From Desulfovibrionaceae bacterium (GTDB lineage Bacteria > Desulfobacterota > Desulfovibrionia > Desulfovibrionales > Desulfovibrionaceae): a stretch of DNA of 36,175 bases. This document shows, piece by piece, positions 1 to 36,175 of the stretch. The DNA lies in NCBI GenBank assembly GCA_015709205.1, contig JACCQO010000032.1, positions 1-36,175 of the forward strand. Direction: 5' to 3'. A program made the translations under genes and the position numbers. How positions within the stretch are numbered: the first letter of the stretch is position 1; every line of letters begins with the position of its first letter. The notes below the pieces were generated by a model. That model was not told where the DNA came from. It saw only the letters and a program-made list of their open reading frames with translations, and did no database searches.

Positions 1-20
1 GACCTCTTTGTAAAGAGGTC
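1..20. other. Short perfect-stem inverted repeat at window edge
   Basis: GACCTCTTT and AAAGAGGTC form a 9-bp stem around a 2-base centre and are followed by a run of C residues. A 2-base centre is too tight for a normal hairpin loop, but the outer pairs could form the stem of a terminator-like structure for a gene to the left of the window. There is no T tract on the plus strand. Its function cannot be decided from here. Confidence 0.35.
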
Positions 21-92
21 CCCCCCCCCCGCCTCCTCCGGCTCTTCGCCGCGAACGCCGCCGTGGCCTGCGCACTCGCCTTGCCGCGGTAC

Positions 93-117
93 ACTTACTT
101 CCGGGTAAGTACTTACC
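93..117. promoter_or_regulatory. Predicted HxlR-type operator upstream of qorB
   Basis: Three hexamer half-sites are visible: ACTTAC (93-98), GTAAGT (105-110) and ACTTAC (111-116). The last two form the perfect 14-bp palindrome GGTAAGTACTTACC (104-117). The array lies about 60 bp before the qorB start. In E. coli the orthologous gene ytfG (qorB) neighbours ytfH, an HxlR-family regulator, and HxlR proteins bind palindromes of this general kind. The assignment to HxlR is inference; the palindrome itself is clear. A divergent regulator gene may lie just left of the window. Confidence 0.5.
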
Positions 118-176
118 ATTGCCGTGGGCGGGTGCTAGGCTTCGGGGGCTTTCCCCAACCGAAAGGAGGACCATCC

Positions 177-1025
177 ATGATCACCATCACCGGAGCCTCG
201 GGACAACTCGGCCGCCTGGTCATCGCCGCCTTGCTTGAATCCGTTCCCGCAGATCAAATCGTAGCGGCCGTGCGCAACCCGGACCGGGTCCGCGATTTGG
301 CCGGGCGCGGTGTCCTGGTGCGGCTCGCCGACTACGACCGCCCCGAAACTTTGGAGCCCGCCTTCAAGGGGGCGGAGCGGCTGCTGCTCATTTCGTCCAG
401 CGCGGTCGGGCGGCGCGGGCCGCAGCACAAGGCCGTGATCGACGCCGCCGCGCGTGTCGGGGTGGGCCTCATGGCCTACACCAGCATTCTGCACGCGGAC
501 ACCTCCCCCATGGGACTGGCCGTGGAACACAGGGAGACGGAGGCGTACCTGCGCGCTTCGGGCGTGCCGTTCGTGCTGCTGCGCAACGGCTGGTACACGG
601 AAAACAACATCGGTCGGGTCACGGCCGCAGCGCAGAGCGGCGTTCTGGCGGGCTGCGCCGGGCAGGGACGGATCGCCTCGGCCGCGCGCGCGGACTACGC
701 GGCTGCGGCCGCCGCCGTGCTCACCCGCGACGGCCAGGCCGGGCGCGTCTATGAACTGGCGGGCGATGCGGCCTACACTCTCGCCGACCTGGCGGATGAG
801 ACCGGTCGGTTGGCCGGTCGGCGCGTGGTCTACCGCCATCTGACCGAAGTGGAATACCAGGAGCAACTCGTGGCCGCCGGACTGCCCGAGGGGCTGGCCG
901 CCATGCTGGCGGATTCGGATACCGGTACTTCCAAAGGCGGTCTTTTTGACGACGGCCGGCAACTGTCCGGTCTCATCGGTCGCCCTACCGCGTCCTGGAT
1001 TGCCATGGTCCAGGCCGCGCTCTGA
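177..1025 (+). CDS. qorB: NAD(P)H:quinone oxidoreductase, NmrA/QOR2 type
   Basis: This 282-residue protein is recognised by strong similarity throughout to E. coli YtfG/QorB (286 aa), a cytoplasmic NAD(P)H-dependent quinone reductase of the atypical SDR (NmrA-like) group. Visible landmarks are the N-terminal Rossmann motif TGASGQLG, the RNP that follows it, LLLISSS, YTSILHADTSP, LLRNGWYTEN, ASAARADYAAAAA, YELAGD and SKGGLFDD. The start at 177 is preferred over an upstream in-frame ATG at 63. It has AAAGGAGG just upstream and begins exactly at the family N terminus, whereas the 38-residue extension has no family counterpart. It appears monocistronic, with a palindromic operator upstream and a strong terminator downstream. 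The likely role is detoxification of quinones or electrophiles. Confidence 0.93.
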   Translation: MITITGASGQLGRLVIAALLESVPADQIVAAVRNPDRVRDLAGRGVLVRLADYDRPETLEPAFKGAERLLLISSSAVGRRGPQHKAVIDAAARVGVGLMAYTSILHADTSPMGLAVEHRETEAYLRASGVPFVLLRNGWYTENNIGRVTAAAQSGVLAGCAGQGRIASAARADYAAAAAAVLTRDGQAGRVYELAGDAAYTLADLADETGRLAGRRVVYRHLTEVEYQEQLVAAGLPEGLAAMLADSDTGTSKGGLFDDGRQLSGLIGRPTASWIAMVQAAL

Positions 1026-1063
1026 CGAGCGGATTGCCCGCGCGGCCGCTTGGCTTTTCGAAA

Positions 1064-1105
1064 CGCGACGGCCCGTCCCCCAGGGGGCGGGCCGTCGCGT
1101 TTTTT
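1064..1105 (+). terminator. Rho-independent terminator of qorB
   Basis: A 12-bp GC-rich stem (CGCGACGGCCCG at 1064-1075 with its exact complement at 1088-1099) encloses a 12-base loop and is followed by six T residues at 1100-1105. It sits 39 bases after the qorB stop codon. Confidence 0.92.
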
Positions 1106-1166
1106 GTGGCAGTACGACGCTCCGAGGGGCCCGTCCCCCTCTCGTCAGCAGTACCGCACCCTGTTG

Positions 1167-1180
1167 CGTGAAATGTCGCA
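1167..1180 (+). promoter_or_regulatory. Predicted activator binding site A
   Basis: The sequence CGTGAAATGTCGCA matches the motif YGYGAAATRYCRCA, which is shared with sites B, C and D in this window. It is the upstream member of an inverted pair with site B (centres 33 bp apart) and lies about 94 bp upstream of the -24 element of the flavoprotein operon. That position is typical for upstream activating sites of sigma54 activators. Assignment to the activator encoded at 5595-7106 is inference from location and from the matching pair at that gene's other flank. Confidence 0.62.
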
Positions 1181-1199
1181 ATGCTAACGGATCAGGAAT

Positions 1200-1213
1200 T
1201 GTGGCATTTCGCA
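1200..1213 (-). promoter_or_regulatory. Predicted activator binding site B
   Basis: Read on the minus strand this is TGCGAAATGCCACA, a full match to YGYGAAATRYCRCA and in opposite orientation to site A. Its centre is about 61 bp upstream of the -24 GG of the flavoprotein promoter. Confidence 0.62.
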
Positions 1214-1247
1214 GTGTCGACGCTTTGCACTCTTTATTATTATTTAA

Positions 1248-1260
1248 AATCAATGCGTTG
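1248..1260 (+). promoter_or_regulatory. Predicted IHF binding site
   Basis: AATCAATGCGTTG matches the IHF consensus WATCAANNNNTTR at every position and follows an A/T-rich tract. It lies between the activator sites and the -24 element, the usual place for IHF-assisted looping at sigma54 promoters. Confidence 0.6.
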
Positions 1261-1265
1261 AAAAT

Positions 1266-1281
1266 AGGAACAGGTCTTGCT
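1266..1281 (+). promoter_or_regulatory. Sigma54 (-24/-12) promoter of the flavoprotein-cytochrome operon
   Basis: AGGAACAGGTCTTGCT fits the sigma54 pattern: GG at 1267-1268, exactly ten bases, then GC at 1279-1280 within TTGCT. The first -24 base is A instead of T. The predicted transcript starts near 1292. The promoter on the other side of the activator gene (7324-7339) shares GGAAC-N5-TTGCTC with it. Confidence 0.72.
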
Positions 1282-1621
1282 CAATGGGCCGCATGTTGCC
1301 CTAGCGTTCGCCGAGGGCAAGGTCGTGGCACACCTCCCGCCGCGTGACGGAGAGGCCACCTGGCCGAAGATGAACGGCCACACGGCCGGCGTCGAGCGAA
1401 GCGGGATGCGGCGAACGGCCAATGACGAGCGATGCGGCACCGCCGGAAGCGGATGTCTTGAAGGTTAACGTCACGCAGTGCGCCCCGCCGGGGAGAAGAC
1501 GGCGTTCCGCACTCGTTTTTCCGTCCGGGAAAATGGAGAACTGGCGCTGGGCGCCGCCTCCCATCGCTCGCCTTTCGCAGACAATGGCGGAGTACCCTAC
1601 CTGCAAGGAGGAAAAGGAAAA

Positions 1622-3199
1622 ATGAAACGTGACCCTCGCCGGAAGGCGGCAAATACGCCGACGAAATCCCGGCGCGACGCATTGAAGAACATGATGGCGA
1701 TGGCCGGGGCGGCCGTTGTGGGCGTGGCGGCACCGGCCCGGGCCATGTCCCCGGGCGCGTCCGGCAGCGCGTCCGGCAGCGTGTCGTGGGACCGGGAATT
1801 CGACGTCGTGATCGTAGGCAGCGGTTTCGCGGGCAGCGCCGCGGCCATCGAGGCCCGGCGCGCCGGAGCCGACGTCATTGTCCTGGAAAAGATGCCCTAT
1901 TTCGGGGGCAACTCGGCAATCAACGGCGGCGCGTTCGCCGTGGCCAACAGCAGGCTGCAGGCAACACTCGGCATCAAGGACTCCGTGGACACCATGATCG
2001 CGGACATGCTCAAGGCCGGGCGCGGAACGAACCACGTCGATCTTCTGCGCGTCATCTGCGAAGGCACGGCCTCGGCGTATGAATTCACGCTCGAATACGG
2101 CGTCAAGTATCTGGACAAGGTCTTGCAGTTCGGCGGTCATTCCGTGCCCCGCACCATGCAGACCCGCAACTACAGCGGTGGAGACATCGTCGTTCCCCTG
2201 CGGCAGGGAGCCAAGAAGCTCGGGGCGTTTTTCAAGAACAAATGCAAGCTGGAGCGGATCGTTCTCAACGTCCAGGGGGATGTCGAAGGCGTGGCGGTCC
2301 GGGAAGGGTATGCCTTTCCCGACGAGAATTCCGGCGTCATCCGCCATTACAGGATCCGGCGGGGCCTGATCATGTGCTCCGGCGGCTTTTCCAGGGACCT
2401 GTTCTATCGCAAGTCCCAGATCCCGACGCTGGACGAAAGCGTGGACAGCACCAACCATCTCGGCGCGACCGCCGAAGGCTTCCACGCCATGCTGGCCGTC
2501 AACGCCATGCCCGTGAACTCGTCGTCGTTCCAGTTGGGACCGTGGGCCTCGCCCGACGAGGGCGGGTTCGGCTATGCCCCCCAATTCAACCAGCAGGGCA
2601 CCTTTCCCTACGGCATCATGGTCGATGCGCGCACGGGCAAGCGCTTCGTCAACGAAATGGCCGACCGCAAGACCCGCGCCGACGCGGAACTCAAGCTCCG
2701 GGATGCACAGGGCAAGCCCGTCTACCCGGTCACGATCTGCACCACGGCCGGCACCAAGGACATCCCCGACACGACGCTCAAGGCGGCCCTGCGCTTCGGC
2801 GTGGCCAGGAAATACGAGTCCATCGAAGCCTTGGCCGAGCACAACAACATTCCCCTGGAGCCGCTCAAGGAACAGATCGCCCGGTACAACAAGGCGGTGG
2901 AAAAGGGCGTGGACGAGGAATTCGGCAAGCCGATCCGGGCCAAGATCTTTTTGGACAAGCCGCCGTTCCTCTCCATGCGCTGCTGGCCGAAGGTGCATTT
3001 CGCCCAGGGCGGCGTGCGCATCAACACCCGGGCGGAGGTCCTGAACATGAGCACCGGAAAGCCCATCGCCGGATTGTTCGCCGCCGGGGAAGTGGTCGGC
3101 GGCCCCCACGGGGAAAGCCGGTTGGGCAGTTGCTCCATCGCCGACTGCCTGGTCATGGGCCGCATCGCCGGCAGGAACGCGGGCAGCCGCAGCGCCTAA
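1622..3199 (+). CDS. Tat-exported FAD-dependent reductase, flavocytochrome c / fumarate reductase family
   Basis: A 525-residue periplasmic flavoprotein. A twin-arginine signal is visible (S16-R-R-D-A-L-K, then a hydrophobic stretch to about residue 40). It is followed by the FAD dinucleotide motif VGSGFAGSAA (65-74), then LEK (88-90) and FGGNSAINGG. Compared from memory with Shewanella Fcc3, the proton-donor arginine (R349 in NEMADRKTRAD), a His before GGV (H459) and the late arginine (R500 in HGESRLG) are kept. The His and Thr-Glu that hold fumarate carboxylates in Fcc3 have no counterpart around residues 305-330, so the substrate is probably not fumarate. The start at 1622 has AAGGAGG upstream and gives the Tat signal; a longer in-frame extension does not look like protein. 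First gene of an operon with two cytochrome genes that can supply electrons. Confidence 0.85.
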   Translation: MKRDPRRKAANTPTKSRRDALKNMMAMAGAAVVGVAAPARAMSPGASGSASGSVSWDREFDVVIVGSGFAGSAAAIEARRAGADVIVLEKMPYFGGNSAINGGAFAVANSRLQATLGIKDSVDTMIADMLKAGRGTNHVDLLRVICEGTASAYEFTLEYGVKYLDKVLQFGGHSVPRTMQTRNYSGGDIVVPLRQGAKKLGAFFKNKCKLERIVLNVQGDVEGVAVREGYAFPDENSGVIRHYRIRRGLIMCSGGFSRDLFYRKSQIPTLDESVDSTNHLGATAEGFHAMLAVNAMPVNSSSFQLGPWASPDEGGFGYAPQFNQQGTFPYGIMVDARTGKRFVNEMADRKTRADAELKLRDAQGKPVYPVTICTTAGTKDIPDTTLKAALRFGVARKYESIEALAEHNNIPLEPLKEQIARYNKAVEKGVDEEFGKPIRAKIFLDKPPFLSMRCWPKVHFAQGGVRINTRAEVLNMSTGKPIAGLFAAGEVVGGPHGESRLGSCSIADCLVMGRIAGRNAGSRSA

Positions 3200-3226
3200 C
3201 TCTCTCATTTTCGATCCGGAGCCGAT

Positions 3227-3718
3227 ATGAAACGCATCATCAGATATCTCACGCCGCTGTTTTTCCTCGCCGCGCTGGTCACGACCGTGTCGGCCCTGGG
3301 CGTTTCCCCGAGCGCCCCATCGCAGGCCGCCGAGGAGTCCGCCCCCAAGGAGGAGCTGGCCTACCATCCCTCGGCCCAGGCCCGCTTGAACATGTGGATG
3401 CAACAGAAGCTCGGGGAACGCACCCTCAAGAAATACCACTACAAGGTCCACCAGAACGGGGTGTCCTGCGAACTGTGCCACAACGGGCAGAACCCGACCG
3501 CACCGGCCGATGACGCCAACTGCATCCGTTGCCACGGTTCGGCCAGCGACATGGCCAAGCTGACCGAGGAACGCGCCAAGGAAAACGACCTGCCGAATCC
3601 GCATCTGACGAAGCACTTCGGCGAGGACGTGCCCTGCACGACCTGTCACAAGGAACACAAGAAGTCGGAACTGCTGTGCGCCAACTGCCACAAGTACACC
3701 TACGAAAAATTCCAATAG
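3227..3718 (+). CDS. Periplasmic tetrahaem cytochrome c (cytochrome c3 / Fcc haem-domain type)
   Basis: A 163-residue secreted protein with an N-terminal Sec signal (MKRIIRYLTPLFFLAALV, small residues to about 35) and four haem-binding CXXCH motifs: CELCH, CIRCH, CTTCH and CANCH. Size and haem count resemble the tetrahaem domain fused to the flavin domain in Shewanella flavocytochrome c3. Here it is a separate subunit encoded 27 bases after the flavoprotein, as in split FccA/FccB-like systems. Its likely job is to pass electrons from the membrane cytochrome to the flavoprotein. Additional histidines (HKEHKK, HYKVH) could be second axial ligands. Confidence 0.88.
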   Translation: MKRIIRYLTPLFFLAALVTTVSALGVSPSAPSQAAEESAPKEELAYHPSAQARLNMWMQQKLGERTLKKYHYKVHQNGVSCELCHNGQNPTAPADDANCIRCHGSASDMAKLTEERAKENDLPNPHLTKHFGEDVPCTTCHKEHKKSELLCANCHKYTYEKFQ

Positions 3719-3758
3719 GGCAGCCGAGGCCACAAATGGCGTTGTTCTGGAGGACACG

Positions 3759-5468
3759 ATGCATTCGAAATATCTTCTCGTGATACTTACGCTTGTCCTG
3801 GGGCTGTGGGGCGGAAGGGCCGCCGCCGGGGAGCTCCCCACCGGCATCGTCCAGGGCGCGGCCGCCGCGAAGCATTCCGATGCGGTCCCCGGGCCCGTTC
3901 CCATCGACAGCACGACCTGCCTGAAATGCCACGGCAAGCCGGATATCCAGGGCGTCACGCCCCGGGGCATGACCCTGCGTCTGCATATCCCGGAACAGGA
4001 ATACGTCCGCAGCGCCCATGGAGGCTTCAGGTGCGTGGAATGCCATGTCGGCAGCCAGGGGGCCAAGAGTTTCGACGTGGTGCCCCACAAGCTGTCGGCG
4101 GAAGAGAGCCCCACCTGTCTGAACTGCCACCAAAAGGGGTTCGACCATGTCGTGGAAGACGTCCGCGCCAGCCAGCACTACAAGAAGGTCGGCGGCAAGG
4201 TCGGTTGCGCCGACTGCCATGAGGCGCACGCCCAACCCCGCAAGATGCCGGAAGATCGTTACGAGGACGCCGTTGAGGGGGACAACCGCCCCTGCGTCGC
4301 CTGCCATACCAACCTGACCCGGTTCAAGACCATTGCCGGACGGGCGGTCTTTACGCAGAACCTGTCCCACGAGTTCCTGCCCGAGAAGGAAAAGCACTTC
4401 CGGTCCGTGCGGTGCGTGGAGTGCCACACCCCCACCTCGGCCAAGGCGGTGCACCGCATCCTGCCCAAGGAGGAATCCCTCAAGGACTGCACGGCCTGTC
4501 ACACCGAAAGGGACTCCTTGTACGTCGCCGCGGTCCGCACCTATGCCGACGACGCGCCGGGCGCAGGCGGATTTCTGGGCAGGAACCTCTTCGACGAAGC
4601 CGATCTGGTCAAGCGCTTGGCCCAGGCCGGCGTGGTCCTGCAGCCGGACCGCCCGTTGCGGGCACGGGAAATACCCGAGGCGCAAGCGCTGGCGGCACTG
4701 GCCGACGCCTATGCGCCCGGCCTTGTGCGGCAGGCCGGCATGGACCGCAGGGGCGGCCTGGTCCTGGCGGCCGTGTTGGCGCTGTGCCTTTGCCACGGCG
4801 CTGCCCGCATGGCGGGCCGGAAGAAGGGCGGCGAGCTCCGGTCGGAATACGTCTACCCCCTGGGCGTCCGGCTTCTGCACTGGCTGAACGCGGTCCTGTT
4901 CCTCGTTCTCGTGGCCACGGGCCTGAGCATCCGTTTCCCCGAGGCCGCCTTGAGCCTGGGCATGGGCGGCAGCGTCCTCGTGCACGACGCCGCGGCCGTC
5001 CTGCTGGTCGCCAACTTCGCGGCCTTCCTGCTCCTGGAGCTCGCCACGGGCGATATCCGGCAGTACGCGCCGCGGTGCCGCGGCCTGTCCGAACGGTTGG
5101 CTCGCCAGCTCCGGTACTATCTCTGGGATATCTTCAGGGGCGGCCCCAAGCCGTATCCGATCACGCGCGAACAGCGCTTCAACCCCCTGCAGCAGCTCAC
5201 CTACGTCATCGTGTTCTGGATCGGCATCCCGGTGCTCGCGCTCACCGGCGCGCCCCTGCTCGTCTCCGGCCTGGCGCCGGAAACGAGCAGGGCTTGGTTG
5301 GCCGCGCTGCACTATGCGGCCGCCCTGTTCTACATGGCCTTCCTCATCCTGCACGTCTATCTGAGCACGACGGGCGACAAGCCGTCCTCGCTCCTGCGCG
5401 GGATGATCACCGGGCGCCACGAGCACGTCGAAGAGCGCCCGGCGGCACAAAACACGCTGGAATCCTGA
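3759..5468 (+). CDS. Heptahaem cytochrome c fused to a membrane cytochrome b domain
   Basis: A 569-residue protein with a signal peptide (first 23 residues) and seven CXXCH motifs in the first half: CLKCH, CVECH, CLNCH, CADCH, CVACH, CVECH and CTACH. A linker leads to a C-terminal membrane half (about residue 328 on) with roughly five hydrophobic helices. That half resembles di-haem cytochrome b of the b561 / hydrogenase-type group; candidate haem b ligands are His in LLHWLNA, VHDAAAV, LHYAAAL and LHVYLS. Predicted role: oxidise menaquinol in the membrane and deliver electrons through its own c haems to the tetrahaem cytochrome and flavoprotein. A ribosome binding site (GGAGGA) precedes the ATG. 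Last gene of the operon, followed by a strong terminator. Having quinol oxidation and a seven-haem wire in one polypeptide is uncommon. Confidence 0.85.
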   Translation: MHSKYLLVILTLVLGLWGGRAAAGELPTGIVQGAAAAKHSDAVPGPVPIDSTTCLKCHGKPDIQGVTPRGMTLRLHIPEQEYVRSAHGGFRCVECHVGSQGAKSFDVVPHKLSAEESPTCLNCHQKGFDHVVEDVRASQHYKKVGGKVGCADCHEAHAQPRKMPEDRYEDAVEGDNRPCVACHTNLTRFKTIAGRAVFTQNLSHEFLPEKEKHFRSVRCVECHTPTSAKAVHRILPKEESLKDCTACHTERDSLYVAAVRTYADDAPGAGGFLGRNLFDEADLVKRLAQAGVVLQPDRPLRAREIPEAQALAALADAYAPGLVRQAGMDRRGGLVLAAVLALCLCHGAARMAGRKKGGELRSEYVYPLGVRLLHWLNAVLFLVLVATGLSIRFPEAALSLGMGGSVLVHDAAAVLLVANFAAFLLLELATGDIRQYAPRCRGLSERLARQLRYYLWDIFRGGPKPYPITREQRFNPLQQLTYVIVFWIGIPVLALTGAPLLVSGLAPETSRAWLAALHYAAALFYMAFLILHVYLSTTGDKPSSLLRGMITGRHEHVEERPAAQNTLES

Positions 5469-5490
5469 TCACCGGCGAGGCAGCTCGCTC

Positions 5491-5527
5491 GGCCGCCCGG
5501 AACAACGGATTCCGGGCGGCCTTTTTT
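5491..5527 (+). terminator. Rho-independent terminator of the flavoprotein operon
   Basis: A 12-bp stem (GGCCGCCCGGAA at 5491-5502 with TTCCGGGCGGCC at 5510-5521), a 7-base loop and six T residues (5522-5527), starting 23 bases after the last cytochrome gene. It faces the converging activator gene. Confidence 0.93.
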
Positions 5528-5594
5528 GTTGGGGGGGCCGCCGGGGCGGCGAGCCGCGCTTCAGGCGCGGACGCCGCCCGGCGCCGCGCGGCGC

Positions 5595-7106
5595 TCAATA
5601 GACGGCCTTGCAGTGGCGGCCGAACGGGATGCTGAGCTTTTTCATCCTGCTCCGCAGGGTGCTGGGATTGACGTCGAGGAGATTCGCGGCGCCACCCGGC
5701 CCGTTGATGCGCCCCTTGGTTTCGCGCAGGGTGGCCAGGATCTGGTCCCGCATGCCATCGTTCAGGGATTTTCCGGAAGCGTTCTCCTGGGCCGCCACGA
5801 CATCGGGCTGCGGTTCGAAGAAGAGCCTGTCTCCGGATTGCATGATCAGGGCCCGCTCGATGACGGCGCGCATCTCCCGGACATTGCCGGGCCAGGCATA
5901 CCGACAGAGCATGGCCATGGCATTCGGGTCGATCCGGGGGTAGTCGTCGATGCCGAGCCGGGCCGCGACGGCATCGAGCAGGTACGAGGCCAGGACGGGG
6001 ATGTCCTCCTGGCGCTCCCGCAACGGAGGGATGGACATGACGAACCCCATCAAGCGGTAGAACAGGTCCCTGCGGAACGTCCCCTCGTGAACCATGCGTT
6101 CCAGATTCTGGTTCGTGGCGGCTATGAGGCGGAAATCCAGAGGAATGATCTCCTTGCCCCCGACCCGGCGCACGGCCCGGCTCTCCAGGACCTGTAGCAG
6201 GCGCGGTTGCATGTGCAAGGGGAATTCGCCGATCTCGTCCAGATAGATGGTGCCTTGATGCGCCTGTTCGAAAAGTCCCTTTCGGGCGGCTGTGGCGCCC
6301 GTGAAGGCGCCCCGTTCGTGGCCGAACAATTCGGAGTCCACGAGCGATTCCGTGAGCGCTCCGCAGTTGACGTGGATGAAGGGCTGCTTGCGCCGGGGGG
6401 ACAGGTCGTGGATTATGCGGGCGACCATGTTCTTGCCCGTGCCCGTTTCGCCCAGCAGCAGGACGTTGCTCGGCAGACCGGCGATGCGCCGCACCTGGCC
6501 CAGCAGGTTCTTCATGGTTTCGGAAGCCCAGACGAGCCCGTCGGCTCCGCCCCATCCCGCATCGTCGAGGACCGACCCTTGAGCGCCGGGCGTCCCGTTT
6601 GCGGACGGATGCAGCAGCCCGCGGGTCAGAAGCTGGTTGGCCACGCAAAGCGAAATCGGCTCCCGGATGTCCATCAACGGCCCGCGCAGCTTTTCGACAT
6701 CGCTTTTGTTTTTCGCGTAGGCGCCGAGAATGGCCATGTGCTCGCCGTCCATGCGCAAGCGCATCTCCAGGACGGGGTTGCGGTCGGGAACGATGGCGCC
6801 CATGACCGATTTCATGCCCGGGAACTCGTCCACCGTGCCCCAGATACGGCTTTCCGGCCGCGATGGGGACATGAGGTAGTCGTGGTACGCGCCCAGCACC
6901 GGCCGCTCGTCGTCCAGCAGCCGCTCGGTGCTGCTGTTCACGTCGGCCAGGTGCACGACGCGGTGCTTGTCGTGCAGGTATTTCCCGATGAAAAGGCCTT
7001 CTATCGGCGCGATCGAGTTGAGCATGGACCGACAGTGCCCCAACACCTTCACGATGTTCAACGTCGAGCAGATGCTTTTGGTGACGGACTCATAGAATCT
7101 GTTCAT
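5595..7106 (-). CDS. Sigma54-dependent transcriptional activator (AAA+ with Fis-type HTH)
   Basis: A 503-residue bacterial enhancer-binding protein. An N-terminal sensory region of about 160 residues of no clear family (GAF-like in size) precedes the AAA+ domain. That domain shows Walker A GETGTGKN, the sigma54-contacting GAFTGA loop, Walker B YLDEIGEF and the arginine-rich FRRDLFYRL. A Fis-type helix-turn-helix (GGAANLLDVNPSTLRSRMKK) ends the protein. It lies between two operons whose sigma54 promoters carry the same paired binding motif, so it is the obvious common regulator. The signal is unknown; no receiver domain is present, so direct ligand sensing is more likely than phosphorylation. 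The ribosome binding site before 7106 is weak. Confidence 0.9.
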   Translation of the reverse strand: MNRFYESVTKSICSTLNIVKVLGHCRSMLNSIAPIEGLFIGKYLHDKHRVVHLADVNSSTERLLDDERPVLGAYHDYLMSPSRPESRIWGTVDEFPGMKSVMGAIVPDRNPVLEMRLRMDGEHMAILGAYAKNKSDVEKLRGPLMDIREPISLCVANQLLTRGLLHPSANGTPGAQGSVLDDAGWGGADGLVWASETMKNLLGQVRRIAGLPSNVLLLGETGTGKNMVARIIHDLSPRRKQPFIHVNCGALTESLVDSELFGHERGAFTGATAARKGLFEQAHQGTIYLDEIGEFPLHMQPRLLQVLESRAVRRVGGKEIIPLDFRLIAATNQNLERMVHEGTFRRDLFYRLMGFVMSIPPLRERQEDIPVLASYLLDAVAARLGIDDYPRIDPNAMAMLCRYAWPGNVREMRAVIERALIMQSGDRLFFEPQPDVVAAQENASGKSLNDGMRDQILATLRETKGRINGPGGAANLLDVNPSTLRSRMKKLSIPFGRHCKAVY

Positions 7107-7128
7107 GCCGTTTCTCTAGCTCCATTAA

Positions 7129-7156
7129 TTCATACATATTTTCACGCAGTTCGCAA
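7129..7156 (-). promoter_or_regulatory. Possible sigma70-type promoter of the activator gene
   Basis: On the minus strand TTGCGA (7156-7151) and TATGAA (7134-7129) are separated by 16 bases, just upstream of the activator start at 7106. Only a moderate match to -35/-10 consensus. Confidence 0.35.
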
Positions 7157-7226
7157 CTCGGCGGGGTTTCGCGCGCCTGCTCGGCGTTCCATGTCCGCGT
7201 GGCGTCCCGCCACGCCTTCTTGGGAG

Positions 7227-7240
7227 TGTGAAATACCACA
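7227..7240 (+). promoter_or_regulatory. Predicted activator binding site C
   Basis: TGTGAAATACCACA fully matches YGYGAAATRYCRCA and is itself partly symmetrical (TGTG-N6-CACA). Its centre is about 92 bp upstream of the -24 element of the aconitase X promoter, almost the same distance as site A to its own promoter (94 bp). Confidence 0.62.
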
Positions 7241-7260
7241 TATCGGGACGGTTGCCAAAA

Positions 7261-7274
7261 TGCGGGATTTCGAA
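7261..7274 (-). promoter_or_regulatory. Predicted activator binding site D, within a longer palindrome
   Basis: On the minus strand TTCGAAATCCCGCA matches 12 of 14 positions of YGYGAAATRYCRCA and is inverted relative to site C (centres 34 bp apart). It is embedded in a larger imperfect palindrome (7260-7286) with core ATTTCGAAAT flanked by GGG/CCC and ATGC/GCAT. Its centre is about 58 bp upstream of the -24 GG. Confidence 0.58.
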
Positions 7275-7323
7275 ATTCCCAGGCATGGCCAAAAATAATC
7301 TATTTATATAAATATGTTGTGTA

Positions 7324-7339
7324 TGGAACGATTGTTGCT
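7324..7339 (+). promoter_or_regulatory. Sigma54 (-24/-12) promoter of the aconitase X operon
   Basis: TGGAACGATTGTTGCT fits the sigma54 consensus closely: GG at 7325-7326, ten bases, GC at 7337-7338 within TTGCT. The transcript should start near 7350, leaving a leader of about 110 nt before the ATG at 7462. Confidence 0.78.
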
Positions 7340-7461
7340 CCATCCGTCCGGTTGGCGGCGGTCGGCCCAAAACGCCCAGCGCCGCACGGAATGCCCGGTT
7401 GAATGATGTTTCGTATGCTTTTGCACAGGCAGAGAGCAGAACAGCCCAAAGGAGGGGCATT

Positions 7462-8718
7462 ATGCAACTGACGGAACATGAACGTGGAATGTTGTCCGGA
7501 AAGTACGGACAAGGCGTAAAACAGGCGATGGAGATACTGACGGCATACGGTGATTGCAACAATGCCGGAAGGATGATCCCTATCACGAGCGTCCATATCG
7601 CAGGGAATTATCCCGTCCTCCTGGATGAAGGCATTGAATGGCTTGAAAACATAGCCGCTGGTGGCACGAAGGTCAAGGTGCTCACCACGGTGAACCCAGA
7701 GATGTACGACTTCGAGCAGGCCGATGCGCTCGACGTTCCGACCTTCTACAGGGAACGGCAAAAGAAGATCGACGACGCCTTCAAGTCCATGGGGATAACC
7801 CTCAACTACACGTGCCATCACTATCTGGTGGGGAACGTCCCGCGCTTTGGAGACCATATTGCCTGGGCTTCGTCCGGCAGCCAGGTCTTCGCGAACTCCA
7901 TCATCGGTGCGCGGTCCAACCGCGACGGGGATCATGTCGCCATCGCGGCCGCCATCACGGGCGTCATTCCGGAATGGGGGCTGCACATCACCGAGAACAG
8001 GAGGGGAGACGTTCTCGTCGATCTCGGCAAGCTCGACCTCAAGAAGTACGGGAACACGGAGTACAAGACACTGGGGTGGCTGTTCGGCCGGTTGCTGGGG
8101 GCAAAGAACCCGGTCGTGGCGAATCTCCCGCCGGACATCGACATGGAGAACGTCAAAGGCATCATGTACACGATGACGGTGACCGGCGGGGCCGGGCTGG
8201 TGCACTTCGTGGGCATAACCCCGGAAGCGCCCACCGTCGAAGCCGCCTTCCACGGCAAAAGCCCCCGGCATCCCGACATCGTGATCACCCAGAAGGAGGT
8301 GGACAAGGCCTTCAAGGAGATCTCGAGCGCCAAGCACGACAAGCTCGACCTCGTGATCTTCGGCTGCCCGCACTGCACGATCCGCGACGTGCAGCATATC
8401 GTGGACCTGCTCGACGGGCGCAAGGTGCACAAGGACACCCGGTTCTGGATTTGCACGTCCAGGTGGGTCAAGACCCTCAGCGAGCGGATGGGCCTGTTGG
8501 AGAAGCTGCAGGCCTCCGGCGGGCATATGGTCTGCGACACCGCCCCCTGTGCCGGGCCGTATTGGTACCTGAAAAAGCAGGGGGTCCAGGTGATGGCCAT
8601 CAACTCCGCCAAGGCGAACTATTACGCCCACGGCCTGTGCGGCATGGAGACGTGGTTCGGCTCCACGGAGGCATGCGTGGAGTCGGCGATCTCGGGCAAG
8701 TGGGAAGGTCCCAGATAG
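7462..8718 (+). CDS. Aconitase X large (catalytic) subunit
   Basis: A 418-residue protein of the aconitase X catalytic family (formerly DUF521). These are Fe-S hydro-lyases that dehydrate small hydroxy acids; characterised members include cis-3-hydroxy-L-proline dehydratase and phosphomevalonate dehydratase. Family landmarks: HIAGNYPVLLDEG, YTCHHYLVGN (C118), IIGARSNRDGD, AAITGVIPEWGLHI, FGCPHCT (C302, C305), MVCDTAPC (C358, C363) and YAHGLCGM (C393). The likely cluster ligands are among C118, C302 and C358. There is no signal peptide. The start at 7462 has AAAGGAGG just upstream; an earlier in-frame ATG at 7399 lacks one. Small and large subunits are separate genes, as in the two-subunit members. 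The substrate cannot be read from sequence. Confidence 0.88.
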   Translation: MQLTEHERGMLSGKYGQGVKQAMEILTAYGDCNNAGRMIPITSVHIAGNYPVLLDEGIEWLENIAAGGTKVKVLTTVNPEMYDFEQADALDVPTFYRERQKKIDDAFKSMGITLNYTCHHYLVGNVPRFGDHIAWASSGSQVFANSIIGARSNRDGDHVAIAAAITGVIPEWGLHITENRRGDVLVDLGKLDLKKYGNTEYKTLGWLFGRLLGAKNPVVANLPPDIDMENVKGIMYTMTVTGGAGLVHFVGITPEAPTVEAAFHGKSPRHPDIVITQKEVDKAFKEISSAKHDKLDLVIFGCPHCTIRDVQHIVDLLDGRKVHKDTRFWICTSRWVKTLSERMGLLEKLQASGGHMVCDTAPCAGPYWYLKKQGVQVMAINSAKANYYAHGLCGMETWFGSTEACVESAISGKWEGPR

Positions 8719-8787
8719 CCATGTCGCCGCGGGGCGAGGGCGGGAAGGCGCATCGTCCCGGCAGGCCCTACCGCAAGGAGAACGGGT

Positions 8788-9312
8788 ATGAAGTCTGAAA
8801 TGGACAGAAGGGAATTCATCAAGGCATCCGTTATGGCCGGCGCCGTCGCGGCCTTTGGATTGTTTTCTCCGGCAGCTGGTTTCGGCAAGGGAGGTAAGGA
8901 GATGATGACGATCAAGGCAAAACCGGTGACCTCCGGAGTGGCGGAAGGCGAGGCTCTTGTTTCGCGGATGCCGATATCCTTCACCGGTGGAATGGACCCG
9001 TCGACAGGGGTCATCAGGGAACCGGGCCATGACCTGGAAGGCCAGAGCGTGGCCGGGAAGATCCTCGTCTTCCCGAACGGCAAGGGATCGACGACCGGTT
9101 GCTGGCAGTATTACGCCGCCTACAAGAGAGGCGTCGCGCCCGTCGGCATCATCAACGTCATGGCCGAAGGGGTCGTCGTGGTCGGCGCGATCATCGCGCA
9201 CACGCCGATGGTCCAACAAATGGAACGCAACCCCCTCGAATGCATCAAGACCGGCGACCACGTCAAAATAGACGCCGACAAGGGGCTCGTGTTCGTCACC
9301 CCGGCGAGCTGA
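8788..9312 (+). CDS. Aconitase X small (swivel) subunit with an N-terminal Tat signal
   Basis: A 174-residue protein. From about residue 41 it is a normal aconitase X swivel domain (formerly DUF126), with SRMPISFTGGMDPSTG, FPNGKGSTTG (the serine is the usual catalytic candidate) and AYKRGVAPVGI. Ahead of it is a textbook twin-arginine leader: D6-R-R-E-F-I-K, then a hydrophobic run to about residue 27 and a small-residue region near PAAG. Such a leader is unexpected because this enzyme family is known from the cytoplasm. Both the first ATG (AAGGAG, 7-base spacing) and an internal in-frame ATG at 8902 (AGGGAGG, 7-base spacing) have good ribosome binding sites. A short unexported form starting at M39 or M40 is therefore possible. 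Encoded 69 bases after the large subunit. Confidence 0.85.
   Translation: MKSEMDRREFIKASVMAGAVAAFGLFSPAAGFGKGGKEMMTIKAKPVTSGVAEGEALVSRMPISFTGGMDPSTGVIREPGHDLEGQSVAGKILVFPNGKGSTTGCWQYYAAYKRGVAPVGIINVMAEGVVVVGAIIAHTPMVQQMERNPLECIKTGDHVKIDADKGLVFVTPAS
8888..8904 (+). promoter_or_regulatory. Internal ribosome binding site and second start in the aconitase X small subunit
   Basis: AGGGAGG (8888-8894) lies 7 bases before an in-frame ATG at 8902, itself followed directly by another ATG. Initiation here would give exactly the family-typical small subunit without the Tat leader. Confidence 0.5.
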
Positions 9313-9337
9313 TCGGATTCCCCGGCGCAACGACAAC

Positions 9338-9368
9338 CCGGGCAGCGAAGGCGCGCCTCGCTGCCCGG
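9338..9368 (+). terminator. Terminator-like hairpin after the aconitase X operon
   Basis: CCGGGCAGCGA (9338-9348) pairs with TCGCTGCCCGG (9358-9368) around a 9-base loop, 26 bases after the stop codon. The following TTCCTTCCCC is only weakly T-rich. Confidence 0.55.
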
Positions 9369-9539
9369 TTCCTTCCCCGGCGCGCAACGGGCCGACGCCG
9401 CGAACGAAAACGCCTCACGCCGGCGAGCGGAACGGACCCTCGCCGTCCTTCCGAAGGGAGACGGGCAGGGATTCCGACGAATGGAGGCCCGGCAGGCGCT
9501 TGCCTGGTGAAATTCCGGCCCGTTGCAGGGCGGAAGCGG

Positions 9540-9574
9540 AGCGAGGCGGCCTTTTCGCAACAAGCCGCCTCGCT
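9540..9574. terminator. Hairpin between converging genes
   Basis: AGCGAGGCGGC (9540-9550) pairs with GCCGCCTCGCT (9564-9574) with a 13-base loop. It lies just beyond the end of the minus-strand GrlR-like gene. Neither side has a good T tract, so it may act as a weak or bidirectional terminator. Confidence 0.45.
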
Positions 9575-9599
9575 TCGGTTCCCCGCTTTTCCGCAGGGG

Positions 9600-9923
9600 C
9601 TAGAAAGCCGCCTTGAGTGTGCCGGTGATGGCGATGGTCAGTTCGGGCTGGTCTTCCATGGCGCCGGTGGCGTGCAGGGTCGTGCCCTGGATGGCGCCTT
9701 CGAGCAGCAGGTGGAAGTTCTGCAGGGGTTTGAAGACCGAGTCCACGTCGGGGTTGTGGTTCTGCACGAAGACGCGGCTGGCGAACCGGTCGCCGGTGCG
9801 GGCCAAGGGGCCGGAGTAGATGAACCCCGAGTCGCCGCCGCCGAGCCTGTCGTTCCGCACGACGATCACGCCGCTGCCGCGGCGGTCGCCGAAGGTGAAT
9901 TCCACCGCCCATATTCCGTTCAT
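9600..9923 (-). CDS. GrlR-like small regulatory protein
   Basis: A 107-residue protein. Its pattern of an early GIW...F, G-SGVIVVRN, GGDSGFIYSGPL, VQNHNPDVDSVF, a central hydrophobic LLLEG and a late PELTIAITG resembles the GrlR family (small calycin-like beta-barrel proteins). The founding member represses the type III secretion activator in attaching-and-effacing E. coli. Similar small proteins occur without type III secretion, and no secretion gene is present here. GGAGGAAA precedes the ATG. It lies 159 bases downstream of a sigma54 activator gene on the same strand and may be co-transcribed or modulate it. The family call rests on remembered pattern only. Confidence 0.6.
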   Translation of the reverse strand: MNGIWAVEFTFGDRRGSGVIVVRNDRLGGGDSGFIYSGPLARTGDRFASRVFVQNHNPDVDSVFKPLQNFHLLLEGAIQGTTLHATGAMEDQPELTIAITGTLKAAF

Positions 9924-10082
9924 CGTGTTTTCCTCCCTGTGTTGTGGGTGCGCCCGTGCGGGCCGCGCTGCGCCCTCCGCACGGCGCGGGAAAGCGGCCC
10001 GTTCCGGCGGGCACCAGTCTTGTACAGGCTCGTTCCGCGGGCGTCCAGGCGGTTCCGGAAGCGGGCGCGGGCCCGGGGGCGG

Positions 10083-11624
10083 CTAGCCCGTCGTTGTCGT
10101 CCGCGCCTTGCGGCCGAAGGGCACGTCGAGCCTGCGCATCTTGTTGCGCAGGGTCGAGGGATGCAGGCCGAGCAGTTGCGCTGCGCCGCCCGGGCCCTCC
10201 ACGCGGCCGGAGGCGATCTCCAGGGCCTCGGCGATGTGCTGCGCCGTGGCCTCGGCCAGGTCGGGGAAGGCGGCCTCGGGTCGGGCAAAGGGGGCGGCGG
10301 GCCTGGGCCGGGGCGCGCCCAGGTTGTGGAAGGTCAACGGGCGGCCATCGCAGAGCAGCACGGCGCGCTCGATGACGTTCTGCAACTCGCGCACGTTGCC
10401 GGGCCAGGCGTACGCCTGGAGCCGGGCGATGCCCTCGGGCGTGGCGCGCACCGGGCCCAGGCCCATCTTTCGCGCGGTCTTTTCGATGAAGTATTCGGCC
10501 AGCGGGGGGATGTCCTGCACGCGGTTGCGCAGGGGCGGCACGGAGATGGGCATGACCCCGAGGCGGAAGTAGAGGTCCTCGCGGAAATCGCCCCGGCGCA
10601 GCATTTCCTCCAGGTCGCGGTGCGTGGCCGCGATGATGCGGATGTCCACCGCCACGGCCTGGGTGCCGCCCACGCGTTCGATGCAGTGTTCCTGGAGCAC
10701 GCGCAAGAGGCGCACCTGGGCCTCCAGGGGCAGTTCGCCCACCTCGTCCAGGAACAGGGTGCCGCCGTGGGCGCGTTCGAAGCGGCCCTTGTGCTGGGCC
10801 ACGGCCCCGGTGAAGGCCCCGCGCTCGTGGCCGAAGAGTTCGGCGTCCACCAGGTCGGGCGGGATGGCCCCGCAGTTGACCGGGACGAACGGGCCGTTGC
10901 GCCGGGGCGAGAGCGCGTGCGTGGCGCGGGCGAAGAGCTCCTTGCCCACGCCCGTTTCGCCGAGCAGGAGCACGGGCGTGTCCTGCGCGGCCACGCGCCG
11001 GATGTGGCGCATGGTGGCGCTCAGTCCGCCGTCCTCGCCGATGATCCGGTCGCTGGAGACGCGGTCCAGTTCCTTGCGCAGGAAACGGTTGTCCTCGGCC
11101 AGCCGGGTGCGGATCCGCGTGAGTTCATCGAAGCGCAGGGCGTTGCTCAGGGCCATGCCCACGGGCTCGTTGAGCTGGGCGAGCAGTTCGACGATCTCCG
11201 GCGTGAAGACGTTTTCCCGCTCGCTTTGATAGGAGATGCCTCCCACGGTGGTGCCGCCCACGGAGAGGATGACCGCCAGGGTCGAGGTAGGCCGGGGGCT
11301 GTAGCGCGCCTTGAGCTGGTCGGAGACCACGTCGTCATGCTCTTCGCCGTGAAAGAGGCGTGGTTCGCGGCTGGCGAGCACGGACTCGATGAGCGCCGCG
11401 CTCTCGTCGGAAATCTCGTATTCCTCGCGGCGGAAGAGCACGCCGCGCTCGATGCGGGCCATGCAGATCATGGTCTGGCGCTCGGGGTTGTAGACCTCCA
11501 CGGTGACGCGCAGCAGCGGCACCACGGCGGAGACGAATTCATACAGCCGCAACAGGGCGTTGCCGATGTCCAGATCCCCGCAGATGCGCAGGGTCGCCTC
11601 CTTGAAGAAGCTCATGGTCTCCAT
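10083..11624 (-). CDS. Sigma54-dependent activator with N-terminal GAF-like domain
   Basis: A 513-residue enhancer-binding protein. Residues about 10-165 look like a GAF ligand-binding domain. They are followed by an AAA+ domain with Walker A GETGVGKE, the GAFTGA loop, Walker B FLDEVGEL and FREDLYFRL, and a C-terminal Fis-type HTH (GGAAQLLGLHPSTLRNKMRR). The start at 11624 is chosen because GGAGGAAA lies directly upstream; a longer frame to 11666 lacks one. The domain order is that of NorR- or FhlA-like regulators that sense a small molecule directly, but no specific ligand can be named. Divergent to it is a sigma54 promoter (11767-11782) preceded by repeated sequences, the natural candidate target. 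Confidence 0.88.
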   Translation of the reverse strand: METMSFFKEATLRICGDLDIGNALLRLYEFVSAVVPLLRVTVEVYNPERQTMICMARIERGVLFRREEYEISDESAALIESVLASREPRLFHGEEHDDVVSDQLKARYSPRPTSTLAVILSVGGTTVGGISYQSERENVFTPEIVELLAQLNEPVGMALSNALRFDELTRIRTRLAEDNRFLRKELDRVSSDRIIGEDGGLSATMRHIRRVAAQDTPVLLLGETGVGKELFARATHALSPRRNGPFVPVNCGAIPPDLVDAELFGHERGAFTGAVAQHKGRFERAHGGTLFLDEVGELPLEAQVRLLRVLQEHCIERVGGTQAVAVDIRIIAATHRDLEEMLRRGDFREDLYFRLGVMPISVPPLRNRVQDIPPLAEYFIEKTARKMGLGPVRATPEGIARLQAYAWPGNVRELQNVIERAVLLCDGRPLTFHNLGAPRPRPAAPFARPEAAFPDLAEATAQHIAEALEIASGRVEGPGGAAQLLGLHPSTLRNKMRRLDVPFGRKARTTTTG

Positions 11625-11633
11625 GTTTCCTCC

Positions 11634-11696
11634 AAATACGGCAGTTGTTCGGCGAAACTGTCGCATGCGGCGGCGATACTGTCAAATACGGCTGTT
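11634..11696. repeat. Nested direct repeats upstream of the GAF-type activator
   Basis: AAATACGGCWGTT occurs at 11634-11646 and 11684-11696 (50 bp apart). Between them GGCGAWACTGTC occurs at 11651-11662 and 11672-11683 (21 bp apart, two helical turns). They lie 72-134 bp upstream of the -24 element of the plus-strand sigma54 promoter and immediately before the activator ribosome binding site. Likely operator sites for target activation and autoregulation. Confidence 0.55.
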
Positions 11697-11766
11697 TTAG
11701 CCGATGCGAAGAAAAAGGGTCAAAAAAATCAACCAAGAAAACAGATACTTGTCACGGCAAGGATTT

Positions 11767-11782
11767 TGGCATCCTCCTTGCT
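11767..11782 (+). promoter_or_regulatory. Orphan sigma54 (-24/-12) promoter
   Basis: TTGGCATCCTCCTTGC then T: GG at 11768-11769, ten bases, GC at 11780-11781, a near-consensus TGGCAT-N5-TTGCT element. Transcription would start near 11793. The only genes within 1.3 kb downstream on this strand are absent or antisense, so the product may be a non-coding RNA. An 11-of-13 IHF-like match lies upstream at 11727-11739. Confidence 0.68.
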
Positions 11783-11792
11783 CCAGGCAAGA

Positions 11793-12020
11793 TGACGCAG
11801 GCACCTCCAGTAAACGCCGCGCCCGGTGCGCACCGCCCGGGCGTGGCTTGAAAAGAGTTCCGAATCCTCTCCTCCGGATCTGCGCCCGGGGGAAGGCGTC
11901 GCCGCAACCGGATCTGCGCCCGGAAACGGCGATCGGATAAACGGCCGTCGCGAGACCCGCCCCCAAACAATGCGTCGGCCGGGCGCCCCGCCCCCTCCCT
12001 TTGGCGGGGCGCCATCATTT
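11793..12020 (+). ncRNA. Candidate sigma54-dependent small RNA
   Basis: From the predicted start of the orphan sigma54 promoter to a strong hairpin (11982-12013) is about 230 nt with no convincing protein gene. The region is highly foldable. CGGTGCGCACCG is a perfect 12-bp palindrome at 11824-11835. The 16-base unit CCGGATCTGCGCCCGG occurs twice (11874-11889 and 11908-11923). In each copy CCGG can pair with CCGG, presenting the same 8-base loop ATCTGCGC. The RNA itself is a prediction. A 19-codon frame at 11792-11851 lacks a clear ribosome binding site. Confidence 0.42.
11982..12013 (+). terminator. Hairpin terminator candidate for the orphan sigma54 transcript
   Basis: GGCGCCCCGCC (11982-11992) pairs perfectly with GGCGGGGCGCC (12003-12013) over a 10-base loop and is followed by ATCATTTT. 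Confidence 0.55.
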
Positions 12021-12046
12021 TCGGGCCCCAATGGCCCCCGCGCGGC

Positions 12047-12079
12047 ACGGCCCGCCCCCGCATCGCGGAGGCGGGCCGT
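12047..12079. terminator. Strong hairpin after the SIMPL gene
   Basis: ACGGCCCGCC (12047-12056) pairs with GGCGGGCCGT (12070-12079), with a further internal CCGC/GCGG pairing. It lies 57 bases beyond the 3' end of the minus-strand SIMPL gene. There is no good T tract on either strand. Confidence 0.45.
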
Positions 12080-12136
12080 TCTGTTCGCGGGGCGGAGGGC
12101 GCCCCGCCTGGCCAGCGGGACGCGGAAGGAGAGGGG

Positions 12137-12850
12137 TCAGTCCTCCAGGTAGTAGTCCACGGTGGTGACCACGCGCACGCGCTTGATCTCCGGGGTGTAG
12201 GGATCGCGGTCGGCGATGGTGAACAGCCCCTGCGAGGCGCGGCGGATCGCGCCCACGCGGCTGCCGGAGTCCTGCGCGAACTGGCGCGCGGCCTCGCGCG
12301 CGTTGCGCGTGGCCTGGGCGATCATCTCGGGCTTGATCTCGTTGAGGCGGGTGAACTCGAAGCGCGGCTGGAACTCGTAGTTGTGGTCCAGCAGGACCCC
12401 GGCGGAAACCAGGTCCCCGGCCTTTTGCATGGCCCTTTTCACGGCCAGCACGTCGCCGGTGCGCACGGTGAGCACGGCCTGGGCCCGGTAGCGGTCCACG
12501 GGGCGGTTGCCGGGCTGGGCGTTGAAGGAGCTGTTGTCCGTGATGCGCGGGGTGGCGGCCGTGGTCTCGGCCTCGCCCAGGCCGTTGGCCGCCAGGAAGG
12601 CGCGCACCGCGTCCAGCGAGGTGGTGAGCCGCTCGTGCACGGTCTTGAGGTCGTTGCCGGTGACGGAGAAGCTCACGGGCCAGTAGGCCAGGTCGGCCTG
12701 CACCTCGCGTTCGGCGAGGCCCTTGACGGCCACGGAGCGGTCCATGGCCTTGAAGGCCACGATGCCGTTGGACAGGGCTCCGGCGGCCAGGAAGAGCCCC
12801 AGGGCCAGGAGCGTGCCGAGGATGGCGGCGGAGAGTCTGGAATTGTTCAT
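12137..12850 (-). CDS. SIMPL (DUF541) domain envelope protein
   Basis: A 237-residue protein with an N-terminal hydrophobic anchor or signal (about residues 8-27, LSAAILGTLLALGLFLAAG). A SIMPL domain follows: VAVKGLAEREVQADLAYWPVSF, a middle region with RYRAQAVLTVRT, and the C-terminal block IAQATRNAREAARQFAQDSG. SIMPL proteins are periplasmic or membrane-attached and mostly uncharacterised; a few are linked to oxidative stress or signalling. It is divergent from aspartase, with a 236-base gap, and shows no functional tie to its neighbours. Confidence 0.82.
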   Translation of the reverse strand: MNNSRLSAAILGTLLALGLFLAAGALSNGIVAFKAMDRSVAVKGLAEREVQADLAYWPVSFSVTGNDLKTVHERLTTSLDAVRAFLAANGLGEAETTAATPRITDNSSFNAQPGNRPVDRYRAQAVLTVRTGDVLAVKRAMQKAGDLVSAGVLLDHNYEFQPRFEFTRLNEIKPEMIAQATRNAREAARQFAQDSGSRVGAIRRASQGLFTIADRDPYTPEIKRVRVVTTVDYYLED

Positions 12851-13025
12851 GGCGGCAGTCTACGTCGTCAGGGCGTCCGGGGCAACACCGGCAGGCGTGG
12901 CCGACAAAGGGGCAGGCGGCCGCACGCCGTGCGGACGGGACCCGGACGGGGCATTGCCCGATGAGCCGGTCCTGCAGTATGTGGATCGCAGAGCGTTTTC
13001 TGCCTCATATCGAACGGATACCGCC

Positions 13026-13062
13026 GTCCCCTGTCGCCCGGTCCCGGGCGGGGCAGGGGGGC
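13026..13062 (+). promoter_or_regulatory. Structured leader before aspartase
   Basis: CCCCTG pairs with CAGGGG and, nested inside, CGCCCGG pairs with CCGGGCG over a 2-base centre, about 25 bases before the aspA start. It may influence translation or mRNA stability. No known riboswitch class is recognised. Confidence 0.35.
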
Positions 13063-13086
13063 GACGATTTCGCAACAGGAGCCATC

Positions 13087-14502
13087 ATGCCCATTCGCAA
13101 GGAACACGATTTTCTCGGCGAGCTGGAAATCCCCAACACCGTGTACTGGGGCGTGCAGACCGCGCGCGCCCTGGAGAACTTCCGCATCAGCAATTCGACC
13201 CTGACCGACAGCCACGGGCTGATTCGCGCCTTCGGCTACGTGAAGAAGGCCGCCGCACTGGCCAACATGGACCTGGGCGTGCTCGACGCGGGCATCGGCC
13301 GGGCCATCTGCGCGGCCTGCGACGAACTCATCGCGGGCAAGCTGCACGACCAGTTTCCCATCGACCCCATCCAGGGCGGCGCGGGCACCTCCACGAACAT
13401 GAACGCCAACGAGGTCATCGCCAACCGCGCCCTGGAGCTGCTGGGCCGGGCCAAGGGCGACTACGACTTCTGCCACCCCAACAATCACGTGAACTGCTCC
13501 CAGTCCACCAACGACGCCTATCCCACGGCCTTCCGCATCGCCCTGCACCTGGAGCTCAAGGCGCTCATGGAGCGCATGGTCCATCTGCACGAGGGCTTTT
13601 CGCGCAAGGGTGCCGAGTTCGCGGACGTGATCAAGATGGGCCGAACGCAACTGCAGGACGCCGTGCCCATGACCCTGGGCCAGGAGTTCGGGGCCTACGC
13701 CACGACCATCGCCGAGGACGTGGCCCGCGTGGGCGAGGCGCTGGAGCTGCTCCTGGAGATCAACATGGGGGCCACGGCCATCGGCACGGGCATCAACGCG
13801 CCGGCCGGGTATTCCGCCGTGGTCTGCAGGCACCTGCGCGCGCTCACCGGGCTGGACCTGCGCCTGTCCGTGAACCTGGTGGAGGCCACTTGGGACAACG
13901 GGGCCTACGTGCAGATATCCGGGGTGCTCAAGCGCTTCGCCGTGAAGCTCTCCAAGATCTGCAACGACCTGCGGCTGCTCTCCTCGGGCCCGCGCACCGG
14001 GATCAACGAGATCAACCTGCCCAGGCTGCAGCCCGGGTCCTCGATCATGCCCGGCAAGGTCAACCCGGTCATTCCCGAGGTGGTCAACCAGGTCTGCTTC
14101 GACGTGATCGGCAAGGACGTGACCGTGACCATGGCCGCCGAGGCCGGGCAGCTGGAGCTGAACGTGATGGAGCCGATCATCGCCTTGACGCTGTTCACGG
14201 CGGTGTGGCGGCTGGCCAACGCCTGCACGGCGCTGCGCGACAAGTGCGTGGACGGCATCACGGCCAACCGCGAGCGCTGCTACGACCTGGTCAAGCAGTC
14301 CGTGGGCATCGTGACCAACCTGGTGCCGGTGATCGGCTATGAAAAGGCCGCGGCCGCGGCCAGGGAGGCGCTGCAGACCGGCCGTTCCCTGGCGGACGTG
14401 GTCCTGGAGCAGGGCATGCTCACCCACGAGGAGCTCGACGACCTCCTGGCCCCGGAAAACATGCTCCAGCCCGCCCGCGCGACCCTGAAAAAAGCTAGGT
14501 AG
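13087..14502 (+). CDS. aspA: Aspartate ammonia-lyase (aspartase)
   Basis: A 471-residue cytoplasmic enzyme of the aspartase/fumarase superfamily that interconverts L-aspartate with fumarate and ammonia. The superfamily signature is GSSIMPGKVNPVIPEVVNQV; the following TVTMAAEAGQLELNVMEP and the N-terminal EHDFLGELEIP favour aspartase over fumarase C. Other conserved blocks are GGAGTSTNMNANEV and HPNNHVNCSQSTND. GGAG precedes the ATG at 13087. It appears to be a single-gene unit, divergent from the SIMPL gene. In an anaerobe it can feed fumarate to respiration, though no classical fumarate reductase is visible here. Confidence 0.93.
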   Translation: MPIRKEHDFLGELEIPNTVYWGVQTARALENFRISNSTLTDSHGLIRAFGYVKKAAALANMDLGVLDAGIGRAICAACDELIAGKLHDQFPIDPIQGGAGTSTNMNANEVIANRALELLGRAKGDYDFCHPNNHVNCSQSTNDAYPTAFRIALHLELKALMERMVHLHEGFSRKGAEFADVIKMGRTQLQDAVPMTLGQEFGAYATTIAEDVARVGEALELLLEINMGATAIGTGINAPAGYSAVVCRHLRALTGLDLRLSVNLVEATWDNGAYVQISGVLKRFAVKLSKICNDLRLLSSGPRTGINEINLPRLQPGSSIMPGKVNPVIPEVVNQVCFDVIGKDVTVTMAAEAGQLELNVMEPIIALTLFTAVWRLANACTALRDKCVDGITANRERCYDLVKQSVGIVTNLVPVIGYEKAAAAAREALQTGRSLADVVLEQGMLTHEELDDLLAPENMLQPARATLKKAR

Positions 14503-14560
14503 GATTCGGGCCGCCGGATCCGCCCGGGCGGCACGAAGCGCCGGAGTGCGGCGACGCAGG

Positions 14561-14597
14561 CGGCGGGCCCGGAAGCGCCATGCTTCCGGGCCCGCCG
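14561..14597. terminator. Bidirectional hairpin between aspA and the UxaA operon
   Basis: A perfect 16-bp inverted repeat (14561-14576 and 14582-14597, core GGGCCCGGAAGC) with a 5-base loop lies between the converging aspA and UxaA-type genes. There is no T tract, but its position and stability fit a shared terminator or mRNA 3' stabiliser. Confidence 0.65.
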
Positions 14598-14614
14598 TGC
14601 GCGGAGGGGGGAGG

Positions 14615-15778
14615 TCAGAACGTTCCGGTGAGCTTGTAGATGCCGAACTCGTGGTGGCCGAGGCTCTCGGCCTTGGTCTGCCTGCCGTTGCACACGTCGA
14701 CCATGAGGCCGAAGACCTCTTCGCCGATTTCCTCCAGCCTGGCGCCGTCGGAGATGATCCGGCCCGCGTTCACGTCCAGGTTGTCGGGCATCTTGGCGTA
14801 GGTGTCGGGGTTGCCGGTGATCTTGATGACCGGGGTGATGGGGCTGCCCGTGGGCGTGCCGCGGCCCGTGGAGAAGATGACGAGCTGCGCGCCGCCCGCC
14901 ACCATGCCGGTGATGGAGTCGATGTCCTGGCCGGGCGTGTCCATGAAGTACATGCCCCGCTTCTCCGGCGGCACGATCTCGGCATAGTCCAGGGCGCCCT
15001 TGAAGGGCGCGGTGCCCGCCTTGTACATGCAGCCCAGGGACTTCTCCTCGATGGTGGACAGGCCGCCCTCCTTGTTGCCGGGCGTGGGTTGGCCGCTCCT
15101 GAGATCCTCGCCCATCGCGATGGCGCGGTCCTCCACGCTCTTGACCTGGGCCAGGAACTTGTCGCGCTGGGCCGGGTCCTCGAAGCGCGCCGCGATGAGG
15201 TGCTCGGCGCCGATGACCTCGGTGGTTTCGCTCAGGATGCTGCTGCCGCCCTCGGCGATGAGCTTGTTGGAGGCGTAGCCGATGGTCGGGTTGGAGGCGA
15301 TGCCGCTGGTGGGGTCGGAGCCGCCGCATTCCAGGCCCATGACGATCTCGCCCATGTCGCACTCCACGCGCTCCTGCGTGGACAGGTCGCGCGCCATGGG
15401 GGCCATCAGTTCAGCGCCCCTGGCGATGGTCTTGAGGGTGCCGCCGCATTCCTGGATGACCACGAACTCCACGGGCTTGCCCGTCTCGCGGAGCTCGGCC
15501 GCCACGTTGCGGGCCTGGATGCCGTCGCAGCCCAGGCCGACCACGAGCACCGCGCCCACGTTGGGGTTCTTGCCGAAGCCCACGATGGTCTTCTGGGTCA
15601 GGGCCAGGTCCGACCCGATCTGGCAGCAGCCGTGCTGGTTGGGGATGGACACCGCGCCGGGCACCAGGGCCGCGATCTTGGCGGCCGTGTCCGCCGCGCA
15701 CACGGAGGTGGGGATGACCAGCAGGTGATTGCGGATGCCGTAGAGGCCGTCGGGCCTGCGATATGCCTTGATCTTCAT
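14615..15778 (-). CDS. UxaA-family dehydratase/lyase, large subunit
   Basis: A 387-residue protein matching the C-terminal catalytic part of altronate/galactarate dehydratases (UxaA/GarD family). Landmarks: GYRRPDGLYGIRNHLLVIP, NQHGCCQIG, GLGCDG, QECGGT, GLECGGSDPTSGIASNPTIG and STGRGTPTGSPITPVIKITGN. The conserved cysteines and histidine fit a metal-dependent hydro-lyase. The N-terminal SAF domain is encoded separately just upstream. The same two-gene split is found in sulfolactate sulfo-lyase (SuyAB), so that activity is an alternative. The linked KdgT-type permease favours a sugar acid. AAGGAGAAA precedes the start. Confidence 0.78.
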   Translation of the reverse strand: MKIKAYRRPDGLYGIRNHLLVIPTSVCAADTAAKIAALVPGAVSIPNQHGCCQIGSDLALTQKTIVGFGKNPNVGAVLVVGLGCDGIQARNVAAELRETGKPVEFVVIQECGGTLKTIARGAELMAPMARDLSTQERVECDMGEIVMGLECGGSDPTSGIASNPTIGYASNKLIAEGGSSILSETTEVIGAEHLIAARFEDPAQRDKFLAQVKSVEDRAIAMGEDLRSGQPTPGNKEGGLSTIEEKSLGCMYKAGTAPFKGALDYAEIVPPEKRGMYFMDTPGQDIDSITGMVAGGAQLVIFSTGRGTPTGSPITPVIKITGNPDTYAKMPDNLDVNAGRIISDGARLEEIGEEVFGLMVDVCNGRQTKAESLGHHEFGIYKLTGTF

Positions 15779-15793
15779 GTCGTTTCTCCTTGG

Positions 15794-16072
15794 CTAGCGC
15801 CGCTTGTCGCCGCGGCCGCGGGTGCTTTCGATGTTGTGCACATGGACGTGGTCTCCGGGGGCGATGTCCTGCGTGGCATCGCCGATGACTTCACCGTACT
15901 TGTAGCACATTCCTCCCTTTGCAATGGCCGCCGTGGCCACCTTGTGGAAACGGGGAATGTCCATGTTCACGGTGTAGCTCCTTCCGTCCACTTCGATGAC
16001 CTCGCCCTTCTTCAGGGCGCGCAGACAGGTCACGACGTTGTCCTTCTCGTTGATGTGCAGAGCCGCATTCAT
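15794..16072 (-). CDS. UxaA-family dehydratase/lyase, small SAF-domain subunit
   Basis: A 92-residue protein equivalent to the N-terminal SAF domain of UxaA (HINEKDNVVTCLRALKKGE, and GDHVHVHN near the end). It is expected to form a two-subunit enzyme with the large subunit encoded 15 bases downstream. GGAGG precedes the ATG. Confidence 0.8.
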   Translation of the reverse strand: MNAALHINEKDNVVTCLRALKKGEVIEVDGRSYTVNMDIPRFHKVATAAIAKGGMCYKYGEVIGDATQDIAPGDHVHVHNIESTRGRGDKRR

Positions 16073-16133
16073 CGCTTGAGCCTCCTTCGTCGTTGCATGG
16101 TTTACGTGGTGACGGGCCCGGCCGGCGCCCGAA

Positions 16134-17099
16134 CTAGTTTGTCTGCAGGGCCGCGGAGGGCGATGCCCTTCGCTTTTCCACCCGATCCAGCCAGCTGACC
16201 AGCAGCGGGCACAGAATGGCCGTGACCATGATCGCGGCGGCGACCTGGGCCGTGGCCGAGGTGGCCGCGTCGAACAGCCGGGGGTCGGCCGCGGCCAGGG
16301 CGGCCGGAGTGGCCACGGAGTTGCCGGCGCTGGTGCCGATGGCCGCGCCCACCTGCGGATGCTTGGAGTGCATGAGCTTCATGGCGAAATAGCCGCCGAA
16401 ACCGGTGATGACGGTGCACAGTACGCCCAGGATGATGCCCGGCGCGCCGGCCTTGACCAGTTGGCCGAGGTTCAGGGCGCTGCCCAGGGGAAAGGCGAAA
16501 AAGGGAATGGAGATGTTCACGGCGGGCGCGAGCCATTCACGCAGTTCGCCGTCCAGGTTGCCCATCACGCAGCCCACCAGGATGGGCAGGATGGCGCCCA
16601 CGAGCAGCATGAAGGGAATGTCGGCCAAGCCGGTGAGGCCGAAGGCCACCATGGTGAAGAACGGGCCGTCGTTGGTGGAGAGGATGGACACGGCGCCCAC
16701 GTCCGTGGAGTCGCCGAATTCGCCGGCCAGGGCCGCATAGAGGCCGCCGTTGGAGTTGGCCAGCGCGGCCACGATGGCCAGGGGCAGGATCCCGAACAGC
16801 CCGGCCGGTCCGCAGAGCTTGTTGACCGTGACGCCGATCACCGCGCCGAGGCCGACCTTGACCACGGTGAGCACGACGCCCTTGACCACGGGTTCTCCGG
16901 CCTGCTTCACGGTGATCTGGGCGCCGGTGCAGAACATGAAGAAGGCCAGGATGGGCATGGCGCCCGTCTTCCACAGGTAGGAACTGAAGCTGCCGATGTC
17001 GAGAAAGGCGGGGCAGAAGGTGTTGACGAGCACCCCCAGCAGCAAGGGCCCGATCATCAGGCCGCCGGGGATTTTCCGCATGGAGTGCAGGATCTTCAT
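16134..17099 (-). CDS. kdgT: 2-keto-3-deoxygluconate permease family transporter
   Basis: A 321-residue integral membrane protein of about ten hydrophobic helices. It is similar to E. coli KdgT, with MRKIPGGLMIGPLLLGVLVN, PILAFFMFCTGAQI, NSNGGLYAALAGEFG, GPFFTMVAFGLTG, GNLDGELREWL and IPFFAFPLGSALNLG. KdgT imports 2-keto-3-deoxygluconate by proton symport. The actual substrate here is likely a related acid used by the downstream UxaA-type enzyme, 61 bases away. First gene of the operon, with GGAGGAA before the ATG and a sigma54-like promoter just upstream. Confidence 0.85.
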   Translation of the reverse strand: MKILHSMRKIPGGLMIGPLLLGVLVNTFCPAFLDIGSFSSYLWKTGAMPILAFFMFCTGAQITVKQAGEPVVKGVVLTVVKVGLGAVIGVTVNKLCGPAGLFGILPLAIVAALANSNGGLYAALAGEFGDSTDVGAVSILSTNDGPFFTMVAFGLTGLADIPFMLLVGAILPILVGCVMGNLDGELREWLAPAVNISIPFFAFPLGSALNLGQLVKAGAPGIILGVLCTVITGFGGYFAMKLMHSKHPQVGAAIGTSAGNSVATPAALAAADPRLFDAATSATAQVAAAIMVTAILCPLLVSWLDRVEKRRASPSAALQTN

Positions 17100-17131
17100 C
17101 GTGGTTCCTCCTCATTGGGGTTGAAACGTGC

Positions 17132-17147
17132 TGTTGTGCACACAACA
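17132..17147. promoter_or_regulatory. Palindrome overlapping the kdgT promoter start region
   Basis: TGTTGTG (17132-17138) and CACAACA (17141-17147) flank a 2-base centre and cover the predicted -12 to +1 region of the kdgT promoter. A repressor binding here would block the sigma54 promoter directly. This is inference from position. Confidence 0.4.
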
Positions 17148-17160
17148 AGTTTCGTGCCAC
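17144..17160 (-). promoter_or_regulatory. Sigma54-like promoter of the kdgT-UxaA operon
   Basis: On the minus strand GTGGCACGAAACTTGTT has a perfect -24 (TGGCAC) and correct spacing, but its -12 is TTGTT instead of TTGCT. The transcript would start near 17131, leaving a 32-nt leader. Confidence 0.5.
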
Positions 17161-17211
17161 CAAGAGAAGACGATGAATATCAACGTATTATATAGAAAGC
17201 CTCCCGGGATG

Positions 17212-17266
17212 TCGCAAAATACGCAGCTATCGGTTGCATTTTTATCCAGTGGTTGCGTTTTGCGCC
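17212..17266. repeat. Candidate activator sites upstream of the kdgT promoter
   Basis: Related units occur: TGCGTATTTTGCG on the minus strand (17213-17225), TTGCATTTT (17234-17242) and TTGCGTTTTGCG (17253-17264). The first and third differ by one inserted base and are inverted. They lie about 55-110 bp upstream of the -24 element, and the last overlaps the end of the activator gene. Confidence 0.42.
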
Positions 17267-19188
17267 TGGAGGGCGCGCAGCCGGCGCCACAGCGTGGACC
17301 GGTTGATCCCCAGCACGGCGCACGCCTCGCGCACGTTGCCGCCCGCGCGCTCGTAGACCTGGCGGATGTAGCGGTCCGCCACGGTGCGCAGGTCGGGCGA
17401 GCGGCCCGGCTCCGGCGGGCCGGCGGAAGCGTCCTTCGCGGCCGTCCAGGTCTCGGCCGCGTCGTGTTCCGCACAGTCGGGCGGGCATCCCGACGGGCAG
17501 GCCGGGGGACACAGGCCGGCAAAGGTGCCGAGGATGACGCACCGTTCCATGAGCCCCTCCAGTTCGCGCACGTTGCCTTCGTAGCGGCGTTGCGTCAGGG
17601 CCGCGCGCACCTCGGCCGTGAAGGGCAGCGGCGGCTTGCCGTAGCGTTCCGAATAGGTGCGCATGAAATGGGCGGCCAGGGCAAGGATGCTTTCCGCGCC
17701 CCGGCGGCGCAGGGAGGGGACGTGCAGGGTGAGGATGTTGATGCGGAAGAAGAGGTCGCGCCGGAAGCGCTCCTCCCGCACCATGCGCTCCAGGGGGCGG
17801 TTGGTGGCGCAGATGATGCGCACGTCCACCGGAATCATCTTGTCGTCGCCCAGGCGCAGCACCTGCCGCTCCTGCACCACGCGCAGCAGCCGGCCCTGCA
17901 ATTCCAGCGGAATTTCGCCGATTTCGTCCAGGAACACCGTGCCGCGGTGGGCCAGTTCGAAAATGCCGGCCCGGCCCTTGCGGCTGGCGCCGGTGAACGA
18001 GCCTTCGGCATAGCCGAAGAGTTCCGTTTCCATGAGCGAGGGCGGGATGGCGGCGCAGTTGATGGCCACGAAGGGCCCGTCGCGCCGGGAGCCGCCGTTG
18101 TGGATGCTCTGGCAGAAGAGTTCCTTGCCCACGCCCGACTCGCCGGTGACGAGCACCGGCGTGTCGTATTCCGCGTACTGCCGCGCGGTTTCTATGCAAT
18201 CCCGCATGGCCGCGCTTTCGTGGACGATGTCCTCGAAGGTGTATCGGGCGGAAAAGCCCCTGTCGGCCAGGGTGCGGCGCACCTTCTGCTCCACCTTCTG
18301 CATCTCGGTGACGTCCTGGAAGGTGGCCACGGCGCCGGTGACCGCGCCGTCCACGACCACGGGAGCGCGGTTGATGGCGATGGAGTTGCCGCCCACGCGG
18401 AGCACGTGGCCGACCATGGGCCGCCGGGTCCGCAGCGTCTCGGGCAGGGCGCACTGCGGCACCACGTCCGTCACCTTGGCGTTGAGGGCCTCTTCCTTGT
18501 CGACGTGGAAGATCTTCTCGGCCGCGCGGTTGAAGATGGAGATGACGCCCTCGGCGTTGATGGCGATGATGCCGTCGTGCACGAAGTCCGTGACCGTGAT
18601 GATCTGCTGGGCGCGCAGCCGTTCGGCCTTGGCCGACTGCAGGATGCGCCGCGCTTCCTGGATCGCGGTCAGGATCGACTCCTTTTGCGAGGTGATTTGG
18701 ATGTAGGAGCTGCCCAGCCGCTCCGAGACCTCCCGGACGTTGGTGTCGCCGATGAAGGTGGTGATGCCCGTGTCCCGGTAGGCGGCAATGGCCGACTCCA
18801 CGTCCTCGGCCTGCCGCAGTTCGACCTTGACGATCTCCATGGGCAGCAGCTTCTTGAGGATGTCGAACCCGTAGACCACGTTGTTGTAGCCGACCACGCC
18901 CACGGGCCCCTGGCAGTCCATCATGGGCGCGAGGCTCTGGACGATGTCGTAGGCGCTGACCTTGATCTCCACCGCGGGCACGTCCAGGGCGGAGCGGATC
19001 ATGGTGTAGGTGCCGCCGCGCGAAACCACGAGCGCGGCTCCCTGCCGCACGCCCCGGCGGGCCGCGGCGAGCCCCTCGCGCATGGTCCCCTGGAGCACGG
19101 AGACGTTGTCGTACCCTTGCTCCTCGACGATCTGCACGGCCTTTTCGTAGATGTCCGCCAGCGGTGCGACGACCAGAATTTCCCGCAT
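17242..19188 (-). CDS. PrpR-like sigma54-dependent activator with PAS domain
   Basis: A 648-residue enhancer-binding protein. Residues 1 to about 175 resemble the PrpR N-terminal ligand domain ([37 protein letters not shown]). A PAS domain follows (about 195-310, [20 protein letters not shown]). The AAA+ domain has Walker A GESGVGKE, a GSFTGA version of the GAFTGA loop and FLDEIGEIP. The C-terminal Fis-type HTH ([20 protein letters not shown]) is at about 614-635. Between AAA+ and HTH is an unusual four-cysteine run at 560, 564, 568 and 572. The start at 19188 has GAGGAGA upstream. It lies directly upstream of the kdgT-UxaA operon on the same strand and probably activates it in response to a sugar-acid-like ligand. 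Confidence 0.88.
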
Positions 19189-19315
19189 CGTGTTCTCCTC
19201 GCGGATTGCGGCCGCGCGGGGGTTGCACGATCCGCTCCATGTACGGAGCCACGAATGCGCTCCTGCGTCAAGGGCGGGCGTTCGCGCCGCCGGGCTCCGG
19301 CGTCCAGTTCCTTTC

Positions 19316-19344
19316 TTGTGCTCGCGGGCGGGTTTCGCTACTAT
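19316..19344 (+). promoter_or_regulatory. Sigma70-type promoter of the nonulosonate-like cluster
   Basis: TTGTGC (19316-19321) and TACTAT (19339-19344) are separated by 17 bases, about 105 bases before the first gene of the cluster. Predicted start near 19351. Confidence 0.55.
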
Positions 19345-19450
19345 CCCCCGGTCCTGCGGCCGAGGCCCGGAAGGCGCGGCCGCGCAGGGCCCGAGAGGAA
19401 CCCGACGGGGCCGTGGAGTCCCGCAACCATAGACGTCAAGGAGACGGTTA

Positions 19451-20350
19451 ATGTCCAAGGATTTCGAGTTCGCCACCAAGCTGCTGCAGGAAACCCCCTG
19501 GCCCGTGGCGGACTACGTGCTGCTCATCGGCGAGATCGGCATCAACCACAACGGCGACCTGAACATCGCCAAGAGACTCATCGACCTGGCCAAGGGCGCG
19601 GGCTTCGATGCCGTGAAGTTCCAGAAGCGCACCATCGACATCGTCTACGACAAGGCCATGCTCGATTCGCCGCGCGAATCGCCCTGGGGCACCACCCAGC
19701 GCGCGCAGAAGGAGGGGCTGGAGTTCGGGCGGGCCGAGTACGACGAGATCGACCGCTACTGCAGGCAGGTGGGCATGGAATGGTTCGCCTCGGCCTGGGA
19801 CGTCCCCAGCCAGAAGTTCCTGCGCCAGTACGACTGCAAGTACAACAAGATCGCCTCGGCCATGATCACGCATCCGGAGATGCTCGAAGCCGTGGCCTCG
19901 GAGCGCAAGCCGACCTTCATCTCCACGGGCATGACCGAGCTGGGGAAGGTGGACCGGGCCGTGGAGATCTTCCATGCGCACGACTGCCCCTTCGTGCTCA
20001 TGCACTGCATCGCCGAGTATCCCGCGGCCGAGGAGGTGCTCAACCTGCGCTGGATGAACGTGCTGCGCGAGCGCTACAAGTGCCCGGTGGGCTACAGCGG
20101 GCACGAGGTCGGCGTGGTCCCGAGCGTGATCGCGGCCTGCATGGGCGCGGTCTGCGTGGAGCGCCACATCACCCTGGACCGCGCCATGTACGGCTCGGAC
20201 CAGGCCGCCTCCATGGAGAAGCGCGGCATGGAGCTGCTCTCCTCCTACGTCCGTTCCGTTCCCGTGTGCATGGGCAACGGCGACCGGCCGATCACGGCCA
20301 AGGAGAAGGTCTGCGCCTCCAAGCTGCGCTACTGGAAGGAACAGGCCTAG
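19451..20350 (+). CDS. NeuB-family sugar acid synthase lacking the SAF domain
   Basis: A 299-residue TIM-barrel enzyme of the sialic acid synthase (NeuB/SpsE) family, which condenses phosphoenolpyruvate with an aldose to give a 2-keto-3-deoxy acid. Landmarks: GEIGINHNGD (27-36), DAVKFQKRT (53-61), YKIASAMITHPEML-like strand YNKIASAMITH, STGMTE, HCIAEYPA, GYSGHEVG and VERHITLDRAMYGSDQAAS. Canonical NeuB proteins are about 340-350 residues and end in an antifreeze-like SAF domain; this one stops at the end of the barrel. AAGGAG precedes the ATG. First gene of the cluster. The substrate sugar is unknown. Confidence 0.83.
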   Translation: MSKDFEFATKLLQETPWPVADYVLLIGEIGINHNGDLNIAKRLIDLAKGAGFDAVKFQKRTIDIVYDKAMLDSPRESPWGTTQRAQKEGLEFGRAEYDEIDRYCRQVGMEWFASAWDVPSQKFLRQYDCKYNKIASAMITHPEMLEAVASERKPTFISTGMTELGKVDRAVEIFHAHDCPFVLMHCIAEYPAAEEVLNLRWMNVLRERYKCPVGYSGHEVGVVPSVIAACMGAVCVERHITLDRAMYGSDQAASMEKRGMELLSSYVRSVPVCMGNGDRPITAKEKVCASKLRYWKEQA

Positions 20351-20359
20351 TCCGGCGCC

Positions 20360-21514
20360 ATGATCTACTGCTTCGACATCGACGGCACCCTGTGCACGAA
20401 CACCAACGGCGCGTACGAGAGCGCCGAGCCCTATGCGGACGTGATCGAGCGCGTCAATGCGCTCCATGACGCGGGGCATACCATCCGGCTGTTCACGGCG
20501 CGGGGCACGACCACGGGCATCGACTGGCGCGAGTTGACCGAAGGGCAGCTGCGCGGGTGGGGCCTGGAGTACCACGAACTGATCTTCGGCAAGCCCGAGG
20601 CCGACGTGTTCGTGGACGACAAGACCATCAACTCCCTGGACTGGCGCGCGCTTCCGGCACTGGACGCGAGCGCGGACGCCGGGGTGGTGGCGCGCCGCGG
20701 GCAATGTTCCGACGCGCCGGGCAAGGCGGGAGAGGGCGACCCCGAACCCGCGCCCGGCACCGCCGTACGGTCCGCCGCCTGCCGGGGCTCGGCCCTGGCG
20801 GACGGGAACTACCTGGAGGTCACCTACTCCCAGGAGCGCGCGCCCGCGGGGGCCTATCCTGACCAACTGGCCGCGCACATCGCGGCCACGGCCTTCGGGC
20901 GCACCGGGCGGCTGTTGGACATCGGCTGCGGGCGGGGCGACTTCCTGGCCGCCTTCGCGCGCCAGGGCTACGAGGTCTGCGGGGTGGACATCTCGCCCAG
21001 CGCCCCGGCCCTGTGCAAGGGGTTCCACGTGGAGACCGTGGACCTCGAATCCCCGAGCGGCGCGGCCTGCGCGGGCGGCGGATTCGACTTCGTGTTCAGC
21101 AAGTCGGTCATCGAGCATCTGCGCGAGCCCATGCACCTGGTCCGCGCGGCCTACGAGGCCCTGGTGCCGGGCGGGGTGTGCGTGCTCATGACCCCGAGCT
21201 GGCGGCACAACGCCTGGGGGCCGTTCTACGTGGACCACACCCACGTGAGCCCGTTCACGGGCGTGTCCCTGGCCGACGCCATGGACATGGCCGGGTTCCA
21301 CCAGGTGGCGGTGCGCGACTTCCGGCAGTTGCCCGGGCTGTGGAAGCGGCCCTGGCTGACGCCCGCCAGCCGTCTGCTGGCCCTGCTGCCCCTGCCCTAC
21401 AGGCCGTTCTTCCCGGCGGCGCCCTGGCCGGACGCGCTCAACAAGGTCATCCGTTTCTCCAAGGAAGTCATGCTCTTCGGCGTGGGGCGCAAACCCCTGT
21501 CCGGCGGCAAATAA
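20360..21514 (+). CDS. Fusion of HAD-type phosphatase and SAM-dependent methyltransferase
   Basis: A 384-residue two-domain protein. Residues 1 to about 100 form a small HAD hydrolase: FDIDGT with D6 and D8, a TARGTT block, and FVDDKTI with D86-D87. This type is common in capsule and surface-sugar clusters. After a low-complexity linker (about 100-145), a class I methyltransferase follows, with SAM motif LLDIGCGRG (185-193), VCGVDISP and FDFVFSKSVIEHL. The HAD part could dephosphorylate a 9-phosphate product of the NeuB-like enzyme and the second part methylate a sugar or glycan; both are inference. It starts 9 bases after the NeuB-like gene. Confidence 0.8.
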   Translation: MIYCFDIDGTLCTNTNGAYESAEPYADVIERVNALHDAGHTIRLFTARGTTTGIDWRELTEGQLRGWGLEYHELIFGKPEADVFVDDKTINSLDWRALPALDASADAGVVARRGQCSDAPGKAGEGDPEPAPGTAVRSAACRGSALADGNYLEVTYSQERAPAGAYPDQLAAHIAATAFGRTGRLLDIGCGRGDFLAAFARQGYEVCGVDISPSAPALCKGFHVETVDLESPSGAACAGGGFDFVFSKSVIEHLREPMHLVRAAYEALVPGGVCVLMTPSWRHNAWGPFYVDHTHVSPFTGVSLADAMDMAGFHQVAVRDFRQLPGLWKRPWLTPASRLLALLPLPYRPFFPAAPWPDALNKVIRFSKEVMLFGVGRKPLSGGK

Positions 21515-21524
21515 GGAGGGCAGC

Positions 21525-22271
21525 ATGCCCGTTCCATCCGTCTGCGCCCTGATCCCAGCCCGTGGCGGCTCCAAGGGCGTTCCCAAGAAGAACATCCGCA
21601 GGCTCGGCGGCCATCCGCTCCTGGCCTACGCCATCGCGGCCTCGCGCCTGTGCCCGGAGATCGACCGGGTGGTGGTCTCCACGGACAGCGAGGAGATCGC
21701 GGACGTGGCCCGCGCCTACGGGGCCGAGGTGCCCTTCATGCGCCCGGCGGAGTTCGCCCGCGACAATTCGCCGGACCTGGAGGCCTTTGTGCACGCCATG
21801 GACTGGTTCGAGCGGCACGAGGGCGCTGTCCCGGACCTGCTGGCGCACATCCGCGTGACCACGCCGCTGCGCGACCCGGCCCTGGTGGGCGAGGCCGTGC
21901 GGCGGCTCGTCGAGACCCCGGAGGCCACGGCCCTGCGCTCGGCCCACGAACTGCCCGAGCCGCCCCAGAAGATGTTCTGCATCGTGGACGGGTTCTTCCA
22001 GGGCTTTTTCCCGGACGATCCCCGGCCCGAATACTACAACCTGCCGCGGCAGAGTTTTCCCGCCGCCTACCACCCCAACGGGTACGTGGACATCGTGCGC
22101 ACGGCGGTCGTGCGCGAGCTCGGCACCCTGCACGGCCCGCGCATCCAGGCCTTCGTCACGCCCCACGCCATCGAGGTGGACGGGCCCGAGGATTTCGACC
22201 AGCTCGAATACCGTATCGCCCGGGGCGGGCATCCCCTGCTGGAGCACCTCGACGCCGGGGCCCGCTCCTGA
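21525..22271 (+). CDS. Acylneuraminate cytidylyltransferase family protein (CMP-sugar synthetase)
   Basis: A 248-residue enzyme of the NeuA family that activates a 2-keto-3-deoxy acid with CTP. The nucleotide-binding motif IPARGGSKGVPKKNIR (10-25) is intact. It is followed by DRVVVSTDSEEIADVA, RDNSPDLEAF, HIRVTTPLRDPALV and the late HAIEVDGPEDFDQLEY. AAGGAGG precedes the ATG. It should act after the NeuB-like enzyme in the same operon; the sugar is not determined. Confidence 0.87.
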   Translation: MPVPSVCALIPARGGSKGVPKKNIRRLGGHPLLAYAIAASRLCPEIDRVVVSTDSEEIADVARAYGAEVPFMRPAEFARDNSPDLEAFVHAMDWFERHEGAVPDLLAHIRVTTPLRDPALVGEAVRRLVETPEATALRSAHELPEPPQKMFCIVDGFFQGFFPDDPRPEYYNLPRQSFPAAYHPNGYVDIVRTAVVRELGTLHGPRIQAFVTPHAIEVDGPEDFDQLEYRIARGGHPLLEHLDAGARS

Positions 22272-22414
22272 TCCCGCGAACGTCGGGAGGTCCGCCGGGG
22301 CGCCCCGCGGCGCGGGCGCTTGACGAAACGCGGCCCCTCCTGTTCTCCTGACCCGGACGCAACCCATCCGTCTGCGCCGCAATGGCGCGCCCCGCGCGCG
22401 CAAGGAGTCCTTTC

Positions 22415-23812
22415 ATGGCCGGACACGGCTTCAGCCTCGAACCTGTTCAAGTGGCCCCGGTGCACACCGCGCACCGGTGCATCGCGACCCGGATTCCGGT
22501 GCCGGAATCCGTACCCCTGCTCAAGGAAATGGAGGAGCTGGAGTCGCGCTCCATGCACGGCCAGCTCCCCGTGATCTGGGACCGCGCCGAGGGCTTCCAG
22601 GTGCACGACGCCTGGGGCAACACCTGGATCGACTTCACCTCGACCATCTTCGTGACCAACGCGGGCCACGGCAACCCGCGCATCCTCGCGGCCCTGCGCG
22701 ACGTGCTCGACCGCCCGCTGCTGCACACCTACACCTATTCCTCGCCCCAGCGCATCGCCTACCTGAAGAAGCTCATCGCCGTGACGCCGCCGCAGTTCCA
22801 GAAGGCGTTCTTCCTTTCGGCGGGCACCGAGGCCACGGAATGCGCGCTCAAGCTGATGCGCCTGCACGGTTGGAAGGCGGGCAAGAAGCGCCCCGGCGTG
22901 GTCTGCTTCGAGGGCAACTGGCACGGCCGCACCCTGGGCGCGCAGATGATGGGCTACAACCCGGCGCAGAAGGAGTGGATCGGGTATCTCGATCCGAACA
23001 TCCACCACCTGCCGTTCCCCTATCCCTGGCGCGAGGAGGCCATGGCCGATCCGGCCGGGTACTTCCGCAAGGGCATGGACGCGCTGCTGGCCGAAAAGGG
23101 CCTGGATCCGGACACGGACCTGTGCGGCTTCATGCTTGAAACCTTCCAGGGCTGGGGCGCGGTCATGTATCCGCCCGCCTTCGTGCAGGAGGTGGAGCGG
23201 TTCGCGCGCGCCCACGACATGGTCCTGACCTTCGACGAGATGCAGTCCGGCTTCGGCCGCACGGGCGAGTTCTTCGGCTACATGCACTACGGCGTCGAGC
23301 CGGACCTGCTCTGCCTGGGCAAGGGCGCGGCCAGCGGCGTGCCCCTGTCCATCGTTCTGGGTTCGGCCGAGCTGATGGACCTGCCGGACGTCGGCTCCAT
23401 GAGCTCCACGCACTCGGCCAACCCGCTGGTCTGCGCCGCGGGGCTGGCCAACCTCACGGCCTTGCTGGACGACGGCATCTTCGAGAACGGCCGCGCCCTG
23501 GGCCCGCTGTTCCACGCCAGGCTGAACGAGCTGCGCGCGCGCTTCCCCCGGCACATCTCGCACATCCTGGGCACGGGCATGGTCGCCGGCGTGGTCTGCC
23601 GGGGCGAGGGCGGCAAGCCGCTCTCCGAGCTCTGCGACCGCGTGGCCGTGGAGGCCATGCGCCGCGGGGTGCTGGTGGTGCACACGGGCCGCGAGTCCAT
23701 CAAGCTGGCCCCGCCCCTGTGCATCACCGAGGAGGCCCTGCTCGAGGGCGTGCAGGTCGTCGCGGAGTGCTTCGCGGACTGCATCGCGGAGTTGGAAGGG
23801 GAGGGCGCATGA
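22415..23812 (+). CDS. Class III PLP-dependent aminotransferase
   Basis: A 465-residue aminotransferase of the class III (ornithine / glutamate-1-semialdehyde) group. The PLP lysine is K303 in LCLGKGAASG; the pyridine-binding aspartate is D274 in LTFDEMQSGFGRTG; SAGTEATECALKL binds the phosphate. The start at 22415 has CAAGGAG upstream and is preferred to one 33 bases earlier. The gene overlaps the next by four bases (ATGA). In this cluster it probably installs an amino group on the sugar or a sugar precursor. Class III enzymes are less usual in surface-sugar pathways than DegT-type ones. Confidence 0.87.
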   Translation: MAGHGFSLEPVQVAPVHTAHRCIATRIPVPESVPLLKEMEELESRSMHGQLPVIWDRAEGFQVHDAWGNTWIDFTSTIFVTNAGHGNPRILAALRDVLDRPLLHTYTYSSPQRIAYLKKLIAVTPPQFQKAFFLSAGTEATECALKLMRLHGWKAGKKRPGVVCFEGNWHGRTLGAQMMGYNPAQKEWIGYLDPNIHHLPFPYPWREEAMADPAGYFRKGMDALLAEKGLDPDTDLCGFMLETFQGWGAVMYPPAFVQEVERFARAHDMVLTFDEMQSGFGRTGEFFGYMHYGVEPDLLCLGKGAASGVPLSIVLGSAELMDLPDVGSMSSTHSANPLVCAAGLANLTALLDDGIFENGRALGPLFHARLNELRARFPRHISHILGTGMVAGVVCRGEGGKPLSELCDRVAVEAMRRGVLVVHTGRESIKLAPPLCITEEALLEGVQVVAECFADCIAELEGEGA

Positions 23813-24258
23813 TCACCGCCACGCGCCATACGGGCATCGTGGTCCGCGATCTGGAGCGGTCCCTGGCCTTCTACCGCGACATGCTGGGCCTGAAGGAATG
23901 GAAGCGCGCCACGGAAGAGGGCGCGTTCATCGAGACCCTGGTGGGGCTGCCCGGCGCGCGGCTGGAGTGGGTCAAGCTGAAGGCCCCGGACGGCTCGCTC
24001 CTGGAACTGCTCCAGTACCATTCGCACCCCCTGGCCGAGGAGGACCTCGTGGTCGCGGACGCCCCGGCCAACCGGCTGGGCTGCTCGCACGTGGCCTTCA
24101 CCGTGGCCGACGCCGCGGCGGTGCACGCGGCGATGACCAGGGCCGGGCTCCACTGCGTCTCCGGGCCCCTGGCCTCGCCGGACGGGGCCGTGCGCGTCCT
24201 GTACTGCCACGACCCGGACGGGGTCATCGTGGAAATCGTCGAGGAGGTGGGGGCATGA
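23809..24258 (+). CDS. VOC-family (glyoxalase-like) protein
   Basis: A 149-residue vicinal-oxygen-chelate protein with two beta-alpha-beta-beta-beta modules: HTGIVVRDLERSLAFYRDMLGL at the start, then CSHVAFTVADAAAVHAAM, ending PDGVIVEIVE. Candidate metal ligands are H8, a mid-protein E, H at the start of module two and the last E. The family includes epimerases, isomerases and lyases; a sugar-chain epimerisation or isomerisation step would fit. Start and stop codons overlap both neighbours (ATGA), so it is tightly co-translated. Confidence 0.78.
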   Translation: MITATRHTGIVVRDLERSLAFYRDMLGLKEWKRATEEGAFIETLVGLPGARLEWVKLKAPDGSLLELLQYHSHPLAEEDLVVADAPANRLGCSHVAFTVADAAAVHAAMTRAGLHCVSGPLASPDGAVRVLYCHDPDGVIVEIVEEVGA

Positions 24259-25091
24259 GCGCGCCGCGCATCGGCTTCATGCAGGGGCGGCTGTCGCCGC
24301 TGGTGGACGGCAGGATCCAGGCCTTTCCGCGCGAGCACTGGCGCGAGGAGTTCCCGGCGGCCAAGGCGCTGGGGCTGGGCCTCATGGAATGGACCATGGA
24401 CCAGGAACTGATCTTCGCCAATCCGCTGCTGCGGCCCGAGGGGCGCAAGGAGATCGGCGGCCTGGCCGAGGCCAACGGGGTCACGGTGGCCAGCCTCACG
24501 GGCGACAACTTCATGCAGGCCCCGTTCTGGAAGGCCGAGGCCACGGAACGCGAGGCCCTGCTGGCCACGGCGGCCTTCGTGCTCGAATGCTGCGCCGGAT
24601 TCGGCGTGCGCTGGGTGGTGGTGCCCCTGGTGGACAACGGGTCCGTGGATTCGGCCGAGGCGGCCGAGAACCTGGCCGACGGCCTGGAACAGCTCGCGCC
24701 GCTGCTCTCCGCCGACCGCGTGGGCATCGCCTTCGAGTCCGACCTTGGGCCGCAGGAACTGGCGCGGTTCATGGAGGGGCTGGATCCGGCGCTCTTCGGC
24801 GTGAACTACGACATCGGCAACAGCGCGGCCCTGGGCTTCGACCATCGCGAGGAGATCGCGGCCTACGGCGCGCGCATCGTCAACGTGCACGTCAAGGACC
24901 GGCTGCGCGGCGGCACCACCGTGCCCCTGGGCCAGGGCGCGGCGGACCTGGAAGGCTGCGCCGCGACCCTGCTGGAAGCCGGGTACGCGGGCAACTGGAT
25001 TCTGCAAACCGCGCGCGCGGCCGACGGCGACCACGCCGGGGCCCTGGCGCGCTACCGCGACATGGTGCTCGGCTGGCTGCAAGGGGCCTAG
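24255..25091 (+). CDS. Sugar phosphate isomerase/epimerase-like TIM barrel
   Basis: A 278-residue protein of the xylose-isomerase-like AP-endonuclease-2 fold. Metal-binding positions appear as E in IAFESDLG, D in NYDIGNSA, and H/D in NVHVKDR, followed by PLGQGAADLEG. The family isomerises or epimerises sugars and inositols. It starts inside the VOC gene stop (ATGA overlap). Confidence 0.8.
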   Translation: MSAPRIGFMQGRLSPLVDGRIQAFPREHWREEFPAAKALGLGLMEWTMDQELIFANPLLRPEGRKEIGGLAEANGVTVASLTGDNFMQAPFWKAEATEREALLATAAFVLECCAGFGVRWVVVPLVDNGSVDSAEAAENLADGLEQLAPLLSADRVGIAFESDLGPQELARFMEGLDPALFGVNYDIGNSAALGFDHREEIAAYGARIVNVHVKDRLRGGTTVPLGQGAADLEGCAATLLEAGYAGNWILQTARAADGDHAGALARYRDMVLGWLQGA

Positions 25092-25129
25092 CCCCGCAAC
25101 GGCCGCGCACGGCGCGGAAAGGAGGGCGC

Positions 25130-25918
25130 ATGGAACTCGGACTCGCAGGCCGGACCGTGGTGGTCACGGGCTCCTCGCGCGGCATCGGGCTGGCCGTGGC
25201 CCGGGCCTTTCTGCGCGAGGACGCCGTGGTCGTGCTCACCGGGCGGACCACCGGGCCCCTGGAACACGCCGCGCGCGCCCTGGGCGCGGAATTCGGGCAG
25301 GCCAACGTGGCCTCGTTCGCGGGCGACCTGGCCGATCCCACGGCCGTGGCCCGGCTGGCGGCCACGGTGCGCCAGCGCTTCGGCTCCCTGGACCACCTGG
25401 TGGCCAACGTCGGCTCGGGCCGCTCCGTGCCGCCGCTGGCCGAGGACGCGGCCGAGATGCGGCGCATGCTGGAGATCAACCTGCTCACGGCCCAGACCGC
25501 CGCGGCCGGGCTCCTGCCCCTGCTGCGCGAGACCGCGGCCTCCGGCGCGGACGCCTCCATCGTCTTCATCTCCTCCATCTGCGGTGAAGAGGCCCTGGGC
25601 TGCCCCGTGGCCTACGCCGCGGCCAAGGCCGCGCTCAACGCCTACGCCAAGAACATTTCCCGGCCCCTGGGCGCGGCGGGCGTGCGCGTCAACGTGCTCT
25701 CGCCGGGCAACGTCGTCTTTCCGGGCTCCACCTGGGAGGACAAGCTGGCCGCGGACGCCGAGGCCGTGGCCGCCATGCTCGCGCGCGAAGTGCCCCTGGG
25801 GCGGCTGGGCACGGACCGGGAGGTGGCCGACGTGGCCGTGTTCCTGGCCTCGGCCCGGGCCGCCTTCGTCACCGGCGCGGACTGGATCGTGGACGGCGGC
25901 CAGACCCGCGCGCTCTGA
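25130..25918 (+). CDS. Short-chain dehydrogenase/reductase
   Basis: A 262-residue classical SDR. The NAD(P) motif is TGSSRGIG (14-21). NVGSG replaces the usual NNAG. The catalytic serine is in FISSICG, and Tyr-Lys are in YAAAKAA. C-terminal GADWIVDGGQ is typical. GGAGGGCGC precedes the ATG. It probably oxidises or reduces a cluster intermediate. Confidence 0.85.
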   Translation: MELGLAGRTVVVTGSSRGIGLAVARAFLREDAVVVLTGRTTGPLEHAARALGAEFGQANVASFAGDLADPTAVARLAATVRQRFGSLDHLVANVGSGRSVPPLAEDAAEMRRMLEINLLTAQTAAAGLLPLLRETAASGADASIVFISSICGEEALGCPVAYAAAKAALNAYAKNISRPLGAAGVRVNVLSPGNVVFPGSTWEDKLAADAEAVAAMLAREVPLGRLGTDREVADVAVFLASARAAFVTGADWIVDGGQTRAL

Positions 25919-25976
25919 CCGGACGTCCACTCTGACCTGACAAACCGGCGCGCCCGCGCGCCGTTGCGGAGACCAC

Positions 25977-26813
25977 ATGCATTCCGTGAAACAGGCTTTC
26001 GATCTCACCGGCCGCGTGGCCGTGATCACCGGCGGGGCCGGGCTGCTCGGCGTCAAACACGCCGAGGCCGTGGCCGAGATGGGCGGCTGTCCCGTTCTGC
26101 TGGACATCGACGAGGCCGCGGCGCGCGAGCGCGCCGCCGAGATCGCGGCGACCTTCGGCGTGCGCGCCCTGGGCCTGGCCGTGGACATCACCGCGCCCGA
26201 GGCCGTGGAGGACGCGGCCCGGCGCATCGAGGCCGAGTTCGGCCCGGTCTCCATCCTGATCAACAACGCGGCCAACAACCCCAAGATGGAGGACGCGGGC
26301 AAGAACGGCCCCACCTGGTCGCGGCTGGAGAACTTTCCCCTGGACGTCTGGAACGCGGACATCAGTGTGGGCCTCACGGGCGCGTTCCTGTGCAGCCGCG
26401 TGTTCGGCGCGGCCATGGCCGAACGCGGCGCGGGCGTGATCCTCAACGTGGCCTCGGACCTGGGCGTCATCGCCCCGGACCAGCGGCTCTACCGCGTGGA
26501 CGGCGCGCCGGAGCACGCCCAGCCCGTCAAGCCCGTGACCTATTCCGTGGTCAAGACCGGCCTCGTGGGCCTGACGCGCTACCTGGCCACCTACTGGGCC
26601 GGGCGCGGGGTGCGCGCCAACGCCATCAGCCCGGGCGGGGTCTTCAACGGCCAGGACGAGGCCTTCGTGGCCCGGCTGGCCAACCTTATCCCCATGGGCC
26701 GCATGGCCCGCAAGGACGAGTACAAGGCCGCCATCGTCTTCCTGGTCTCGGACGCTTCCTCCTACATGACCGGGGTGAACGTGGTCATCGACGGCGGCCG
26801 CACCTGCTGGTAG
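25977..26813 (+). CDS. Short-chain dehydrogenase/reductase, PtmA-like
   Basis: A 278-residue SDR with TGGAGLLG, INNAANNPKMED, SRLENFPLDVWN, NVASDLG, the active-site YSVVK and TGVNVVIDGG. The insertion between NNAA and the catalytic serine, with SRLEN, resembles PtmA, a flagellin-modification oxidoreductase of Campylobacter legionaminic-acid loci. This supports a role in nonulosonate-type sugar synthesis, possibly for flagellin. It starts 58 bases after the previous SDR. Confidence 0.82.
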   Translation: MHSVKQAFDLTGRVAVITGGAGLLGVKHAEAVAEMGGCPVLLDIDEAAARERAAEIAATFGVRALGLAVDITAPEAVEDAARRIEAEFGPVSILINNAANNPKMEDAGKNGPTWSRLENFPLDVWNADISVGLTGAFLCSRVFGAAMAERGAGVILNVASDLGVIAPDQRLYRVDGAPEHAQPVKPVTYSVVKTGLVGLTRYLATYWAGRGVRANAISPGGVFNGQDEAFVARLANLIPMGRMARKDEYKAAIVFLVSDASSYMTGVNVVIDGGRTCW

Positions 26814-26822
26814 CCTCGGTCC

Positions 26823-28094
26823 ATGGTCCAGCTTCCCCCCCTGCATGAGGCCGCCTACGACGCCATCGTCGCCCTGCACCTGGTGCACGGCGGCAGCTGG
26901 CACAAGCTGATCCGTTTCGTGGAGCGGCTGCGCGGCGAAGGGCTGCGCGCGGCCCTGCTGGTCTCGCGCGACGCGCCCCTGGGGCTGCAGGAGGGGGTGG
27001 ACTTCGACGCCGCCCTGGCCGAGCGGCTGGCCGGGCTGGACGTGCACGTCGTTTCCATGGAGACCATGCGCGCGGTGCTCGACGCGGTGCCCTGCCGGGT
27101 GGTGCTCTTCTGCGGCGGCGACGACACCAAGGGGGCCGCCGCGGGGCACCGGCTGCGGGATTTGGCGGCCCTGGCCCACGCGCGCGGGGCGCGGACCCTC
27201 CAGTTCAGCTACGTGATCGACGACTTTCAGTACGCCGGAACCACGGCCGTGGTCCTGCCGCATCCCGTGACCCTCTGGTTCGTGCTGCGCCACTACCGGC
27301 GCCATTCCTGCCGCGACCTGCCCGGGGCGCGGCGCATCTTTTTCGGCGGCAACCTGCTGGCCGCGCCGGTCTGCAACGCCTGGACCAGCACCGTGGCGGA
27401 CCGCGCAAGCCTGTTCGCCAAGTACGGCCTGGACCCGGAGCGGCCCACGTGCCTGTGGCTGCCCAACCGCAGCGACGGGGCCACGGGGGTCTACGGCGCG
27501 GTGCTGGACGCGGTGCGCGGGGCGGGCATGAACCTGCTCGTCAAGCTGCACCCGTGGGAATACAAGAACAAGGTCCACAAATTCGACCCGCGCTTCGGCG
27601 GGAGCGCGACCTCGGCGGACAAGTGGGGTTGCGCGGAGATCGAGGAGCGCGACGGCTCCTGGGCCCAGCGGTTCTGCGACGTGGCCGTGGTGGCCGGTTC
27701 GTCCGTGGCCCTGGAGATGCCGTTCTGGGAGCGGCCCGTGGCCTACGTGGACCCCTTCTATTGGTGCTTCGGCTTCGTGCGCTCCTGCGCCGTGCGCCTG
27801 GACCGCGTGGACCAGCTCGGCGGCCTGCTCGCCGGTCCGCCGCCGCACCCCTCGCCCGAGGACTACGCCGCGGCGCGTGGACGCATGCAGCCGCCGGGCG
27901 ACGCCGTCGAGCTGCACGTGGAGGCGGTCAAGGAAGTGCTGGAAATGCCGTCGGCCACGCCGCCCATCGGGAGCATGGCCGAGGTGGAGCGGCTCTTTGC
28001 GGGCAAGGTGCCGTGGTACGTGACCGCGATCGGGCGGCGCTGGGACCGGGTGGCCCGCTGGGCGCGCCTGGCACTGCGCAGCGCCGGACGCTGA
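26823..28094 (+). CDS. Putative GT-B-type glycosyltransferase
   Basis: A 423-residue soluble protein with GT-B-like features. NLLVKLHPWEYKNK resembles the K-x-HP motif of CDP-glycerol glycerophosphotransferase and KpsS/LipB-like capsule transferases. VVAGSSVALEMPFWERPVAYVD resembles the nucleotide-sugar-binding S...E...P motif. There is no signal peptide or membrane segment. As the last gene of the cluster, 9 bases after the SDR, it may transfer the CMP-activated sugar. The specific family is uncertain. Confidence 0.65.
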   Translation: MVQLPPLHEAAYDAIVALHLVHGGSWHKLIRFVERLRGEGLRAALLVSRDAPLGLQEGVDFDAALAERLAGLDVHVVSMETMRAVLDAVPCRVVLFCGGDDTKGAAAGHRLRDLAALAHARGARTLQFSYVIDDFQYAGTTAVVLPHPVTLWFVLRHYRRHSCRDLPGARRIFFGGNLLAAPVCNAWTSTVADRASLFAKYGLDPERPTCLWLPNRSDGATGVYGAVLDAVRGAGMNLLVKLHPWEYKNKVHKFDPRFGGSATSADKWGCAEIEERDGSWAQRFCDVAVVAGSSVALEMPFWERPVAYVDPFYWCFGFVRSCAVRLDRVDQLGGLLAGPPPHPSPEDYAAARGRMQPPGDAVELHVEAVKEVLEMPSATPPIGSMAEVERLFAGKVPWYVTAIGRRWDRVARWARLALRSAGR

Positions 28095-28165
28095 CCCGGT
28101 CCGCGCGCGTCCGGCCCGTAGCTGCATCCGGTCCGCACCGGGCCTGGGGCCCGCACCGCGGACGC

Positions 28166-28197
28166 AAAAAAGGGTTGCGGCCTGCGCCGCAACCCTT
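28166..28197 (-). terminator. Rho-independent terminator of tRNA-Pro
   Basis: AAGGGTTGCGGC (28170-28181) pairs with GCCGCAACCCTT (28186-28197) over a 4-base loop. On the minus strand the stem is followed by a T run (complement of 28166-28171). On the plus strand it may also stop the sugar cluster. Confidence 0.88.
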
Positions 28198-28206
28198 GGA
28201 ATTTTC

Positions 28207-28284
28207 TGGTCGGGATGGAGTGATTCGAACACTCGGCCTCAGCGTCCCGAACGCTGCGCTCTAACCAGACTGAGCCACATCCCG
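28207..28284 (-). tRNA. tRNA-Pro (anticodon CGG)
   Basis: Minus-strand cloverleaf with acceptor CGGGATG/CATCCCG, D-stem GCTC/GAGC, anticodon stem CAGCG/CGCTG with loop TTCGGGA (anticodon CGG), T-arm GAGTG-TTCGAAT-CACTC, discriminator A and an encoded CCA end. Confidence 0.95.
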
Positions 28285-28742
28285 ACTTGCGAGGCGAACT
28301 AGTTAACGGTTCTTTTGCCGTTTGGCAAGCCGAAGTGCGGCGGGAACGAAAAAAGTTTGCCGCCCGGCGCGTGGCGGACCGTCGGAACGAAAAAAGAGAT
28401 TTTATCATTTGTGTCCCCACGACAATTTATATAATCTCAATACCGTTCGAGAGGGATTCCCCGCCGCCCGCAAACCCGTGTCCGCGGCGGGCGGGCAACG
28501 CATTTTCGAAGTGCGCTCCGCCTGGTCGGCGCGGCGTGGGGGACACGGGCAGAAGCATGCCATTATATCGGAATGACGGAATATCGAATGAGGAGGCCCG
28601 CTGCGCCCGCCGGGCGCCGGGCCGCTTTGTTTCCCCCGGTCTGCCCGCTGTCCGGACCCGTGCGTTCCGGGGGGTGTCCGTTTCGGGCTCGTTCGACGCG
28701 AACTATTGAATACCGCTGGCATCCATCCGAAGGGAGCTCGTT
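28285..28742. other. Gap between tRNA-Pro and the chemotaxis operon
   Basis: This 458-base region holds the tRNA promoter at its left end and an A/T-rich block (28388-28445) with TATAAT at 28430-28435, but no well-spaced -35 element. Its right half is a GC-rich stretch with the ribosome binding site for cheB. A 58-codon frame from 28573 overlaps the cheB start but has no recognisable content. No flagellar-type promoter was found. Confidence 0.6.
28300..28328 (-). promoter_or_regulatory. Promoter of tRNA-Pro
   Basis: On the minus strand TTGCCA (28328-28323) and TAACTA (28305-28300) are separated by 17 bases, placing the start about 10 bases before the mature tRNA. Confidence 0.65.
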
Positions 28743-29801
28743 TTGATCACTGTGGTTGTTGTCGATGATTCGGCGTTCATGCGCAAGGCGCTGAGTTCGA
28801 TGCTGGAGAAGGACCCGGAGATCCGGGTCGTGGCCACGGCGCGCAATGGCGAAGAGGGGCTGGCGATGATCCGGGCCCACAATCCCGACGTCGTGACCAT
28901 GGACATCGAAATGCCCAAGATGGACGGGCTCACGGCGCTCCGGCACGTGATGATGGAGATGCCGCGGCCGGTGCTGATGATCAGCTCGCTGACCGTGGAG
29001 GGCGCGGAGGCCACGCTCAAGGCCCTGGAACTGGGGGCCGTGGACTTCATTCCCAAACAGCTTTCCAAGGTCTCGCTGGACATCGTCAAGATCGAGGACG
29101 ACCTGCGCCACAAGGTCAAGCTCATCGCCCGGCGCAAGTTCCGCGCGCCCGTGGCCAGGGCCGCGCGCCGGCCCGGCGTGGCCCCGGCCGCGCCCCGGGC
29201 TGCGGTCGTCCGGCCCACGGGCGCGGCCCGGCGCGACGTGGTGGCCATCGGCGTGTCCACGGGCGGCCCGCCGGCCGTGCAGAAGGTGCTCTCGGCCCTG
29301 CCCAAGGATTTCCCGGCCGGCATCGTCATCGCCCAGCACATGCCCGCGGCCTTTACCGGGCCGTTCGCCAAGCGGCTGGACGGGGTCTGCCAGATCACGG
29401 TCAAGGAGGCCGAGACCGGCGACGTGCTCCGGCCCGGCACGGCCTACGTGGCCCCGGGCGGCCAGCATCTGACCATCTCCCAGAAGGTCAGCCGCATCGA
29501 GCTGAACGTCAGCCGCGAGCCCACCTCGGCCATCTACAAGCCCTCGGCCAGCGTGCTCATCGAGTCCGTGGCCAACGGGGTGGGACGGCGGGCCCTGGGC
29601 GTGGTGCTCACGGGCATGGGCAGCGACGGCCTGGAGGGCGTGCGCGTGCTCAAGCAGAAGGGCGGCCGGGCCCTGGCCCAGAGCGACGCCACCTGCGTGG
29701 TCTACGGCATGCCCAAGGCCATCGTGGACGAGGGGCTGGCCGACGAGGTCGTGGACATCGACGAGATGGCCGGGGCGATCATGTCCAATCTGTACGAGTA
29801 G
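28743..29801 (+). CDS. cheB: Chemotaxis protein-glutamate methylesterase CheB
   Basis: A 352-residue response regulator that demethylates or deamidates chemoreceptors. The receiver domain (1 to about 120) has D8-D9, phospho-acceptor D54 (VTMDIEMPKMDG) and K105. After an Ala/Pro/Arg-rich linker (about 135-163), the methylesterase domain carries the catalytic triad S172 (GVSTGGP), H199 (AQHMPAAFTG) and D295 (GMGSDG). The start is a TTG codon at 28743 with AAGGGAG a few bases upstream, giving the exact family N terminus. First gene of the chemotaxis operon. Confidence 0.94.
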   Translation: MITVVVVDDSAFMRKALSSMLEKDPEIRVVATARNGEEGLAMIRAHNPDVVTMDIEMPKMDGLTALRHVMMEMPRPVLMISSLTVEGAEATLKALELGAVDFIPKQLSKVSLDIVKIEDDLRHKVKLIARRKFRAPVARAARRPGVAPAAPRAAVVRPTGAARRDVVAIGVSTGGPPAVQKVLSALPKDFPAGIVIAQHMPAAFTGPFAKRLDGVCQITVKEAETGDVLRPGTAYVAPGGQHLTISQKVSRIELNVSREPTSAIYKPSASVLIESVANGVGRRALGVVLTGMGSDGLEGVRVLKQKGGRALAQSDATCVVYGMPKAIVDEGLADEVVDIDEMAGAIMSNLYE

Positions 29802-29841
29802 GGGGGCGGAGCGGGCTGAGCCCGTCCCGGGACTTCAAGCA

Positions 29842-31770
29842 ATGGGAAAGCCTATGTCGACCAAGGACGAGATTCTGGCGCAGTTGCGGAGCGGGGACAT
29901 GGAGGTCGTGCGCGAGGCCGCCTTCATCGCGGGCGAGGAGCGCTGTCTGGAGGCTGTTCCCTTCCTGACCGAGCACGTGCACAGCACCAATCTGGGCGTG
30001 CAGGAGGCCGCGGACATGGCGCTTCGGCGCATCGGCGGCCAGGAGACCGTGCGCGCGGTCATTCCCCTGCTGCGCTCCGACGACGCCCCGGCGCGCAACA
30101 TCGCCATGGACATCCTGCGCGAGATCGGCAAGGAGGACTTCACCGGCCTGCTCGACCTGCTCCACGACCAGGACGCGGATATTCGCATTTTCGTGGCCGA
30201 CATCCTCGGCTCCACCAACAGCCTGCTGGCCGTGCAGCCCCTGTGCGACGCACTGTTGCGCGACCCCGAGGTCAACGTGCGCTACCAGGCGGCCGTGAGC
30301 CTGGGCAACCTGGCCTTCAAGGAGGCCGCGGGCTGCCTGAACAACGCCATGGCCGACGAGGAGTGGGTGCAGTTCGCGGTCATCGAGGCCCTGACCAAGA
30401 TCCGCGACGGCTCCAGCGTGGGGGCCCTGGCCAAGGCCCTGGACACCTCCTCCGACCTGGTGGCCTCCATGATCGTGGACGCCCTCGGCGAGATGGGCAA
30501 CATCAAGGCCGTGGCCATCCTGCTCAAGCACATGGACAACGCGCCCACGCCCCTGCGCAACAAGATCGTCAAGGCCGTGGTCAACATCATGGGCGGCAAG
30601 TCCCTGACGCTGCTCTCGGAAAAGGAGCGCGAGACCTTTCGCCAGTACCTGGTCATCGCCCTGCAGGACGAGGACGAGGAGGTCCAGGACGCGGCCATGC
30701 GCGGGCTGGCCTTCGTGGGCGGCCGCTTCGCCACGCGCGGCATCATCGACATCGCCTCGCGCCTGAATCCCGATTCCGACCACGACCGGCTGCAGATGGC
30801 CGTGGACTGCATCGCCGCCATCGGCCTGAACCCGGCCTTGGAGGCCGCGCTGCGCAGCGACGATCCCGACGAGGCCTCCCTGGCCGTGGAGGCCGTCTCG
30901 CGCATGAAGGACGCCTCGGCTGAAAACCTGCTCATGGACGTGTTCTGGCGCAAGGACCGCGACATGCAGCGCGACCTGGTGCGCGCGCTGGTGGCCGTGG
31001 GCGACGCCGAGGCCACGGAGTTCTTTCTGGACGTGCTCGACCGCCACGAGGACGGCACCGTGCTCAAGGGCGCGCTGTACTTTCTGGGCGAAAAGCTCCG
31101 CCTGGCCGAGGCCGCGGACCGCATCTTCGCCATGCTCGAGCACCCCTTCAACGACGTCAAGGAGGCCGCGCTCGAGGCCTGTATCGCCCTGGGCGGCGAG
31201 GACATGGCCCGCCGTTTCGAGGCCCTGTTCGCCAGCGACGACCCCATCCAGCGGATGATGGCCGTCTACGCCATGGGTCGGCTGAACACGCCCGAGGCCC
31301 TGACCTACTTGCGCCGCGCCCTGGAGGACGAGGTCCCGGATATCCGCAAGATCGCCCTGGAGGCCCTGGACAGCGTCTGTCGCGAGGACATCCTGGAACT
31401 CGTGGGTCCGCGTCTTTCCGACGAAAACCGCGAGGTGCGCCTGACCGTGGTCAACCTGTTGGGCGCCTGCCCGGAAAAGGGCGCCGTGGCGCACCTGCTC
31501 ACGGCCCTGCACGACGAGGACGACTGGGTGCGCATCCGCGCCGTGGAAGCCCTGGGCGAGCTCAAGGACCCGGTGTGCATACCGCAGATGGTGGAACTGC
31601 TTGCCTCGGACAACAAGCTTGTGGTGCTCAAGGCCGTGGAGGCCCTGGGCAAGATCGGCGGCAAGACCGCCTTCCGCGCGCTCATGAGCGTGGCGGAAAC
31701 CGATGACCCCGAGTTGCAGACCGCGGCCGAGGAGGCCATCGGCTGGATTCAGGAAGAACAGGGAGAATAG
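29842..31770 (+). CDS. HEAT-repeat scaffold protein of the chemotaxis operon
   Basis: A 642-residue protein made almost wholly of tandem HEAT / PBS-lyase-like repeats of about 31 residues, visible as recurring VR.AA..ALG and AL.D.D..VR motifs from residue 15 to the end. There is no signal or membrane segment. Such solenoids bind other proteins; a catalytic role is unlikely. It sits between cheB and cheR, 6 bases before cheR, so it is probably a scaffold or adaptor of the chemotaxis system. The start is uncertain: ATG at 29842 or a second ATG at 29854 (MSTKDEIL) are equally supported. Confidence 0.82.
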   Translation: MGKPMSTKDEILAQLRSGDMEVVREAAFIAGEERCLEAVPFLTEHVHSTNLGVQEAADMALRRIGGQETVRAVIPLLRSDDAPARNIAMDILREIGKEDFTGLLDLLHDQDADIRIFVADILGSTNSLLAVQPLCDALLRDPEVNVRYQAAVSLGNLAFKEAAGCLNNAMADEEWVQFAVIEALTKIRDGSSVGALAKALDTSSDLVASMIVDALGEMGNIKAVAILLKHMDNAPTPLRNKIVKAVVNIMGGKSLTLLSEKERETFRQYLVIALQDEDEEVQDAAMRGLAFVGGRFATRGIIDIASRLNPDSDHDRLQMAVDCIAAIGLNPALEAALRSDDPDEASLAVEAVSRMKDASAENLLMDVFWRKDRDMQRDLVRALVAVGDAEATEFFLDVLDRHEDGTVLKGALYFLGEKLRLAEAADRIFAMLEHPFNDVKEAALEACIALGGEDMARRFEALFASDDPIQRMMAVYAMGRLNTPEALTYLRRALEDEVPDIRKIALEALDSVCREDILELVGPRLSDENREVRLTVVNLLGACPEKGAVAHLLTALHDEDDWVRIRAVEALGELKDPVCIPQMVELLASDNKLVVLKAVEALGKIGGKTAFRALMSVAETDDPELQTAAEEAIGWIQEEQGE

Positions 31771-31776
31771 GCCCGC

Positions 31777-32655
31777 ATGGCTTCGCTGTTTTCCAAGACC
31801 ATAACGCTCCAGAAGGAACTGAAGATTTCCGACGAGGAGTTCACGCAGCTGCGCGATTTCATTTACGAGCAGAGCGGGATCTACGTGGCGGACAATCGCA
31901 AGTACCTGCTGGAGAATCGACTCGCCAACCGGCTCAAGGCGCTCAACCTCAAGAGCTACGGCGAATACTTCTATTTTCTGCGCTACGATCCGGGCCGCAA
32001 GCAGGAGATGAACCGGCTTTTCGAGGTGGTCACCACCAACGAGACGAGTTTCTACCGCAACCCGCCGCAGCTGGACGTGTTTCGGGACAAGGTCCTTTCC
32101 GAGGTCATCAGGGAGCAGCGCGACAAGGGCCGCAAGAGCTTGCGCATCTGGTCCGCGGGCTGCTCCACGGGCGAGGAGCCCTACACCCTGGCGATCATCC
32201 TGCACGAGGTCCTGGGCCCGGAGATCAAGACCTGGGACATCAAGATCGCGGCCAACGACATCTCCGAGGCCGTGCTCGCCTCGGCCCGGCGCGGCGTGTA
32301 CAGCGAATACGCCCTGCGCACCACGCCCAAGGAGATCATCGCCCGCTACTTCACCAACGAGGACGGGCGCTACAAGATCAATCCCGAGGTCAAACAACTG
32401 GTGACCTACGGCCAGATCAACCTCAGCGATCGTGCCCAGCTCAAGCGCGTGGAGCGCTCGCAGGTGGTCTTCTGCCGCAACGTGATCATCTATTTCGACG
32501 ACGACATGAAGCGCAAGGTCATCGGGGCCTTTTACGACAATCTGACGCCCGGCGGGTTCCTGCTCATCGGCCACTCGGAGTCGCTGCACAACATCTCCAG
32601 GGCCTTCAAGCCGGTGCACCACCCCGGGGCCATCGTCTACAGGAAGGAATCCTAG
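31777..32655 (+). CDS. cheR: Chemotaxis receptor methyltransferase CheR
   Basis: A 292-residue SAM-dependent glutamate O-methyltransferase. An N-terminal helical domain (LRDFIYEQSGIYVADNRKYL) and TTNETSFYR (86-94) precede the SAM motif WSAGCSTGEEPYTLAI (125-140). Then come NDISEAVL, VVFCRNVIIYFD and GHSESL. There is no C-terminal receptor-tethering pentapeptide site or TPR extension. It partners with CheB for adaptation. Confidence 0.94.
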   Translation: MASLFSKTITLQKELKISDEEFTQLRDFIYEQSGIYVADNRKYLLENRLANRLKALNLKSYGEYFYFLRYDPGRKQEMNRLFEVVTTNETSFYRNPPQLDVFRDKVLSEVIREQRDKGRKSLRIWSAGCSTGEEPYTLAIILHEVLGPEIKTWDIKIAANDISEAVLASARRGVYSEYALRTTPKEIIARYFTNEDGRYKINPEVKQLVTYGQINLSDRAQLKRVERSQVVFCRNVIIYFDDDMKRKVIGAFYDNLTPGGFLLIGHSESLHNISRAFKPVHHPGAIVYRKES

Positions 32656-32687
32656 TCCGCGCGCGGCGCGGTGATGCGGAGCACAAG

Positions 32688-33461
32688 GTGGCGGCAAAGG
32701 TACTAGCCATAGCGAACCAGAAGGGCGGGGTGGGCAAGACCACCACGACGCTGACCCTCGGCGCTGCCCTGTCGAGTATGGGCAGCCGCGTGCTGATCAT
32801 GGACCTGGACCCGCACGCCTGCGCCTCGGTGCACCTGCGGTTCTATCCCGAGCACCAGGAGTTCACGGTCTACGACATCTTTCACACCGAGCCCGGCGAG
32901 TGGGACGGACTGTGGAGCCGGCTGCGCCTCAAGGGCGAGGGGCTGGCCTTCGACTTCGTGGCCTCCAACATCCGCCTCAGCGAGCTGGAGATGGACCTCA
33001 AGGGCCGCCAGGGCCGGGGCGCGATCCTGCGCACCTGCCTGGCCCGGGTGGCCGACGACTACGATTACGTGGTCCTGGACTGCCCGCCGCACATCGGCGT
33101 GCTCCTGGTCAACGCCCTGGTGGCCTCGGATCTGCTGATCATTCCGATCCAGACGGATTTTCTGGCCCTGCATGGGCTCAAGCTGCTGTTCGACACCGTG
33201 CGGATGCTCAACCGGGTGCTGCCCGCGCCCATCGAATACCGCGCCCTGGCCACGATGTACGATCGCCGCGCCAGCGCGTGCAACCGGGTGCTGCGGCTCT
33301 TGCGCCGCAAGCTGGGCGAGCGCATGTTCGAGGCCGTGGTGGACATGGACACCAAGTTCCGCGAGGCCAGCGCCCAGGGCAAGGTGATCTTCGACGTCGC
33401 CCCGAAAGGCCGCGGGGCGACGGAATACATGGAACTGGCACGGGAAATCGTGGCGTTATGA
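32688..33461 (+). CDS. ParA/Soj-family ATPase in the chemotaxis operon (ParC-like)
   Basis: A 257-residue deviant-Walker ATPase: KGGVGKTT (12-19) with the signature lysine, MDLDPHA, DCPPHIG and PIQTDFLALHG. It starts with GTG at 32688 with GGAG upstream. ParA proteins in chemotaxis operons (ParC in Vibrio, PpfA in Rhodobacter) position chemoreceptor arrays, and the adjacent long CheW-like protein fits a ParP-like partner. Its stop overlaps the next start (ATGA). Confidence 0.87.
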   Translation: MAAKVLAIANQKGGVGKTTTTLTLGAALSSMGSRVLIMDLDPHACASVHLRFYPEHQEFTVYDIFHTEPGEWDGLWSRLRLKGEGLAFDFVASNIRLSELEMDLKGRQGRGAILRTCLARVADDYDYVVLDCPPHIGVLLVNALVASDLLIIPIQTDFLALHGLKLLFDTVRMLNRVLPAPIEYRALATMYDRRASACNRVLRLLRRKLGERMFEAVVDMDTKFREASAQGKVIFDVAPKGRGATEYMELAREIVAL

Positions 33462-34138
33462 TGAAGAGTCCGGAAGAGTATTTCAGCGAGCAGGATTTTT
33501 CGGTCCAACCGAACACCGACGGCACCTTCACCGGAGCCGAGCGGTCCTTCATCCAGAAGTACCTCGGGGTGGAGGATCAGCAGGCCCTGCAGAAATTGGG
33601 GCTGGACGTCCCCGGGGACGTGCTGGAGCCGACCACCGCAGGAGAGGCGCCCGCGCCCGCGCCCGAAGAGGCCGAGCCGCCCCTGGAGGACCTGCTGAAG
33701 ACCGAGCCGGAACTGCAGCTCGTCAGCTTCGTGCTCGACGGGCGCGAGTTCACCGTGCCCATCAGCGTGGTGCAGGAGGTCATCCGGTTCCTGCCGCCGA
33801 CCAAGCTGCCCGCGGCGCCGCGATTCATCGCGGGCATCGTCAACCTGCGCGGCCGCGTGACCCCGCTGGTGCGCCTGCGCGACCTGCTGGGCATCTCCGC
33901 CGAGGGTGACGGCCGCGACCAGTTCATCGTGGTCTGCAAGCGCAAGGGGCTGCAGGTCGGCCTGATGATCTCCGAGGTCTCGACCATGTACCGCGTGTCC
34001 CAGGAGACCGTGGAATGGGGCATCGAGTCCCACCTGGGCGTCAACGTCCAGTTCGTGTCCGGCCTGATGAAGGCCGGAGACAAGTTGGTCGGCATCCTGT
34101 CCGTGGACAGGATCGTCGAGAAAGTCCTCAAAAGCTGA
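33458..34138 (+). CDS. CheW-domain protein with long N-terminal extension (possibly ParP-like)
   Basis: A 226-residue protein. Residues 1 to about 80 are acidic and then Pro/Ala/Glu-rich, probably flexible. Residues about 85-226 form a CheW domain: LVSFVLDGREFTVPI, RFLPPTKLPAAPRFIAGIVN, LRGRVTPLVRLRDLLG, VGLMISEV and GILSVDRI. A plain CheW is about 150-170 residues. The extension, and pairing with a ParA-type gene by a four-base overlap, suggest a ParP-like array-localisation adaptor or a tethered CheW coupling CheA to receptors. Confidence 0.85.
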   Translation: MMKSPEEYFSEQDFSVQPNTDGTFTGAERSFIQKYLGVEDQQALQKLGLDVPGDVLEPTTAGEAPAPAPEEAEPPLEDLLKTEPELQLVSFVLDGREFTVPISVVQEVIRFLPPTKLPAAPRFIAGIVNLRGRVTPLVRLRDLLGISAEGDGRDQFIVVCKRKGLQVGLMISEVSTMYRVSQETVEWGIESHLGVNVQFVSGLMKAGDKLVGILSVDRIVEKVLKS

Positions 34139-34146
34139 GGTGTCGG

Positions 34147-34515
34147 ATGGCTAAACATATTTTGATTGTGGACGATTCCAAGACCGTGAGGAACCTCGTC
34201 GCCTTCATCATGAAGAAGGAGGGCTTCAAGGTGACCACGGCCGAGGACGGCCTGGACGGGCTGGAAAAGCTCTACTCCATGGCCGAGGTGGATCTGATAA
34301 TCTCCGACGTGAACATGCCGCGCATGGACGGCTTCACGTTCATCAAGAACGTGCGCGAGCAGGAGGCCTATCGAGATCTGCCGATCATCGTCCTCTCCAC
34401 GGAGGGGCAGGAGAAGGACATCCAGATGGGGTTGAGTCTGGGGGCCAACCAGTACTTGGTCAAACCCGCCCAGCCGGAGTTGATGGTCAAGAACGTGCGC
34501 ATGCTGCTGGGCTGA
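34147..34515 (+). CDS. cheY: Chemotaxis response regulator CheY
   Basis: A 122-residue single-domain receiver with D9-D10, phospho-acceptor D54 (IISDVNMPRMDG), the switch residues S84-T85 and K106 (LVKPAQP). Its length and position before cheA fit the motor-binding regulator, although the domain alone cannot exclude another CheA-linked output. Confidence 0.9.
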   Translation: MAKHILIVDDSKTVRNLVAFIMKKEGFKVTTAEDGLDGLEKLYSMAEVDLIISDVNMPRMDGFTFIKNVREQEAYRDLPIIVLSTEGQEKDIQMGLSLGANQYLVKPAQPELMVKNVRMLLG

Positions 34516-34572
34516 CCGGCGGCGGCGTGAAACCTCTTGACGGACAGAGCCGTTCGTCAGAAGGAAGTGGGT

Positions 34573-36175
34573 ATGAGCCAGGACTTCATGGATCCTGAAA
34601 TATTTGCGGATTTCATCATCGAGGCCAAGGAGCATCTCGAGACCATCGAGCCCAACCTCCTGGAACTCGAGAAGAACCCGGAGAATCTCAGTCTGCTGAA
34701 TGAGATATTCAGGCCCATGCATTCGCTCAAGGGGGCCTCGGGCTTCCTCGGCCTCAACAACATCAACAAGCTCGCGCACCGCGCCGAGAACATCCTGGAC
34801 GAGCTGCGCAAGGGCGCCATGTCCGTGACCGCCGAGATCATGGACACCATCCTCGACGCCACCGACACCCTGCGCCAGATGATCGAGAACCTGGAGACCG
34901 ACAGCACCGAGGGCGACGTGGACATCGCCCCGCTGGTGGGCACCATCGACGCGATCATGGCCGAGAGCAAGGGCGGCGCGCCCGCGCCCAAACCCGCTGC
35001 GGCCCCCAAGCCCGCTGCGGCACCCAAGCCCGCGCCCGAGCCGAAACCCGCGGCGGCGCCCGCGGCGCCCAAGGCCGCGCCCCCCGAGCCCGCCGCCGCC
35101 GAGGCCCCGGCCGTGGCCGGACCGGCCTACAAGCTCACGGCCATCGGCGAGGAACATCTCAACGACTTCCTGGAAGAGGCCGCCGAGATCATCGCCGAGC
35201 TGAACAAGGGGCTCCTGGAGCTGGAAAAGGACCCCACGGCGGGCGGCGAACTGGTCAACGACCTGTTCCGCTATTTTCACAACCTCAAGGGCAACAGCGG
35301 GATCATCGGCTTCACCGAGCTGAACACCGTGACCCACGAGGCCGAGACCCTGCTCAACCGCGTGCGCCGGGGCGAGATGGAGTCGTCCTCGCCCCTGGTG
35401 GACCTGCTCCTGCACACCGTGGACCTCATGGAAGCCCTGGTGGACAAGGTCAATCCGGCCACGGGCATGGTCGAGCCCCTGGACATCGCCGCGCTCCTGG
35501 ACCGGTTGCAGAAGGCCGTGCGCGACGGCGTGGTCGAGGCCCCGCCCGCCGCCTCTGCCGTCGAGGAGGCCGCGGAGCCCGAGGCCGCCTCCTCCGCCCC
35601 CGCCGCCGAGGAAGCCCCGGCCGAGGGGGATGCATCCGCCGGCGGTGCGGACGCCGAGGACCTGGCCATCTTCCGCGATACCGTCAGCCAGCAGCTTTCC
35701 AACATCGACGTGGCCATGCGCGAGCTGGCCAAGGACGATTCCCAGAAGGACTTCATCGACGGGCTCTACCGCTCCCTGGTCTCCATCCAGAATTCCGCCA
35801 GCTACATGGGCCTGGACGAGATCAAGGTCTATGCGGAGCGCACCGCCGGGCTCGTGGACCAGGGCCGCAAGAGCCCCATGGGCTTCGGCATGCTCATGGG
35901 CATCATGGAGCAGGAGTGTGAGATCATCGCCGACATGATCCACAAGACCCTGGACGAGCTCTCCGGTGCCGCGGACGCCCCGGCGGCCCCGGCCGAAGCC
36001 GCAAAGCCCGCCCCGGCCCCGGCCCCCGCGCCCAAGCCGGAACCCGCGCCCGAGCCTGCGCCCGAACCGGAACCCGCGCCCGAGCCGGAACCCGAGCCCG
36101 AGCCCGAGCCGGAACCCGAGCCGGAGCCCGAGGCCGAACCCGCGCCCGCCCCGGCCGCCCGGCCCGCGCGCGCCG
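34573..36175 (+). CDS. cheA: Chemotaxis histidine kinase CheA (3' part beyond the window)
   Basis: The reading frame from ATG 34573 (AAGGAAG upstream) stays open to the window edge, 534 codons, without reaching the dimerisation, kinase or CheW-like domains. It shows three phosphotransfer-like helical modules. HPt1 has H50 in MHSLKGASGFLG. HPt2 has H236 in FHNLKGNSGIIG. The third (about 362-465) has YRSLVS in the matching place, so its histidine is replaced by R400. The modules are joined by Ala/Pro-rich linkers, and the fragment ends in a long Pro-Glu repeat. More than one HPt suggests that it feeds several response regulators. Confidence 0.9.
   Translation, partial: MSQDFMDPEIFADFIIEAKEHLETIEPNLLELEKNPENLSLLNEIFRPMHSLKGASGFLGLNNINKLAHRAENILDELRKGAMSVTAEIMDTILDATDTLRQMIENLETDSTEGDVDIAPLVGTIDAIMAESKGGAPAPKPAAAPKPAAAPKPAPEPKPAAAPAAPKAAPPEPAAAEAPAVAGPAYKLTAIGEEHLNDFLEEAAEIIAELNKGLLELEKDPTAGGELVNDLFRYFHNLKGNSGIIGFTELNTVTHEAETLLNRVRRGEMESSSPLVDLLLHTVDLMEALVDKVNPATGMVEPLDIAALLDRLQKAVRDGVVEAPPAASAVEEAAEPEAASSAPAAEEAPAEGDASAGGADAEDLAIFRDTVSQQLSNIDVAMRELAKDDSQKDFIDGLYRSLVSIQNSASYMGLDEIKVYAERTAGLVDQGRKSPMGFGMLMGIMEQECEIIADMIHKTLDELSGAADAPAAPAEAAKPAPAPAPAPKPEPAPEPAPEPEPAPEPEPEPEPEPEPEPEPEAEPAPAPAARPARA
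36007..36148 (+). repeat. Pro-Glu/Pro-Ala low-complexity repeat in cheA
   Basis: Tandem GAGCCS/GAACCC-type hexanucleotides encode PEPEPE and PAPAPA runs in the linker after the third HPt-like module. Likely variable in length between strains and a possible assembly weak point. Confidence 0.7.

Follow-up and report, generated by a model that had tools for sequence, protein, structure and literature searches.

A putative sigma54 regulon that may couple an aconitase X with a Tat signal to a probable periplasmic flavoprotein reductase in a Desulfovibrionaceae bacterium

Introduction

Respiration of enoates in the periplasm is known for fumarate, urocanate, methacrylate and acrylate (excerpts of PMC4427408). 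In the Mrd/Mcc system of Geobacter sulfurreducens AM-1, as the same excerpts describe it, a flavoprotein and a separate tetraheme cytochrome are encoded together, carry signal peptides of different types and reduce enoates in the periplasm, and the carrier that brings electrons from menaquinone is stated to be unknown. The DMSP lyase DddY is also discussed in those excerpts, with the proposal that a reductase evolved to transform the acrylate formed by lyases. In characterised aconitase X enzymes, residue Glu129 binds the substrate hydroxyl (PMC8184944, in part). In Desulfovibrio vulgaris Hildenborough, activator genes often adjoin their sigma54 targets, most sigma54 regulons comprise one to four operons, and one of them controls the electron-transfer complex Ohc (PMC4641369, in part).

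Here, we analysed a stretch of 36,175 nucleotides from a Desulfovibrionaceae bacterium (the window), which, like the Mrd/Mcc locus as excerpted, encodes a flavoprotein and a separate tetraheme cytochrome. A preliminary description of this DNA had proposed that one sigma54 regulon joins this flavocytochrome operon to an aconitase X operon. The features discussed are collected in Table 1; wrong-strand frames of the first ORF set, such as minus 12868-14427, were left out.

Results

The flavocytochrome operon

The flavoprotein scores 450 bits against TIGR01813, for which the curated cutoff is 285, and its best solved relative is urocanate reductase. It has 0 CXXCH and no heme motif. By inspection, its N-terminus is of the twin-arginine type, and Pfam TAT_signal was not reported for it; the N-terminus of the tetraheme cytochrome is signal-like, also by inspection. 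The operon therefore combines a heme-free flavoprotein with a separate tetraheme cytochrome in the two-component arrangement of the methacrylate type, export of both being judged by inspection. The third gene product, with 7 CXXCH, is the probable quinol-oxidising subunit, and the operon could encode a chain from quinol to the flavoprotein.

Alignment with the urocanate reductase UrdA placed a glycine at the position of Tyr373, where a histidine would be expected in a fumarate reductase, and another at the position of D388, in a gapped stretch that is aligned with less certainty; the arginines at the R411 and R560 positions are kept. The missing histidine argues against fumarate as the acceptor, and the two glycines, the second with the uncertainty of the gap, argue against urocanate.

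Table 1 Coordinates of the features discussed, within the window
Feature	Position	Strand	Basis
Palindromic activator site, upstream copy, flavocytochrome promoter	1167..1180	.	Matrix rank 1 of 36,162
Palindromic activator site, downstream copy, flavocytochrome promoter	1200..1213	.	Matrix rank 2 of 36,162
Sigma54 -24/-12 element, flavocytochrome operon	1267..1282	+	Exact match
Flavoprotein, flavocytochrome c family; probable periplasmic enoate reductase	1622..3199	+	TIGR01813
Tetraheme cytochrome c, probable electron donor to flavoprotein	3227..3718	+	Cytochrom_c3_2; 4 CXXCH
Heptaheme cytochrome c fused to cytochrome b561-type membrane domain	3759..5468	+	Ni_hydr_CYTB, Cytochrome_C7
Sigma54 enhancer-binding activator, divergent from aconitase-X operon	5595..7106	-	Sigma54_activat
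Palindromic activator site, upstream copy, aconitase-X promoter	7227..7240	.	Matrix rank 3 of 36,162
Palindromic activator site, weaker downstream copy, aconitase-X promoter	7261..7274	.	Matrix rank 8 of 36,162
Sigma54 -24/-12 element, aconitase-X operon	7325..7340	+	Exact match
Aconitase X large subunit, no signal peptide seen	7462..8718	+	AcnX PF04412, 418 bits
Aconitase X small (swivel) subunit with Tat signal	8788..9312	+	AcnX_swivel_put, 102 bits; TAT_signal
Tat signal coding stretch (DRREFIK + hydrophobic stretch)	8788..8901	+	Junction comparison; non-Tat relatives without it
Second sigma54 activator, same wider clade, alternative regulator	10083..11666	-	Sigma54_activat

Two promoters with a shared plan

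Each of the two operons has its own -24/-12 element. The sequence GGAACN5TTGCTC is found exactly at both, as the preliminary description had reported with coordinates that were one base off, and the window contains 3 matches with at most one mismatch against 0.68 expected, a number reached in 2 of 100 shuffles. The generic consensus TGGCACGNNNNTTGCW, allowing 3 mismatches, was not informative here, with 48 matches in the window against 62 expected.

Upstream of these elements, the motif YGYGAAATRYCRCA is present exactly at 1167(+), 1200(-) and 7227(+), and a fourth site at 7261(-) differs from it by 2 mismatches. The paired sites previously described are thus found at both promoters, the fourth being imperfect; as each site is close to palindromic, they are better described as two dyads separated by about three helical turns than as the "inverted" sites of that account. 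The distances it gave did hold: starts within a pair are 33 bp apart at the flavocytochrome promoter and 34 bp apart at the aconitase-X promoter, and the centre of the downstream site lies 60.5 and 57.5 bp, respectively, from the -24 GG (61 and 58 bp in the earlier account).

In the whole genome (4,246,612 bases), YGYGAAATRYCRCA has 3 exact matches, all in the window, and 15 further matches with one mismatch (13 for the reversed control). The loose pair GAAATNNCNCA-N15-25-TGNGNNATTTC occurs genome-wide only at the two promoters, with 0 matches for the reversed control; it should be noted that both patterns were fitted to the window itself. For an outside test, a matrix was built from 11 sites in the flavocytochrome promoters of five other genomes. 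Its letters come from other genomes, but these sites were sought with the window motif already known, so the test is not fully independent. The weaker window pair scores 20.9; of 400 dinucleotide shuffles, 6 attained this score at any position and 0 did so upstream of a sigma54 core. The relatives' consensus, TGCGANATNTCGCA, has no match with at most one mismatch in the window's genome, and the window sites have therefore drifted from it. Scanning 13 genomes for TGCGANATNTCGCA with one mismatch gave mostly noise, the matches listed being no more numerous than those of the reversed control in several genomes.

The shared upstream sites exceed chance and are backed by other genomes. The matrix and the shuffles lend good support to co-regulation of both operons, which upholds that part of the single-regulon proposal; a shared promoter by itself does not establish the further claim of joint function of the products. 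A shared plan might also reflect a recent, neutral duplication of DNA, as the two 180-bp promoter regions align with a score of 2.0 when 200 mononucleotide shuffles of one of them gave a mean of -31.7 and a best of -15.5. We consider this very improbable: much of the similarity lies, by eye, within the sites and the -24/-12 element, the geometry matches that of five other genomes, and even after a duplication the positions that matter were kept.

Conservation on the flavocytochrome side and candidate activators

Strong sites were found at 5 of 16 flavocytochrome orthologues, which are the five nearest, and weaker ones are perhaps present at two further orthologues among the 16. The geometry at these five promoters is near-identical to that of the window, with the downstream centre 61.5, 60.5, 80.5, 59.5 and 58.5 bp from the GG; at one of them (L050), the flavoprotein start used lies upstream of the promoter and is probably wrong, and distances were measured from the promoter. 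All five have an adjacent divergent activator gene. At two other loci (L057 and L058), a pair scoring 21.8, above the 20.9 of the weaker window pair, lies far upstream in a different setting. No control sites were found upstream of other aconitase-X genes (0 of 14 scanned: 11 from the window's clade and 3 paralogues in the same genome, five of these upstream regions being only about 260 bp long). The motif pair, expected at relatives of both operons, is thus conserved at the first and not at the second.

A sigma54 activator gene does lie between the operons on the minus strand, as previously described. It encodes an AAA+ domain with the GAFTGA motif and a DNA-binding end, for which Pfam HTH_8 scored 20.4 bits, below its 22-bit cutoff. 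It is not the only one nearby, contrary to the earlier statement, since further sigma54 activator genes were found at 10083-11666 and 17242-19479. The 5595-7106 protein groups with the activators adjoining the orthologous flavocytochrome operons that have the same sites (support 0.997). The 10083-11666 protein groups with the activators beside two of those operons (L052 and L053; support 0.851), and its DNA-binding end is also related, so that it, or both proteins, might drive the promoters instead. We find this rather unlikely, as the gene at 5595-7106 adjoins one of the two promoters in divergent orientation, and the DNA-binding end of its product shares 53-57% identity with the same part of the L049-L053 activators, compared with 38-48% for the second activator.

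An aconitase X with a Tat signal

Both subunits of the aconitase X score above the Pfam cutoffs (PF04412 for the large and PF01989 for the small subunit). The small subunit begins with a twin-arginine motif and a hydrophobic stretch, which predict export, and passes TAT_signal (PF10518) marginally, with 22.8 bits against a cutoff of 22.7. At 9 of 9 distinct non-Tat loci compared, the large-subunit stop overlaps the small-subunit start, and it is at this junction that the Tat stretch is inserted. The old ribosome-binding site (8889-8894) is kept before an internal ATG at 8902, the position of the relatives' start, and would allow a cytoplasmic small subunit to be made too. The enzyme could then be cytoplasmic, with a Tat stretch that is a relic or supplies a minor exported pool, a reading that the lack of a signal on the large subunit also favours. 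We give it little credence, given that the intact Tat frame has a start and a ribosome-binding site of its own as well as a twin-arginine motif, and that a separate Tat case exists. This second Tat-type small subunit, with an A-x-A motif, is encoded in a distant genome (G600); it had no TAT_signal match, and its Tat case therefore rests on inspection. Of 13 clade members, among which two are near-identical, 2 thus have a Tat-type small subunit, and on the aconitase-X tree the Tat-type branches force two changes.

Compared with TkAcnX, the window's enzyme keeps cysteines at the equivalents of C110 and C283 and has Ala at that of C342 and Ser at that of E129. The phosphate loop G48-V49-S50/N53 is changed, with a gap and the loss of Ser50 and Asn53. 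These residues argue against hydroxyproline (the C342 equivalent being Ala) and against the phosphomevalonate of the type II mevalonate-5-phosphate dehydratase (loop and Glu129 changed) as substrates. Since the hydroxyl-binding glutamate is Ser here, the chemistry may differ from dehydration.

Gene neighbourhoods and co-occurrence

No transporter gene was found in the window's two operons. At three non-Tat relatives (L025, L028 and L095), a TRAP (DctP) binding protein, i.e., part of an importer, is encoded just downstream of the aconitase X pair, with a B12-mutase gene also close by at L028; no TRAP-like gene adjoins the pair of another non-Tat relative (G571, L096) in the ORF list. With cut-offs of 1e-30 and 1e-60, both Tat genomes (2 of 2) had a flavoprotein relative, as did 2 of the 9 non-Tat clade genomes (G681 and G688) and 0 of 6 wider relatives. 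In the class of G600, the count was 18 of 46 genomes. With 11 clade genomes (2 Tat, 9 non-Tat), the exported aconitase X does not clearly track with the flavoprotein. The flavoprotein relatives of G600 (L118 and L119) are not beside its aconitase X, and no match to the site pattern was found in the 19 kb of sequence that holds them.

At four of the five nearest relatives of the flavocytochrome operon, a further enzyme whose N-terminus resembles a signal is encoded within the operon or next to it, and two of these enzymes are lyases of an enoate-forming family. At L052 and L053, a Lyase_aromatic protein is encoded between the flavoprotein and the cytochrome in the same operon, and the best solved relative of the L052 lyase is ergothionase (PDB 6s7j; E 2e-95, the next at 9e-47). 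An esterase lies downstream at L049 and L050, and no partner enzyme was seen at L051, which has the same control sites. Aconitase X beside the flavoprotein was seen in no other stretch examined, and the 16 other flavoprotein-bearing genomes of the family had no aconitase X at E <=1e-20 (for most genomes, the flavoprotein search was limited to scoring the five top candidates, and weaker copies may be missed).

Discussion

We lean towards a model in which one activator controls both operons, a Tat-exported aconitase X makes an enoate and a quinol-fed flavoprotein reduces it. One sigma54 activator, most likely 5595-7106, would bind the palindrome pairs, whose centres lie some 58-61 and 92-94 bp upstream of the two -24/-12 promoters, and turn on a pathway sited outside the cytoplasm. 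Folding of the aconitase X pair, presumed iron-sulfur centre included, would take place in the cytoplasm and be followed by export through Tat; the small subunit bears the signal, and the large subunit would be carried along. In the periplasm, elimination of a leaving group by this enzyme (from a beta-hydroxy acid, the group would ordinarily be water) would yield an alpha,beta-unsaturated acid, whose double bond the flavoprotein would reduce with electrons passed from quinol through the heptaheme/cytochrome b protein and the tetraheme cytochrome. A substrate that is not an acceptor would thus be turned into one on the spot, and an importer would be unnecessary; the lack of a transporter gene in the two operons, set beside the TRAP genes at three non-Tat relatives, favours this. 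Counting against the model are the weak second site at the aconitase-X promoter and the higher-scoring pair at L057 and L058, the lack of aconitase X near the flavoprotein in the other stretches and family genomes examined, the internal start at 8902, the Tat signals that are marginal or judged by inspection, the large subunit without a signal, Ser in place of the hydroxyl-binding glutamate, the missing TRAP-like gene at L096, the missing partner enzyme at L051 and the unclear co-occurrence of exported aconitase X with the flavoprotein. The better argument for cooperation of the products is the export signal of the aconitase X together with the exported-type partner enzymes at four of the five nearest relatives.

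The operons might instead be co-regulated and not sequential, with an activator that senses a general condition (e.g., acceptor or redox) and an aconitase X that belongs to a separate carbon metabolism. The five genomes in which the regulon persists around the flavoprotein lack aconitase X, and the flavoprotein therefore works in its absence; the TRAP genes adjoining cytoplasmic relatives, with the B12-mutase gene at L028, fit such a metabolism. This alternative deserves consideration and is nonetheless unlikely in our view: the regulon is narrow, with the site pair at two promoters genome-wide, and the export signal, absent in most relatives, would place both products in one compartment.

Returning to the coupled pathway, the chances appear evenly balanced that aconitase X gained a periplasmic location when a Tat signal was inserted between the genes of its two subunits (on two or more occasions, or on one followed by repeated loss) and that, in the window, it was wired into the regulon of the reductase to give a two-step respiration whose electron acceptor arises by elimination outside the cytoplasm, the reductase clade being a base module for exported enzymes such as an ergothionase-like lyase, perhaps an esterase, and aconitase X. 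The pairing of a lyase with a reductase has already been discussed for DMSP and acrylate; here, the enoate maker appears to be an aconitase X in the reductase's regulon. If true, a function is suggested for an uncharacterised kind of aconitase X, an aconitase relative is exported by Tat, and exported lyases or hydrolases beside this reductase clade provide a rule for finding acceptors.

Comparison with known systems

Among the matches listed in the open-licence literature, which is weak evidence of absence, no such system was described for ergothionase/thiourocanate, DUF521 or a periplasmic lyase with a reductase, and the titles and abstract starts among such matches described no Tat-exported aconitase relative. 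Table 1 of PMC4641369, which gives locus numbers and not products, names no such regulon by function. Ergothionase (PDB 6s7j) matches the L052 lyase by sequence only, and in the window aconitase X would replace such a lyase. UrdA and the Shewanella periplasmic fumarate reductase (PMC7921117, in part) belong to the same flavoprotein family and have the R411 and R560 arginines in common with the window's protein, which differs in its Gly for Tyr373/His, its Gly at D388 (gapped) and its lack of a heme motif. With the aconitase X types I and II covered in the excerpts of PMC8184944, the window shares the two-subunit plan of type II, PF04412 with PF01989 and the C110/C283 equivalents; unlike the characterised enzymes, it lacks the hydroxyproline and phosphomevalonate residues and has a Tat signal on the small subunit. 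Relative to Mrd/Mcc as excerpted in PMC4427408, the window differs by a heptaheme/cytochrome b fusion in the operon, a sigma54 promoter and a co-regulated aconitase X partner.

Shared promoter plan and its test from other genomes

The preliminary description had joined the flavocytochrome and aconitase X operons (Table) into one sigma54 regulon. The -24/-12 element that it gave to both was recovered by pattern match as two exact copies of GGAAC-N5-TTGCTC. The paired upstream sites stood in part: its pattern is exact at both flavocytochrome sites and at the upstream aconitase X site, but the fourth site carries two mismatches. The downstream site lies 60.5 bp (flavocytochrome) or 57.5 bp (aconitase X) from the -24 GG. 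Across the 4.25-Mb genome, the site pattern is matched exactly at three places, all in the window, and with one mismatch at 15 more; its reversed control gave 13 matches. A looser pair pattern is found genome-wide only at these two promoters, and its reversal nowhere. Both patterns were derived from the window and are therefore not independent evidence.

Coordinates of features in the window and in two pairs of orthologous loci (L-numbers)
Feature	Position (strand)	Remark
Flavocytochrome promoter, -24/-12	1267-1282	upstream sites start at 1167 and 1200
Flavoprotein	1622-3199 (+)	
Tetraheme cytochrome	3227-3718 (+)	after flavoprotein; 4 CXXCH
Heptaheme cytochrome fused to cytochrome b561-type domain	3759-5468 (+)	after tetraheme cytochrome; 7 CXXCH
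First sigma54 activator	5595-7106 (-)	
Aconitase X promoter, -24/-12	7325-7340	upstream sites start at 7227 and 7261
Aconitase X large subunit	7462-8718 (+)	
Aconitase X small subunit	8788-9312 (+)	
GrlR-like small protein	9600-9923 (-)	beside second activator; 23.1 bits, below Pfam cutoff of 26.8
Second sigma54 activator	10083-11666 (-)	
Probable separate sugar-acid locus	12961-19479	
Sugar-acid permease (KdgT)	16134-17099	
Third sigma54 activator	17242-19479	PrpR_N and PAS domains
Lyase_aromatic protein	L052:7069-8781; L053:7590-9278	between flavoprotein and tetraheme cytochrome
BD-FAE-type esterase	L049:5449-6519; L050:5202-6236	3' of cytochrome b gene; signal-like N-terminus

A search of 289 genomes of the window's family (E up to 1e-80, mostly with the five best candidates scored per genome) found the flavocytochrome protein in 17, the window's own counted. 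All three operon genes occur together at 12 of the 16 other loci (L049-L058, L060, L061); L059 ends at a contig end, a short cytochrome alone adjoins the flavoprotein at L063 and L064, and none of these cytochrome genes lies beside it at L062. The nearest orthologues of the window flavoprotein (L049-L053, 56-63% identity) all have a divergent activator gene adjoining it, and their upstream regions combine a -24/-12-like element with palindromes of the TGCGANATNTCGCA type. With a matrix of 11 sites from promoters of this type, window sites excluded, the window's four sites rank 1, 2, 3 and 8 of 36,162 positions; the matrix sites were picked with the window motif already known, so that the test comes from outside the genome but is not blind. 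Pairs scoring at least as high as the weaker window pair (20.9) appeared anywhere in 6 of 400 shuffles and properly placed before a sigma54 core in none of the 400, versus twice in the real window. In the five relatives, the downstream site stands 61.5, 60.5, 80.5, 59.5 and 58.5 bp from the -24 GG, and a matrix leaving out a locus's own sites still gave one of them as top match in 5/5.

Extent of conservation and choice of activator

The motif pair with its -24/-12 element, proposed for checking in related genomes, is thus conserved at the five nearest flavocytochrome promoters but was found at none of the 14 upstream regions scanned for other aconitase X genes, five of which span only ~260 bp. 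At the remaining 11 flavocytochrome orthologues, single sites score at most 12.7 (L055, L057, L058). L057 and L058, from one genus, each have a related, weaker pair ahead of a TGGCAC-type promoter, perhaps the same control in diverged form. At 21.8 it outscores the weaker window pair; it stands ~570 bp before the flavoprotein gene and at a greater distance from the -24-like element. DNA-binding ends differ (18-24% identity) in the activators examined beside L054, L055, L056, L060 and L064. The relatives' consensus, allowing one mismatch, is absent from the window's genome, which means that those of the window have drifted. Because the sites are conserved on the flavocytochrome side and not at the scanned aconitase X genes, the former would be the old core of the regulon, which the aconitase X operon seems to have joined in the window's lineage.

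The claim of a single activator nearby did not hold, as a second gene is present. The first activator groups with those of L049-L051 (support 0.997) and the second with those of L052-L053 (0.851), all forming one clade (0.984). Identity to the L049-L053 proteins in the DNA-binding end is 53-57% for the first and 38-48% for the second. The relatives' activators are divergent from the flavoprotein operon; the first window activator is divergent from the aconitase X operon. By inference, the first is the likelier regulator.

Flavocytochrome operon and partner enzymes of its relatives

The flavoprotein matches TIGR01813 (450 bits vs a cutoff of 285), has no heme motif and, by inspection, has a twin-arginine N-terminus, for which Pfam TAT_signal was not reported. 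The operon, cytochromes included, reads as a route for electrons from quinol to flavin. Among solved structures, the flavoprotein is closest to urocanate reductase. PMC7921117 gives a position occupied by histidine in fumarate reductase and by Tyr373 in urocanate reductase; the window protein and its near clade have glycine there. At Asp388 the alignment, gapped in this stretch, again shows glycine; R411 and R560 are both retained as arginine. On these residues, the protein is probably an enoate reductase for an acid other than fumarate or urocanate.

Of the five orthologous operons that share these control sites, four have another probably exported enzyme in or beside them, belonging in two (L052, L053) to an enoate-forming family; the ORF list of L051 shows no such partner. 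The lyase of those two has a signal-like N-terminus by inspection and falls well below the curated cutoffs for histidine ammonia-lyase. For the only copy searched (L052), the best solved relative is ergothionase (E 2e-95), followed by a probable histidine ammonia-lyase (E 9e-47). The product of ergothionase is thiourocanate, an enoate, and the arrangement suggests that thiourocanate formed in the periplasm is respired. The esterase of L049 and L050 perhaps acts on an ester of an enoic acid. Promoter aside, these partner enzymes are the strongest argument that the window's products may likewise act in sequence.

Aconitase X and its export signal

The two subunits fall clearly within PF04412 and PF01989. 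Judged by the landmarks in the cited sections of PMC8184944, hydroxyproline and mevalonate phosphate were rejected as substrates, with the binding residue Asp203 and the phosphate loop, respectively, lost; Glu129 is replaced by serine, and two of three cluster cysteines are kept, plus an extra CPxC motif. Subclasses IIc to IIf are described there as having neither landmark set and awaiting characterisation. Three more aconitase X pairs lie on two contigs of the genome (C35, C52); an activator gene accompanies the C35 pair, and a galactarate/altronate dehydratase-like gene lies near it and near one C52 pair.

The small subunit begins with MKSEMDRREFIKASVMAGAVAAFGLF and barely passes Pfam TAT_signal (22.8 vs 22.7); no such signal was seen in the inspected frames of the genome's three other small subunits. 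In non-Tat relatives, the stop codon of the large-subunit gene overlaps the start of the small-subunit gene (nine of nine distinct loci compared); in the window, 69 bp of gap and 114 nt encoding the Tat signal intervene, with the relatives' ribosome-binding site persisting in-frame directly before ATG 8902. This site and two ATG codons (8889-8907) lie within the extended gene, a possible source of a second, cytoplasmic product. A Tat-type signal occurs in two of 13 clade members (two of the 13 being near-identical), and the starred tree branches force two changes of Tat state. The second case, in genome G600, has TRREFLK and an A-x-A motif, with Pfam TAT_signal not reported. Its locus also holds urocanase, DUF362 and molybdopterin-enzyme genes, the latter two with Tat-like N-termini below the Pfam cutoff; a small Cache-domain protein is encoded downstream.

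A TRAP binding protein lies directly downstream of the pair in 3/3 Pfam-scanned non-Tat relatives (L025, L028, L095), which would fit import and cytoplasmic use; none is in the ORF list near the pair of another relative (L096, genome G571). The window's two operons contain no transporter gene of their own; KdgT lies farther away, in a stretch that also holds a fumarase/lyase-family gene and a galactarate/altronate dehydratase C-terminal gene.

Export tied to the reductase predicts that flavoprotein relatives co-occur with the Tat signal. One is present in both Tat genomes, in two of nine non-Tat clade genomes, and in 18 of 46 genomes of the G600 class (E up to 1e-60); with so few genomes and so high a background, this does not count as support. 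The G600 loci are on separate contigs, and the flavoprotein stretches fetched from that genome gave no match to the site pattern.

Comparison with known systems

The open-licence literature searched yielded no description of an exported aconitase X or of its place in such a regulon. As set out in the cited sections of each source, the sigma54 control would be of the ordinary kind (PMC4641369), and the reductase half would work like the Mrd/Mcc methacrylate system, whose authors discuss a DMSP lyase and the reductase together (PMC4427408).
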